The position numbers were made by a program, and so were the translations under genes. The notes below the pieces were generated by a model. The model did no database searches and was not told the DNA's origin. It worked only from the letters and a program-made list of their open reading frames with translations. 64,000 nt of DNA from Agarophyton chilense (lineage: Eukaryota; Rhodophyta; Florideophyceae; Gracilariales; Gracilariaceae), in the NCBI GenBank assembly GCA_030374765.1, contig JARGXX010000138.1, positions 558,001 through 622,000 on the forward strand. Reading direction: 5' to 3'. Shown here in pieces: positions 1 to 64,000 of this stretch. Numbering within the stretch: the stretch's first letter is position 1; each line of letters begins with the position of its first letter.

Positions 1-1596
1 CTTTTGTAATGCTCACACTACTGCAAGGCATTCCTTCTCCGAGACGGAGTAATTCTTCTCGTGGGCGTAGAGCGATCGGGACCAGTACACTACGGTGCGT
101 CTTTCCCAATTGGGTGCAGTTTGAAACAGGGCGCAACCTACTTAGTAGTCGCTGGCGTCCGTATCTCCGGTGAAGGGCCTTCCAGGCTTGGGCAACGAGA
201 GGATCGGGGTGGAGACGACAGAATCCCTAAGAGAGTTGAAAGATTCCGTTTGAACGTGGGTTAAGGGGTCCAGTTTTGGTGGTTGGCCTTTCCGCAAAAG
301 GGCGTTTAACGGTGCAGCCTTGTCCGCAAAATGCGGGATGAATCGTCGGTAGACGTTTGCGAGTCCCAGAAAGGAACGAAGCTCGGTTTGCGTCCGCGGT
401 TCTTTAGCCTCTTTGAGTGACTTAACACGAGTCTCCTCGATTGTAACACGTCCTGGACGGATAACATGGCCGAGATACTTCACGGTGTCCGTGAAGAAAT
501 CACATTTCTTCAACTTCAGAGTGCCACCTGCATCTCGAAGCGTGGTCATTATATCTCTCACATGAGTGAGATGTTTGTCCAGATTATCTGAGAAGACGAT
601 TATGTCATCCAGGTAGACCATGCAGGTACGCCATTTGAAGCGGGTCAATAGGATCTCGATGGCTCGCTGAAAAGTAGCGGGGGCGTTGGTAAGACCAAAA
701 GGCATCCGTTTGAAACTGTAGAGACCGGAGTGACACGCGAAAGCGGTTTTATCCTGGTCTTTCTTCCTTACCGGAACTTTCCAGTATCCTCAATTGGCGT
801 CCAGGGTTGTAAAGACGATGGCGGTGCCCAGCGAGTCAATGTACTCGTCCATTCTTGGGATTGGATACACGTCCTTGACGGTGACGGTATTCAACCGACG
901 GTAGTCGACGCAAAACCTCCAGGAACCATCCTGCTTTGGAGCCAGTACTACTGGAGAAGCTCAGGGCGACTGAACCGGTTCAATGACTCCTGCTCGAAGC
1001 ATTTTATCTACCTGTGTCTTTTCCTCCGCGCGTGCGGCGGGTCCGGCACGGTATGGGTTCTGAGAGATGGGTCGGGTGTCCGGTAGCAAATCAATCCGGT
1101 GTTACGTAGTGGAAATCTCACCAAGGGAGCCGTCCCACGTGGTGGTGAAGTCCCTTAAAAGTTCTCGCAATCGATGGCAGTATAACTCCGGGACGTGGCT
1201 GAGATCCAGGTCGTCGAGTTCTTGGACTGGATCGGGGCGGTCACCACTCGTTGAAACGGGCTGCCTCCCTGATGTTACAGGTTGACCCCCGGGTACCGGC
1301 GATGAAACGGGTTCCGGGCTCTCCCCCTCTTTAGAGTGAACGAGTCCGAGAACTTCAGCTGCGGTCAGCTTTGTCGGCACCATAGAGATGGGGGGCGGCA
1401 TGACGGACCCTATCACTTGGTTCTTCACCAGATAATGGGTTACAGTCCCTATAATGGCGATCAGCACGTGAAGCGGTTGGTTTGGCTCCACATGGACGAT
1501 TCCATTCGCAATTGCGAGGCTGTGCCTGTCATAAAGTGACGACAATGGTTGCAAGACCCGGAGTCCGTGTTGACGGGAGGTTACTTTCACCATCAT
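1..1596 (-). pseudogene. pol of element A (protease tail, RT, start of RNase H)
   Basis: Encodes the end of the protease region and reverse transcriptase of a Ty3/Gypsy element. Visible motifs are MPFGLTNAPATFQRA, the catalytic YLDD box, the RT thumb motif LRSFLGLANVYRRF and, at the window edge, the RNase H start DTDAS. Stops interrupt the fingers region (around 940-1100), just after DTDASDY and again near position 10. The part between 1101 and 706 still reads as RT (DGSWRFCVDYRRLN) but is broken by stops. Unlike element C, the protease tail and the RT N-terminus are here in one frame. The relation to Ty3/Gypsy RT is certain; activity is excluded. Confidence 0.88.
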
Positions 1597-2301
1597 TTAG
1601 GACTCAGGCGGGACGCACAACGACGCTGCGATGCGAAGCTTATTTGATTCACAGTTATCCGGTCTCTGTTCTTGTGCTGCCGGTAGCGGGACATGCTTCT
1701 TCGTGGCACGCCTAAGCGGACGACGAACGATCGGAGTGGACGATCCATCCTCCATCTCGACACGCCGTTGGCGGGGGAAGATCGCTTTGACGAAGCGGTC
1801 GCAAAAGTCGCAACCCAATGTGACTTGGGCGGCTAATTTCCGACATACGACGAAGTCGAGTTTCACCACACGAGCGCCAACGCGGACTACCAGTTCTATG
1901 AACCCCACCGTATCCAACGGTTTGTTGTTCGCGTCAGCGACCTCCGGGACGTGGTCGCGGCGGATCCTAGACTGCAATGCAGGCGGTAACACTTCCTCCA
2001 AGACAAAGTTCGGACCGGCACCGGTGTCTAAGACGGTAAGGTGTCGCACCAAAAACTGGTGCGAAAGGCCAAGGTCAGCATAGACCTTGTAGTTCCTCTT
2101 GGCCATCATCAGAACTCTACCCGGGAACCAGGTATGGGAAACACGTTTCCACGGAAGACGCAGAACACTAAAGTGTTCCGAGTTCAAGTCATTGACGGCC
2201 TCTTTCCTTGAAAGGATTTTGACCGGGGAGCGAGGCTTGGACGCCTCGGGCTCCGTCGACCTCGACTCTGAGGGCTCCCCCCCTTGAGAGAAGACTCCCA
2301 C
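1597..2301 (-). pseudogene. aspartic protease domain of element A
   Basis: Retropepsin-type protease that would process the Gag-Pol polyprotein. The active-site motif is VLDTGAGPNF, followed by the typical hydrophobic stretch ending VTLGCDFCDRF. It aligns along its length with the protease ORF of element C, including the block MAKRNYKVYADLGLSHQF. The frame stops at CVPPES at 1597-1599, exactly where element C continues with VWVTVVTKQIG; the sequence after the stop (from 1596) continues the same protein in the same frame. So one nonsense mutation separates this piece from the RT part. Confidence 0.85.
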
Positions 2302-2490
2302 ATTTAGTTATTCTGGGCCTGCTCCGCCGGAGTCGGCTGCTCAGGACGTTGAGCAGGCAACGCCGGGGCATCAGGTCCAGAAGGTACCGCAGAAGCGGTG
2401 GGGTGACCGACCACGTCGGTGACACAGGAATCCGGTGCAGGTACGACCCGAGCTCGGGGAGGCGACACGTGACGTGGAACATTCGTTCGA

Positions 2491-4345
2491 TCACGGATAT
2501 ACGATGAAATCGGATAGGGCCTCGTAATTGACTACGACTTGTGCCCATTCTCGGAAAGACAACACACATTGTGGAGAAGTATGGCCTGGTTTGTAGCAGA
2601 GATGACAAATCAGACCAGAAGCCGGGGCTGGGTGGCGAGGCTCGGCGAACTTCACCGCGGGGCGCGTATCTCTCCAACCAGGACGCGAAGAGCGGACATT
2701 ACCACTCTCATGTGGGACGCGTGGCGCACGAACGCGACCATTATCCGCATAGAGTAGCGTGTCCTCCTCAATCACGTATTGTTACTCGTCCAAAGTTGAG
2801 GGTAACTCCGTTGTCGTGATGGAATGAACGTCGCTATGGGCTAGCTGCACGTGATCGTAATCCCTTCGAGAGGCCTGTTCGTCGATCATCGAAGCTCACG
2901 GGGTACCCGGTTGTAACATCAACGCTTTTGCGGACCTAACCCTGGATCCAGGAGTACGTGCGCGCAGGGCTTCACCTTCTGCACGAGCGAACTGCACTAG
3001 TTCCAAATACGTGGCTTTAGGTCTATCTTCTCGACGTCGAGCAACAAGAGTCCGGATTGCCGGGTCCAAACCATCGACAAACATGGTAAAACGCTCTTAA
3101 GTGGGGTAAACATTTCCATAGCGGTGGGAGGCCTTGTTAAGGCGCGACGAATAATCGGTTTGTTTCCGACTCGCCTGGCCGTTGGCGAGTGTCCCGCAGG
3201 GCGCGTATAGCCTGCTGAATGGTGGACTTAGTAGCATACGACCTCAGCAGGTACTGAAATGCTTCAGACCAGCATGTGACCCCTCCTTCGGAGGCGCATG
3301 ATGAACCTCTGACGGAGTGATACTAGTCTTCTGCAAGCCCACGTAAGAAGTACGGTAAGGCAATGTAGGCCTGTCCCTCGTTCATTCCAAGGATGTCAGC
3401 TTTTGCGACAAAGCGTGCCAAGAAATCCAACACCAATATTGGGACTTCTCCAGAAAACCACTGGTCTCGTAGTGAGAGCTGCATTCGCATAATGCAGTCC
3501 TTCACTCTTTCCGTACCACGGGGTGCACGATGCAAAGAGGAGTCCTCCAAACGGTAGTACCAGTATGATAAGAGCTTCTCAAAGAGCGAATTGGTCGGTT
3601 TCAGTTCCTTCAAACCTGTGTGCTTCCTTCCCTTCGTGCGGGCGCGGATCACACCATGAGTGGCTGTTGACCACTTAGAGCGTGAGGAACGCTCACGGCG
3701 AGCTACTTCCACCGATGAGTCGAAAGAGTCGGACTCCGAGGATGAAGAATCCGACGGTTTGGGATCCGTGTTCCTTCGCTTCTTTCGAGCCTGGCGGTTC
3801 TCTTCCTTATTTTCCTTGTTGGATACTGCAATCGGCTCGGCCGGATCATTCCCCGACATCAGGGTTTGTTCCAACGTCTCGAGACGGCTTCGGACGCGCG
3901 AGAACTTGTCCACGACGGCCTTGAAGAAGACCGACGGTCCACCAAGGGACTCTAGAATCGAGTTCACATCCGCACGGAGGACACGGAGGTCCTCAGAAAA
4001 ATCCTGTGTAGCAGGGTCGTTTACCTTCTTGCGAAGGGAGTCGAACTCCTCTGCAAGGATGACTTGAGCTTCCCGCGTAGAGCGGAGTTGCTCTTCCACA
4101 GCTGCAAAGCTGGGATGGAGAGTGACATCTCTAGCAGCGGAGAGCATCTGGGCGGCGGCAGACGCCGGTCCTGCTCCACTTGCTGGGGGTGTCGAATCAG
4201 AGACAGGAGGTCTCGAGGTCCTTCAACCTGGTACGCCAGTCGATCCACCGGTATGAGAGCGTGAACGGACTGGGATACGGGATGGTTGCGATGGTTCCAG
4301 TTCACCGGTTTGACTCCGCTTCCTCGGACGGTCTTTGGACGACAT
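2491..4345 (-). pseudogene. gag of element A
   Basis: Structural (capsid/nucleocapsid) protein of the element. I choose the ATG at 4345, which has the same frame as the long 4147-3323 segment; one TGA interrupts the N-terminal part. From N to C: a basic N-terminus, a predicted coiled coil (LRKKVNDPATQDFSEDLRVL), an acidic serine-rich patch, and the capsid region with LYRKLLSYRYYRL-like sequence shared with element C. After the stop at 3323 the capsid continues in pieces (MFVDGLDPAIRTLVARR at 3084-2896) and ends with a zinc knuckle CHLCYKPGHTSPQC at about 2660-2620. Multiple stops and shifts make it non-functional. Confidence 0.8.
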
Positions 4346-4488
4346 TAGATCACAATCAGTTACACGTGAGTATCCAAACCCGATCTGCTAGTGGGGCCAC
4401 GAAACTTCTTCAAAGAGGACAACTGAGATCAACCTCAATTTGTGAGTCCTCTTTCCGATTAATCGTGACTGAGTGTGCCCAACTCAAA

Positions 4489-4507
4489 CTTCTAAGTCGG
4501 GAGACCA
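4489..4507 (-). other. primer-binding site of element A (tRNA-Tyr-like)
   Basis: On the minus strand this reads TGGTCTCCCGACTTAGAAG, 3 nt inside the end of the LTR. It is identical over 19 nt to the site of element C. The complement ends GGGAGACCA, as the 3' end of yeast tRNA-Tyr does (from memory), so tRNA-Tyr is the likely primer. Confidence 0.7.
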
Positions 4508-4510
4508 GTT

Positions 4511-5200
4511 TGTAGGACAACGCTTGGAGCGTAGATACCACGAAGATGTTAGGGATCTTCCTCTCTTGAGAGACACGCTTCAGGCGGAGGAGACGCGTCC
4601 CAGCGGAGCACAGAAACAGAGTCACTCTGGAAAGGCGTGACAAAGTCGGGTGTAAGACCGAGGCCAATCTGGCGGAATATACCTAGAGTGTTCAGGTGAG
4701 CACGGCACAGTCTGGGGTGTGACCAATCCTAGGGGGAGCGGTATCACGGCGATTGTCGGAAAAGGAGTGAGGAAACACTCGTATTAAAGGGACGAGCAAG
4801 GTGAGTGAGGCGGCCACTCACGAGAGCCAAAACGGAGATCAAGAGGAAAACGGGGGCGAACCCCTATACAGGGGCGAGACTACGACAAATGTCGGCGATT
4901 AAATATGAACCCACGGTGGTGGTAGCTCTCAGGTCGACAGAGGGGTGGATGGACTAACGTGCAACGGGCGCTCACGCAGTATGCGGTGAAGACGCGCCGA
5001 AGGCGAAAAGTTCAGAGCCAAGACTCCCTTCTTGGTGTCTTCCCAGAGGGTGTTTACTGGGGAGCAGTGCTCAACCTTCTAAGTAGTGTGGCGCGCGGCC
5101 CCTGACAGTGGGTGCGCCCCCGAAAAAAAGACACTAAATAGCGATAGCGTAGCTAAATAAATACTAAAAAATTACTAAATAATACTAACCATTAGATACA
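4511..5200 (-). repeat. 5' LTR of element A (outer edge uncertain)
   Basis: The inner edge is firm: the minus strand ends CCTACA just before the primer site. The outer edge is placed where the minus strand reads TGTATCTAATGG, because copia RT-like sequence can still be read up to about 5290. The LTR sequence is not clearly similar to that of element C, although the internal proteins are. The second LTR is outside the window, so the length cannot be checked. Confidence 0.5.
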
Positions 5201-6656
5201 GTCCGGGCCACGTGTGGCACGCCTCACACTCGAGCATCGGCATCCGTGCTGTCCACGTGTTTTACCAGTGTGCACATCCAGTCCTAACCGGCCGTTAGCA
5301 CGCAATAGCGGTATAGCTTGTCATAGACCAAGCTAGTCCTCAAGCGAGCGAAATCTCCAAGTCCAGGGAAGAAACCCCCTTGAAGGGCTTTTTCCTTCAT
5401 TTCGTACTGTTCTTGGTTGGCCGTAACTTGGGATCAACCGAATTTGAAAGAACCAACAACTCTGTCTCGTGATTCGAAACGTTCTTGAGTTTTGTTCGTG
5501 AACTTCATAAATTCATCTTCCCCAGGAATAACTGAGTCGTCAACATATGATACAATGATTCCAAAGAGATTACCTTCAGATTTCTTGAAAAACAGGAAAT
5601 GTCACCTTTCATTGCAGTAATTTCCAGTTCTTCTCGTAGATGTGTCATAATCGTCATATTCCAATAATCGCAGGCATCTTCTAAACCACACAGTGGTTTG
5701 ATAAGAAGGAGGAGACAATCTTCGGATATATCCATGTCCTTGGGAGGTCATATGTGTACCTTTCGAGTAATGTCTTGATTACTCTGAATGTAGGCTTGGG
5801 TAACATCGTGACTCCATTCCTTGTAGTCGAATATTGCAGCAATTGTCATAATAAGCCGAACTGTATTATTGCAAACGGTAGTAACATTATGCACTAAGTA
5901 GTTCTGTTCCTTGCCCGAAAATCCTTGGGCCACAAGTCTCGCCTTATGAATTTCTTCCTTAGTTCCTGGATTCTTGATTGCTAATACAAATCTAGATCCT
6001 ATAGTATTAGCATCTTTTCGGATTTCACTACGTGTGACAACTTTGCATGTATCTCTTCGCTTTAAACCATCCATTTCTATCTTTTCGGCTTCTGAGAACT
6101 TTGGGGAATTACAACGAGGATCACTTGGTTTCAGAGTTTCAGTAATATATATTGATTCTTCATTGTTGCACGTGATTCCTCCCCTTCCGTCTGAGAACTC
6201 TTTTAACACGTAGTTAAGGACATTTTCGAAACCATGAATAATCGGTATTTCAGAATCGACTTCAGAATTTTCGGAAATATGAGGTTTGGCTTGCGTAATA
6301 CTATATTGTAATTCCTCTCCATTTTTCTTTTTCACGAAAACTTGTTTGCCTGCAACTCTGATTACTTGAAATGATCCAGTCCATCGAGGTAGCTCTATTT
6401 CTAAATAGATCAAAACTTTTTGTCCTGCTCTGAAATCGTGTTGAAAGGCCTCTGTAAGACGTGATTCGAGAGCCCGTTTCAGTCTTATTTCATTGGCGAT
6501 AATTTCCATTTCAGAACGAGAAGTCAAGAGAGCTTGCATACGATTCCCTTGATCACGTAGTTTTATATAAATGCCAGTAAATCTTTGCAATGTTCCGAAG
6601 ACTAGGAGCGCTGGACCCAGACCTTCCGGGTTCATGGTGTCATTCATATCGTTCAC
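5201..6656 (-). pseudogene. Copia integrase C-terminus and reverse transcriptase
   Basis: The first part carries the integrase C-terminal region (RWTGSFQVIRVAGKQVFVKK), followed by Copia RT: IGSRFVLAIKNPGT, KARLVAQGF and DVTQAYIQS, which contains the first catalytic aspartate. A stop after RKVHI separates it from KPLCGLEDACDYWN at 5735-5505, the usual Copia palm motif. The YVDD box region is degraded (SLYHMLTTQL in place of YVDDSL). RT-like sequence (DFARLRTSL) remains readable to about 5290. RNase H is missing. Typical of dead Copia copies. Confidence 0.82.
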
Positions 6657-6659
6657 AGC

Positions 6660-7171
6660 TGTGGCGAGAATAAGTTTTCGTTTGAAATGTTGGCATCGAA
6701 CTTGAATTTTTAATATATTCGGCGTAAAGGATCATGATGTTATTCGCCAGCACCAATGGATTTATCACTTTCTACTCCAGACAGAATAAATTCGATGCCA
6801 AATTCATTCATAATTTCCTTCTATCGAGAAGACGTAAAAGCTGAGCCTTGGTCACCGTGGATAGAATCGGCCTACCCAGTGTATACTGTTGCCCAACATT
6901 CTAAGAAAGTGTTCCAAATTTCTTCAATAGATTGTCCATCTAAAACGCAGGCGGCTCCGAAATGAGTATGTATATGAACCAAATGCAACACCGGTATTTT
7001 GTCAATGAAAAATAGATCCATAGCGAGATCTTTGTTAAAAATAACTCCTTGAGGAAAGAAACCCGAAATCGTTGTGGTTTTGGGGTAAAACGTTGACACG
7101 TTTGACAAGCCTTTGATATATCTTTTAGCAAGTTTCGTGCTTCGGCATTGGCTTCTTCGGGGTTTGCTCAT
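6660..7171 (-). pseudogene. Copia integrase zinc-binding and core fragment
   Basis: Contains CQTCQRFTPKPQRFRVSF, the second half of the HHCC zinc-binding domain, then DLFFIDKIPVLHLV, matching the first catalytic aspartate block of Copia integrases (DLMYLDGKPVLHVVD type). The second aspartate block is degraded (GDQGSAFTS) and several stops follow before the next open frame at 6656. Frames change between 7171 and 6940. The family assignment rests on these motifs and on the position between protease and RT. Confidence 0.7.
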
Positions 7172-7191
7172 TTCAGGAGGTTAAAAATTTT

Positions 7192-7656
7192 CTATACCGA
7201 GGGGTTATAAAAATGTAGATGCTTTTTTCTGAGTTCTGCCTTTATCAAATGGGCTGTGTATTCGTTCCAGTCGATATACAGATGACCAAGTTTTCGAATG
7301 ACGGGCATTTCCCATCCATTCTTACAGATCAGAAGGTTCTCTACATTGTCAACATAGATTCTTTCTCTGTCATGAAAATGTAGTCCAAGCAGTAACGGAA
7401 CATTGCAGTTGATCACGTCTACGGTGAGCTTGAGTACTCTACCGTCCGGGGCGCAGATTCGAATGGGTATCTGGCCAATACTGTAGAAGGTGGAACTGCC
7501 AAATCGAAAACAAATTTTCGAAGGTTCTTTCCTAAACTTTAAGCCATAACGCTTGCAATAAGCTTTGACTTGCTCCTTGAAAATTACAGAACTTTGTGCT
7601 CCGATAGCTAGACATCCACCATTAAACTCGTTTGTGGTTTCAAAATCGGTATCCAC
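7192..7656 (-). pseudogene. Copia aspartic protease-like domain, active site lost
   Basis: The motif GCLAIGAQSSVI stands where Copia proteases have GCLDTGAQ, so the catalytic aspartate and threonine are replaced (DTG becomes AIG). The following blocks VQVKAYCKRYG-like and VPLLLGLHF fit the protease fold, and a C-terminal linker (KNGWEMPVIRKLGHLYIDW) leads toward integrase. 154 codons are open without a stop. A substitution at the catalytic aspartate means it cannot be an active protease even though the frame is open. Confidence 0.75.
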
Positions 7657-7772
7657 ATTTGTAACTTTAAAACATTTAAACTTGCGTTTGAACTGTTTCT
7701 GGATTTTGTGCGCTGAGCCTTCGGGAACTTCTCAAATTTTGTTCAAAAATCCACGCATACGAGAGTTCCTCA

Positions 7773-9089
7773 TTAAAAATCCAGTTTCGGGGTTGAAGTC
7801 TCTACGTCATTGCTGGTAAAAAGTTTTTCAACAGCATCATCGGTTGAGTCTTCTGAACTTGCGCTGATATTGTCTTCTGCTTTTTCTTCCATGTTGAAAA
7901 ATGTGTCGACATCCTCGATTTCTGAATCATTTTCAACCTGTTCGCATAGTTCAAAAAGTACCTGTTTCAAAGCACGGTTCTGATCAGAGTATTGCTTGGA
8001 TTTTTGATAAAGGTGTACTTTTCTTGCAGCGATAGCGGCTAGGTCCTTTGGATGCTGATAATATCGCAAGATATGTCCCTTTTCACCACAATTGAAGCAA
8101 GTTCTTTCATTCATATTAGGCTTCGTATTGTGCTTGTGGCGGCCATATCTAGCGAAAGGAAGATAGCGTTTTGATGATGACTGAAAGAGAACATCTGTGG
8201 ATTTTTTAGAGAACTTGAATACATTAATGGGCTTTCGTGCGTTAGCCTCTTCCTTTTCGCGCTGAATAGCACATTGTATCTGCGTGTAGAATTCTTCGTA
8301 GAAAAGGGTTTCTGAGTCCAATCGGCTAATTGTATTACTAGCCCATGAATGTCCAATAAATGTTTTCCTAATATAAGATATCTTGTTTGCATCAGTACGA
8401 CAATGTGGTGGACCTTGAGGAGCTCATTTCGATATCTGAATCTAATTTTCCAATGGCCTGAGTTTCCGTAGCTTCTTCTGATTAGAAGGTGTAAATTCGT
8501 ATGTTTATCAAAAGAATTTCAATGCGCTTCTGTTTAGAGATGAAATAAAATTTTGCTTCACTGAGGTTTGTAGCATCAGCGAGAGATTGAGCTTTTTGAA
8601 CAACATGGTCATTGAATATTATGCATAAGTTCAACATGTTTGTATTCCGGTACCATGTAATCCTCTAGTGCGCTACGATATTCGTTATGAAAATCCATCC
8701 AAGAATCTCCAATGGCTCCAGAAAACTTTGAGTTTTTGTCTTTGAAACGCATTTCCAGATTGTGTGAGATCTTGGGAAGATGTAGAGTGGTTATTCATAA
8801 TTGGAATAGGGTTTTCGACTTCGGGAGGGTCACGTATTTGCTCGGAATATAGACCAAAGGCTAAACAAGCTTTTGAAGCCTGAATAGATTCTTCAGCAAC
8901 GGCTCAGTCTTCGTTCTTGACGTAGATCGTATATGCTAGAAGGTTCATAGTTCTTCCAGAAGGATTATGTGCAAATTCGACGTCCAGTTTCTGTAGAAAA
9001 CGAGAAATTGAGCTGAACAAAGCCACATTGCATGATACTTGTTGATTAAATAATATATCAGGTGAAGAGTCTCCTGTAATGAGATTCAC
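7773..9089 (-). pseudogene. Copia gag remnant with altered zinc knuckle
   Basis: The C-terminal 182 codons (8321-7773) hold a zinc knuckle CFNCGEKGHILRYY in which the last cysteine of the CCHC pattern is replaced by tyrosine, then an acidic tail. Upstream, capsid-like sequence (KFSGAIGDSWMDFHNEYRS near 8740-8680) and an N-terminal piece (9089-8904) can be recognised in different frames. Several frameshifts lie between them. The motif KFSG..SW..F..EY is typical of Copia gag proteins. No LTR or primer site remains upstream because element C begins at 9203. Confidence 0.72.
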
Positions 9090-9202
9090 GAGCTGATTTC
9101 AATTGATATCGGGTAGATCGGCCAATTAACTCCGGATAGAGACCAACAGACTCTTCTGAGATGAATGACGGATCATCAGTGAACTTTCGAACACACTACT
9201 TG

Positions 9203-10116
9203 TGTAGAGCAACGCCCAGTTAGGGGATACTTGAAGATGCAACTCATAGAATGAGGATTGAACCCTCCGAGGGTTATGATTATGATCCCCTCTATGGTGT
9301 GCTGAAGTGGCACTGTTTTCTGGTTATATTTCGCCTATAAGGGAAAATTCGGATGGCCCATGGTTGGATTGGCCCCGTGATACACGTGGCTTAATTTTGG
9401 CACCGAATTTCGGATATTTGTTAGAACGTTGGATTTTTGGGCCCTGGCAGTGGGATCTCCACTTGTATGGCCCTGAGCAGGTGTGCACTACTGTAGAGTT
9501 TAGTTAGTGGGCCCTACTTAGGGAGGCGAGATCTGACAGTCCGAGCTCAGAGTAAATGGTAACCAAGGTTGGTCTTCGATACCTGTAGAGGTTCTTCGTC
9601 GCCATCGTTTCGGCCTTACAACCCGGAACGGGCTCTGGTTAGCAACGCCTGCGTAGGTACACGACTCCACTTGGAGAGTGCCCACGTTTGGGTTCCGTGC
9701 AACCACCCCCTTGGGACCGCTCAGACGACCTGCGTGCACGATACCCCGTGGGGGTTCTGCTTAATTGTTGCGTGCTTTTTGTGTTTCCTTTCGAGGACAG
9801 GTTTTCGCCCCTGTATTGGGTTTCTTTTGTTGTTTCGCCCCTTTTCTGGTTCTCGAGTCCGGTGCCTGTTAGTGCCCGACCCTCGCCCCGTTTTTCCTCT
9901 TCGCCGGATTTTCCCCCATTCTTTGGGATACCCATACCCATTCCCGATCCAACGGTTTCTACCCCTCACCTCCGTCGGTACTGCCGGAATCCCCCGTGGG
10001 AGTTACACCCCACACTACGGGTGGAACGGAGGGCTCTGTCTCTGAGTCTGCCTCCCCCAGGGAGCAAGGCTTCGAACACCTTGAGAGCACTTCCCGTCGC
10101 CGGGTTTTGCTCCACA
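9203..10116 (+). repeat. 5' LTR of element C
   Basis: 914 bp, TG...CA ends, repeated at 19997-20902. It begins TGTAGAGCAACGCCCAG and ends TTTTGCTCCACA. A TATA-like sequence (GGTTATATTTCG, about 9322) precedes a CCTATAAGGG stretch. Several open frames that appear inside the LTR, in both copies, are not conserved as proteins and are treated as chance. Confidence 0.93.
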
Positions 10117-10118
10117 AG

Positions 10119-10137
10119 TGGTCTCCCGACTTAGAAG
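10119..10137 (+). other. primer-binding site of element C (tRNA-Tyr-like)
   Basis: TGGTCTCCCGACTTAGAAG, 2 nt after the LTR end. Identical to the site of element A. The first nine bases are complementary to the 3' end GGGAGACCA known from yeast tRNA-Tyr; the match to this host's tRNA cannot be tested here. Confidence 0.75.
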
Positions 10138-10343
10138 CCGTTCTCGGACTTTTGGGTTGGTCATCCACGTGTTGGAATATCTCTTGGAAGAGGAAGCACC
10201 GTCGTGAAGATTTGTTGTAGTGGTCCCCTTTGGAAAGGGTGGAATTGGTTTTTATTTTTGTTTTGTGTTACGTCATCCGTTCTCCGGGAATCTCGTGATC
10301 GAATTTCATCGTTACCCCGAATCGTCGGTGTCGTGTTTGCAGC

Positions 10344-12374
10344 ATGACGCCGCCTACCCGTGGTTCCAGGACTGGATCGAACCGTCAAGCGGATTCAGTG
10401 CCCCCAGCCCCGCCTAGGTCGAAAAGCTCTATTCCCGAAGGTCGGAACGATTCCGGTATCGATCCGGACACTCGGAGAGCACCCTCAGTGGTTTCAGGTC
10501 CTCGAGAGGTCGTGGCTGTGGGCCCAGCTCCAGTGGTGGAGACCCCCTCAGCAGCACCCCGAAGTCGGGCCGACCCTGAATTACAGCGCCTGGAGACTCG
10601 AATTGATATCGCCAACGCGGCTCATATCGAGCTCCTTCAGGAGGTTACTACCCTCCGCCTCAGGGTGGAGGACGCCCAGATGCGGGGAGTCGCCGATGAC
10701 CTTCGTACCCTGCGGAGGGATGTGAACTTCCTTTTGGAAAGCTTTGGTACCCCTGGGGTCTTTATCCAGGAGTACCGGAGCCTCGTGGAGGAACACCGCG
10801 TGCAAGCGGAACGCTTCCGAGCTCGGCTGGACACCCTCGAGGCCATTATCCGTATGGACGGAGACGCAGAAGCCTCGAAGGGTAAACCCGACGTTTCGGA
10901 AGACGAAGAACACCGCTCCGCTAAACGGGACCGCCGCAAGTCAAAGAAGAGGGTTCACCTCCAAGAGGATTTATCGGATTCCGATCCCAATCGCTCGTCA
11001 TCGAGTTCGTCCTCCGAATCTTCGGATAGTGAAGATGAACGCCGTTCATCCCGGGCGACTCGGTCGAAGACTACTTACACCTCTCAAGGGGCAATCCGTA
11101 CCCGGAAGAAGGGTAGGAAACACCTTGGATTAAGGGAGCTGAAACCGAAGAATCCTCTCTATCGGAAGCTGCTATCGTACCGCTATTACCGGTTGGATGA
11201 CCCTTCGCGAGATCGAACATCCCGTGGAACGGGTAAGGTCAAGGACTACATCCAAAGGCTGAGCATCACCCTACAGAAGAGGGAGTTCACAGGAACAGAC
11301 CCAATTCTGGTGCTCGATTTCCTTGCGAGGTTCGTCCAGGAGGCTGACATCCTCGGTATGAGTGAAGCGCAAGCGTATCTTGCATTACCCTATTTCTTAA
11401 AGGGGATGGGTGAAGACCAGTTCAACTCCGTCCGTGGATCATCTCGAGCCTCGGAAGGGGGAGTCACGTGCTGGCCCGAAGCGGTGCAGTACCTCTTGAG
11501 GTCATACGCTACTGGAAATGAGATTCAGGAAGCAATCCTTGCATTAAGGGATACGCAGCAGAAGCCGATGGAAACCGAAACGGTGTATTCAACTCGATTG
11601 AATAAAGCGTTTCACCGATGCGGGAATGTATTCCCCGCCGACGAGAGATGCTCCATGTTTGTGGATGGTTTGGACCCCTCGATAAGGGCATTGGTTGCCC
11701 GACATCGGGAAGAGAAGCGCAAGCTGACCTACTTGGAATTGGTTCAGTACGCCCAGGCTGAGGGGGATAATCTCCGTGCCCGGCAGAACCGAAAGAGTCG
11801 GCCGACAAGTGCACTCCTCGCCGATGGAGGTAACTCGTCTTTGTCACTCGCAGGAGGCCCGGCCCCTGTGGGGGTCAATGATAACATTCACTTCATGGGA
11901 AGTAACCCCGAATCTATGGGTACGTCTGAGTTGCCGTCGACATCCGCTCCGACTACGGATGAAGACCCTGCGCTCTATACCCACGGATGGAGGGTGCCAG
12001 CCGCATCGCTACCTTTTGCGAATACCGCTGCTCGCTTCTCTCGCCCCACATGGAGGGATACAGCACCACGTCGCGTGGATTCACGTCCACAACCGAACCC
12101 GGCAGAGCTGATGTGCAATTTGTGTTACCTCCATGGTCACAGAGCACCAGACTGCACATTTCCCCTGCGGGAGGGTTCACGAATTATCGCTCAGTACGAG
12201 GCTCTGACCCCTGAGGAGAAAGCTCGAGTCCCGAGTAGGTCCTATGACGAACAAAGGATACTGCGAGCTCACCTTGCTGACGGGGATACAGAACTTGTAC
12301 CCGCGAACGGGGAACAACCGGTCCCCTTCGAGGCAGCTGCACCGAATTCGGTGGGGTCCGCTTCGAAAAACTAA
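10344..12374 (+). CDS. gag: Gag protein of element C
   Basis: 676-codon structural protein that would form the virus-like particle. The start ATG at 10344 is the first in the frame after the primer site. Domains in order: disordered Pro/Ser/Arg-rich N-terminus (1-75), coiled coil (about 80-175), Ser/Asp/Glu-rich patch with SSSSSSSESSDSEDE (about 210-240), basic region, capsid core (about 260-490, with LYRKLLSYRYYRL and MFVDGLDPSIRALVARHR), and one zinc knuckle CNLCYLHGHRAPDC near residue 590 (CX2CX4HX4C). It ends GSASKN at a TAA. The protease frame lies at -1 and is open well before this stop, so Gag-Pro could be made by frameshifting. Homologous gag remnants occur in elements A, F and G. Confidence 0.9.
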   Translation: MTPPTRGSRTGSNRQADSVPPAPPRSKSSIPEGRNDSGIDPDTRRAPSVVSGPREVVAVGPAPVVETPSAAPRSRADPELQRLETRIDIANAAHIELLQEVTTLRLRVEDAQMRGVADDLRTLRRDVNFLLESFGTPGVFIQEYRSLVEEHRVQAERFRARLDTLEAIIRMDGDAEASKGKPDVSEDEEHRSAKRDRRKSKKRVHLQEDLSDSDPNRSSSSSSSESSDSEDERRSSRATRSKTTYTSQGAIRTRKKGRKHLGLRELKPKNPLYRKLLSYRYYRLDDPSRDRTSRGTGKVKDYIQRLSITLQKREFTGTDPILVLDFLARFVQEADILGMSEAQAYLALPYFLKGMGEDQFNSVRGSSRASEGGVTCWPEAVQYLLRSYATGNEIQEAILALRDTQQKPMETETVYSTRLNKAFHRCGNVFPADERCSMFVDGLDPSIRALVARHREEKRKLTYLELVQYAQAEGDNLRARQNRKSRPTSALLADGGNSSLSLAGGPAPVGVNDNIHFMGSNPESMGTSELPSTSAPTTDEDPALYTHGWRVPAASLPFANTAARFSRPTWRDTAPRRVDSRPQPNPAELMCNLCYLHGHRAPDCTFPLREGSRIIAQYEALTPEEKARVPSRSYDEQRILRAHLADGDTELVPANGEQPVPFEAAAPNSVGSASKN

Positions 12375-12376
12375 AC

Positions 12377-13375
12377 TTGGGAGTCTCCCCTGCGGGGGGG
12401 GCGTCTTCTAAGCCGGAGTTGAAGACGCCCGAGGCGCCCCAGCTTCGCTCCCCAGCTGTGACTATCCTTTCAAGGAGAACGGCTGACACCGAAGTTAACT
12501 CGGGATACTTTAGTGTCCTCCGTCGCCCGTGGATACGGTCCCGTGATCTCCGTATTCCGGATCGAGTTATGGTAATGGCCAAGCGGAATTATAAGGTATT
12601 CGCCGACTTCGGCCTGTCCAACCAGTTTATGGTTCGTCAAATATCTGTCCTGGATACAGGAGCCGCTCCTAACTTAATTCATATTGAATTGTTACCCTCA
12701 CTGCTCCGGGTTCAAGTTCGTACCGGTCCACGTTTGGATATCACCGATGCGAACAACAACCCGCTACGGACACTGGGTCCAATTTCCCTCATGGTGAGGT
12801 TAGGCTCCTATCTCGTTCAACTGGAATTTATTGTATGCAAGTCACTTGCAGCACCGTTCATACTGGGTTGTGACTTTTGCGACCGCTTCGTGGAAGCCAC
12901 CCGTCCTCGGAATAGAACTGTGGAACTCGAAGACGGGTCTACGATCCCAATCGTTCGTAAACCCTTACAGGGAGCAGCGCGAACACGCGTCCCTCTCCCC
13001 GTCGCGCAGAAATCTGTGAAGAAGGACCCGGTGTCTACACGGGTAAAGGTTGCGAAGTCAGTGGCTATCCCGCCAGAAACCCAGGTTTGGGTCACAGTTG
13101 TTACCAAGCAAATTGGTGTGCATGTGGTACAACCGAACCTGTCTCTGTATACGCGGCGTCAAATCGCCCTTGCGAATGGGGTTGTCTCCGTGGAACCATA
13201 TAAACCTTTCAAGGTTTCGGTAGCCAACTTTGGAAAGACAACGCAGCATTTGCTCAAACACAAGATCCTGGGTTCTGTTCTTCCACACCCGCATGCGGTC
13301 GTACCTACAAAGATCTCTATCGCAGAGGGCCTTGGTGTGGCGGACCCTAACGAGGGGAGGACACTGCCGAAATAG
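12377..13375 (+). CDS. aspartic protease (Pro) of element C
   Basis: Retropepsin-like protease that cuts Gag and Pol. The active-site motif is VLDTGAAPNLI and the C-terminal lobe motif FILGCDFCDRF. The frame is -1 relative to gag and stays open upstream across the gag stop, so the true protein probably starts inside gag by frameshift; no ATG lies at the left edge of this segment. The C-terminal third (VWVTVVTKQIGVHVVQPNLS onward) is a linker seen also in elements A, F and G. It ends TLPK at a TAG. The pol frame is again -1 and is already open upstream of that stop. In elements A and G this linker and RT are in one frame. Confidence 0.85.
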   Translation: MGVSPAGGASSKPELKTPEAPQLRSPAVTILSRRTADTEVNSGYFSVLRRPWIRSRDLRIPDRVMVMAKRNYKVFADFGLSNQFMVRQISVLDTGAAPNLIHIELLPSLLRVQVRTGPRLDITDANNNPLRTLGPISLMVRLGSYLVQLEFIVCKSLAAPFILGCDFCDRFVEATRPRNRTVELEDGSTIPIVRKPLQGAARTRVPLPVAQKSVKKDPVSTRVKVAKSVAIPPETQVWVTVVTKQIGVHVVQPNLSLYTRRQIALANGVVSVEPYKPFKVSVANFGKTTQHLLKHKILGSVLPHPHAVVPTKISIAEGLGVADPNEGRTLPK

Positions 13376-13482
13376 CGGAAGACGGTGAGCATACGACTGC
13401 AGCTCCACACGCTGAACACTTTAAACCTCAGGAGGTTACGGCCCCTATCACAGGAGCAGACCAGACGGATCCTGTTCAGGAA

Positions 13483-16400
13483 TTGGAAAAATGGGATCTC
13501 AACCATGTACCCGCATCTCATCGGGAGAAGCTGAGGCACATGCTTCGTGAATTTACCCCCATGTGGGATGGTTCCCTTGGAACTATTGGGATTACAGAAC
13601 ACCGCATCGACTTGTTACCGATCACTCGGCCTATTGCCCAACACCCTTACAGGGCTGGACCGAAAGCTCGGGATGAGGAGAAATCTCAGGTGGAGAAGAT
13701 GCTTAAAGCGGGCGTAATTGAACCTGCCCAGTCCGCTTGGGCCTCACCAGTGGTGTTAGTTCCGAAACCGGATGGATCGTGGCGTTTCTGCATCGATTAC
13801 AGACGCCTGAACGAGGTAACCATTAAGGATGTGTACCCGATCCCTCGGATAGACGAATACATGGACTCCCTTGGGAGCGCTACTGTTTTCTCTACCCTCG
13901 ACGCCAATTCGGGCTACTGGCAAGTCCCTATTAGGGAGGAAGATCGAGACAAAACGGCGTTCGTGTGTCATCAAGGACTTTTCCGATTCCGGAGGATGCC
14001 TTTTGGGTTGACAAATGCCCCCGCAACGTTTCAACGGGCGATAGACATTCTGTTGGTTCCCTTCAAGTGGAGGACGTGTCTAGTGTATTTAGACGACATT
14101 ATCGTCTTCTCCAACAACCTGGATGACCACCTCGAACACGTCAGGGACGTAATGAAGATACTCCGCGACGCGGGAATCACCTTGAAACTCAAGAAGTACG
14201 AGTTTTTCACCGATTCGGTTAAGTATCTGGGTCATATCATCCGTCCCGTACAGCTTTCAATCGATGAAGTACGAGTGAAATCCTTGAAGGAAGCAAAACA
14301 CCCGAAATCTCAAACGGAGTTGCGATCCTTCTTAGGTCTGTGTAACGTGTATCGCCGATTCGTCCCGAATTTTGCGGATATTGCCACCCCCCTCAACAGG
14401 CTCCTGACGAAGGGACAACCAGTTGAACTGGAACCTTTTTGCGACGCGGAAGTGTCTGCCTTCACGGCACTGGTGAATGCCGTAACATCACCGCCAATCT
14501 TGGCTCTACCCAATCCTGGGCTCCCTTACGAAGTGGACACCGATGCTAGTGCAAACCAAGTAGGGTGTGCACTGTTCCAATCCTCTGAGAATGGTGAACG
14601 TCACCCTATTGGGTACTGGTCACGTTCCCTGAATGTCCATGAAAGGAACTACTCGGTCTCCGAGAAAGAATGTTTAGCCGTCGTGTGGGCCTTAGCTAAA
14701 CTTCGCCACTATCTGATGGGTACTCGTTTCAAAGTCCATACGGACCACGCATGCTTGCGTTGGCTCCTGGAGATCTCCGAACCCTCGGGCCGCCTTATGC
14801 GCTGGCGTCTCCGACTGTCGGAATTCGACTTTGAGATCCTGTACAAGAAAGGGAAGCTGAACACTCAGGCTGATGCACTATCCCGCTTGGGAACAACAGC
14901 GGAAACGGAACCCTACGAGGACGATGACATCCCATGCTTTATGGTATCGGACCTCGAGGGAGGAGCTCAACTGCTGACGGATGATGTTTGTGACGATATA
15001 CTCGCCAACGAGAGTCTGGATTCGCCGACCGGCTCTTTTATACCTATCTCTCCAGAGGAGATGATACGCGAGCAACAGCTCGACCCATTCTGTACACGGA
15101 TTCGGGCTCGCCTCAACGGAGGATTTCAGTTACCTTTCGAGGACGACGATCAGGGTTACCTAATCAGGACCGTTGGACCTCGCCCGAGGATAGTGGTGCC
15201 GCACACCCTACAACAGAGGGTACTACACCTCACTCACTATTTGATGGTTGGCGCCCACCCCGGGGGAAGAAAACTGTATCTCACGTTGAGAAGGGACTTT
15301 TACTGGCCGGCAATGGCATTCGATTGTTATGCCGTCAGACGGGCCTGCACCAATTGCGCCAAGAATGACGTCAAACTTCGGAAGCACTCTAAGAAGTTGA
15401 CGCTGTTCCCGGCACGGGCTCCACTCCAATTCGTGGCCATAGACATCCTAGGGGAACTTATTAGAACGCCCCGAGGTCATCGGTATCTGCTTGTCATTTC
15501 TGACAGATTCTCTAAGTTAACGAGAACTGTGCCACTGAAGCGGATCACCGCCGCTACCGTCGCGCAAGCGTTCTTGACCCATTGGGTGTTCGTATATGGA
15601 CCGCCGGTGCAGTTGTTATCCGACAACGGAGGGCAATTCGCATCAAAGTTCTTTCAGGATGTATGTCGAATCCTTGATGTAAGGAATTTATTTGTTACTA
15701 CGTATCACCCTCAGGGAAATGGCCAGGTGGAGAGGTTTAACCGCACGATACTCAACGCTTTGAGATCGTATGTTGCGGATCACCCCAAAAATTGGGACTT
15801 GTACATAGACGCTATCACGTATGCATACAACACCCAGGTACATCGGGTTACATCTTTATCCCCATTCGAACTGGTACTGTCGAGGACACCGCCGCCGGTC
15901 GCCATCGAGGCCCAACCGACGCTGTCAACGTACCCGTCACCAAGATTGTACCGAGAAGCCTGGAAGGAGTGGCTTACGAAGATGGTGCCGATAGCCCGGA
16001 AAGCAATGGACAAAGCTCAACGCGCCTACAAGAAGGTCTTTGACAATCGGGTTCGAAAACCTCTACCTCAGGTGGAGCCCGACGACTTCGTCTTCCTTCG
16101 AAAGGAATACTACAATCCTGAAAAGGAACGTAGGCACAAGCTTTCGCCAATTGTGGACGGACCCTATCGTGTGGTTTCTGTAGACCCGGACACGGTGGTA
16201 TTGGATATTGCTAACCGCCACGAACGGATCTCCAGGGACCGCATCACACGAGCGCCCAACCCAAATGTGGAAGTGGTGCCGGCACCAACGCCCTCCACAG
16301 GGGATGATTCAACGGAAGTTAACCCGTCAGGCGGAGATTCGAACACCCGCCCCGTTATACTTCCGCACCCGGAACGTGGTTTAACCGACCTACCGGAAAC

Positions 16401-16908
16401 TTCGGACACTCCCGAACCTGGGCCCGCTCCCTCAAGGGCCCAGTCAACGAACTCTTACAGAGTTACTCCCCCACCGGAGTTAATCAAGCCTCATGGCTCT
16501 CCGCCTAAGGAGGGGGAGGAGGACTTAGTTCCTTCGCAGGACGATGTTTCGGCGTCAGCCAGTCGCCCTAACAGGGAATCTAGTTCTCAGAGTGAGACGG
16601 CGAGCCCGACCGAGCCGGCGACAGAGAACTCACAACCCCAGCGTATGGGTATCGACATCACCGCCGACCCAGCCGAGCACGACGTCAGAAAAGATGACGA
16701 AAACCCGCCTAGGGAGAGTCGTGTGGAGAACTCCGCACCCGGAACGCCTATAGAGCCGACGATCACCCGCCGCCGCGGAAGAGACACTGAGGTGTCGCAC
16801 ACTCAAACCCCGCTTTCTCGGAAACGAGCTGTGTCAGCGGACCCGCACGGGAAAGATCTCGACGACGAGGTTGACCAAATTTGGCTCTCCGTCATGGAAT
16901 GGGAATAG
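13483..16908 (+). CDS. pol: Pol: reverse transcriptase, RNase H, integrase of element C
   Basis: 1141 codons from a TTG at the left edge; the frame is open further upstream to before 13375, so the real N-terminus is probably made by frameshift from protease. RT: MPFGLTNAPATFQRA and YLDD at residues 202-205. RNase H: DTDAS at about 352. Integrase zinc domain: H...H with ACTNC (about 590-630). Integrase core: D654, D714, E750, with exactly 35 residues between the last two (DD35E). A GPY/F-type module follows (LSPIVDGPYRVV). The last 200 residues are Pro/Ser/Thr/Glu-rich and look disordered. The order RT-RNaseH-IN makes it Ty3/Gypsy. No internal stop, so potentially functional. Confidence 0.93.
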   Translation: MEKWDLNHVPASHREKLRHMLREFTPMWDGSLGTIGITEHRIDLLPITRPIAQHPYRAGPKARDEEKSQVEKMLKAGVIEPAQSAWASPVVLVPKPDGSWRFCIDYRRLNEVTIKDVYPIPRIDEYMDSLGSATVFSTLDANSGYWQVPIREEDRDKTAFVCHQGLFRFRRMPFGLTNAPATFQRAIDILLVPFKWRTCLVYLDDIIVFSNNLDDHLEHVRDVMKILRDAGITLKLKKYEFFTDSVKYLGHIIRPVQLSIDEVRVKSLKEAKHPKSQTELRSFLGLCNVYRRFVPNFADIATPLNRLLTKGQPVELEPFCDAEVSAFTALVNAVTSPPILALPNPGLPYEVDTDASANQVGCALFQSSENGERHPIGYWSRSLNVHERNYSVSEKECLAVVWALAKLRHYLMGTRFKVHTDHACLRWLLEISEPSGRLMRWRLRLSEFDFEILYKKGKLNTQADALSRLGTTAETEPYEDDDIPCFMVSDLEGGAQLLTDDVCDDILANESLDSPTGSFIPISPEEMIREQQLDPFCTRIRARLNGGFQLPFEDDDQGYLIRTVGPRPRIVVPHTLQQRVLHLTHYLMVGAHPGGRKLYLTLRRDFYWPAMAFDCYAVRRACTNCAKNDVKLRKHSKKLTLFPARAPLQFVAIDILGELIRTPRGHRYLLVISDRFSKLTRTVPLKRITAATVAQAFLTHWVFVYGPPVQLLSDNGGQFASKFFQDVCRILDVRNLFVTTYHPQGNGQVERFNRTILNALRSYVADHPKNWDLYIDAITYAYNTQVHRVTSLSPFELVLSRTPPPVAIEAQPTLSTYPSPRLYREAWKEWLTKMVPIARKAMDKAQRAYKKVFDNRVRKPLPQVEPDDFVFLRKEYYNPEKERRHKLSPIVDGPYRVVSVDPDTVVLDIANRHERISRDRITRAPNPNVEVVPAPTPSTGDDSTEVNPSGGDSNTRPVILPHPERGLTDLPETSDTPEPGPAPSRAQSTNSYRVTPPPELIKPHGSPPKEGEEDLVPSQDDVSASASRPNRESSSQSETASPTEPATENSQPQRMGIDITADPAEHDVRKDDENPPRESRVENSAPGTPIEPTITRRRGRDTEVSHTQTPLSRKRAVSADPHGKDLDDEVDQIWLSVMEWE

Positions 16909-17015
16909 GAACTCCTATGGAGACACTGGAACCCTCAGGAATGGGAAAGAAATAAGTGAGACCCGTCGGGGACAGCTCAGGAGAGTGCTAGCGCGTGCCG
17001 AAAGCGCCACCTCAC

Positions 17016-17049
17016 ATCCGCTTGCGGAGTGGCAACCGGCGCCCGCGCA
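17016..17049 (+). repeat. 34-bp direct repeat, copy 1
   Basis: Begins ATCCGCTTGCGGAGTGG and matches 18203-18236 at 33 of 34 positions. It lies in the non-pol stretch between the end of pol and the chromodomain ORF. The stretch 16909-17458 has no recognisable domain; short open frames there are unconvincing. Confidence 0.85.
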
Positions 17050-17458
17050 TTTATGTGGCACACGTCGAATGGCACCGAGCCAATCAAAAGGCTCTGACGA
17101 CCAACCGTCGCGCAAACCGCCTCCGTCGCACGGCGCGTTGCACCAGAGCAACATTCGTCCCCGTAGCTCGGGTTGACGTTGAAGTCTTATCCCCCTGAGA
17201 TTGGAGACGCCACCGCGTCGCGGTTTCTCAACCGTCACAGAATCTAAGAACACCGTTGTTATCGGGAAGATCTCAGCTTTAAGAAGAACCCAAAACTGGT
17301 CCGTTTTGACTCCGTAGACGGAAGTTACAACGTAGCCCACCGGCCACTCGGCGCCGTTTGGACGAAGTGCTGAGACCCGCTTGCAACACGGAAAAGAACC
17401 CACAGGGGTGTGTCTAGACCCTACGTTAACACCCTCAAGGGACCTTGAGCGTTCCAAG

Positions 17459-17698
17459 ATGGAAGAGAAGCCCGAACAGGGAAAAGTGTACCCGCAGGAA
17501 TTCGTTATCGATCGCATCGGGCGTCACATCTACACCCCCGAGGGAGAAGTTCGCTACCAAGTCCGATGGTACGGATTCTTGCCTGAGGAGGATACAGTGG
17601 AACCCATTGAGCACCTTCCGAGGTCTAAGGTTTTATCCTATCACCGACGCGCTCGGGTAACCTTGCCTCCAAATCTGGATCGTGCCCAAGTCGGGTAA
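17459..17698 (+). CDS. free-standing chromodomain ORF of element C
   Basis: 79 codons from the ATG at 17459; the frame is open upstream to about 17340. The protein contains a chromodomain: FVIDRIGRHIYTPEGEV, RYQVRWYGF, and PEEDTVEPIEHLP, which correspond to the beta strands and the WEP-like helix start of chromodomains. In chromoviruses such domains sit at the C-terminus of integrase and guide integration to chromatin. Here the domain is 550 bp beyond the pol stop and in another frame. It might be translated separately, or be joined to pol by splicing; I see no decisive splice sites. Element G has the counterpart at 60888-61120. Confidence 0.7.
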   Translation: MEEKPEQGKVYPQEFVIDRIGRHIYTPEGEVRYQVRWYGFLPEEDTVEPIEHLPRSKVLSYHRRARVTLPPNLDRAQVG

Positions 17699-17870
17699 AC
17701 CACCACGGGAACTGGTGTGGATGCGACCTCGAAGTGAGGAAGATGTTGGACCTCTGAAGAGGAATTGAGGAGAGTATCCCGAAGAACACGTATTGAGAGG
17801 GAATGTCTACTGGCCCTCGGCCTAGCGCCGTTAACCGGGGAACACAACACCGGTTATCGGGACAGTTTAT

Positions 17871-17996
17871 AATGAAAAAGGAAAAGAAGACCCACGAAGG
17901 GAGAAAGATGAAGAAGAAGATGAAGAAGATCCTAAGAAGGAAGAAGAAGATAAGTAGAAGTTAAGATCCTAGGAAGGAAGAAGAAAGGAAGTTATG
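17871..17996 (+). repeat. purine-rich low-complexity tract
   Basis: About 125 bp almost free of pyrimidines (runs of GAAGAA, AAGAAGAAGA, GGAAGAAG). It lies between the chromodomain ORF and the 3' end of the antisense ORF, i.e. between two converging coding regions. Element G has a similar tract in the same place (61193-61277). Confidence 0.8.
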
Positions 17997-18058
17997 CAAA
18001 TATCAGAAGTTTACTATTGTCGCCAAGCTTTGGACTTCACAATTGCCCGAAGGCGGAA

Positions 18059-19915
18059 CTACGGAAAGCCCGAGGAGGCACCCGCCCCACCGTTGGGATT
18101 CTGACCCTGATGGTACGCCGAGGCAAAAGCCAACATCTGGCTAACATCCGTCATACCCGGGGGAATCGGAATGCCTGCGTTCACGAGGCCTTGTCGCACA
18201 GTATCCGCTTGCGGAGTGGCAACCGGCGCCTGCGCAAGGGTGTTCACACCCCACCCGGGGGGAGCAGATGAACCGCCGCCGGATGCATTCGCCGCCGCAG
18301 CTGAGGTCGTTCCAACTGGTTGGAAGGGTGCAGATGGCTCCACAGGGAGTACTCCACTAGGAGCTGGCACTTCGTTATCCAACGCTGGATCGTCCAGGTC
18401 TACTGGAGGCTCGTAGTCGTAATCGTCGGTATAAATGAACCCCGTCGGGTGTCCAACCGGCATCGGTCGAGGCGAGTCAATCAGCGCCCGTGCTTGCGCC
18501 GCGCTGATGCTAACCCCTTCGGAGGGATTGTAATAGACCCAGTTACCGGAGCCCGGATCGTACCGGCCAGGAGACTTGTCTCGCGCGGATCCTTCCCCTG
18601 CGGGCTGATTTGCCACTGGAACTCGATCCCATTGGGTGTTGTCGATCACGTCCAAGATTGGATACAGGTCCTGCACGTTGCTGGCCGAACCCAACGCTGG
18701 GACAAAGTCGATCTGACACATGATGGTCCGTAGCATCGGAGGAATATACCAGATACGGAAATGGTCATGAGCATCCCAGAAGAGGTGCGCCGCTACGCGG
18801 GCTGCCCACTCAGCTGCAACGAGGGCCCAGTATCCCGAGTTCGGGTTGTGCATCAAACGAGACCCGATATAGTAGATACATGGGGGCAGTTCAGCAAAGC
18901 ACCTTCGGGGGACCTCGACCTTACTCCACCAAGCTGGGAGGGGCACGAATCGCCCAACCTTCGCCGTGTTACGGATACGCTCCAGTTCCACGTGAGGATA
19001 CGGGACAAGGAACCCGAAACGGGAGCGCGAGCGGCGCTCGAAGCGCACTCGTCAATCGAACCCATATTGGGTAAACTGCCGCTGAAGGTACCTGAATTCA
19101 GCCCTAAGGATGGGACGACTCCATTGGAGTATATCTTCTCGGAGAGGAAAACCCGGTCCGCGGAACTCGGCTTCGGGAAAGGCTGCCAAGTTATCCCCGT
19201 AGGAGACCTCACCGTACGTGCGGTAATAGGCGACATCGAACCCGTACTCCGGGGGAACCAGATGGTCAAAGCGTGACCTCTCCAATCGCTGGTAGGCCAG
19301 AGCCGCCATCGCTGCGCGCGCCTTGCCCAGGGATTCCCCGCGACTGCGGTATAGATACTGAGGCTCTATGGCTACCCGCGCCTTCCAATCGGGAGAACGT
19401 ACAACCTCAACAGGTAGGCCACCCGGCATTAAGCCGTCCTCCACGTAGGAGTCGATGAGTTCATCGTCGCGAACTGCTGTCGGATGGAACCACGAAGCGC
19501 GGGAATATATCACCGGATCGGTAAGGGGACTCCACCTTCGAAAGGATTCGTTTGAGGTCCAACCTCTGGAGTTTTCTACCAAGGGCATCGCATGAGCGGA
19601 GTTCCACGCCACCGCGGTGATGTCCAAATCGTCCTGAAGATGTCGGTTGACCGCCGAGGTGGAAGGTTCGGTACCTGACGGAGCCGCATCTAAACCGGAG
19701 AAATATCCACCCTGCTGGGGAGCTTCGTTGTCCGCCGGCGCGGAGGCCGATGGCCCCGAGAGTGGGTTGATGACGTATGGGTTCATTCCCTTGAGAGGGC
19801 TAGTCGAAACCGCTGCTGCGAGAAGTTGCGTATCGCCGAAAGTCGGAGGAGTAGAAGAAAGTTGTACCGATGTGCCGGTTTTGTGGCGATCCTCAGAAGT
19901 GGTGAAGGACCCCAT
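18059..19915 (-). CDS. conserved antisense ORF of element C (unknown function, one TGA)
   Basis: About 618 codons on the strand opposite to gag-pol, located between pol and the 3' LTR. The ATG at 19915 is the first in the frame after a TAG. One TGA at 19052-19054 interrupts an otherwise single frame; 18059 is a TAG. N-terminal 100 residues are Ser/Thr/Pro-rich. The central 350 residues look globular and aromatic-rich (ELIDSYVEDGLMPGGLP, PILRAEFRYLQRQ, CFAELPPCIYYIGS, LFWDAHDHFRIWYIPP). The last 190 residues are Pro/Ala/Gly/Asp-rich. No membrane segment, zinc motif or nuclease motif is visible. Element G carries a full-length homologue in the same place. I recognise no family. Its start is only 82 bp from the 3' LTR, so the LTR would have to promote it in antisense. 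Confidence 0.8.
18203..18236 (+). repeat. 34-bp direct repeat, copy 2
   Basis: Second copy of 17016-17049, one mismatch (C to T). Here it falls inside the antisense ORF, encoding part of its Ala/Pro/Gln-rich C-terminal region. Confidence 0.85.
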
Positions 19916-19982
19916 TGGGAGATTAGTATGTATAGTGATCGGAAAGTTAGACACCCGCGGCTCGGAATGTTCTTCCTCGTCC

Positions 19983-19996
19983 TAAGGAGGGGGAGA
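19983..19996 (+). other. polypurine tract of element C
   Basis: AAGGAGGGGGAGA directly before the 3' LTR (TGTAGAG). This is the expected primer for plus-strand DNA synthesis. Confidence 0.8.
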
Positions 19997-20902
19997 TGTA
20001 GAGAAACGCCCAGTTAGGGGATACTTGAAGATGCAACTCATAGAATGAGGATTGAACCCTCCGAGAGTTATGATTATGATCCCCTCTATGGTGTGCTGAG
20101 GTGGCACTGTTTTCTGGTTATATTTCGCCTATAAGGGAAAATTCGGATGGCCCATGGTTGGATTGGCCCCGTGATACACGTGGCTTAATTTTGGCACCGA
20201 ATTTCGGATATTTGTTAGAACGTTGGATTTTTGGGCCCTGGCAGTGGGATCTCCACGTGCATGGCTCTGAGCAGGTGTGCACTACTGTAGAGTTTAGTTA
20301 GTGGGCCCTACTTAGAGAGGCGAGATCTGACAGTCCGAGCTCAGAGTAAATGACAACCAAGGTTGGTCTTCGATACCTTTAGAGGTTCTTCGTCGCCATT
20401 GTTTCGGCCTTACAACCCGGAACGGGCTCTGGTTAGCAACGACTGCGTAGGGACACGACTCCACTTGGAGAGTGCCCACGTTTGGGTTCCGTGCAACCAC
20501 CCCCTTGGGACCGCTCAGACGACCTGCGTGCACGATACCCCGTGGGGGTTCTCCTTACTTGTTGCGTGCTTTTTGTGTTTCCTTTCGAGGACAGGTTTTC
20601 GTGGGTTTCTTTTGTTGTTTCGCCCCTTTTTTTGGTTCTCGGGTTCGCTGCCTGTTAATGCCCGACCCTCGCCCCGTTTTTCCTCTTCGCCGGATTTTCC
20701 CCCATTCTTTGGGATACCCATACCCATTCCCGATCCAACGGTTTCTACCCCTCACCTCCGTCGGTACTGCCGGAATCCCCCGTGGGAGTTACACCCCACA
20801 CTACGGGTGGAACGGAGGGCTCTGTCTCTGAGTCTGCCTCCCCCAGGGAGCGAGGCTTCGAACACCTTGAGAGCACTTCCCGTCGCCGGGTTTTGCTCCA
20901 CA
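19997..20902 (+). repeat. 3' LTR of element C
   Basis: 906 bp, matching 9203-10116 with scattered substitutions and a few small deletions (one in the region corresponding to about 9810-9825). It ends CTCCACA; the next bases GTTTTTTGC are flanking DNA. The adjacent antisense ORF starts 82 bp upstream and reads away from the LTR. Confidence 0.93.
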
Positions 20903-22299
20903 GTTTTTTGCAAGATCACGCACGCAGACTCAATTGCTTGAGTCATGGCACACACCTCTTCTCCAGTGAACGCAATAGATTGCCAATTTCCCAGTTTCCT
21001 AAGGCCTCATTCCAGCTCATTTCGTTTCCAACACCATTATGAACAGGTTTCAGGTTTCAGTGTTTTTCTTCAAACGCCTGAATGTGACGTATACTACATT
21101 TGAAAGGTTCTCGTACGAGCAGGTTTTGGATATGGTAACATAAAAACCACTTTGCAACATGTCCGGTGTGAACCGTTGGCAGTCCCTTGCTCAATCTATA
21201 TATGAGTGTCATCCATGTGAAGAGGCCCAGGGTACGTCATGCAAACGATGAGGAGGCCCATCGGGAGGAGGTGGAGCTCCTCAGGAGTGTCATAGACATC
21301 AACCGTAACGGCTCAAGCGATCCGAGCCATAATGTGTGCAAGTCATGCCTAGCTTGTACTTTTACTGGTAACGAACAGTAAGCTAGCGACCACAGACTTA
21401 GAAAAGTACCGTTGAACGATGATTCCCATACCATATAAGTAAAGTTAACTTGATATGAGTGCACTAGGGGTATCTATCTCACAATCACCGTGTTCCAACA
21501 AGGTGACGAGTGGTTCTGGAAGAGATGGGAGCAAAAAAAGAGGATACATTGGTGCTGTTGGTGGCGAGTGCAGAAGAGACGAAGGAGGACGTAGAGCCTA
21601 CTCTTGGAGAGAAGATAGTTGAGCTCGAGAAAGAGGTGAACCGGCTCCGGGCTTGTCATCAACAGCTCTAGGGGGCTCAAAAATGGCTCAGTTGGAGAGC
21701 CGGGTAAGGATTATGTCAGCCGCAATAAGTCGACGCAACCGTGCTTTTAAAAAGTAAGGGGGAGCACGGGAGGAACAAACAGGCAAGCCCATCCCAGGGT
21801 CCCGGTAGAGGGAAGGGGTGGTTAGTTAAGAAGGGTTAGAATGTTTGATAAATATGTATTGAAATGTATGAGCTGTGGAGTGCCTAGGGTTGACGCCAAC
21901 TCCAGCAGCGCATTGTTCAATCATCAATAACTTCTTCCCTGTTCTATTCGTTCAACGCTTGCATAACGTGAACGGAACTGTTCATGATGCTGTTGAGCAT
22001 CTGAGGGGTGTTCACTCGCACATGGTGTTGATAGAAGAGTGCGGTTCTTGTTCCCATTTCAGCGGGAAGATCGGTTGTAGTGGTTTTCGCGAGACTCGTG
22101 TGCAGCGCGTGCAGATTCACGACGTCGATGCTCAACCTAACAAACAGATCGTCGGCCAAGAAAGGATGAGCGTGTGCAACAGCAGCCTCACATGCGCCAG
22201 CCCGTGTGGTGATGTTGTACTTGCATTGCAAAGCGGATAGCGCGGGACGGACGGGACGCGTCTCGGGCGCTTGCCAACGCGTGCCGGAACATTTGACAT
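20903..22299. other. stretch without a recognisable gene
   Basis: No open frame here is convincing. A plus-strand piece around 21510-21670 would encode a coiled coil (EKIVELEKEVNRLRACHQQL) before a stop, and a minus-strand frame at 22231-21944 is open for 95 codons, but neither resembles a family I know. Possibly old transposon or gene debris. Confidence 0.5.
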
Positions 22300-22614
22300 G
22301 ACAATGCTGAAACTATTGAAGCAGAAGTGGCTCATGGTACGGTTATTCGCCGTTATCGTCAGCATCAGGCAGGTCAGGACGCCATTACCAATCCCATTGC
22401 ATCCATATTTGCTCGGACGGGTGGTTTGGAACGTCGAGGTAAACTCGATCATAATAAAAATCTTGATAATTTTGCAACACGAGTTGAAAAGACTTGTATT
22501 GATGCTGTGGAAAGTGTAACAATGACATGAGATCTCGCCCTCTCCATTCTTGGTATCAAGGGCACTGATCGTATGTATTGGAACACCACTGAGGGTTACG
22601 GTACCCATGAGTAG
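22300..22614 (+). pseudogene. NADP-dependent isocitrate dehydrogenase, C-terminal fragment
   Basis: The frame starting at 22300 reads [39 protein letters not shown] and [15 protein letters not shown], then a TGA at 22528 and DLALSILGIKG. These blocks match the C-terminal third of NADP-dependent isocitrate dehydrogenase, whose consensus has [24 protein letters not shown] and MTKDLA. Substitutions in the invariant segment (W to R, R to G) and the stop show that it is a pseudogene. The N-terminal two thirds are absent upstream, and no intron is visible. A truncated retrocopy or a piece captured by a transposon are both possible. Confidence 0.82.
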
Positions 22615-24253
22615 TGGATCATCTAGTTGCGAGAGCTTCCACGAATTAGTGACAGGCTGACGAAAGTCCAAACCTCGTGCAAGCATAAGTGAAATGAGGA
22701 CAATGAGTACCACTCCTTAGCGATGGTGCCTAATGTGAGAGACGGCAAGAGTCTCTGGTATGACAGCGTTATGAGCAGAGCTGATACCAGCATAAACACG
22801 TCCGCCAGCAATTGGATGGGCAATCTACCCAGAAGGAAAATGAGCGCAACGTCCGCCTGCGGCCCGGCGATGGCATACGCCGACGGAATGGACAGATAAT
22901 ATATCAGAACAGCAAGCGCAAGAAGCCATCACGCCGGCGTTTAGCAACGGTACGGGATGAAAAGCGCCGCCAGCGATTGCAGGGAACTTGACTGGCTCAA
23001 ATGCGACTGCGTGTACGAATCAACGGGCTGATAGCCTACAGCTTCATGAGGTGCATAGTACGCGCGTTTCAAAAACTCGCTGGTGGCAACGGCGACTCAG
23101 AGCTGTGCAAGCAGATTGCACGTGAACAGCAGCACGAGCGGGCGGTGACCGACTGTGTGCAGGGCGATGGACCGGGCGAGAATACCCGTCCATATTATGG
23201 TGGCTACGCTCACCGCTGTAGTATGCATGAGGCTGCCGAAGGACGGGCGCATGCGCGCAGCCGGCGCGGTGAAGCCGTGACGAAGGCGGTGCGGGCGGGC
23301 CATTCTATAGTCACTTGCCGTTCAACCAGAGGCGAGCGCAGGGGCCAGGTCGTGAGCCAGGGCGTGAACGAGCCGCGCGCAGTGCCCTCCTCTTGTGCTG
23401 AGCACCGAGTGCCACCCGCTGCTCAGAATTCATAGCAGTGCATACAGCACAACTCACGACGAGGCATTGGCTAGCAGTCGTACTGAACGTTGCGGCGCAG
23501 CCAGACGCCTGAAAAAAATGAGACGTTTAAAAACGGTTTTAGCGTGTCCCGTCCGCGCCGACTCATTTGCGACGTGTGTCGTGTGCCACGCGGCGGTACT
23601 TGTCGCCCCACGCTTTCAATTGGAAAGCCACTGCGTGCGGTCGCCCCCACCTCCCCACCCCCCCAAGCACCGACCGACTTGGCGCCCCTCCCCTTTCTCC
23701 GCACACCACAACGATCACCACGCTCGGACCGCAGCACGCGGGCCTGCCCTTCAGCGGGTCCCCATCCGCCGTTCCGCCTTCGGCCCCCTCTTCCGCCTCC
23801 CCTCCCCCCAATGTACGCTTCCGCGCGTCTGACGCTCATCGCCACTCAGTCGCTGCTTGTCTGTGCCGCTCCGCCGCGCTGGTCTCGCCGCTTGAGCTGC
23901 CCTCGCCATGGAAGACCCCCTGCGAGGCTTGCACGCCTCTCTTCCCACCTGCATCGCGTCTTTTACTGCGTCGTCTTCGCCACCGCCGCAATATCCGAGA
24001 CATTTCTTCTGCACTTTCGCTTTCCAGAAACAAGCCTGAGAGGCTGTTAACAAATCCGCTATTTGTTAAATGTCGCAAGCTTTGTTCCAGAAGAAATGGT
24101 TTCCTCTCATACACAAGTTCTTGTCAGCACGATCCAAACCCAAATATCAATCACGAAATGTGCTTTGCAACCAACCCAAACAGTAGAGACACTAGGTCTG
24201 GAATGACATTAGATTGCTATGCGAAACAACTTCCGTTTACAATAATCTATTTC
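22615..24253. other. GC-rich stretch, no gene recognised
   Basis: The part 23480-24020 is strongly C-rich on the plus strand (runs of CCCACC and CCGCC), which keeps several frames open on both strands at once. Overlap of long frames in all phases argues for composition, not coding. A CpG-rich promoter of an unseen gene is possible but I see no supporting motif. Confidence 0.5.
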
Positions 24254-24298
24254 TGGAATGGGCCACTTTCGTAAACTTTACAAAAGTGACCCATTCCA
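24254..24298 (-). repeat. hairpin 1 of a tandem pair
   Basis: Inverted repeat with 22-bp arms and a single central base, starting TGGAATGGGCCACTTTC. The two non-Watson-Crick positions are C with A on the plus strand, which become G-U wobble pairs in an RNA read from the minus strand. So the minus-strand transcript folds without a mismatch. Confidence 0.85.
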
Positions 24299-24303
24299 CA
24301 AAT

Positions 24304-24356
24304 AGTAGACGATTCTAGAAGATTTAATGCCCTTAAATCTTCCAGAATCGTCTACT
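24304..24356 (-). repeat. hairpin 2 of a tandem pair
   Basis: Inverted repeat with 24-bp arms and a 5-nt loop (TGCCC), starting AGTAGACGATTCTAGAAG. Its one mismatch is A with C on the plus strand, again a U-G wobble on the minus strand. It begins 6 nt after hairpin 1. No coding frame crosses the pair. Confidence 0.85.
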
Positions 24357-24616
24357 CATAAATTGTGCCAACTACGCTGGATATTGATCTGGGTACCTCC
24401 AGTGCCGGAACGGGAAAGTCTGGTTTAAATTCAAACCCCGCCCGAGTCTGATTCACTTCATTATTACCCGGCGACGATTGAGGAGTGCGTCTTGAACAGT
24501 CCGACGTGCGCTAAAGATATCCGAAAGGAAGAAATTTCACCCTTTTGGGGGGCCCCCCTGGATCCAGAACTCACGCATATCATGCTCGACCTTCTTATTC
24601 ATACGTGTCACAGCGA

Positions 24617-25441
24617 TCATGACGCCTTCGTGCGCCGCTCGTCTTGCTTGCTCCCGGAGCGCGGCGACTTTTTGTGACGAGCGGAGGGGCGTCTGAATTG
24701 TTTCGGGCTGCGTTGCGTCGTTCTTACGCAAGAGGAGGGAGTCACATCGTCCTTGCCATCTACCGGGAACTTCGAGCTGTCGCGCCCATACCTGGAGTCT
24801 GACTTTTTGGCAGTCCTGTGTTCCGAAGGGAGAGATCTATAACCTTTTTGGGCATCGTTCTGGCCATCTCCCCAGCCCCACCTTTGTGAACCGTCGTCCG
24901 GGCGAGACTTTGTGGTTTTGTCCTTCGTCTTTGTGGCATCGCTCTTGAAAGAAGATCTGGTCCGATCCCTGGAGATTTCATCCGCTCTGTCTGCATTGCG
25001 CATTGACGGCTTGTCTTCTCTTCTTTCAAAGCTGTCGTGTCCCTCTTCCTTTTTGTGAGAACTGTTATTATCCCAGTCACTACGGTCACTCAAACGAGGC
25101 CGCGCGCCTCCGAAACCTGTCCTCTGCTCCGACCTGTCATCACCCGCAGCTCACTCGCGCGAGCGACCACCAGAACCATACTTGGCTTCGGAGCGATCCC
25201 TGTGCTGGGAGCGATTCTTTCGTTCAGAGCGATCTGTTCCTTCAGGGCGATCCAGCCCAGACTCCTCACTTAGAACGCGTTGCAGATTGTGGTCGAGCGG
25301 AGGCCGGAGGAAAATCATTTTCCAGCGAGCGTGACCTTGATGTACACGCCGATGATCACGCCTCCATATCCGCTTCATGGCGACGTTCGCCAAACTGTAC
25401 CGGCGCGACGACGGCGCAAGTTGAGCAGCGCAACGGATCAT
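24617..25441 (-). pseudogene. RS-rich hydrophilic protein, frame broken by one TGA
   Basis: Two open segments in the same frame (25441-25151 and 25150-24617) separated by one TGA at 25151-25153. The protein is rich in Arg, Ser, Asp, Glu and Lys, with repeated DRSE/RDRS units (GTDRSERKNRSQHRDRSE and SDRSDWDNNSSHKKEEG), as in RS-domain nuclear proteins linked to splicing. No RNA-recognition motif or other folded domain is visible. The N-terminus is uncertain. The palindrome TCTCGCGAGA at 25611-25620 lies upstream. It may be a host gene with a missed intron or sequencing-level nonsense change, or a decaying copy. Function is inferred from composition only. Confidence 0.5.
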
Positions 25442-25995
25442 TGAGGCGTGCGTGTATGTTACGTCCGATAAGGCACTGGTCAGTGCAGCACCAGCGCAGC
25501 GACTGTTGTTATTCGGCGCTCTTGTGCGAGGCGGAGCACATCAAGAGTTGAAGTTGACATATTTGTAGCTCCCACGGACGGCGCTTGTACGACCAAACAG
25601 AGCCGTGGAATCTCGCGAGAACGAAGCGGTCAGATCTTATTTGTACCGAGACAAAGTGGAGTGACTGAATGTTTGTCCAAAAGTTTTGAGCGTTTTGAAA
25701 AAATTGGGCGTATTAAGTTTCTCTCCAGGAGGCAGCCACACTCCGTCGCCATGCACAACAGCGTCCTCCTCTCCGTCTCGTCACCTCTCTCGCAACCCCC
25801 CCGTATCGCCCGCTGGTCACCGTGGTGCAAATGCCACCTTTGTCCTCGAACAAGTGAATATAACCCCTAATGTAGTTCATGGGAAGGAAAGGAAGTCTAA
25901 ATATTTTACTCTGAAACGGACAAAGTGCGTACTGGTATGGGACGGGAGACCAAAATGTAACGCAATGACGGGTTAAGTCAGCGTACGGGTCTCGA

Positions 25996-26049
25996 CCGGT
26001 GGTAGCGTGGTAGAGCGGGTCCTAAGGTTCGAATCCTTGACGGCGGCAC
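25996..26049 (+). tRNA. tRNA-like relic (A box and B box, anticodon arm missing)
   Basis: TAGCGTGGTAGAGCGG (26003-26018) resembles a D arm with the A box, and GGTTCGAATCC (26026-26036) is a perfect B box with a 5-bp T stem. Only 7 nt separate them, so the anticodon arm is absent. The acceptor strands pair poorly. Likely a tRNA pseudogene or the head of a tRNA-derived SINE, not a working tRNA. Confidence 0.4.
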
Positions 26050-26320
26050 TCCCAGAGTACTTGGTGCAATGGGCTGGCGTTTACTGCGTAGTCCTACAGG
26101 TTGGAGCTACGGAAACGATGGCTTGAAGACCAAAGGATGGAACTAGTATACCACAGGGGGTTATTTAGTATCCTAACGGTGCCTACCGTACTCTAAGGGA
26201 GAAGCGTCACTCGAACCAAGTAAATAGTACTGGCGAGGCGCTGAGATCTCCCTGGCACTGTAGTGTTAATCTATTACACTAATTAAATTAAAATAATAAT
26301 CTACATGAGTCCACATGAGG

Positions 26321-26360
26321 TCGACCCGTACACATGTCACCTGCAAGACCCAGAGCCCGG
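26321..26360 (+). repeat. left part of a 49-bp tandem repeat split by element D
   Basis: TCGACCCGTACAC and TGCAAGA, ending in the CCCGG target site. The same sequence resumes at 33084-33115 beyond element D. With the element removed, the two copies would lie 49 bp apart, so element D inserted into an existing short tandem duplication. Confidence 0.7.
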
Positions 26361-26772
26361 TGTTATGAGTTTATATACTTGCATGGAAAGAACTATTTCT
26401 TGGAATTCTATATTGATTTTTTATTGTTTTTTTGTTTAGAATTTGGACTTGCTGGAATATAGTGATGTAGAATAACGTAGGCTTCTATTGTTGGACTATT
26501 CTATTTGACTGCTAAGTACTATAACTACCTAATGCAGTACGCCTACTTCATATTTTAAAAAAGTGTATATAAGCGCTTCTGGAGTCGCACTGGCTCTCTC
26601 TTCCTCCTCTGCCAAGTGCAGATCGAAAAGAGTGCCTAGAAGTGCCTGCCCGACAGAAGCACCTGTTAATCAAAGAATTGAATTGTTTTAATTAAATTAC
26701 ATTTGCATCATTGCACCCATTACAGTAATTAGTAAGTTAAATACATACAAACCTGAACACCCAATTGCTACA
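26361..26772 (+). repeat. 5' LTR of element D
   Basis: 412 bp, TG...CA. Core promoter TATATAAG at 26566-26573, about 200 bp before the LTR end. Repeated at 32669-33069. The primer site TGGTAGCATC begins at 26775, 2 nt after the LTR end, and its first seven bases fit initiator tRNA-Met (3' end GCTACCA). Confidence 0.92.
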
Positions 26773-26811
26773 ATTGGTAGCATCGCTTTGCAATACTAAC
26801 AAAAATTTACA

Positions 26812-27663
26812 GTGACTTCAGCGGACAAGTGTTCGCCTGGCAAAGGTACCAGCAAGGTAGAGTCTCTGTCCGATAAGAAACCCCAAATTGTTCAACCGGA
26901 CACCAATCAAAAGTTGCCAAGTGGACCCCAGAATCAATCAACTCAGATCATTTCTGATCGAGCTACATCGACCAATCAGAAAGCAGCTTGTGTAAGTCGC
27001 AGCGACCATTTTCAGAAATTGGCCACGTTGACGGGGTGTCGGATTAGAAAGCCATGGATTCATCGGCTCCCGAGGCCGGTAAGACAACGAAGGCGACTTA
27101 CGAGCCAGTCGAGCTACTTAATTACTAACGACGACAATTACGCTCCGCTGACAACCCGTCATTTGGATTCCAGTATCCCTGCTAATAACCGACTTGAAAG
27201 GATACTGAGGGCTACAAACAAGTTGCGTGCTGACTGTCAGCCACTTGGGCGTATCTGCTTCCCGCCTGACTTCATAGCGCCACGTGCCAGTGACCTCTGT
27301 CGTGACTGTCACCGTCACAAGCCACCCACTGTGTCGTGGACGGATCACAATTGCTCAGCAGATCACATTCGCTCAAGTGGGAGCCAATCTGGATTTGGCG
27401 CAGTTCGACACCAAGTTATCGTGGAAAACGTGGACAAGTTGAAGATTCCTTGCCACTTGTGCGATTTGTGGTGTAACGACGTCCTAGCTTACGGTCATCA
27501 CTCGCTGACAGAAGAACATCAGCTTCGTGTAAGCGCGTTCCTTGAATACGCTTCCGTGGCCACGTTACCGAACGGTGAACCAATTACTCGCATTACAAAG
27601 ACCCCAAAAGAATCGGTTGACACAATTTGTCAAGTAATTAATTACTTTAAAGCTAATCAATGA
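26812..27663 (+). CDS. extra ORF before gag with U1-type zinc finger (element D)
   Basis: 284 codons (283 residues) between the primer site and gag, ending at a TAA. The frame opens after a TAA at 26797 and contains no ATG anywhere; 26812 is a GTG directly after TTTACAG, which looks like a 3' splice site. It could therefore be an exon joined to an upstream ATG, or use a non-AUG start. Near the C-terminus C214, C217, H230, H236 form CX2CX12HX5H, the spacing of U1/matrin-type C2H2 zinc fingers that bind RNA or DNA. A second Cys/His cluster (LCRDCHRHK) precedes it. The N-terminus is Ser/Thr/Gln/Lys-rich. Gypsy elements normally have no gene here. The function is unknown; nucleic-acid binding is inferred. 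Confidence 0.65.
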   Translation: MTSADKCSPGKGTSKVESLSDKKPQIVQPDTNQKLPSGPQNQSTQIISDRATSTNQKAACVSRSDHFQKLATLTGCRIRKPWIHRLPRPVRQRRRLTSQSSYLITNDDNYAPLTTRHLDSSIPANNRLERILRATNKLRADCQPLGRICFPPDFIAPRASDLCRDCHRHKPPTVSWTDHNCSADHIRSSGSQSGFGAVRHQVIVENVDKLKIPCHLCDLWCNDVLAYGHHSLTEEHQLRVSAFLEYASVATLPNGEPITRITKTPKESVDTICQVINYFKANQ

Positions 27664-27694
27664 AAAAATATTGAGCTGATTATTATTGTGTAAA

Positions 27695-28521
27695 ATGTCT
27701 ACTTCATCTCAACCATCATTAAAACAAGTAGTTCAATTGAAAAATCAGTTGAACAATGCCAACCAAGCATTTGTTAGCCTTGCTAATAATAAGCAACCTA
27801 GTACTACATTAAAAGTAGGAAAACCCGAAATGTTTGACGGGAAGAATGCGCGAAGTTGGATTAAAGGTCTTGAAAATATAATTCTAAGTATGAACACTGC
27901 TCCAAATGAGGAACAGAAAATAAAACATGCTGTTAGTTATATGAGCGGAGATGCTTTACAATGGGTGGAACTAGTCACAGTAGATGAGAGTAAACCAGAA
28001 ACATTTAAAATATTCAAAGATCAGTTGCTACAATACTTTAAACCAGTAAATAGAGAGTTAACAGTAAGAAGAAGATTTTGCGATTCAAAGCAAAGTGGAA
28101 CGTTTAGTACTGTACGATCCTATAATCATGAATTTACAAGATGGTTACTACAAATTCTTACGATGTCTGGAGCGGGACAATTGTTTCACTACAGTCAAGG
28201 ATTGAAAACCAGAACTAGAATTGAAGTAGGAAGAGCAAAACCATCTAATACTCAGGAAGAAATGAAAATTGTGGACCAACTTGACAATATATTCCGGAGC
28301 GATAGTTGGAATTATAATCGCTCAGGAAATAGCAATTCGGATATAAGCACCAACACCGATGCAAATAGGAAACATTATTACGAGAATAACTCCATTTGTA
28401 TCACCTGCAGAGAGAAAACGTTACTTTGAAAACAAATTATGCTTCGTTTGCAAAAAGAAAGGTTGTATCGCCAAGAATCACTATAGAAATAAGTTTGAAA
28501 GGGCGCATAACCCAAAAAACT
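27695..28521 (+). pseudogene. gag of element D (capsid, then frameshifted zinc knuckle)
   Basis: ATG at 27695 gives 244 codons to a TGA at 28427. The capsid part shows KPEMFDGKNARSWIKGLEN and MSGDALQWVELV, the classical Ty3/Gypsy gag capsid signature, and LTVRRRFCDSKQSGTFSTV. At about 28380 the frame shifts by one; the other frame continues as RKRYFENKLCFVCKKKGCIAKNHYR and stops at 28519-28521. That segment is where the zinc knuckle belongs, but the third and fourth ligands are exchanged (C-C-C-H instead of C-C-H-C). Frameshift damage is likely. Confidence 0.85.
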
Positions 28522-28663
28522 AAATAATGCGCTAGCCAACTGTATGTTAGCGCGCCCATTTAAGTTATTTAATGAATGAAATAATACAGAAAAAGACACA
28601 AAAATTATAAAAGATGAAACACAGAAAACTTAATATAAAGTATTTACCTGTACATCTTTCGAA

Positions 28664-29140
28664 ATGAGTAATGAGTTGAAGAGATCACCTATGTTAAAGT
28701 TTAGAGGGAAAATTGATATTCAAGTACCACACGCATGCAATGTCCTAGTGGATAGTGGTTGTGAGGAGATAATTATCTCAAAAGAGTTTGCAGAAAAGTT
28801 GAATCTGCAAACAAGTAAATCAATGTTACAAGCAGAATTGTGGGATGGAACTCTTGTCCCCATGGACATAAGTTCAAACGAACTTTCTCTGAAAATTGGT
28901 GAGCTAAGTTTCGACATAAGACCCTATGCAGTGGAAATGATTTCTTTTGACGTCATCCTAGGTAAGTCATGGCTATCAGAAATAAATCCATTTATTGATT
29001 GGCATTCGAATCGAATGCAAGTCAAAGTAAGAGATTCGTTTGTTACTCTGGACGCAGAGCCTGGGAGGTACGGTTTAACATCCCGGCCGAGTTTTTTACT
29101 TACCAGTAAGCAGTTTGAGAGACTTGTAAGAAAAAAATAA
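28664..29140 (+). CDS. aspartic protease domain of element D
   Basis: 158 codons from an ATG at 28664. The retropepsin active site is VLVDSGCEEIIISKEF (DSG), and the second-lobe motif is DVILGKSWLSEINPFIDW. This arrangement (VLVDSG, then ILGKSWL about 90 residues later) is standard for Ty3/Gypsy proteases. It ends with LTSKQFERLVRKK at a TAA, about 140 bp before the RT frame. Residues needed for catalysis are present; whether it is still expressed as Gag-Pol is doubtful because the upstream gag is frameshifted. Confidence 0.82.
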   Translation: MSNELKRSPMLKFRGKIDIQVPHACNVLVDSGCEEIIISKEFAEKLNLQTSKSMLQAELWDGTLVPMDISSNELSLKIGELSFDIRPYAVEMISFDVILGKSWLSEINPFIDWHSNRMQVKVRDSFVTLDAEPGRYGLTSRPSFLLTSKQFERLVRKK

Positions 29141-29276
29141 GAGAATGATATACCATATTATAGTTAAGTCAAATAGGGATGAAGTGGATCCCAAGTTAAA
29201 TTCGGGTATCAAAGAAGAAGAGGATATCCAATTACGATAATTATTAAGTGAATACCAAATTGTTTTCCCGAAAGAG

Positions 29277-32122
29277 TTGCTTAAGAAACTACCCCCGGAT
29301 AGAGAGGTAGAGATGAGAATTAATCTCAAAGTAGGAGAGAATCCTAAGATGGGACCAATCTATAAGTTATCTAAGATAGAACTGAATGAAATGAAGGAGC
29401 AGCTAAATGAACTCTTAACGCATGGCTTTATTAGACCAAGTATAAGTCCTTGGGGAAGCCAAGTTTTATTTACAAAGAAAAAAGATGGAGGTTTAAGAAT
29501 GTGTGTCGATTATCGAGCACTAAATAAACAGACCATAAAGAATCAAGTACCTCTCCCAAGAATTGATGAAGTATGGGATCAAGGAGGAGGTGCGAAATAC
29601 TTCTCTGTTATTGATTTAAGATCCGGCTATAATCAAATAAAAGTCAGAGAAGGCGATATAGAAAAAACCGCCTTTCGAACAAGATATGGGCAGTTTGAAT
29701 ATTTGGTTACGCCTGTTGGACTCACAGGTGCCCCGGGATGTTTCCAAACCTACATGAATATGTTATTCAGAGAATATTTAGATGATGTCATACTCGTTTA
29801 TCTTGATGATATACTGATATATAGTAAGACGAGAGATGAACATCTAAAACAACTAAAAAGAGTATTCCAAATACTCAAAAAGAATGAACTTTATGGAAAG
29901 TTGTCCAAAGGTGACTTTATGAAAGACTCCATTGAATACCTTGGACACATTTTAACATCAGACGGAATTAAAGCTAATCCAAAGAAAACTGAAGCTATTA
30001 GAAATTGGGAAATACCTTCGCATGTTGAGGAAGTACAAAGCTTTCTTGGCTTGTGTAACTATCACAGAAGATTTGTGGAAGACTTCTCGCGACTAGCAGC
30101 ACCTCTTTCTGGCCTTAAAAAGAAAGCTATTCCCTTTCAATGGCCATTGCCTCAACAAGAAGCTTTCATCAATCTTAAAGAAGCATTAAGTAACACACCC
30201 GTTCTAAGATGTGCAGACCCGACAAAGCCATACGAATTAACTACTGATGCATCCGAAATTGGAATAGGGGCAGTTCTTACTCAAACTGATGAGAGAGGAA
30301 CCAGACCAGTAGCTTATGCCTCAAGAAAGTTATCAAGTGCGGAACAAGGTTATTCCATACATGGACGGGAATTATTAGTAATTGCATAGGTTCTAGAAAT
30401 CTGGAGATCTTATTTGCATGAATCAGAGTTTACAATCTATACTGATCATCATCCACTAAAATACCTTGAATCGCAAAAAGTGCTTTCAAGAAAACAAGCA
30501 AAATGGGTGGAATTCATGCAAGAATTCGATTATGAAATAAAATATATAAAGGGGTATATATAATCAGGTTGCAGATGCTTTATCACGAAAACAGAAAGGT
30601 CTAGAAAAAGTTTCCACTGAGATAATCAGAAAACTCCTAAGCGTTACAACTATAAAAAATAAAAAAGATGATATTCTGAATGAATTAAAAGAGGGATATA
30701 AGGAAGATAAATTCTCCAAAGACATTATAGAAAATATCAAAGATCCATTTCATTGGCATAATAAAAGATTGTATTTCGATAATAGATTGTGTATCCCTGA
30801 AGGAGATATGAAACAACAACTATTAAATGACAACCATAAGTCATTAGTTGGAGCTCACAGAGGAATCCAACCAACAATATCATTAATGAAACGAGATTTA
30901 TTTTGGCCAGGTATGAATAAGGATATAAAAGAATTTGTTAGATGTTGTCCAGAATGCCAAGCAGCCAAAAGTACAAATCAAAAAATGATTGGACTTCTAC
31001 GACCGTTTCCTCCACCAACTTAGAAATGAGAAGTCATATCGATGGATTTCATATTTGATCTACCAAAAAACAAAGGATGGAATGCGTTCAATCCTTGTTC
31101 TCGTTGAAAAACTATCAAAGAGAACTCATTTCATAGCAATGAAAAACAATGTCAATGCAAGAGATACTGCAGAGATTCTCTACAAGGAAATCTACAAAAA
31201 TCATGGCCTACCGCGTTAGATCATATCCGACAGAGATTCGAGATTTACTTGGAATTTCTGGAAGGAATTGATGCAGATCTTGCGGGTGAAACTCAATCTG
31301 TCTACCGCATTTCACCCACAAACCGATGGACAATCTGAACGAGCATTTAGAACCTTGGAAGAGATGTTATGATATTTCATTACCTATACACAAACTGAGT
31401 GAGATATATACCTCCCTGCTCTCGAATTTGCGTATAACAATCATGTAAATGATGCTACTAAGGAAACGCCATTCTTCCTTGAATATGGTCATCATCCAGT
31501 TAGTATTTCGGACTTCCTTCATCACGATGATACCGAAATTATGAATGACGCAACGGAAAAATTCCTTAAAAACATCAAGTATGCTACTGAAACAGCTAAA
31601 GCATCAATAGAAGATACAAATTTGAGAATGATGGATGACATCAATGCTAAGCGCAAGGAGCAGAAATTTGAAGTAGGAGATAATGTTATGCTTTCAACAA
31701 AGAACCGTAATCTGAAAAAGGGACGAACGAAGAAGTTGTCTCCAAAGTACATTGGACCGTATACGGTGTGTAAGATTTTAGCCGCAGGGCAATCTTATGA
31801 ACTAGAATTACCGAAGAAGTTAGAGAGGATTCATCATACATTTCATGTATCACTTTTGAAACCGTTTTTACAACCAAACGATTCAGAAAGACAAGAAGTG
31901 AAAGAGATGAATTCCTCTAACGTGGAGAAAACCATAAACGTACCAGAAAACCGCATTGAAAAGATCCTCAATCATCGTATTCGAAGCAGTCGTCTTCAGT
32001 ATCTCGTGAACTATATGAACACAGACAAGAATGAGAATCAATGGGTGGATAGCTAGAAGTTGATCACATCAGCTGAACCGAAGTTAATCGAAGAATATAC
32101 ATCATGGAAGCAAACTGAGTAA
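29277..32122 (+). pseudogene. pol: pol of element D: RT, RNase H, integrase, chromodomain
   Basis: RT is intact in 29277-30389: KDGGLRMCVDYRALNKQ, FSVIDLRSGYNQI, and YLDD in VYLDDILIYS; RNase H begins TTDASEIGIGAVL. A TAG after ELLVIA, a frameshift near 30560 (NQVADALSRKQ continues) and further stops at about 31020, 31217, 31369 and 31404 break the rest. Integrase: zinc domain GAHRG...CCPECQAAK, catalytic blocks DFIFDLPKTKDG, SDRDSRFTWNFW and PQTDGQSERAFRTLEE. A GPY module (SPKYIGPYTVCKIL, FHVSLLKPF) and a chromodomain-like C-terminus (EKILNHRIRSSRLQYLVNY) place it among chromoviruses. Confidence 0.9.
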
Positions 32123-32262
32123 TCATCCCGGATTACGCCCGTTTGAGTCATGGAATATCCTTTTGCCGTCATATAGTTATTGGATGATTAGTGCAAACCT
32201 GGTTTCTACTCTTAAAGGAGAATGAAGTTGATCAGGAACGTATAGTATGGAATTTGTTTCAC

Positions 32263-32613
32263 ATGTGCCTTGGATTTTATGAGGTATACGGACCCTTCAT
32301 TACAACACAAGAGGATTTCAATCTACTGATTCCCATTAGTAACCACGTTCATATTGGATTTAGTACAAATGTATCGATTGAATTCCTTATCTATTATTAT
32401 CACTCTACCGTTGGAATGTATGAAAACCTTCCACAAGATAGTACATACTTGAAAGAAGAGGACATGTTGATTGACCGAATGGAAATTTGTTGGGAATTAG
32501 AAGTGCTTGTCTTTACTCCCGACCGAAGTCGTCTTGTCGTTCTCTCTCACTATCACTATTTTACCAACCGTCAAGACAATCATTGTGAAGCCCTACGTAT
32601 TTTTAGAGCTTAA
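32263..32613 (+). CDS. small ORF between pol and 3' LTR of element D
   Basis: 116 codons from the ATG at 32263 (the frame is open from 32188). The sequence MCLGFYEVYGPFITTQ onward is aromatic-rich, with YYYHSTVGMYENLPQD in the middle and no recognisable domain. It ends 55 bp before the 3' LTR. It does not resemble the antisense ORFs of C and G. It could be chance in an AT-rich sequence, or an accessory gene; no second copy is available in this window to test that. Confidence 0.35.
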   Translation: MCLGFYEVYGPFITTQEDFNLLIPISNHVHIGFSTNVSIEFLIYYYHSTVGMYENLPQDSTYLKEEDMLIDRMEICWELEVLVFTPDRSRLVVLSHYHYFTNRQDNHCEALRIFRA

Positions 32614-32668
32614 GAAAAACTGATTACGTTTAATCGAGGACGATTAAGGATTTTAAAGGAAGAGTAGT

Positions 32669-33069
32669 TGTTATGAGTTGATATACTTGCATGGAAGGAA
32701 CTTTTTCTTGGAATTCTATATTGATTTGTTGTTTAGAATTTGAACTTGCTGGAATATAGTGATGTAGAATAACGTAGGCTTATATTGTTATACTATTCTA
32801 TGTGACTGCAAAGTACTATAACTACCTAATGCAGTACGCCTACTTCATATTTTAAAAAAGTGTATATAAGCGCTTCTGAAGTCGCACTGGCTCTCTCTTC
32901 CTCCCCTGTCAAGTGCAGATCGGAAAGAATGCCTAGAAGTGCCTCCCCGACAGAAGCACCTGTTAAGAAAAGAATTGAATCGTTTTAATTTAATAGCATT
33001 TGCATCATTGCACCCATTACAGTAATTAGTAAGTTAAATACATACAAACCTGAAAACCCAATTGCTACA
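32669..33069 (+). repeat. 3' LTR of element D
   Basis: 401 bp, starting TGTTATGAG after the purine-rich AAAGGAAGAGTAG, ending GCTACA, followed by the target duplication CCCGG (33070-33074). It lacks about 11 bp of the T-rich run present in the 5' LTR. Confidence 0.92.
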
Positions 33070-33160
33070 CCCGGCGGCTGAGATCGACCCGTACACGTGT
33101 CACATGCAAGATCCTTCAGGGCCCGGCAGCTTACCGGGCTCTACCGTTATTATCGCTCCT

Positions 33161-33970
33161 TCACAGAATTGTGTGTGGTCGCAACAATCCCTTGTTCTTG
33201 GCCCGTTCTTCATTGTTATGTTGACAGGTGAGAGACGAGCCAACGTATTTCGCAACATCGTTGTACAGACCCTTCCAGTAGAACGACCTCGCGCATTGGT
33301 AAAAGGTATTTTCTACTGCAAAATAGGCGCAAGTGTGTATTTCGGCGACGGTTTTCTTTCTTTGATCTCGTGCTTGTGATACATAGAGACTTCGTGTGTC
33401 TGCTTCTTTCGGGTAGGCATTCCTGCCATCCGTTAATATAGTCTTCCTATTCATTGTGTAGTTGCATGCATACATACGGACTTTCTTATAATGCTGCTTC
33501 TCCTCGTTCAAAAACCACGCAATGAGTTCCTTCGACCATTTTTCAGTAGCATAACATTTCTGAATTCTCTGCATTCGAGTGTTGTCCTTCAGATGTAATG
33601 TATTCAAAATCACGGAACTTGCGACATTTTTACTTAGTGCATCAACAGCACAATTCTTCGAGCCCGGAACATGTTCCACTGTAAAATTATAGCTTTGCGG
33701 CTCAGCGATCCATCGAATCTGTCTTCCATTCAACTTGGTCTTAGACTGTAGATATTTGATTAGGTCATGGTCTGTCTTCAGAATGAATGGTCTTTCTCTC
33801 TGGTAAACCGCAAATGATCTCAATGAAATCATTACTGCTAACAATTCCTGGTCTTCCGTATCCCATCTCATTTCGGTATCTATCCATCGATTAGATAAAT
33901 ATGCGACTGGGTGATTATTTTCCTCAAGGGTCACTTTCGTGGCCAGTTTAGACGCATCTGTCGTGAGCAC
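33161..33970 (-). pseudogene. RNase H and integrase zinc domain of element E
   Basis: 269 open codons. RNase H begins LTTDASKLATKVTL and includes TEDQELLAVMISLRSF, FILKTDHDLIKYL and the C-terminal CAVDALSKN. The integrase zinc-binding part follows: VAEIHTCAYFAVENTFYQCARSFYWKGL and SSLTCQHNNEERAKNKGLL. The usual H-H-C-C ligands are partly altered (EIHTCAYFAVENT; LTCQHNN where CX2C is expected). The frame runs into non-element DNA near 33160; there is no catalytic core. Confidence 0.83.
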
Positions 33971-34039
33971 GAAGGGTTTAGTCGAAGAAGGATGGCTGAG
34001 AAGTGGTAGATTCGTATGGTTTTTTTTTCTTACTCGAAC

Positions 34040-35206
34040 GCATTTGTTTCTCTTTCACTCCATATGAAATCCTTTTTTCGAACCAAATTAGTCAATGGCA
34101 ACACCGTACCAGAGTAGTTCTTCATGAATCTTCGGTAGAAATTGCCAGGCCGAAGAACCCCTGCACTTTCTTGACATTTTTTGGTGTAGGTCATTCTTGA
34201 CCAGCATTAATCAATCTTCTCTGAGTCTTTATTCCTTCAAAAGTAACTTCGTATCTAAGGTAATCGACTTCTCCAAGTCCAAAAGCTTTTTTCTTGGTCG
34301 GCCGTACAGCTTGTACTTACGCAAAACTTCAAACGCATACATCAGGTGTTTTGGGTGCTCTCCCACAGACCTACGGTGTATTAATATATCATCAAGATAC
34401 AATACCATAAATTCATCAAGAAGATACTGGACCTAAGTGGCGAGGAGGCGGGAGAACGCTGCTGGAGCGTACGTCAGTCCGACACATAAAAGCCTCCACT
34501 GGAAATAACCAAATCGGGTTCTTATAGCCGTTTTGTGACAGTTTTCGTCCCTCATTGTTATCTGATGGTTCTCCCAAATGAGGTTAAGTTGAGAAACAAT
34601 GGATGCACCAGCTACGTTGTCGATCGTCTCGTCGATTAGTGGGACCGGGCTAAAATCAAGAATCATGATCTTGTTTAAAGTTCTGTAGTCGCAAATAATA
34701 CGTAAATCATCGTTATTCTTCTTCAGAAAGATTACAAGTGCGACATGTAGCGATTAGGTTGATCGAAGCACTCCCCAGTCAGAATACTCCTGCTACTGTA
34801 GCTTCAGCTCTTTCAACTCTTTTGGGGACAATCGGATACCTGGTCTTACTGGAGGGGGTGCTCCGGGTTTGACGTTAATTGCAAACCCCATTTCACAGGT
34901 TAGGGGTAGTTCTTCTGGAAATTCTTCCCGAATTATGTCTTCATAGTCAGGAAGTATATCCTCGAAGCAATTATTTGTCTTCAAATTTTCTAAGTGAGAA
35001 GGCATACGTTCAGTACTTCGATCCATGCACAACTCACAGGTATCGTTTTTCAGTACCCGTGTTAGATTCTTGAATGACTTTCGTTTCAACATTTTAGTGT
35101 GGCAGAAGTTCTTAATCGACCTTGGAAGAACCTTTTTTGACCAATCAGATCTTGTTAAGAATAGTGAGTTTCTAGCCCAATTGATTTCTGGATTCTGATT
35201 CCTCAA
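34040..35206 (-). pseudogene. reverse transcriptase of element E
   Basis: The first segment (35206-34793) is the linker into RT and ends FAINVKPGAPPPVRPGIRLS. After a stop, RT continues: DDLRIICDYRTLNKI, PVPLIDETIDNVAGA and RFGYFQWRLLCVGLTYAPAAFSRLL (34666-34433), then, after another stop, VLYLDDILIHRRSV with an intact YLDD box around 34400. A catalytic-aspartate block reads SQLNLIWENHQI instead of the usual DL.SGY, so the first aspartate is lost. Clearly inactive. Confidence 0.82.
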
Positions 35207-35233
35207 CCAAGATCTTTTTAAAACAAAAACTAA

Positions 35234-35530
35234 TTAATCTTCTTCACTATTCATATCGATGAGGAATAAACTCTCAGTAGACAAATATCCGTTGACATTA
35301 AACACTAAAGGGAGTTTACGAATGACTGGTCTTGCTGTTTTGTCTCCAAATTCAACATCGACGCCAGCTCTATCCTCAACATCAAGACCGAACTTCTGAG
35401 CCGTTTTAATTGCCATGGAGTTATGGGAAGCAAAGTAATCAACAATCATGAAAATAAGATGTCCACTAAAGGTTGCGTCGAACATCCAGTTGTCTTCCTC
35501 TACCATGTTCATGGCAGGAAGGCGAGGCAT
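35234..35530 (-). pseudogene. aspartic protease of element E, active site altered
   Basis: 98 codons. The segment IFMIVDYFASHNSMAIKTAQ aligns with retropepsin active sites of the type ..LVDSGASHNF.. , so the DSG triad is changed to DYF while the flanking ASHN is kept. The rest (AGVDVEFGDKTARPVIRKL, LPLVFNVNGY) fits the following beta strands. Assignment rests on motif and on position between gag and RT. Confidence 0.65.
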
Positions 35531-35953
35531 TATGATGATGCCTTCAGGAGCCGCACTGCCCTGCGGAGTTAATTTTTTTAGTTCGTGTTTGTTTGACTTT
35601 TGCCTTCTTCACGACAAGCATGTTGAGGGTCACTCCAGCCCTTGCGTTCACACTTGACACATCTGTCATGCTTCCTGTATAGAGTATTTTATATTCTCTT
35701 AGCCGGACCCAGCTGACAGTGTTATTGTCTTTACGGCTAGGCTTCGCGTCCTTCGTGGGGTGGAAGAACGTGTTTCCTCTCTTGTTCTTCTTGTTTTCGA
35801 ATTCTCTTTTTTCCTAGTTTGTATTCTTCTGAAACTCAACACTTACTTTCACTGAGAGCTTCAATACCCTGTCGTAGTGGTATGCCACGTGAATACTTGT
35901 ACGACCTGTACGGTTAAGGATTTTGTAATAAAAGAAGCGTTCAGCAAACATTC

Positions 35954-36586
35954 TCATGTGGGATTGGGGTGGTCTGTTGAAAAATGAATGTAGGCCTCAT
36001 TCTTTGGATTACCACACAACGTAACAAAGTCTTCAAAAGATTCTATATGCTCCTTCAAATCGTTTGAATGTTTCAGCCTAATATCCATCAGCTGCACACG
36101 TGCGACGGCTTTCTTGTTTGTAGGAAAAAAAACATCAATCATCTCACGCTTCAAATCTTCAAGCGTCTGAGGTTTCTGTTTTTCACGTTCTAAATGAATA
36201 ATCTACAAGACTGCGCGGTCCTGCAAGTGAAATTCGGCCAAAGCCACCAATTTTTCTTCATAGTAGTTCCATAAGGTTCCGTACTTTGCGGTTGAGAGAA
36301 ACAAACTTTTCACTCACACAGATCTGCGGTCGGCAGTAGTTGTCCCTTCGAAAAGCAAAACCGGTGGAGACTTGAAAGCATTAGCGCAAGTATTACTCTG
36401 ATTTCCAACAGTTTTCTGACCATTGTTTAGCTGCACTTGAAGAGTCTTGATGAGATCAGCCGGCTGCTGCACTGTCGTTTGCAAGACACTCAGCTGCTGC
36501 TGTAACTGTGAAGCATCAGTTTGTTCCACATCATGATTTTCTTCACCGATTAACGGCTGCGCGTAACTGCGCTCATTTCTGCCCAT
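35954..36586 (-). pseudogene. gag of element E
   Basis: Two pieces. The first, from the ATG at 36586, is 90 codons with a Gln-rich coiled coil (QLQQQLSVLQTTVQQPADL) and ends in a stop soon after SPPVLLFEG. The second (36154-35954) holds capsid-like sequence (KKAVARVQLMDIRLKHSNDL, EHIESFEDFVTLCG). Between them the capsid core is broken by stops. A possible metal-binding segment CVKCERKG lies near 35660. Assignment as gag follows from position before protease. Confidence 0.6.
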
Positions 36587-36711
36587 TTGTTCCTGAAATC
36601 GTTAGATGCTACCAAATTTAAGAAAGGAGAGATTCTGATGGTTAAACTTCAACTTTACTCACTGCAACGATGGAGTATACTGCTTCTGTCGTTGTGGCAC
36701 AAATCATGTAG

Positions 36712-36719
36712 CTTATATA
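36712..36719 (-). promoter_or_regulatory. TATA box, probable LTR promoter of element E
   Basis: TATATAAG on the minus strand, about 125 bp upstream of the gag ATG and about 95 bp upstream of the primer site. The same octamer stands in the element D LTR and before both membrane-protein genes. Confidence 0.55.
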
Positions 36720-36739
36720 GACATACTTGGGACCGCTTC

Positions 36740-39000
36740 TATGTTTGAATCTGATTCACACATATGAATTTGTAATAAGCGGTTGCTACGTAATAACAAT
36801 AAATGGATGTCACGTAACGTATTACACCCACCGTTAAGAGTCAAACTATGGAAATGTTTCGACGCCTGAAGCGGTCCTAGCTACCCAAACCTTGCAATAA
36901 ACTTTATTGCGTTCTACAACGAAGCACTGGCATCTATTGTAGCAACATCAATCGATAAAAAAACATGACTGTTTCATTTCGATGAGGTTTTGCCACTGAA
37001 TTCTGAACAAAGAAATCCTATCCATCTTTTGCAACTGCCCACAATATGTGTTATGCGTAATCTAACTAATCTGATAAAGAAGACACCGCCAATCCAACCA
37101 CTGAACACAAGGCATACTCCACCTCAAACCTCTTCATGAAATACAGTGAAAGTTCTAAAAAATCCCAATTTCATAACATGGGCTTTCTGCTTTGCATGCT
37201 TGCGGTTGTGCGATACAATGATCCATTTTGAATGTTGGTTCATATATGTGTGAAACAGGGAACCTGTTCTACAACCATCAAAAATTTGAAAAAGAAGTTG
37301 CCCCAAAGCACTCTTTCTCTCAGTACCACAAAGCAGAAGACGCCTTTAGAGAGTTTTGAGAAAACGAGAATGAATAATATCGGATCGAAAATATTTCGAG
37401 TTATGTGATATTCTGTGCTTTTTGCGCGTTCAGTGATGCGTTTTAAATGGGATGATCCAAAAGTAAAGCAGCGTGTGCACATACGCACCGGCAATAATTT
37501 AGAGAATAGGCATGTCAAACCTGCTTTTGGGTTCCGAATGCTCAAGAGAAAGATAACATGGATTCTGGGATAACTAATTTTATCTTTCTGTCCCTGCTCC
37601 ATCACACAAGCGTGCTATTCTATGAACTGGTAAAAACTTGTTTCGCATACGCCAAATTTGCAGTCTTGAATAGTCTGAAACTCTAGACAGGTGTCGCTAA
37701 CCCTGATGGAATGCAGTACACTCGAACGCGGATAATTCTGTGAAGTGTTGACTTGAGTTCCTTTTTCTCGACTCAGTCTCTGTTCTTTTGTTCTTTTATA
37801 TGGCTTTAAAGCACTTCTAAATTGTTCTAGACGCATATCATTTTGTTCTAAGATAGTTCTTGCCTTTTCTACATAAAGTTTTATAGAAGCTTCTAGAGTC
37901 TTCTACATATTTGTATTACATAAAGCAGTTTCCAGTTGCATTCTGGAACCTTCTAGAGGTTTCTACAACACAGCACACCCCATCTAGAATCCTATCGTTG
38001 GGTAACAAGAGTGCTGGTGTGTCTTTTATTTATTGATTCATGCGGCTTCGATTTGAAAATTTAGGATTTTCAGGATGGACCTAATGTACTTATTCCTTAA
38101 TTCTGAAAGCAAGTTCTAATAAAAAAGAATATCTAAAACATATTGATAGTTACAAGCAGTGTATATACTTTTCTTTAGGTCAAGTTATCTGTAATTATAT
38201 TGACTTTAACGATTAGTATAGAACGTTCATTCGTTAGTATACAACGTTCATTATTTGACTTTGTCGTTATAGTAGTTTAAGCTACACTAAGGTCACACAG
38301 CATTACTATAGACTTGAGCTATTTAAAAATTTTACGTTTACGCTCTAGTACAATTCGTTAGGTTGTAACAACTTTACAACCCACATAACGAACATACCTA
38401 CGTACTACTCGAAAGCCTGCAAGTAAAGCTCCTGTCTCTGCTTGCTCTTCCGACTCTCGGGATAAGCAGAAAGCGCAGACAATACTCTCTTTCCTCATTT
38501 TTCAGTGCATTTACTCGCATATGCGCGCATTTTCACAGTATAATTTTTTAGAAGCTTAAATATTCGTTTAAAATGAATATCTCGCTAATATTCTCATGGC
38601 ATGCTATTCAATATGGCATTCGTAGCCGGAGGACTAGGTAGAATTTATATAACATATTGCACATCAAAGATATTGCGCATGACATTTTTGTCTACTGTTC
38701 AAGATCCCTTGAAGATATTGAGAGATATTGAGAGATATTGAGAGTATCGGATACAAAATGGGGCAAAATAGGGTGCTGTATGCAATACTACAGATATATT
38801 TCAGTGCTTTAGAACCAATCAGATCAGTTCTACACCTCATAACCTTTAAAACATTTTCAGACTCCGATATGCCTCTGTTTCAAATAAAACGATTGAAACA
38901 TGAATGACATTGGTAATCTTCTCTATATTACATAACTTTTCGCCAAAGACACATTTATTCGAAACACATATTTCCCGCATCCTCAAGGAATTGAATGCTC
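36740..39000. other. AT-rich stretch without a gene, with short repeats
   Basis: No coding frame here is convincing. It includes two arrays of heat-shock-element-like pentamers (listed separately), two 19-bp near-identical tandem copies of TTAGTATAGAACGTTCATT at 38213-38231 and 38234-38252 (one mismatch), and a threefold 10-bp repeat AGAGATATTG at 38711-38744. Part of it probably belongs to the LTR of element E. Confidence 0.6.
37885..37963. promoter_or_regulatory. two heat-shock-element-like arrays
   Basis: 37885-37905 reads GAAgcTTCtaGAGtcTTC; 37941-37963 reads TTCtgGAAccTTCtaGAGgtTTC, five alternating units with 2-nt spacing and only one deviation (GAG for GAA). This matches the nGAAn array bound by trimeric heat-shock factor. 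The target gene is unclear. Confidence 0.5.
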
Positions 39001-39021
39001 AAATGTATATTTTTCAGGGCC

Positions 39022-40293
39022 TTACACTAGACAGACGGACGCAATATAATCATCGGTCGTTGGCCACTGATCAGCGAAGAAAATGTACGCAATTGTGAAG
39101 CCGTAGTTGTCTGCAGAGTCTGCCAGAGATTTCTCAAGTTGATTGACGCGAGAGTTATAAAATGAGGTGAAGTAAGTTTTTTCGAAGCCTCCATTTCTCG
39201 TGGGGGTGTCTTCACAGTTCGGAAGTGCTAATACATAGTCATCGTACGCTGGGCGGATTAAACTTGCCAAATTATCTTCGTAACCGACGGCATCTCTCGG
39301 CCGCGAAGTTTGCACAACAAATTTAGACACAAATGTGTGTCGTACCAAAGGGTCGGATGGGCATGTATATGTACACAAGGGAAGAGGTATTTCAATTCGG
39401 TTGTAATAAAAAATAGCTTCTGGACAACCGCGCACCAACTCGTGAAGATCATCTATAGCCGAATCCGACACAATGAATTTGTAACATCCGTTTTCAATTT
39501 CCACTTCTTTTTCACCTTCACATTCCAGACCGGCCAGTTCACTGCAAAGCGACGACTCGGTGTCGTTACACTTGGATGCGTCTTCTTTTGTTGACATTAT
39601 GGCGTCAGCAATCTTCGATGCATTCAGCTGGCAGTTCACTTCCGCAAGTTTGGGTCCGAGCTTATCCAGAAGTTGAGTTGCCCACGTCATGGCTTCTGCC
39701 TGCGTTACAGCTTTCACACGGCGTTGTGTTGAGCCGTCCACTTGCCGTCTGGTGCTTACAGGATATATGTAGTATCCCGCTTGAACAGTGGTGCTCGTCC
39801 CTTTCGTAGTTAACACCAATCTCGCTCTGCAAAACAGTCCTCCACTGCAATCTCCGGTGGGTACAGCCTCTTCTGTGACAACCTCCTCGTCAGAGGGATC
39901 CTTCTCGATGCTCGAATCCGTGCGAATGAAGCTTTGAGACGGGAAATATGGGATGCGTGGAGCGCCTGCGTCAAAGTCGTTGTAGAACTCACGGACGGGG
40001 AACTGGGTGTTCGCGTAGAGCGAAGTGCGGTGCCAGAAGGTGGGAAAGTTCGGCAACACACGGCTTACGCGAGATCGGCGATAAATGCGGTCGAATTGCG
40101 ATGAATCAGTGACCAGCAGCACGGTTCCCACTAGCGCAGCAATCGCCAACACCGCTCTCACCTTGGAGGAGCCCAAAGAGACACGGAAACGGCGCGACAC
40201 ATGACGCTCCGAGACCTGTGCGTGGGAGGAAGTGTTCAAAAGATTCGCAGCTTCGGAACTGCCCGGTAAAGAGTCATAGTGAGCGTTATTCAT
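39022..40293 (-). CDS. putative type II membrane protein, copy 1
   Basis: 423 codons from the ATG at 40293, 72 bp downstream of a TATATAAG box; no intron. A cytoplasmic N-terminus of about 44 residues with basic clusters (RHVSRRFRVSLGSSKVR) is followed by one hydrophobic segment (AVLAIAALVGTVLLV, residues 47-61), then a luminal or extracellular domain with about 13 cysteines (GDCSGGLFCRARL, KCNDTESSLCSELAGLEC, LCTYTCPSDP) and acidic stretches. This suggests a signal-anchor protein with a disulfide-rich ectodomain. I recognise no family. The open frame, core promoter and second intact copy indicate a real gene. Compared with copy 2, it has eight additional residues (EKTYFTSF) near the C-terminus. 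Confidence 0.8.
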   Translation of the reverse strand: MNNAHYDSLPGSSEAANLLNTSSHAQVSERHVSRRFRVSLGSSKVRAVLAIAALVGTVLLVTDSSQFDRIYRRSRVSRVLPNFPTFWHRTSLYANTQFPVREFYNDFDAGAPRIPYFPSQSFIRTDSSIEKDPSDEEVVTEEAVPTGDCSGGLFCRARLVLTTKGTSTTVQAGYYIYPVSTRRQVDGSTQRRVKAVTQAEAMTWATQLLDKLGPKLAEVNCQLNASKIADAIMSTKEDASKCNDTESSLCSELAGLECEGEKEVEIENGCYKFIVSDSAIDDLHELVRGCPEAIFYYNRIEIPLPLCTYTCPSDPLVRHTFVSKFVVQTSRPRDAVGYEDNLASLIRPAYDDYVLALPNCEDTPTRNGGFEKTYFTSFYNSRVNQLEKSLADSADNYGFTIAYIFFADQWPTTDDYIASVCLV

Positions 40294-40364
40294 GATGGCT
40301 AATACTTTGCTGCCACACAGACTGCTCCTTTTTCGAGAGAGACACAGTGGTGTGATGAAACGTT

Positions 40365-40372
40365 CTTATATA
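40365..40372 (-). promoter_or_regulatory. TATA box of membrane-protein gene copy 1
   Basis: TATATAAG on the minus strand, 72 bp before the ATG; the predicted transcription start about 30 bp downstream would give a short leader. The identical box is present at copy 2. Confidence 0.75.
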
Positions 40373-40749
40373 CACACGGTTTGATGGCTGCACTCGCTTC
40401 CCGGCGGTCTAGCTAGTAGAGTAAACTGTTCACTAGCAGCTGCGCTTTGCGTTTGGTCGGAAAGGTGAAACCGTAATCTTCGTTATCTAGTCTACGAGAA
40501 CGTAATCCAACGTTGTGAAGTAAATGGGATACAGCTTATGCACCAATCGAAATCGCACATTCCACATATGCCGTATCTCACCTCTGAAAAGTGCTTTTAG
40601 CCCTCGATAGCCGCTCAGAATTCGTACAAAGTTGCTTCCAGGGTTACACCGTTTATCTAAACGGGTGATGGCCACGAGGCCTCGAAAAGGTTTTCCCAAC
40701 ACGGGCCTGCTGGACAGGTTGATGGCCATGTGAACGCGTACTGACGCGA

Positions 40750-41036
40750 CCGTCCTGCACGTGGACCTCAGTTTCTACGGCGGGCGAATTCCAGACGTGG
40801 ACAGTTCTGTCGCAAGAACCAGAAACGATTCGACCCTCGTATGCACCTATAGAAACACTCGCACATACCCTGTGTGCTCTCATAGTTGCTCCATGATGGC
40901 AGTTCCTTTCTGCGCATCCCAGACACGAATAATCGAGTCGTAAGATTCAGAGGCCTTCAGGACTGAATGCAACACAAGTCATTGTATCAACATGGCCCTC
41001 AGGTCTGGAGAAAAAAGAGTTTTCCTGTGTGCATCC
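40750..41036 (-). pseudogene. WD40 repeat fragment, left arm
   Basis: Mirror copy of 44514-44800. Three frames together give parts of at least two WD40 blades: GHVDTMTCVAFSPEG, SYDSIIRVWDAQKGT and GRIVSGSCDRTVHVWNS. Stops and two frameshifts break the reading. The blades resemble the C-terminal WD40 arrays of large beta-transducin-like (NACHT/HET-E type) proteins, but only this small piece is present. It lies upstream of the membrane-protein gene and is read in the same direction. Confidence 0.75.
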
Positions 41037-41436
41037 TACAAAATCTCTTGTCATCAGAAACGTTGTGTGATCCGTTACCGCTGGCGCAATTGCAGCTCTG
41101 GTATGATGTATTTAGGCGTGAAGCGTGAATGCGCTATATTCAACCTAGCGTGAGGGGAATACAGTTCGCGTTAAATGGATGTGTACTTTCCATAGACGAT
41201 TATATGTTCGAATCATAAATCGACAAGAAACGAAAACACGTGGAGCCACTCCTGGCTTCTGTCATATGCCATGACCTGAAACTTATTTTGTCGCAAACTG
41301 TCCGTGGGATGCACGCGCCACGTTGCCAGCGAATAGCGCCAGCGAGCAAACTGCACCACAGCGTTGAATAAATATCTCGCTACGCTCCATAGCGCTACAA
41401 CCGCTGTGGAGCATGTGTTTGGGTTATTACAAGAAA

Positions 41437-44114
41437 CTTCCACGCAAACCTTGTTACCGAAAGTGAAAAGACGCTCTCATCCCATATTATCTATTCCTAC
41501 ATCTACTCGTCCGACGCGCCGCTCGTAACCAGCAATCTGATTATACAGATTGCTCGAGCAGCGCTGTCGAACATCGGCGTTTTACGACACAAACCATTGA
41601 CAGCGCGTCTGATTTCTTCAGCGCCGTTTGACGCTTTTCCGTACTTGCAGCGTGTACTGTCCACGGCCCATTCTCGGTCATCGCACGCAAGACCAGGCCG
41701 GGAGAAGCGGGTAGGACGAGAATGTGCAGTGAGAAGCAGCACTGTCATCCAAACAAACTCAATTACCGTAGTTCTATAGCTTGAACAACCTAGCATTAAG
41801 CTCAAATCTTCAAGCGAGATTCCTGCGAAACCGTCTTAAAAAGATTAGTTACTTTCGTTGGGCCGTAGCGACTACTAAAAGCCACTGTACCGGCTTTATA
41901 CCAAAGAAGAGGGTCTACATCTCCATAATAGAAAAGGACGACGTGTCTTGTCCCACTTTTGGAGAGGGCACGCCTGAGCATCATCGATCTATATCCTGTT
42001 GATCCGGCACGGTTCTGTTCGCGTCGGGCTCGCGCAAGGACACACAGAGAATGGGCACCAAGATATTACGCGAGGATATGGATGTCTCCAGGCCTTCATG
42101 AAGAATCTGGTATTCTTCCATTGTGTTCTCCTGTGGGAATTCCACCTACGATTTCTAGGTAGCAGCTGGTTATGATTCATTTTGAATCATAGCTATAAAG
42201 ATCTGGATTGCGATTTGCAAAAGATGTGTGGGTTGTAACCTTAGGTCCCGTTCTGACCCAGACTTGCCAGTTGCACCTCACACCACAGAAAATCACGAAA
42301 GAACGTCCCAGCCCTCCACATTTGCCCATTCAGTCGCCATCGAGCAGTTACCAACTTCGAAGTGGTCAACAATCTCAGTTTCTGGAAAGGAGCAGGTGCT
42401 TTACGCATTTACCTTCCGAAAAGCCAGCATGCATCGAATTGATGTATCATTTCTACGGAACTGGTCACGCTGGCAATCAACGCAAGGCTTTGACGCAATC
42501 CTCGTTCTGGAAGATTAGCTCTCAACAATAGCCATCTTTGCACCAACAACAAAAACGGCGACGGCAGTGGACATTGCCCAGCTCTTTAACACCCACTTTG
42601 TCACAGAGAACAGGCTAATACAGAACTCTCCCCGTTAGAAGTCGAACTTGGCTTCTTCTCTCACACTCCTGTCAACCGAACGTTAGGTGTTGCTAGGACA
42701 AATCTCAAACGGCGACCGACTACATCGCCGCGGCAGGGCGATGGTCGCACTTGCGCGCGAATATCTAGCCTCAACCGCATCCTCCCAAACATACCACGCC
42801 GATCGCCCCAGGCCCCACATTTCTTTTGAATCCGATGCCTTTGTTATGCTTTGCGCCGAAACAGTCTCTAACACGCCGCATGACTACCCAAGATGTTCGA
42901 GCCGCGCTTAATTGACCCCTTTCGTATTCTCGGAGGAAGAGGGCCGGTCATCTACACCATCGAACTACCGCCGAACGTGCACATCGCGCAAAATGTGTTT
43001 CATTTTTCCAAACTCCGGCCGTTTTACAACGGCAACAAAGAACTGTTGGACGTTGTCATACAAGGAAAAGGCATCATTGAACAAGATTTGTGTTTTGTTC
43101 TCATGCGCAAGCGATAATCGCCGGGTATTTTACCTAACACAAGTCCGTGATTAGCCGGATGGTGCTGTTTTGCCACCAAGAACTCTGCCGAAAAACTGCA
43201 AAAAAGCTTTCGCAACTTCTCTTCATTTTCCTGCAGACTGACTCATCGATGAGGACATCTTACGTCTTAGAAAGCGATGATTGTAACGTAGTGGCCTAGG
43301 GTATTAATATAACGATTGGTGATACACTTTAAGCCATTTGGAATACAAGACTAATAGAAAGGGGTCACACCTCAAGCCGATTTTTTCCAAAACTGCCTAT
43401 AGACTTTACTTAACATTCGTTTATATAGTTCAAACCTGGAGTTGGTACTCTAGCAAGTATAATACAGATCCCTTCGAAAGAAAAGAACACCGCCCCCTGC
43501 CTTCTTCCTCGGTCGCCAGCGACCAGCGTCGAAACCTTGTCTCCACATTAAAAATATACAAGTAAGAGTGTGCATTTGCATCCTTCTTGCTTTCTGTTGA
43601 GTCCTGAGTACTGCCTGACTGAGAGCTGGATAGTGCAGTCACGTGATGTGTACAAAGATATTTTCGATCGTTTGTGAAAGAAAAACCATCGGGCACTCTC
43701 ATTGTTTGTTTGTTTCTCTGGAGAGTTGCCGCTCAAGAGTGAGCGAGTTTTACGCGTTCCCCCGGAAACCCAGGTGACTTGGTTTGACGGAATCGTGTTG
43801 ATTGTGCCGTCAGGAGTCGTAATGGCAACTATCAAAATGTAGAATGCTTCCGAGAACTACTTTGATAGAGTATCCAAACCAATTACTGTACTTGCGCAAT
43901 GCCACACCAAAGAACCGCCCTCAGAAAAGCAGAGCGAATTTGCGGTTCGCCTTGTCGTCAAACACCAATGCCCGTAAGTGCAGCTCAAGCAATCGCAATC
44001 TCTACAATCAGATTGCTGGTAACGGGCGGCACCCTACTCGAGTAGATGCTACAGAGGGATAATCTGGGGTGAGAGACGTCTCCTCGCGCTCTGCCAAAAG
44101 ACTTCTACGTAAGC
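41437..44114. other. spacer between inverted arms
   Basis: 2.68 kb of unique sequence. The central part holds a Ty3 integrase relic (42208-43117). 41437-42200 and 43130-44114 show only short open frames with no recognisable domain. Confidence 0.7.
42208..43117 (+). pseudogene. Ty3/Gypsy integrase relic in the spacer
   Basis: Spread over three frames: SVSGKEQVLYAFT, then GFDAILVLED and IAIFAPTTKTATAVDIAQLF, which match the integrase core segment after the first aspartate (typically DAILVVVDRLSK..HFIPTTKTATA), then SNLASSLTLL-type debris, and finally PFRILGGRGPVIYTIELPP with NVFHFSKLRPFYNG, the GPY/F and post-core module that precedes chromodomains. Several stops. No RT, gag or LTR nearby, so this is a 3' fragment of a distinct, older Ty3 element. 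Confidence 0.78.
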
Positions 44115-44513
44115 TTTCTTGTATAACCCAAACACATGCTCCACAGCGGTTGTAGCGCTATGGAGCGTAGCGAGATATTTATTCAACGCTGTGGTGCAGT
44201 TTGCTCGCTGGCGCTATTCGCTGGCAACGTGGCGCGTGCATCCCACGGACAGTTTGCGACAAAATAAGTTTCAGGTCATGGCATATGACAGAAGCCAGGA
44301 GTGGCTCCACGTGTTTTCGTTTCTTGTCGATTTATGATTCGAACATATAATCGTCTATGGAAAGTACACATCCATTTAACGCGAACTGTATTCCCCTCAC
44401 GCTAGGTTGAATATAGCGCATTCACGCTTCACGCCTAAATACATCATACCAGAGCTGCAATTGCGCCAGCGGTAACGGATCACACAACGTTTCTGATGAC
44501 AAGAGATTTTGTA

Positions 44514-44800
44514 GGATGCACACAGGAAAACTCTTTTTTCTCCAGACCTGAGGGCCATGTTGATACAATGACTTGTGTTGCATTCAGTCCTGAAGGCCTC
44601 TGAATCTTACGACTCGATTATTCGTGTCTGGGATGCGCAGAAAGGAACTGCCATCATGGAGCAACTATGAGAGCACACAGGGTATGTGCGAGTGTTTCTA
44701 TAGGTGCATACGAGGGTCGAATCGTTTCTGGTTCTTGCGACAGAACTGTCCACGTCTGGAATTCGCCCGCCGTAGAAACTGAGGTCCACGTGCAGGACGG
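44514..44800 (+). pseudogene. WD40 repeat fragment, right arm
   Basis: Same broken WD40 blades as at 40750-41036. The reading changes frame after AFSPEGL (TGA) and again after VWDAQKGTAIMEQL (TGA); the third piece starts at VCASVSIG and includes VHVWNSPAVETEVHVQDG. The TGA and frameshifts are shared with the left arm, so the gene was already broken before the arms were duplicated or homogenised. Confidence 0.75.
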
Positions 44801-45177
44801 TCGCGTCAGTACGCGTTCACATGGCCATCAACCTGTCCAGCAGGCCCGTGTTGGGAAAACCTTTTCGAGGCCTCGTGGCCATCACCCGTTTAGATAAACG
44901 GTGTAACCCTGGAAGCAACTTTGTACGAATTCTGAGCGGCTATCGAGGGCTAAAAGCACTTTTCAGAGGTGAGATACGGCATATGTGGAATGTGCGATTT
45001 CGATTGGTGCATAAGCTGTATCCCATTTACTTCACAACGTTGGATTACGTTCTCGTAGACTAGATAACGAAGATTACGGTTTCACCTTTCCGACCAAACG
45101 CAAAGCGCAGCTGCTAGTGAACAGTTTACTCTACTAGCTAGACCGCCGGGAAGCGAGTGCAGCCATCAAACCGTGTG

Positions 45178-45185
45178 TATATAAG
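45178..45185 (+). promoter_or_regulatory. TATA box of membrane-protein gene copy 2
   Basis: TATATAAG, 72 bp before the ATG at 45257, identical in sequence and spacing to copy 1. Confidence 0.75.
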
Positions 45186-45256
45186 AACGTTTCATCACAC
45201 CACTGTGTCTCTCTCGAAAAAGGAGCAGTCTGTGTGGCAGCAAAGTATTAGCCATC

Positions 45257-46504
45257 ATGAATAACGCTCACTATGACTCTTTACCGGGCAGTTCCGAAGC
45301 TGCGAATCTTTTGAACACTTCCTCCCACGCACAGGTCTCGGAGCGTCATGTGTCGCGCCGTTTCCGTGTCTCTTTGGGCTCCTCCAAGGTGAGAGCGGTG
45401 TTGGCGATTGCTGCGCTAGTGGGAACCGTGCTGCTGGTCACTGATTCATCGCAATTCGACCGCATTTATCGCCGATCTCGCGTAAGCCGTGTGTTGCCGA
45501 ACTTTCCCACCTTCTGGCACCGCACTTCGCTCTACGCGAACACCCAGTTCCCCGTCCGTGAGTTCTACAACGACTTTGACGCAGGCGCTCCACGCATCCC
45601 ATATTTCCCGTCTCAAAGCTTCATTCGCACGGATTCGAGCATCGAGAAGGATCCCTCTGACGAGGAGGTTGTCACAGAAGAGGCTGTACCCACCGGAGAT
45701 TGCAGTGGAGGACTGTTTTGCAGAGCGAGATTGGTGTTAACTACGAAAGGGACGAGCACCACTGTTCAAGCGGGATACTACATATATCCTGTAAGCACCA
45801 GACGGCAAGTGGACGGCTCAACACAACGCCGTGTGAAAGCTGTAACGCAGGCAGAAGCCATGACGTGGGCAACTCAACTTCTGGATAAGCTCGGACCCAA
45901 ACTTGCGGAAGTGAACTGCCAGCTGAATGCATCGAAGATTGCTGACGCCATAATGTCAACAAAAGAAGACGCATCCAAGTGTAACGACACCGAGTCGTCG
46001 CTTTGCAGTGAACTGGCCGGTCTGGAATGTGAAGGTGAAAAAGAAGTGGAAATTGAAAACGGATGTTACAAATTCATTGTGTCGGATTCGGCTATAGATG
46101 ATCTTCACGAGTTGGTGCGCGGTTGTCCAGAAGTTTTTTTTTATTACAACCGAATTGAAATACCTCTTCCCTTGTGTACATATACATGCCCATCCGACCC
46201 TTTGGTACGACACACATTTGTGTCTAAATTTATTGTGCAAACTACGCGGCCGAGAGATACCGTCGGTTACGAAGATAACTTTGCAACTTTAATCCGCCCG
46301 GTGTACGAGGCATATGCATTACCACTTCCGAACTGTGAAGACACCCCCACGAGAAATGGAGGCTTTTATAACCATCGCCGCGATCAACTTGCCGAATCTC
46401 TAACAGGCTTTGAAGGGAAGTACGGCTTCACTTTTGGGTATATTTTCTTTGTTAATCAGCCGCCGAATACCGATGATTATATTGCGTCCATCTGTACAGT
46501 GTAA
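45257..46504 (+). CDS. putative type II membrane protein, copy 2
   Basis: 415 codons, ATG at 45257. Residues 1-300 are identical to copy 1, including the signal anchor and the cysteine-rich first half of the ectodomain. From VFFYYNRIEIPLPLC onward the copies differ: for example ASLIRPAYDDYVLALPNC against ATLIRPVYEAYALPLPNC, and the last 50 residues differ at about half the positions, though both end with DDYIAS.C. and the frame is intact in both. Cysteines are kept. Preservation of both frames despite C-terminal divergence suggests that both copies are used. Function unknown. Confidence 0.8.
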   Translation: MNNAHYDSLPGSSEAANLLNTSSHAQVSERHVSRRFRVSLGSSKVRAVLAIAALVGTVLLVTDSSQFDRIYRRSRVSRVLPNFPTFWHRTSLYANTQFPVREFYNDFDAGAPRIPYFPSQSFIRTDSSIEKDPSDEEVVTEEAVPTGDCSGGLFCRARLVLTTKGTSTTVQAGYYIYPVSTRRQVDGSTQRRVKAVTQAEAMTWATQLLDKLGPKLAEVNCQLNASKIADAIMSTKEDASKCNDTESSLCSELAGLECEGEKEVEIENGCYKFIVSDSAIDDLHELVRGCPEVFFYYNRIEIPLPLCTYTCPSDPLVRHTFVSKFIVQTTRPRDTVGYEDNFATLIRPVYEAYALPLPNCEDTPTRNGGFYNHRRDQLAESLTGFEGKYGFTFGYIFFVNQPPNTDDYIASICTV

Positions 46505-46599
46505 GGCCCTGAAAAATAAACATTTGAGAGTTCCATTCCTGGAAAATGCAAGAAATACGTATTTCGGCTCAAGAATGAGTGTTGTGTCTTTGGCAAAAA

Positions 46600-47843
46600 G
46601 TTATTGGGAGATTGTACGATTCGAGGTGTGACTGTTTGCAGATTTAGACCATCCTGGGGGTGACAGATGCAAACAACCCCAGAAACCCCTAAAGCTAAAC
46701 CTCCGAAACAACCCCTACAGACAGAGTCACCCCCCCTAATCGTATCTTTTAGCCAAAATTATTTAATAGAGGGTTTATGCAAACACTTTTTTTCATTTGG
46801 GTCCATTATAGCAGTGTACGGTGGGCTGAAAGTGAGCTGCCGCATCTCCCAGATGCGCCGAGCAGTACTTCATTTTAATTATTTCTCTTTTGCCCGCCGG
46901 CGAGTAGCGCCGGCGTGCAAAGGCACCGCTGCGTACAGCTGCGTACATCGTACTTTCTCTGACCTCCACAGCACTACAATTGCCGTGGAGGTAGGACGAA
47001 TAACTGGTAAAGAAAGCTTCTGAAAGCATTTCTATTATAAGCGAAAAAAAGCTTTCCGCGAGTCTCAATTCGTCCCTTTGCTCTCAATCCTTCAATACTC
47101 TTCCCTACACCCACCGTTTTCTATCCACAATCTAGTGGTACCAGATCTGTGACTGGTAGAATTGCGACAGTTGTTCTAACGACAAATTGCATCTTAAAAT
47201 CATCAATAAAAGACACCTGTCTTCTCTGAGAGAGACTTATTGCATAACTCCAAGTCAATTGTTGCCTTGAGCCCGGCTCAAAAAATATTTAAAAATTCTA
47301 CCGCCAGGTCATGCTTTGATTGTACACTCTCTGAGAAGCGGAATTTGCGGCCAAGTCATCATCCGTCACAAAAGCATTCCACCCTCCCGCCCTTCTCCCC
47401 AACTCATTCGAAAACACCATCAAGAATGAGCACTCTACGTAACCCTCATTCCACATTTTTCCACATTTTTTATATCAAATGTCGCATCACTTCTTCAACT
47501 ACATCTGCCTCTACCTCCACCTAACATCGCGACCGCGCCACTCTAGCCCGAACCTAAACGATTTCGTTTCAACCCCGCCTCGGACTTGCTCCTCTTCAAG
47601 AGCGCGAAAGAAGTCTCCGGCTATTTGCGAGACTGAGGCAAGCGCAAGCGGCAGTATAACGAAGCGTACAATCTCTTTATAAAGTATGCACTCCCATCTC
47701 GGTTCTAACGATACATCACACCTACCTCTAAGGGCCTAAACGATAGTCTGGGTTGAATATTATCGAAACGAAAGTGTCAAGTTCCAATCAACGAAGCAGC
47801 ATCTGTTAGTAAAGAGAACTACGGGAAGCGGGACATATTTCTA
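46600..47843. other. stretch without a recognisable gene
   Basis: Short open frames only (for example 46667-47023), with no recognisable domain. The downstream part (from about 47480) may be the degraded N-terminus of the Harbinger-associated protein, because basic, Ser-rich sequence (CSSSRARKKSPAICETE) precedes its acidic region. Confidence 0.45.
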
Positions 47844-48308
47844 GATGATATGTTTCCAGAGATCAAGGAGAAAGACGAATCTGATGAAGTGGAGAAAGAC
47901 GATACATAGGCGAAGAAGAATCGGCTATTGAAAGCGGACGAACAGATCAGGGAAAACGCGTTTCGTCGCCGTCCTCGCAAACAACGTTGTACAACCGCGT
48001 AACAATCTTCTCGATCGCGCCTTTCGGAATCGGATAATGAAGCGATGGGAAAGTTGCGTCAGGATATGAAACGCAGGAGGGATATATAAGAGGTCCGGCT
48101 GGCTTTGGAGGAACGAAAGTTTGAAATGGAAACGAAGAGAACAGAGAAGGAGGAAGTAAGGTTCTATAAATCGCCTTAGGTCGTGAAACAGAGGTTCGAA
48201 CTGGACGAGAAGCGTATTAAACTTGAAGCGGAAGAGCGAAGGCGGGCAAGCGCTGAACGCGCCAAGGTGATTAACGAGCTCGGCATGCTGGCCAGTAAGT
48301 TGGCCTAA
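47844..48308 (+). pseudogene. C-terminus of a Harbinger-type accessory (Myb-like) protein
   Basis: One frame with four stops encodes an acidic linker (EIKEKDESDEVEKDDT), a basic patch and a charged coiled coil: ALEERKFEMETKRTEKEEV, then FELDEKRIKLEAEERRRASA and a short end NELGMLASKLA. This layout is common at the C-terminus of the Myb/trihelix-like DNA-binding protein encoded by PIF/Harbinger transposons. The DNA-binding domain itself is not seen. The assignment leans on the adjacent transposase fragment, with which it is convergent. Confidence 0.5.
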
Positions 48309-48425
48309 ACATGTGCAAATGCTCCAAAACGATCTAAAGTCGACTCCAAACGCCCTCGCGCATACTACCATGCATTTTGCAATTTTGCGCGGCTTTGCCG
48401 CGAGTGTTTACATTTCTAGATACTT

Positions 48426-48731
48426 TTAGAGCATCGGCGGCGTGCAGTTGTAAAACTCTTGTAGTTGTCCATTAGAGTGCAAACAAGGCTTCAGATTCCG
48501 TATTATAACGGATGTTTTGTATATAAGACAGATTGGAGCGAGGTTAACCGTCAAACTCCTATGAAAATCGTTTGTCGTGAAGATTTGTTTTATGTCTTTG
48601 TAGTTACACTCGACGACAACCCGAAGAGCACTCATCAGTCTATTGTAATCAGATTCCTCTTTATTTGCGACGACACGAGGAAACGCTGTTTGGAGCCAAG
48701 GACGAAGCACATACGCTACATCTCCGTACAA
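48426..48731 (-). pseudogene. PIF/Harbinger transposase C-terminal fragment
   Basis: 101 codons. MYGDVAYVLRPWLQTAFPRV matches the YGD.AY.LRPWL motif of PIF/Harbinger DDE transposases, and NRLMSALRVVVECNYKDIKQ corresponds to the block carrying the catalytic glutamate (N..LS..R..VE..F). The end (LIYKTSVIIRNLKPCLHSNG, FYNCTPPML) fits the C-terminus of such proteins. The first two catalytic aspartate blocks upstream (beyond 48731) are not recognisable, and no terminal inverted repeats were found. A dead fragment. Confidence 0.8.
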
Positions 48732-48809
48732 ACATTACTGTTCTCCACCTATAAGAAAATTCTCTGGGTTGTAGCGGTCTCCACCCGCTTTCCCTTAATA
48801 GGGTAGTGA

Positions 48810-49590
48810 AATATAATGGACCTGGATGGTTGCCTGCATGTGCTCTGTACCAGTAGGTTATTTAGCAATAAGCTTAGCTTGTCGCTAATTTAGTAATATT
48901 TAGATAATAATGGGTGAACACGGAGGAACATCTGAATTGTACATTCTCGTAGCCACATGATGGATAGCACCCGGCAGGCCGGGTGACTGGTGAGATACAT
49001 CTTCACCAAGCATGACCACGCCTATCTATATTATAAAGAAAAGCAGTTACCAGACTACTTTTTCCTCTTTTGGTTTTTTCAATCGACCATTAAGGTATGT
49101 CTAGTGTCCTTGCAGTTTTCCGAACGCACGAGCGATGTGCATCATCGTCTACAAACGTGATCTCAGTGAGCCTGCTATTACCATTGAATCTTTCAGTGGC
49201 TGGTGCTGCAATACCTGATAGATATATTAAACCTCCGCCTTCTAGATTGAGCCCGTTCCGCGCTCTTTAAAAAATTCAGCTATATTACACCCTCGCGACC
49301 GTTGTAGTTTATATCTCATTTTGGTCTTCGGACATATAAATTAGTTTTGATCACGTTTGGAATGAGAAGGGTGGATTTGGAGTTAAATCTGTTCCATGTC
49401 GTAGAAAAGTCACCGAAACAGCAATTGCTAACTCAGTAATTAACTTCAATGGATTTATCATCGAAAACGTGCCGTGACGCGTCAATATGGCGCTTGGCGC
49501 ACCATTTGGTGGCCTATTCTCACGTAAAGATCTTATTCTACCAATTCTAGACAACCTAGAAGAACTTCTTTGAAAACAAAAAACGATTCA
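48810..49590. other. stretch without a recognisable gene
   Basis: Mostly AT-rich sequence with short frames. It may include the 5' LTR and leader of element F, but no LTR partner was found downstream, so this is untested. Confidence 0.4.
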
Positions 49591-49597
49591 GTTCAAT

Positions 49598-51661
49598 ATG
49601 GTAAGCCGAAACACAGGAGGTTTCTCGACGAAAGCCCAACAATCCAATGTGTTTTATCAAGAGGAGAAACCCCATGGTTTTCGTCTGGATACGGATTCAA
49701 TAACCCGTGTGGTCGTCAGTGGTGCCTTTCAGGAAGTGGTGGAACGTGTGCCGTTACGTGTCATCCATTACCTCGAGTACGAGGTAAGAAAGCAAAATGA
49801 CGAACTGTTGATACAATTATTACGTAGTCATGGTGTTTTCCAACCCGAAGTAAAGGCAAAAGCAAACACGGTCAAGGTTGAGGCCCATGCAACGGTTCAG
49901 AAACCTCATGGTGTGCTCGGTGATTTCGAAACCAACCTCCCAAATTTTCAATCCAAAAAGAAGCCACATGGCCCAATTCGGAAAATGGCAGAGCCTCCGG
50001 CGATTGAGGTCTCAGGGTATTATTACCTATAAAACCTGTTGGCTGAGCTGCACAGGGGACCATTGGCAGAGACTTTGGTGGTAAAGATGGGTCGTCGAGC
50101 TCAGGAGAGAAGCGTCAACGGCGTCGATTTGGTAAGAAAGAAAGACACCAAAAAAGGCTAAAAGAAACGGGCACCGATCAGACCCTGACTCTTTGAGCTT
50201 GGAACCCGAAGCATAATGGTCAACGCATGACAACCGAAACGGTTCACCGAAAGTCAGAAATAATTTCCAGCGTTAGAAAGGAAAATATAAGGGCAAGGGT
50301 ATCACCAAACGGTAAGATTTGTTGGAGTCAGTTTCCGACAACCATTCCGGCCTACAGGTGATTGTTCCGTTCAACGACCTTTTTACGAAGGCGGTCGACG
50401 ATCACATGTATACATTGGAGAACAAGATTTATGAGTATACCAAAAAGTTGCTCAAAAGATAAGTAAGCATCACCGGAAGCTTAGTTCTAAAATGGAGAAT
50501 ACCCGTTTTGTAGGTGACGACCCCATCGCTATCATAGACTTCCTTCAGAGATTCGAGATAGAATGTGACCAAAATGTGTTTTCGGACGGTGCTGCGATGT
50601 GGTTCTTCCAGGTTTACCTTAAAAGTCCAGCCGTCGACATGTTGCACAGCTCGTTAAAGAACAATACCATGACGGTGGATCATGACCAGACAGAAATGCT
50701 GACGACGTACCCACAGGTGGTGTATTTCTTTTTGGAAACCTATGAAACCTTTGAGGTGGTTCGAGAGGCCTACTCTGAGGTTATCACACACCGTCAACGA
50801 GGAGGCCAAACCGAATTGGAATACGAATGTTCGCTCTGGGCAACGGCGTCCCGATGCGGTGGCGTTTTTGCTACCACAATGTTAAAGTCAATGTCTGCTG
50901 ATAACATTGACGAGCCAATAAGGACTCATGTAAGGAATTACCTTGGGAAAAACCTCAAGGTGTATTAAAACGCACTGGAACATTATGCGCAAGGCCTAGG
51001 AGACACACTACAGATAGGGAAACGGATTATGGCCCCCACACCAAGAGGGACAAAGGATAAAACGAAGCGGTCAGTCTTCGACATTGAAGATGCATCCACG
51101 ACCGAAGTTAAATCAGCCGGGTATACGTCTCATGGGAAAGCGGTTCATATAATCGATACCTCTCAGGTCGGAGAAAATTTGATCCCCAGCTCCAACTGGT
51201 CAAGTTATATATCTGGTGGGTCACCGGCGGAACCACCGTCGATTCCTGCAATAGTGGTATCCGCTCCACACCATCAGGTGTCGGCAGCGCCATATGCAAA
51301 CCAAAGTGGTGGGCTGCTCTCATACAGGATGGCAATACCATTCCCTACTAAAGACCAACCATGACCAGGTACCATGTCTTTAAGAGACCCCGCCACGGGC
51401 AATCTTCATGGCTGGTTTTGATTATCTCCGCACCATTTTCCTACGCAGTGTATCAGCGTGGCTCCCAAGATCCGAGCCATGACCTTACAGGCACCGCAGC
51501 AAAATCCTCGGGAAATCTTCGGCTCCCAACACGGAGCGACTCACTCTAAAAGGAACGCGAACGCGCCCCCCATAACACCTCAGCAGTTCATTTTAGTCAC
51601 GGACGGAACTCAGGAAACTGAGCCCGTTTACGTGGAGGAAAACGCCAGCGGGTTGCAGTAA
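49598..51661 (+). pseudogene. gag of relic F
   Basis: An N-terminal frame (49598-50032) with a coiled-coil-like EYEVRKQNDELLIQLLRSHG is followed by a broken linker and a capsid region at 50492-50968: RFVGDDPIAIIDFLQRFEI, which parallels EFTGTDPILVLDFLARFVQ of element C, then TYPQVVYFFLETYETFEVV and LEYECSLWATASRCGGVF. A TAA at 50966 precedes NALEHYAQGLGDTL, which corresponds to the element C block YLELVQYAQAEGD. A C-terminal region follows (51029-51364), in which no zinc knuckle is clear. Identity to C is low but collinear over the capsid. Confidence 0.72.
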
Positions 51662-51719
51662 AGGCCACCCCGAACCGAACCCACGCGGAAGGCCTTCTAA
51701 TACCATCTAGTTAATTTAT

Positions 51720-52420
51720 GAATGAGTACACAGTGGTTACTGGAGAGAAAGATATTATGGATTACATAGTCACTATATGCTTCCTCGAACACAGTAACTA
51801 TAAGGTAAACATCACCCTTGGATTCACTACTAGCCATTTGGTTCCATGTGTTACCGTCCTGGATACAGAACTGGTATGCTAACAATAGACCTCTTTCGGT
51901 TCATGTCTATCTTATCCCCATGGTCTTCGGCAAAAACATGAAGGTAAGAGTCCGATATACTGTGATTCACCAACTGGCAACGGACTGTATTTTGGGGGCA
52001 TCTTTTATCAACTGCCAGATCCGGGGTATTTTCCCGAGATCCTATACGGTACTGTTCAACAATGGACCACTAGTTGCCCTTATTGGTACCCACAGGGAAC
52101 TCCAGAAATAGAACACCAGAGGTGAGCCTGCAGATCAAGCAAAAGGTTCAGTATCCAATAAGCTCCGGTTAACCCAAATGATATTTATTCCACATTCCCA
52201 CAAATGGTAGTACAGTTCACATCCTTACGACTAGGAATGGTATCCATTCAGAACTATGCCGAGTCGGTGGATAAAAATATGACCTTATTAGCAAATGGAA
52301 TTGTCGACAACATACCGAACAACCCGTTTAAGGTATACCTCAGCAATTTCAGCAACCACATGGTAAAGCTCCCTAAAAATACCGTTAGTGGTTTAGGGCT
52401 TCCGGCGTCAGGTCACATAA
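51720..52420 (+). pseudogene. protease and linker of relic F
   Basis: The active-site area reads VTVLDTELV near 51855, so DTG has become DTE before a frameshift. The second-lobe block is LATDCILGASFINCQIRGIF, matching ILGCDFCDRF-type motifs. The linker (52204-52420: LLANGIVDNIPNNPFKVYLS, KLPKNTVSGLGLPASG) matches the post-protease linker ALANGVVSVEPYKPFKVSVA of element C. After about 52420 the similarity stops abruptly, within the linker. Confidence 0.72.
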
Positions 52421-52626
52421 TCGCAATGACACCATCATGCTCTTTTGTGATCCGTGTTTTGCTTTTTGCTGCAGTACTTCCATTTCTTAACAGGTTTTTT
52501 TTGGTCATCTTGTGGCATTATTTGGGATTAAAAGGGCCGAATTATGAAGCATTCGCAATGTATCAGTTTCTTTTAGACCTGCTAGAGGATGCAACAGGAG
52601 TTTCTGTAAAGTGCTTAACTGCTTAA

Positions 52627-53689
52627 CATATAGCACCAAAGTCTTCTTTTCGAACGACGCGTATGATCTTAGAGAACTGTAGACCTAAAGGGCAAAGAAC
52701 AGTGGGTTTTACAACCTGATTATTTTGACCTCAAGCAGAGTGCAAATAAAACTGTATCAAGGAGCCTGTTTCACTGATAGAAGACCCATCTAATTCTATT
52801 TTACCGGAGCAAGTACGGATGGAGCACACAAATCAGGATGCGAAGCACATTATTTGAAGAAGCATACCGAGGCTCGGCCAACACAGTCGCTGTCCCTGTG
52901 TGTGAGGCAAAATACAAGTAATTCTATCGCAGAGCTTGCCCATGGTATGGGTGAGATTCATTCAGGCACTGAATTGTGTCCTCCTTTTCCCCCAATCGAT
53001 GTCAAAAATTTCGAACCATCTTGTCTACCTGTCAGTCAATAGTACTTCAAGATTGCTACTGTACAAACTAAATAGGATAGTTTGAAACACGTTTCTGACC
53101 AGATGAGAGGTCGGCTGTTACTATCGTTGCATCTACTGTAGATGCTCATGTACGGGTTCGGTGTGATACGGCTTGCTTTAATCACACCGGAAGAACACCG
53201 GAAACTTATTGCATGAAGTTCATGATACTGAAGAACGCCTTGGTTCCGAAAAGGAAGTCCAGAGTCGTGAAATGAACTAGTTTTATTCATCGCCGACATC
53301 GTTTTCGTGGAAAGTATGCAGAGATCTACGGAAAGAACTCTTTTCCGAAAAAACGGAAGTCTTTAAAGAGCTATTGAAGCAAACAGTACTGTATGGGGTC
53401 TACAACAGCCATGAAAGTGCCACTGGAGGTGCTATAGCGATGAATTCTGTACACCATTCGTTCGTGCGTGCGTTAGTTACTCTACGCTGAGCCTTTTCCT
53501 TCCTTACGCTTGTATAGGAGTGCATTGCGCGCCATCATATGCGTTTCATGGTGGAAACAGATGAATTCATGGAATATGTTGAGACGAAACATCACACTTA
53601 TTGATAGCACAGCGTAGGACAAATGGCAAAACCCGGAACCTTTCTCTTCGGAAGCATTCATGCAAGAGCTATATCGACGACTCAGCTCA
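52627..53689. other. stretch without a recognisable gene
   Basis: No convincing frame. It forms the left flank of element G and ends with the target-site copy GCAGT (53690-53694). Confidence 0.5.
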
Positions 53690-53694
53690 GCAGT

Positions 53695-54196
53695 TGTAGT
53701 GTTTTACTACTCTCTACATACTGATGCAATATTTTTCGTCTAATTACGATGAAACACTTAGGTGAGTGCAACAGCTGTGATGAAGTTATGAAGCGGCATC
53801 CCGCAGATAGCCAGCGAGGTGGGATGTTACACGTAGGATCTCGTTCTGCCCGGGCGTATACGATTCGACCCTTTGTAGGGAAATACGGGATCGGCAACGG
53901 CACATAAGGCACAGAGGGGAGCGCCGACTTCAAAGTGAAGTAGAGAACAACGGGTTTACCCACTGTCCTGTTCCTTGTTCAGGATTCCTTAACCGGAGAT
54001 CCGGACGACCTACAACAAGTAGTTGTCCGTTCTATAGTAACAACCACCCTCATTGGCGAGTGGGGCCTTACAACCCCCATTTTAGCTCGCTCGTGTTGTG
54101 CTCTACAACATCTTACCCTTAGCCATAAGCACTCATTCCGAAGCCCCGAACACTGTCGCAGGTGTCTCCTCTCTCTCCGTTAGAGCGGATACTACA
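53695..54196 (+). repeat. 5' LTR of element G
   Basis: 502 bp, TGTAGTG...TACTACA. It shares AAGCGGCATCCCGCAGATA and many other blocks with 63166-63821 but lacks 151 bp present in the 3' copy. A possible primer site TGGAATTCGATCTCG begins at 54202; it is not the tRNA-Tyr-like site of A and C. Confidence 0.9.
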
Positions 54197-54327
54197 AGTA
54201 GTGGAATTCGATCTCGTGAACTGTTTTCAAATACTTCCAGCTGTTACGAAGTTTTGTAGCTAGCTACACTGTCGTATTCAATTGAAGATCTCAATTATTT
54301 GGTCTTCGAATATTGGATTTGTTCGTA

Positions 54328-56290
54328 ATGCCGAATAAGAAGACCCAGTCTAGTACTGTTGCCCCGAGATCTTCAGACCCACGTCCGTGACCAAGGCTCG
54401 CCTCATCTAAAGAAGCCGGAGAGCGATTATTCCGTCAGGCTATGACATGCTCTGGTTCGATGAGCGATAGACGAGATCTCTCGGATGTACCCACGCCCAT
54501 GGAGTTGGCTATTGAACCAGCCACGGATGCAAATGGTTCCAATAATGAACCTAGAGGCAAACAGTTCGTTACCCCTGCTGGAGAAAATGATTTACGCGCT
54601 CAGGTTCTTTGTCTCAATTCTGAGTCAAACGCCTATCGTGAGCGAATCATTTGATTGGAATCGCAGATGACGGTCATTACCGAAGATGTCGAGCGCTTGC
54701 GCCGAGAACAAGGCGTACTCGCTCGTCGAGAAGAAAGGGACCTAATGACCGCGGTTGTGAGATCCCTGCGAGAGGATTTGAACCGAGTAATGGAAAGGCA
54801 TAGCAATTCTCCAGAGGCTTTACCGGGCCTGACCGCTGAATTTGAGGAAATCCTCACTCGGGTCAACCCTCGTCTGGAACGTGTGGAGGCAGCAGTGAAT
54901 GCGTAGACTACTGCTACCCAAATCGTGAGAGATGAAAATGAAATCCCCTTGAGGGAAAAGCGTTCGAAGAAATCGAAGTCAAGACGTTGCAAGAAGCGAA
55001 AGTCCAAGGCGGACACTAGTGATTATTCATCAGGATCGGAAGATGAGGACTCCAGTGCTGACGAGTCTGACTCGTCGAATACGTCCACTGACGATTCTAG
55101 AGATGATGATCATCGTAGTTCCCGTTCTAGGAATGGGAACAAGTCTTCTTGGTTATTAAGGAAGAAATGTCCTAAGTACAAGCGTCTCAAATCAATTTCT
55201 CGTACAAATTCGTTGTATCGGAAGGTCCCGGACCACAGGTATTATCGCCTAAAGAGAGGAGGAAATATGCGACTGGGTCGCGAAACCGCAAAGGTTAGGG
55301 ACCACATTAAGCGATAGAAGGTTGGGCTGGCCGATTTTGGACAGAGGCAGTGCAGTACTTACTTCGAAGTTACGCGACATCGAACGCAATCTGACGGGCT
55401 ATCCTGTACCTTCATGATGTAACCCAGAAACCTGGCGAGGGAGAAGCAGAGTACAGCTCTATGCTTCACAAAATGGCCACCCTCTGTGGAAACGTTCACT
55501 CAACGGACGAAAAGATTACCTTGTTCATCGATGGGTTCGATCCCAATATCAAATCCCTGGTGGCTCGATCTAAGAAGAAGCATGAAAGAACCCCATTTCT
55601 GGAGTTGATTCAGTTTGCGCAAGCTGAAGGTGATGTGGTCAGAGCTCGCGAAGTGATGCGGAACACCACAACGCTTGGTGCATCCAAAGTAGAGGAAAGA
55701 CACAAAAAAGCCGAGTGACCCACCCGAAAGGTGTTACCCCTGGAATCTCCAGTTGACTCTCGAGAGCTATAGTTTGCTAGACACGGTACCCAATCGCAAC
55801 ACGATGCTATTCACCTTATGGATTATCGGCACTAATCGGTGCCCACAGAGGATCTACCTCACTCAGAATTCCAGGAGGACGAAGCTCTAATAGCAAAGGG
55901 AGGCAGACTCCCACTATCCCGTGCATACATGAATCCCCCGGAGGCAGGATTCAAAAATGGAAAACCTAGATGGGTGGACCCGTGAATAGCGTATCGATCA
56001 CAACTGATGTCGGCAGCACTCCGTGAAGCGTTAATATGCTTTCTGTGCTATGGCCGTCATCATCTGTTTACAGAATGTACCCTTCCGGAAAAGGATTTAG
56101 TTCGCGTCCTCAAGAATTACGAGACTCTCTCAGTGGAGGAAACAACCCCAGTGCCGGCTGGTACCTACTAGAAGGTGAAAGCATGGCTTGGCTACCATCC
56201 TGGACGTCAATCTGGAGCTCCAGTAATTCAGAACACTGAACCACCACAGGCTATTCCGCAAAATGGAAGAAACGCCCCAAGGGCGAACGA
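54328..56290 (+). pseudogene. gag of element G
   Basis: ATG at 54328; three stops (about 54388, 54652, 54904) lie in one frame up to 55317. Coiled coil (VITEDVERLRREQGVLARRE, VRSLREDLNRVMERH), acidic serine patch (SGSEDEDSSADESDSSNTS) and SLYRKVPDHRYYRL parallel element C. Just after HIKR (55317) the frame changes and the next sequence is WTEAVQYLLRSYAT, so about 80 codons of capsid are missing. The end of capsid (IDGFDPNIKSLVARSKKK, 55461-55718) and a zinc knuckle CFLCYGRHHLFTEC near 56040 follow. Inactive. Confidence 0.82.
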
Positions 56291-56431
56291 CCCGCTTCAG
56301 TTGGGAAACTAAGTGAGGGAACCCCTAGGGGGTCAGCCCTATTCGATCGCGTAGAGCCTACCAGGGAGTACTCGCCTTCTTGTTCCCGCGATTGGATACA
56401 CAAGGTCCTGATTAGGACTCATCTTCTTCCG

Positions 56432-57343
56432 TTGAGCGGATTGAATCCGTCCGTTGGAAAGCGAGTACAGTTTGACTGTGAACTCAAACTTCCTTGGAGA
56501 CGTTATACTTTTCCGTCGAAACGGGAAAACTTTATTATGATAATGCAGAAGATGAACTATAAAGTTTATGCCGACATCGGCTCGGACGAGGATTTATTGA
56601 CCCGCTGCATGACAGTTCTTGATACAAGCGCCGGACCGAACTTTATTCGGATATCCGAACTAAGACCCACCTATCAGGAACGAATTCGTTACGGTCCGTT
56701 GCCGGATATCCGAGATGCTAATAGGAAGGCAGTGAGAGCACTTGGAACAGTGAATTTGATTGTCCGACTCGGACACTTTTTAGTGAACGCGAAGTTCATT
56801 GTCTACAAGTGACTGCCTCAACCAGTTGTTCTGGAGTATGATTATTGTAACAGGTTTTTAGAAGCAATCTGCCCTCGGAGTCGACTAGTCAGGTTAGACG
56901 GTGGCTCGACAGTGCCTATAGTGAGAAGCTTACTACGAAGAGTCCGAACAGCTGCTGTATTTCCACTCTCAATGGAATACGAGGTTGCTCGTTGTCGTAC
57001 ATCATCAAAGATTCATGTCCCGACAGCTTCAGTGTAAAAGGCTCAATCCCAAAAATGAGTACAGGTGATAACACAACAACACGCTCTCGTGGTAATCCAG
57101 CCTAATGCAGCTATGTGCGAGCATCGAAGACTACTCTCTGCGAATGGAATCGCCCAGGTTGATCCGGACAAACCCCTCCGAATATTCATTAGTAAGTTTA
57201 CCGATAGCAATTATCGTTTACCGAAGAATCAGATCGTTGCAGCTGCTCTGTCGCCCTCTATAGCAGTGGTTCTGACTCATTTGTCTATCACAGAAGTGCT
57301 AGGGTTTGCTGACGTGTCAGACGAATCAACTGGCGCTCCTTAA
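56432..57343 (+). pseudogene. protease and linker of element G
   Basis: The active site reads VLDTSAGPNFIRI: the DTG glycine is changed to serine. MNYKVYADIGSDEDLLTR matches the MAKRNYKVFADFGLSNQF block of element C. A TGA at 56810 precedes LPQPVVLEYDYCNRFLEA (the ILGCDFCDRF lobe). Further stops occur near 57034 and 57056, then the linker ITQQHALVVIQPNAAM and LLSANGIAQVDPDKPLRIFI. It ends with a TAA at 57341, in the same frame as the following RT. Confidence 0.82.
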
Positions 57344-57391
57344 AGTCCCAGAGAGCAGTCGCAAACGACAAAAGAACAAAATGACCCAGAC

Positions 57392-60300
57392 ATGCTGGTC
57401 GAAGAACTAGTTCTCGAGAATGTTCCCGAAGGATATAAGGAAAGAATCAAACAAATGTTGAAAAAATATGCATCTATGTCGAGTGGAAAACTAGGAAAGA
57501 TCTCCTCAACAGAACATCATATTGATGTTATTCCGGGATCTCGCCCCATTTCTCAGCCACCTTACAGAGCAGGACAGCGAACTCGTCAGATGGAGGAGAA
57601 CAATATTGCCAACGTTCTCGAAGCGGGAGTAATAGAAGAAGCGCAATTTGCTTGGGCTTCACCTGTGGTGTTAGTCCCGAAACCTGATGGTTCCTTGCGA
57701 TTCTGTGTCGAATACCGGAAACTCAACGCACTTAAGATACGAGATACATATCCACTGCCTCGCATGGACGAGTGTATAGACAGCTTAGGCGATGCAAACT
57801 TGTTCACCACGCTTGAGGCCAACACTGGCTATCGGCAGGTTCCGGTAGCCGAAAAAGATCAGAATAAGACTGCATTTGTGGCACGCGCTGGACTATGCCG
57901 TTTCAAGCGGATGCCTTTTGGACTCACTAATGCTCCCGCAACTTTCCAACGCGCCCTGGACATATTACCCTCTAAGTATAAATGGAAAATATGTTTAATC
58001 TATTTGGACGATGTCATTATCTTCTCTCAAGATATGAAAAGTCGTATGCGACATGTAGAGAAGATTTTTAGAGCATTGCAGACAGCAGGTTTATCCTTGA
58101 AATTCAAGAAATGCGAATGGTTCGCTAATACTGTGAAGTACTTGGGCTTTATAGTGAGGCCTGGTCAGCTTTCAATTCATGAAACTCAGACAGCGGCAGT
58201 CTGCGAGTCACAACCACCATCCACACATACTCTATTGCAATCCTTCCTTGGATTATGTAACGTCTACAGACGATTCATACCGCGCTACTCGCACATTGAA
58301 GCTCCACTGAATACATTGTTGCGTAAAGGACACCCTGTTAAGCTCGAGGAAATCGGATCCGTCTAACACGAAGCGTTCAAGACGTTGAAGACAATATCGT
58401 CACAGCACCAATCTTGGCATTGCCAAAACCGAACCTACCCTATTCTTTGGATACCGACTCCAGTGAGTATCAGGTACGATGTGCCCTTTTTCAGACCGAT
58501 CCGGATGGTCAGAGGAAACCAATCGGTTACTGGGCACGAACGCTGAACGCTACAGAGAAGAATTACTCCGTATCAAAAAGGAAATTCCCTGGGGTAATAT
58601 GGGCGCTGACTACTTTACGACCCTATCTCCAGAAAAAAACGTTTCTCAACCATACGGATCATTCATCCCTACGGTGGTTATTATAAAAAACGGACCCCTT
58701 CGGGATAATAACACGTTGGCGCCTACGCCTATCTGAATTCGAATTCGAAGTTAAATATAAGAGGGGACGGGCAAACATACAAACTTAAGCTTTACTGCGA
58801 TTCGAGACTTTAGGGGAAACCCAAGGAGAAAACGATGACGAGTAACCGTGTTTCTCAATAGAGATGAACAAAGATGAAACGCAACTTGAAGATCAAGAAG
58901 ATGAAGGGGATTAATCCCAATTTGACCCTCTAATAATAACCCATGGATCTGAACCTCCTGATCAACTCGAGCTTATCTCGATCACTGGGCTCTTCAATGA
59001 GCAACTCACATATAACTTCTGTATAGCGATACGCTCTCGTCTTAACGCGGGGGAGAGTTTGCCCTTTTCGCTCGAATCACGAGGTATACTGCTCAGACAT
59101 GTCGAGAAGCATGATCAGATCGTGGTTCCGCACGCTTTGAAGAGGCATGTACTCTACTTGGCCCATTATTCGAAGCTATCTGGACACCCAGGGGAAACAA
59201 AGTTGTTTATGACCCTAAGGAGGGACTTCTATTGACCAACGTTGAAAATGGCCTGCCACGCTACGGTAAATCTATGCCAAACGTGTGCGATGAATCATTT
59301 CAAACTCTATATGAAGAGGAAAATGATGACCCTTTTCCCGGCGAAGGCTCCTCTACAATTCGTCAGCATCGACATACTTGGAGAGCAAATTGGTTCCAAT
59401 CGAGGATATCGCTACCTATTGGTAATTTCGGATCAATTCCCATAACTTTTACGGACTGTACCGTTGAAGAGGATAACCACCTCGGTAATAGATCAGGATT
59501 TCATCAAACACTGGGTGTATGTGTATGGACCACCGGAAGTTGTGCTATCAGATGATGGAAAGCAGTAAGTCGCTAAGTTCTTTCAGAACGTATGCCAAAT
59601 AATGGGCATCAAGAACGTGTTTACCACGACCTTCCACCCACAGTTAAATGTTTAGGTGGAACGCCACAATCGTACAGTATTAGCCGCTCTTCGGCCTAAC
59701 ATCGTGGATCACCCGATGGAGAGGGACATGTACACAGACACAATCTGTTATGCGTAGAACACGCAAGTGCATACGTCTACAAATGCGGCTCCTTTTTATT
59801 TCTTGATATCACGTAGCTCACCGCTCTTACCTCTTAGGTTGGACGAAGTAGAGAAAGACAGGCCGACACCGGCGAAGAACCATCTGAAGTAGAGAAACGA
59901 CCTGAGGTTAAGGACAGAGAAAGCGGCTTGAGAATTGGCAAAAAAAGCGCGTTACAAACGAAATTCGGACGCCCGATAGCGAAGACAGTTGTCAGATCTC
60001 CGGGTGGGAGGATACGCGTTTGTTCCCGTGGAATGACCTGAATAGCAGGATGGACCGCGTCACAAGTTGCTATTGGTAGCGTCCGGAATTTTCAATGTAA
60101 TGGAGTTCACAGATGACACAGTAGTCCTGAAGACAGGAGAGGACGTCGAACGTTTTTCGCGCGATCGTTTTGAAACCGCACTAAACAACCAGGAACCCCA
60201 GGAAACTGAGAAAGAAAGCGCTGTTTATCAGCAGGAATGGGAGCTACTTGTGGAATCAGACGATCCGCCTCCCGTTGCACAAGTCTGTGACACGGCTCGT

Positions 60301-60477
60301 AATCTCAGGCTGCGCGGCACTACAGTGGCATTCAACGGAAATTCTCCGAGAAATCTGAATAAGCCCCGTGGCAAGAGCCAGCACTCTGGTACAACAAAAG
60401 TATCTGAAGTCAGAACAGATATTTTCAATTTTGGTCCAGTTAGATCTGATCCTGAAGCGGCTGCACATACGCCATAA
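57392..60477 (+). pseudogene. pol: pol of element G: RT, RNase H, integrase
   Basis: RT is open for 324 codons: DGSLRFCVEYRKLNA, MPFGLTNAPATFQRALD and YLDD intact, but the first catalytic block reads FTTLEANTGYRQV, with Glu in place of the Asp of element C (FSTLDANSGYWQV). RNase H starts LDTDSSEYQVRCALFQ (58440) and soon breaks. The integrase core is visible around 59340-59720: VSIDILGEQIGSNRGYRY, VVLSDDGKQ, FHPQLNV and VERHNRTVLAALR, with stops between. The tail 60067-60477 matches the end of the element C pol (DTVVLKTGEDVERFSRDR against DTVVLDIANRHERISRDR). Not functional. Confidence 0.88.
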
Positions 60478-60887
60478 CCCGTTCAGTTTGAACCGTCGAG
60501 TGGAACGCCACTCGCTGATCGATCGCGCTTGTCAGCCAACCAAAGAGATGAAGGCGAAGATGAGGCTAAACCCCCATAGGTGGTGGATGCACCTCCGGCC
60601 AAACCTTCGGTGAAGAAGCCCGGTTGGGCTCAAGACCCTTAAAAGGACAGAAAGAGCACGCAACGTCAAGAAAAACGGGTAACCGTAGACCCGAAGACTA
60701 TGCTGTCAGAAGCCTAGAACGGCGCTACAGTGGCACAAAAAGCCCTCAACTATCGGAACAGACCGCGCAGGTTCAACCTGAAGATATAGAGAGTTCCCAT
60801 GTGCTCTCTTGGAAGGTTCAAGGAAACGACAACTTTTTCACATTCCGTCAGGATTAAACGCATTCGTTTGTAAGAAGGTATGAGCCG

Positions 60888-61120
60888 GTGAACCGGAACC
60901 TCGCGCCATCCGCCGAAACGTTGGAAAAAGCCCAGGAATACGTCATAAATCGCATCATCTATCACGGCGAAGACGACAACGCCCACAGACTACTGTATTG
61001 TATCCGTTGGTACGGTGTTCCTCCGGAAGCGGATACTTTGGAGCCTAGAACTCATATTCCGCCCTCGTAGGTTGTGCGTTATCATCGTTGCATTCGAGTA
61101 CCACTCCTTGTGGAGATCGA
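60888..61120 (+). pseudogene. chromodomain ORF of element G
   Basis: EYVINRIIYHGEDDNAHRLL, YCIRWYGVPPEADTLEPRTH and, after one TAG, VVRYHRCIRVPL correspond segment by segment to the element C chromodomain (FVIDRIGRHI, YQVRWYGFLPEEDTVEP, VLSYHRRARVTL). As in element C it lies some 400 bp downstream of the recognisable end of pol. The TAG at 61068 truncates it. Confidence 0.75.
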
Positions 61121-61192
61121 CGCCGAGATAATTGGTTTTCTAGAAGCGATTTAGCGGAGCGAAAGCTATTCCCCTTTTTCTTCAGAAGGACG

Positions 61193-61277
61193 ATGTGAGA
61201 GAAAAAGAAGAGAAGATTCGAGAAGAAGAAGAAGTACTTAAGGAAACGTGAAGTCACGGAAGCAGAAGAATTTGGTT
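61193..61277 (+). repeat. purine-rich tract of element G
   Basis: GAGAGAAAAAGAAGAG and GAGAAGAAGAAGAAG runs, nearly free of pyrimidines. It lies between the chromodomain ORF and the 3' end of the antisense ORF, the same place as the tract at 17871-17996 in element C. Confidence 0.75.
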
Positions 61278-61417
61278 TATATTATCACCTCAATGTTGTT
61301 GACGACATCTGAAGTCGGTCAAAGATCTTATCCGCTGGTATGGTGAATCAGAATGGCGGTGAGCGCAGTACGATCGCCTTGCAGCTGTGCTTCGATGAAA
61401 CCCGCGTCTAAGAGGAA

Positions 61418-63010
61418 TTATCCCAACGGTGCCAAAAAGGGATCCTCCGCATCGCTCGGTTGTGGGGCGAACCTATGATAGTATCCCATCGACGGATGGA
61501 AACCCGATGTCGCAGCCGTTGGTGGCAAAGCAGCCGTCACAGGTGCAGTACCAGATAGTTCAGGTTCATCATCGAAATCGATTTCCGCATCAGCACCTGG
61601 AGCCTCTTCATACTTCTGATCTGCAAACTCAGAAGGTGTGGACTCATACACATATCCAGTTCGCTGATTTGAAGGGAACTTCTTAAGATTCGCACGAAGG
61701 TCACGGGCCTGATCAGACTTTACTATCTGGCTGGTACAAGGATTAAACCATACAAAATCTTAAACATTAGCTGTGCGTCGCGGTTAGTGATCTCGATGAT
61801 GCACCCTTCTGCCTCTAGCTCATTGATCCAATGGAACCCCATGCCAGTCGATACTGTCGATCAAGTCTACCAAGAGTAGGAATTCGTCATAATTTGAACG
61901 TGACCCCAACACAAGTTAAAGATCCAGTTGTCTCGCATATCTCCGCGCTGTTGGCGACATGTACCAAACTCGATAGGTATTGTATGCATCCCAGAGGATA
62001 TACGCTTCCATCTTGGCAATGAACTCGGAGAACACGACCGTTTAGTATCCTGAGAACGGATCGTTAATCAATGCGGAACCGATATAGGTTATGGCAGGAG
62101 GAAGCTCCACCAGACATCCACGAGGTCTCTCGATCTCCGCCCAGTGTTTTGGATGCGCGATATAGCGTCCGACGCGAGCATTCCGCCTAGTTCGATCAAT
62201 CTCGATCATTTGGTATAAAACCAGGTACACCAAGTGGGATCTCGTACGTCGTTCCCAACGAGGATAATTCCAATAAGGAATGTCTCTTTTGTGGTGGAAG
62301 CAGAATTCCGCACGGAGAAAGGGTCGGCGAAAGCAGAGTGCCGCATCGCGTACATCGCATAAACCGCGCCATTTGTCGACGTCGACTTCGTATAAGGACT
62401 CGATGTACAAGCATCCTTCGCCATTCCTGCGAGCCATCCAGGGATCTAGATGCCAATCTCCAGTGAGACCGAACGTGCTAATGAAAAGTTGTAGACGCTG
62501 GTATGTCAGCTTCGTGAACCGAGTTCGGGCTTCGTCCATACTCTCATTGGTATAACAGGCAATCGCGTTATCTGGCAAAGCACAGTTAGTAGTTTAATCG
62601 TGGCTGCGGATAGTCGCATAAGGAATTCCATCTGGTAGGTAGCCACTGAAGATGTACCGGCTGATCAACGCGTCATCGCCAAGAGCGACTGGGTCAAACC
62701 AGGGAGCCTGCGCGAAGAGGTCAGTATCGCCGAAAGGGTCTCGTCTCTCAAAGCTCGTTGGATATGGATAGCTGCGTTGAGACCAACGAGACGGCGCTCG
62801 AATGATCCCAGTAGAGGATACATAAGCCGCATTCGACATCACACCTGAAGTCGGTGGTTGTAAGGGCAAAGAGTGGAAACCCACGCGAGGAGACCGCATT
62901 GATCGAAAGACCAAAGGCGCCGCAGCTTGCGAGTTGAAGCCACTGCTGTCGTAAGGACCCTCTGAGGGTACGTCTCCGTTGTTGGAGTTGTGCGGCTCGA
63001 AAGAAGGCAT
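61418..63010 (-). pseudogene. antisense ORF of element G, homologue of 18059-19915
   Basis: ATG at 63010, 155 bp from the 3' LTR. One frame can be followed for 531 codons to 61418 with six stops (first at 62594, then 62042 and four between about 61910 and 61750) but no frameshift. Matches to element C run through the whole protein: ALISRYIFSGYLPDGIP, PFLRAEFCFHHKR, CLVELPPAITYIGS, ILWDAYNTYRVWYMSP, VDLIDSIDWHGVP and QARDLRANL with TGYVYES. The N-terminus is shorter than in C and the C-terminal tail is again low-complexity. Lesions are substitutions only, as in a protein-coding gene that decayed recently relative to its divergence. Confidence 0.78.
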
Positions 63011-63156
63011 CGCTGAACGAGTCGAAACAGAATACTATGAATCGTCTGACGTTAAGCCCAAATTGGTGTGCTTTCTTGAAGACAAGAAAATTTCAGAAGG
63101 CCGATGCATGCTCTCGTAGATAAAGACGTCTTGCATCGCATGAGCTTCGCGCTTAA

Positions 63157-63165
63157 CAAGGGGGA
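63157..63165 (+). other. polypurine tract of element G
   Basis: CAAGGGGGA directly before the 3' LTR, weaker than in element C. Confidence 0.6.
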
Positions 63166-63821
63166 TGCGTAGTATTCTACTACTCTCGGAAAACCGGTGG
63201 AATATTTTCTGTCTAAGAACGATGATACTCATAGGTGAGTGCAACAGCTATGATGAAGTTATGAAGCGGCATCCCGCAGATACCCAGCAAAATGGTATGT
63301 TATACGTGGGATCTCAGCCTGCAACGACGCATCCGATTGGACCCTTTGTAGCGAAATACCGGATTGGAAACGGCGCATATAGTGGGTAGCCACGTGGCAA
63401 CCAAGCCTACCCTTCGTAGACGGAAGCCCATTTAGGGTTCGTTGTCCCGTACTGTAGAGGTGTTAATTGAAAAACCAAGTTATATCTAGATATTATTATG
63501 GGCGGGGCTCACCTCTGTGCACAGTACATAAGGCATAGAGGGGAGTGCCGACTCCAAAGTAAAGCAAAGAACAACGGGTTTACCAACTGTCTAATTCTTT
63601 GTTCAGGATTCCTTAACCGGAGATCTGGAAGATATACAACAAGTGGTTGTCCGTTTCATAGTAACAACCACCCTCATTGGCGATTGGGGCCTTACAACCC
63701 CAATTCTAGCTCGCTACGGTTGTGCTCTACAACATCTTTCCCTTAGCCACAAGCACTCATTCGGCAGTCCCAAACACTGTTGCACATGTCTGCTTTCTCT
63801 CCATTAGAGCGGGTATTACAG
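63166..63821 (+). repeat. 3' LTR of element G
   Basis: 656 bp, TGCGTAGTATTC...TATTACA, followed by the target duplication GCAGT. It contains 151 bp (63380-63530) absent from the 5' LTR. Confidence 0.9.
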
Positions 63822-63826
63822 CAGTG

Positions 63827-64000
63827 AAGAAATAACAATTCTAATTTCAGAGAGCTAGGTTCTGGCTTTTCTCCCTTTCTTTTTTTCCGTGACCTCGATC
63901 TGGATTCAACAGGTTCAATATCAGGCTCATTTGAAGTTTTCTCCCTTGTTTGTCTCTTGGGCTATCACTCAGGCTAGAATTATGGATATTGCGGGGGGTC
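63827..64000. other. right flank of element G
   Basis: 174 bp to the window end. The minus strand could encode a basic Arg/Ser/Lys-rich peptide (VESRSRSRKKRKGEKPEP), which may belong to another gene or gag outside the window; too short to call. Confidence 0.4.

Follow-up and report, generated by a model that had tools for sequence, protein, structure and literature searches.

A selected antisense gene between pol and the 3' LTR in chromoviruses of the red alga Agarophyton chilense

Antisense frames in elements C and G

Element C is a Ty3/Gypsy chromovirus: reverse transcriptase (RT), RNase H, integrase, chromodomain and LTRs are all present (Table 1) in the window, by which we mean the whole stretch of 64,000 nucleotides analyzed here. 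Within the 10 bases flanking it on each side, no matching target-site duplication was found. Placed between the chromodomain and the 3' LTR, antisense to gag-pol, is a long minus-strand frame of 618 codons plus stop in the reading of the ORFs, the start codon of which lies 81 bases from the 3' LTR. The initial annotation had reported this frame, together with a homologue in element G and a start 80-160 bp from the 3' LTR in both elements. All of this is borne out by the present analysis, which adds an in-frame stop that interrupts the window copy in element C and had gone unmentioned; the homologue in element G is one frame, free of frameshifts, with six in-frame stops and a start codon about 155 bases from its 3' LTR. 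In a tblastn search of the window, the element C protein matches element G at E 5e-45 with its left half and at E 1.5e-16 with its right half.

Table 1. Positions of the antisense frames and of the features of their elements
Feature	Element	Position	Strand	Remarks
Antisense accessory frame	C	18059..19915	-	618 codons + stop, one in-frame stop
In-frame stop splitting the window copy	C	19052..19054	-	
5' LTR	C	9203..10116	+	TG...CA; 96.6% identity to 3' LTR over 915 columns
3' LTR	C	19997..20902	+	
Polypurine tract adjoining 3' LTR	C	19984..19996	+	upstream of the antisense frame's start
gag frame	C	10299..12371	+	Retrotrans_gag, under cut-off
Protease frame	C	12281..13372	+	gag-asp_proteas, weak
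RT, RNase H and integrase frame	C	13351..16905	+	
Chromodomain frame	C	17336..17695	+	Pfam Chromo E 6.8e-06
Purine-richest 90 bases	C	17871..17960	+	0.86; between chromodomain and antisense frame's end
Homologous antisense frame	G	61418..63010	-	six in-frame stops
Purine-richest 90 bases	G	61186..61275	+	0.79; same position as in element C
Chromodomain	G	60933..61136	+	
5' LTR	G	53696..54196	+	extent = BLAST alignment
3' LTR	G	63169..63820	+	extent = BLAST alignment
gag-pol part (only this part in window)	A	1..4222	-	
Antisense gene, outside window	A	G000:C135:553218-554951 (= L039:5218-6951)		open over 595 codons

A third carrier, element A, reaches into the window with its gag-pol part only, and its RT is 70% identical to that of element C. 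No relative of the antisense gene was found by tblastn in the window elements D and E. Their RTs are 34-39% (D) and 23-29% (E) identical to those of six carriers of the gene, which share 54-89% among themselves; the RT tree does not split the carriers from the pol at locus L041, which may or may not belong to a carrier (support 51). Element D is itself a Gypsy element with LTRs and RT (26361-33069), its RT being 39% identical to that of element C.

Other repeats are also found in the window. An inverted repeat (39185-41473 and 44077-46365) has arms of 2289 bases that are 98% complementary and lie 2603 bases apart. Inside and next to these arms run frames of 423 and 415 codons, of which the one at 39022-40293 has no match in Pfam up to E 0.01. 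A fragment of a Copia-type reverse transcriptase (RVT_2) occupies 5748-6656 on the minus strand. No Rfam family was found in the window or in the loci L040 and L043. Elsewhere in the genome, three 5.8S genes stand about 17.27 kb apart (G000:C65:8279-42976), and another rDNA copy has long AT-rich spacers. Nine matches to light-harvesting proteins, two of which belong to a single gene, are in line with a red-algal source; one of the proteins is closest to chains 62 and 32 of PDB entry 7y5e, from the red alga Porphyridium.

Distribution and position of the gene in the genome

The genome searched comprises 79.8 Mb in 135 contigs, and since the searches score the best candidates only, all copy counts are lower bounds. 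With the left half of the element C protein as query, the best 122 of 1601 candidates were scored, at 92% identity or more; with a central piece of the element G protein the best 150 of 1362, at 67% or more; and with the element A protein the best 75 of 1893, at 85% or more. The C, G-like and A groups of the gene are only 31-40% identical to one another, so that the scored places differ and number at least 347 in all, each found through the gene itself. Homologues in other elements, the lack of which the initial annotation had regarded as an argument against a selected gene, are plentiful in this genome and fall into three groups. By a hand count of copies with no stop in the match and a frame of at least 595 codons, 54 of 122 C copies, 14 of 150 G-like copies and 8 of 75 A copies are open, summing to 76 of the at least 347 scored places; the frames of the open copies all span 600 codons or more except that of element A itself (595).

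The position of the gene was examined at 43 loci (L001-L043), among which L001 and L009 are the window copies, while L016 and L043 represent a single place. At 38 of the 43 the chromodomain is found where expected, on the strand opposite to the gene; in L015, L021, L023, L027 and L041 the match is absent, or at another place or strand. By strict coordinates, 32 of the 43 loci have a sense-orientation LTR match on the start side of the gene, and at 7 further loci such a match overlaps the outermost gene alignment. The suggestion that the gene sits antisense beside a 3' LTR is sustained for most loci; at L012, L016, L039 and L043, searches using the LTRs of elements C and G found no match on the start side. 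All loci except L039 were picked through the antisense gene itself, and elements that have lost it are not seen among them, so the loci give no count of elements without the gene. At L017, a C-type LTR (2716-3546 with the element turned to plus, 94.6% identity) lies beside a G-like antisense gene, a mix that may reflect a nested insertion or a recombinant.

Coding capacity and selection

Five copies were picked for being open: their antisense frame is free of stops, the remaining five frames contain 6-32 apiece, and a first-order Markov simulation gave no open sequence in 2000 for any of these copies. These counts bear on whether the frame is the shadow of a conserved sense frame, or open by chance: in the window copy a frame of 171 codons does run opposite it in the sense direction, but with 6-32 stops in each sense frame of the five open copies we consider this explanation to have practically no chance of being right and have rejected it, in agreement with the view taken initially.

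Substitutions were assessed as N/S ratios scaled by a null in which the same substitutions are scattered at random. Between subgroups (the pairs G/L040, G/L042, L040/L043 and L042/L043) the ratio is 0.42-0.44 for the gene and 0.36-0.40 for pol, and L040, L042 and L033 each give 0.43-0.45 against L041; with the C copy as reference, L040/L041 becomes 0.55 instead of 0.45, and L042/L041 0.56 instead of 0.43. Recent pairs are near neutral, and pol behaves alike: 0.82 for L040/L042 (pol 0.92) and 0.67 for G/L043 (pol 0.71), while L043/L041 and G/L041 stand at 0.88 each. At deeper distances (without L041) the ratios rise to 0.64-0.68 for the gene and 0.45-0.59 for pol, a rise common to both as saturation would give. 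The initial annotation had held that a dN/dS near 1 between several copies would argue against a selected gene; the comparisons between subgroups speak for selection, whereas those between recent pairs, at 0.67-0.88, do not, and the pattern is the one expected if selection maintains the gene in the active lineage while dead copies decay. Across 34 G-like copies from 33 places, pooled N/S is 0.77 in the N-terminal part, 0.48 in the core and 0.63 in the C-terminal part, and the pairwise medians are 0.81, 0.62 and 0.82, with single pairs reaching 1.97; most of the G-like loci had been chosen through the core. Among eight C copies (28 pairs) the NG86 dN/dS is 0.29-0.74, with a median of 0.46, values biased downward as the copies were picked as best protein matches; those of L008 itself are raised by its being out of frame at the start.

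Across the 15 pairs that do not involve L041, pol identity and gene identity have a correlation of 0.94 (rounded values); L041 was dropped since its pol had been read from a different, minus-strand element beside the gene, and with L041 included the value is 0.58 over 21 pairs. The gene has a lower identity than pol in 14 of the 15 pairs, and overall the antisense gene is conserved about as well as the other proteins of the element. The many copies, the fixed position and the purifying selection between subgroups identify the frame, almost certainly, as a selected antisense gene, and the conservation at protein level proposed at the outset, seen in the tblastn matches as well as in the ratios between subgroups, is confirmed.

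A conserved core without recognized relatives

An alignment of seven open copies from the three groups delimits a conserved core of some 350 residues, spanning roughly residues 140-490 in the C protein. Within it, the arginine-rich stretch from R291 to Y306 is nearly invariant, with R291, R295, R297, S298, R299, G301, L303, V304 and Y306 the same in all seven copies. Toward its N terminus the protein is, for the most part, rich in P, G, S, T, Q and N, and the part after the core is acidic. A membrane-spanning stretch usually has a mean hydropathy of at least 1.6; the highest mean over 19 residues is 0.93-1.49 in four copies, and no stretch reaches that threshold. This bears on a structural or env-like particle protein, which the location between pol and the 3' LTR would suit, as it is that of env: the antisense orientation and the lack of a clear membrane span led us to reject an env-like ORF, and such a protein seems very improbable.

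The initial annotation recognized no family in the frame, and in the searches made here none was found: there is no Pfam family at its cut-off, no match to the profile of the protein among PDB sequences, and, up to E 10, no match to TRP28 (Transposase_28, PF04195) in any of 7 copies. Below threshold, PF04195 itself matches the genome once (E 0.05, C115:1611170), outside the listed places of the gene. Three further candidates were rejected: a SAP-like C-terminal helix pair (three C-terminal pieces match nothing in Pfam up to E 10, and the single piece compared with the PDB matches nothing there), a WW-like stretch (E 0.12, far under its cut-off), and kinship with gag, protease or pol of element C (nothing better than E 0.29, blastp with four copies). 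AlphaFold models of the window sequences, from alignments of three and four rows, have a mean pLDDT of 34.4 and 47.4; in the second, a C-terminal helix pair (residues 281-320) reaches 80-92 and the first ten residues 73, with the rest lower. A Foldseek search with this second model returned 42 matches at E up to 10 and none at 0.001 or below, which says little given so poor a model.

As to origin, the gene may have been captured from a host or a virus, which would be compatible with its being an accessory gene of the element. One long intronless frame, unlike the gag, protease and pol of element C and with no relative in Pfam or PDB, is what a capture could leave behind, but no single-copy host relative appears among the best 75-150 places scored per search, and scans of prokaryote and viral contigs gave no relative; on balance we regard a capture as unlikely.

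Features of the spacer

In 7 of 7 gene-bearing elements, the 90 bases richest in purines within the stretch examined (0.76-0.86) fall into the spacer that separates the chromodomain match from the gene's end; the count includes L041, in which the chromodomain match is on the unexpected strand. In element D, without the gene, the purine maximum is 0.71 and lies inside the pol region. Diverged G-like copies share, on the antisense strand just past the stop of the gene, a conserved noncoding block beginning GTCAACACC, which in a spacer alignment with six usable rows (the seventh, L010, having been taken from the wrong flank of its gene) is common to G-like and B copies (B being L033, L040 and L042). 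The spelling was counted by eye in 12 of the 43 loci (L016 and L043 being one place), with a variant in L035 and three further matches to the pattern elsewhere in the loci; it was not found in C or A copies. The block starts 25-28 bases after the last sense codon in L033, L040, L041 and L043 (positions on the antisense strand include L040:3716, L043:6569 and L041:6711), and three B copies have an AATAAA within it. In our reading, block and purine tract mark where an antisense transcript would end; alternatively, the purine tract could be a second primer site for plus-strand DNA. Upstream of the gene, no TATA-like site was found at a common distance. At locus L040, an array of tandem repeats of about 31 bases (L040:3807-4072) lies within the spacer, after the chromodomain and ahead of the gene's end.

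The conserved noncoding block would also suit a reading in which antisense RNA is the acting agent, by way of the convergent transcripts that this layout would yield and that have been proposed for the additional antisense ORFs of plants (PMC7264820). The antisense frame is, however, the only frame with no stops, and the ratios between subgroups indicate selection on the protein, so that an RNA effect is conceivable in addition to the protein and not instead of it; RNA as the agent is, in our estimate, distinctly improbable.

A probable accessory gene of chromoviruses

We consider it likely that this selected, protein-coding antisense gene, lying after pol and before the 3' LTR, serves its chromodomain-bearing Ty3/Gypsy lineage as an accessory gene. 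The antisense mRNA would start in or beside the 3' LTR, which the initial annotation had suggested as a bidirectional promoter, cross the gene, and end past its stop but short of pol, in the conserved block and the tract that is pyrimidine-rich on this strand and purine-rich in the sense. Its product, a soluble protein, would act in the nucleus or on the nucleic acid of the element, a role suggested by the layout, the arginine-rich motif and the plant parallels, and might regulate expression or aid the pre-integration complex. The gene thus probably helps or regulates its element; a regulatory role in particular is a possibility to which we give somewhat less than even weight.

An antisense gene, brtn, was reportedly described by Zhao et al. 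in 2011 in the Boty elements of Botrytis cinerea. The layout is already known, since antisense genes occur in plant and fungal elements: the initial annotation had mentioned the plant cases, and the literature agrees and adds fungal elements (PMC7264820). Boty-like elements combine a chromodomain with the additional gene brtn (PMC4227169, PMC8365987), which is antisense and follows pol, ahead of the 3' LTR (PMC7264820); in layout they resemble the elements described here, in a fungal rather than an algal host. The plant elements Retand, Grande and RIRE2 likewise carry an antisense gene in this position (PMC7264820, PMC11963269); in these plant elements tandem repeats are frequent in this region, as in L040, and the antisense ORF is conserved nearly as well as the other element proteins. 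Retand elements are, however, not chromoviruses and mostly encode TRP28. Membership in Retand was rejected, as the elements described here have a chromodomain and PF04195 was not found in 7 copies of their antisense protein.

The frames of elements C and G are antisense and lie between pol and the 3' LTR, and with the chromodomain on the expected side and strand in 38 of 43 loci they resemble in layout the antisense additional ORFs of LTR retrotransposons (aORF-3R), a class whose features include presence in most copies of a family, antisense transcription and a nuclear protein. Deltaretroviruses (HTLV) also have an antisense protein gene driven from the side of the 3' LTR, an analogy of layout only (PMC7264820, PMC11963269). 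Other additional ORFs are found in bdelloid rotifers (PMC5408684). For the plant antisense genes of LTR retrotransposons, both function and origin are called unknown in PMC7264820 and PMC11963269. Antisense genes of oomycete elements, which the initial annotation had also mentioned, did not come up in a term search of one paper, and no such gene in red-algal Gypsy elements is among the matches listed from open-licence titles and the openings of abstracts. What appears to be new is that the layout occurs in a chromovirus of a red alga, where no link was found from its protein family to any other.

With at least 347 places in a genome of 80 Mb, at varied divergence, many of them open and with a clear core, selection, expression and binding can be tested in this family. 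Should the protein prove unrelated to both TRP28 and brtn, this layout would have had more than one origin. A more speculative extension, which we think rather doubtful, is that red-algal chromoviruses evolved a two-promoter layout separately from flowering plants and fungi, with gag-pol expressed from the 5' LTR, an unrelated antisense regulator from the 3' LTR, and the two units separated by a conserved purine tract that would end the antisense transcript or prime plus-strand DNA. Were this so, three distant lineages would share one layout filled by unrelated proteins, and antisense regulators would answer a recurrent need of Gypsy elements.
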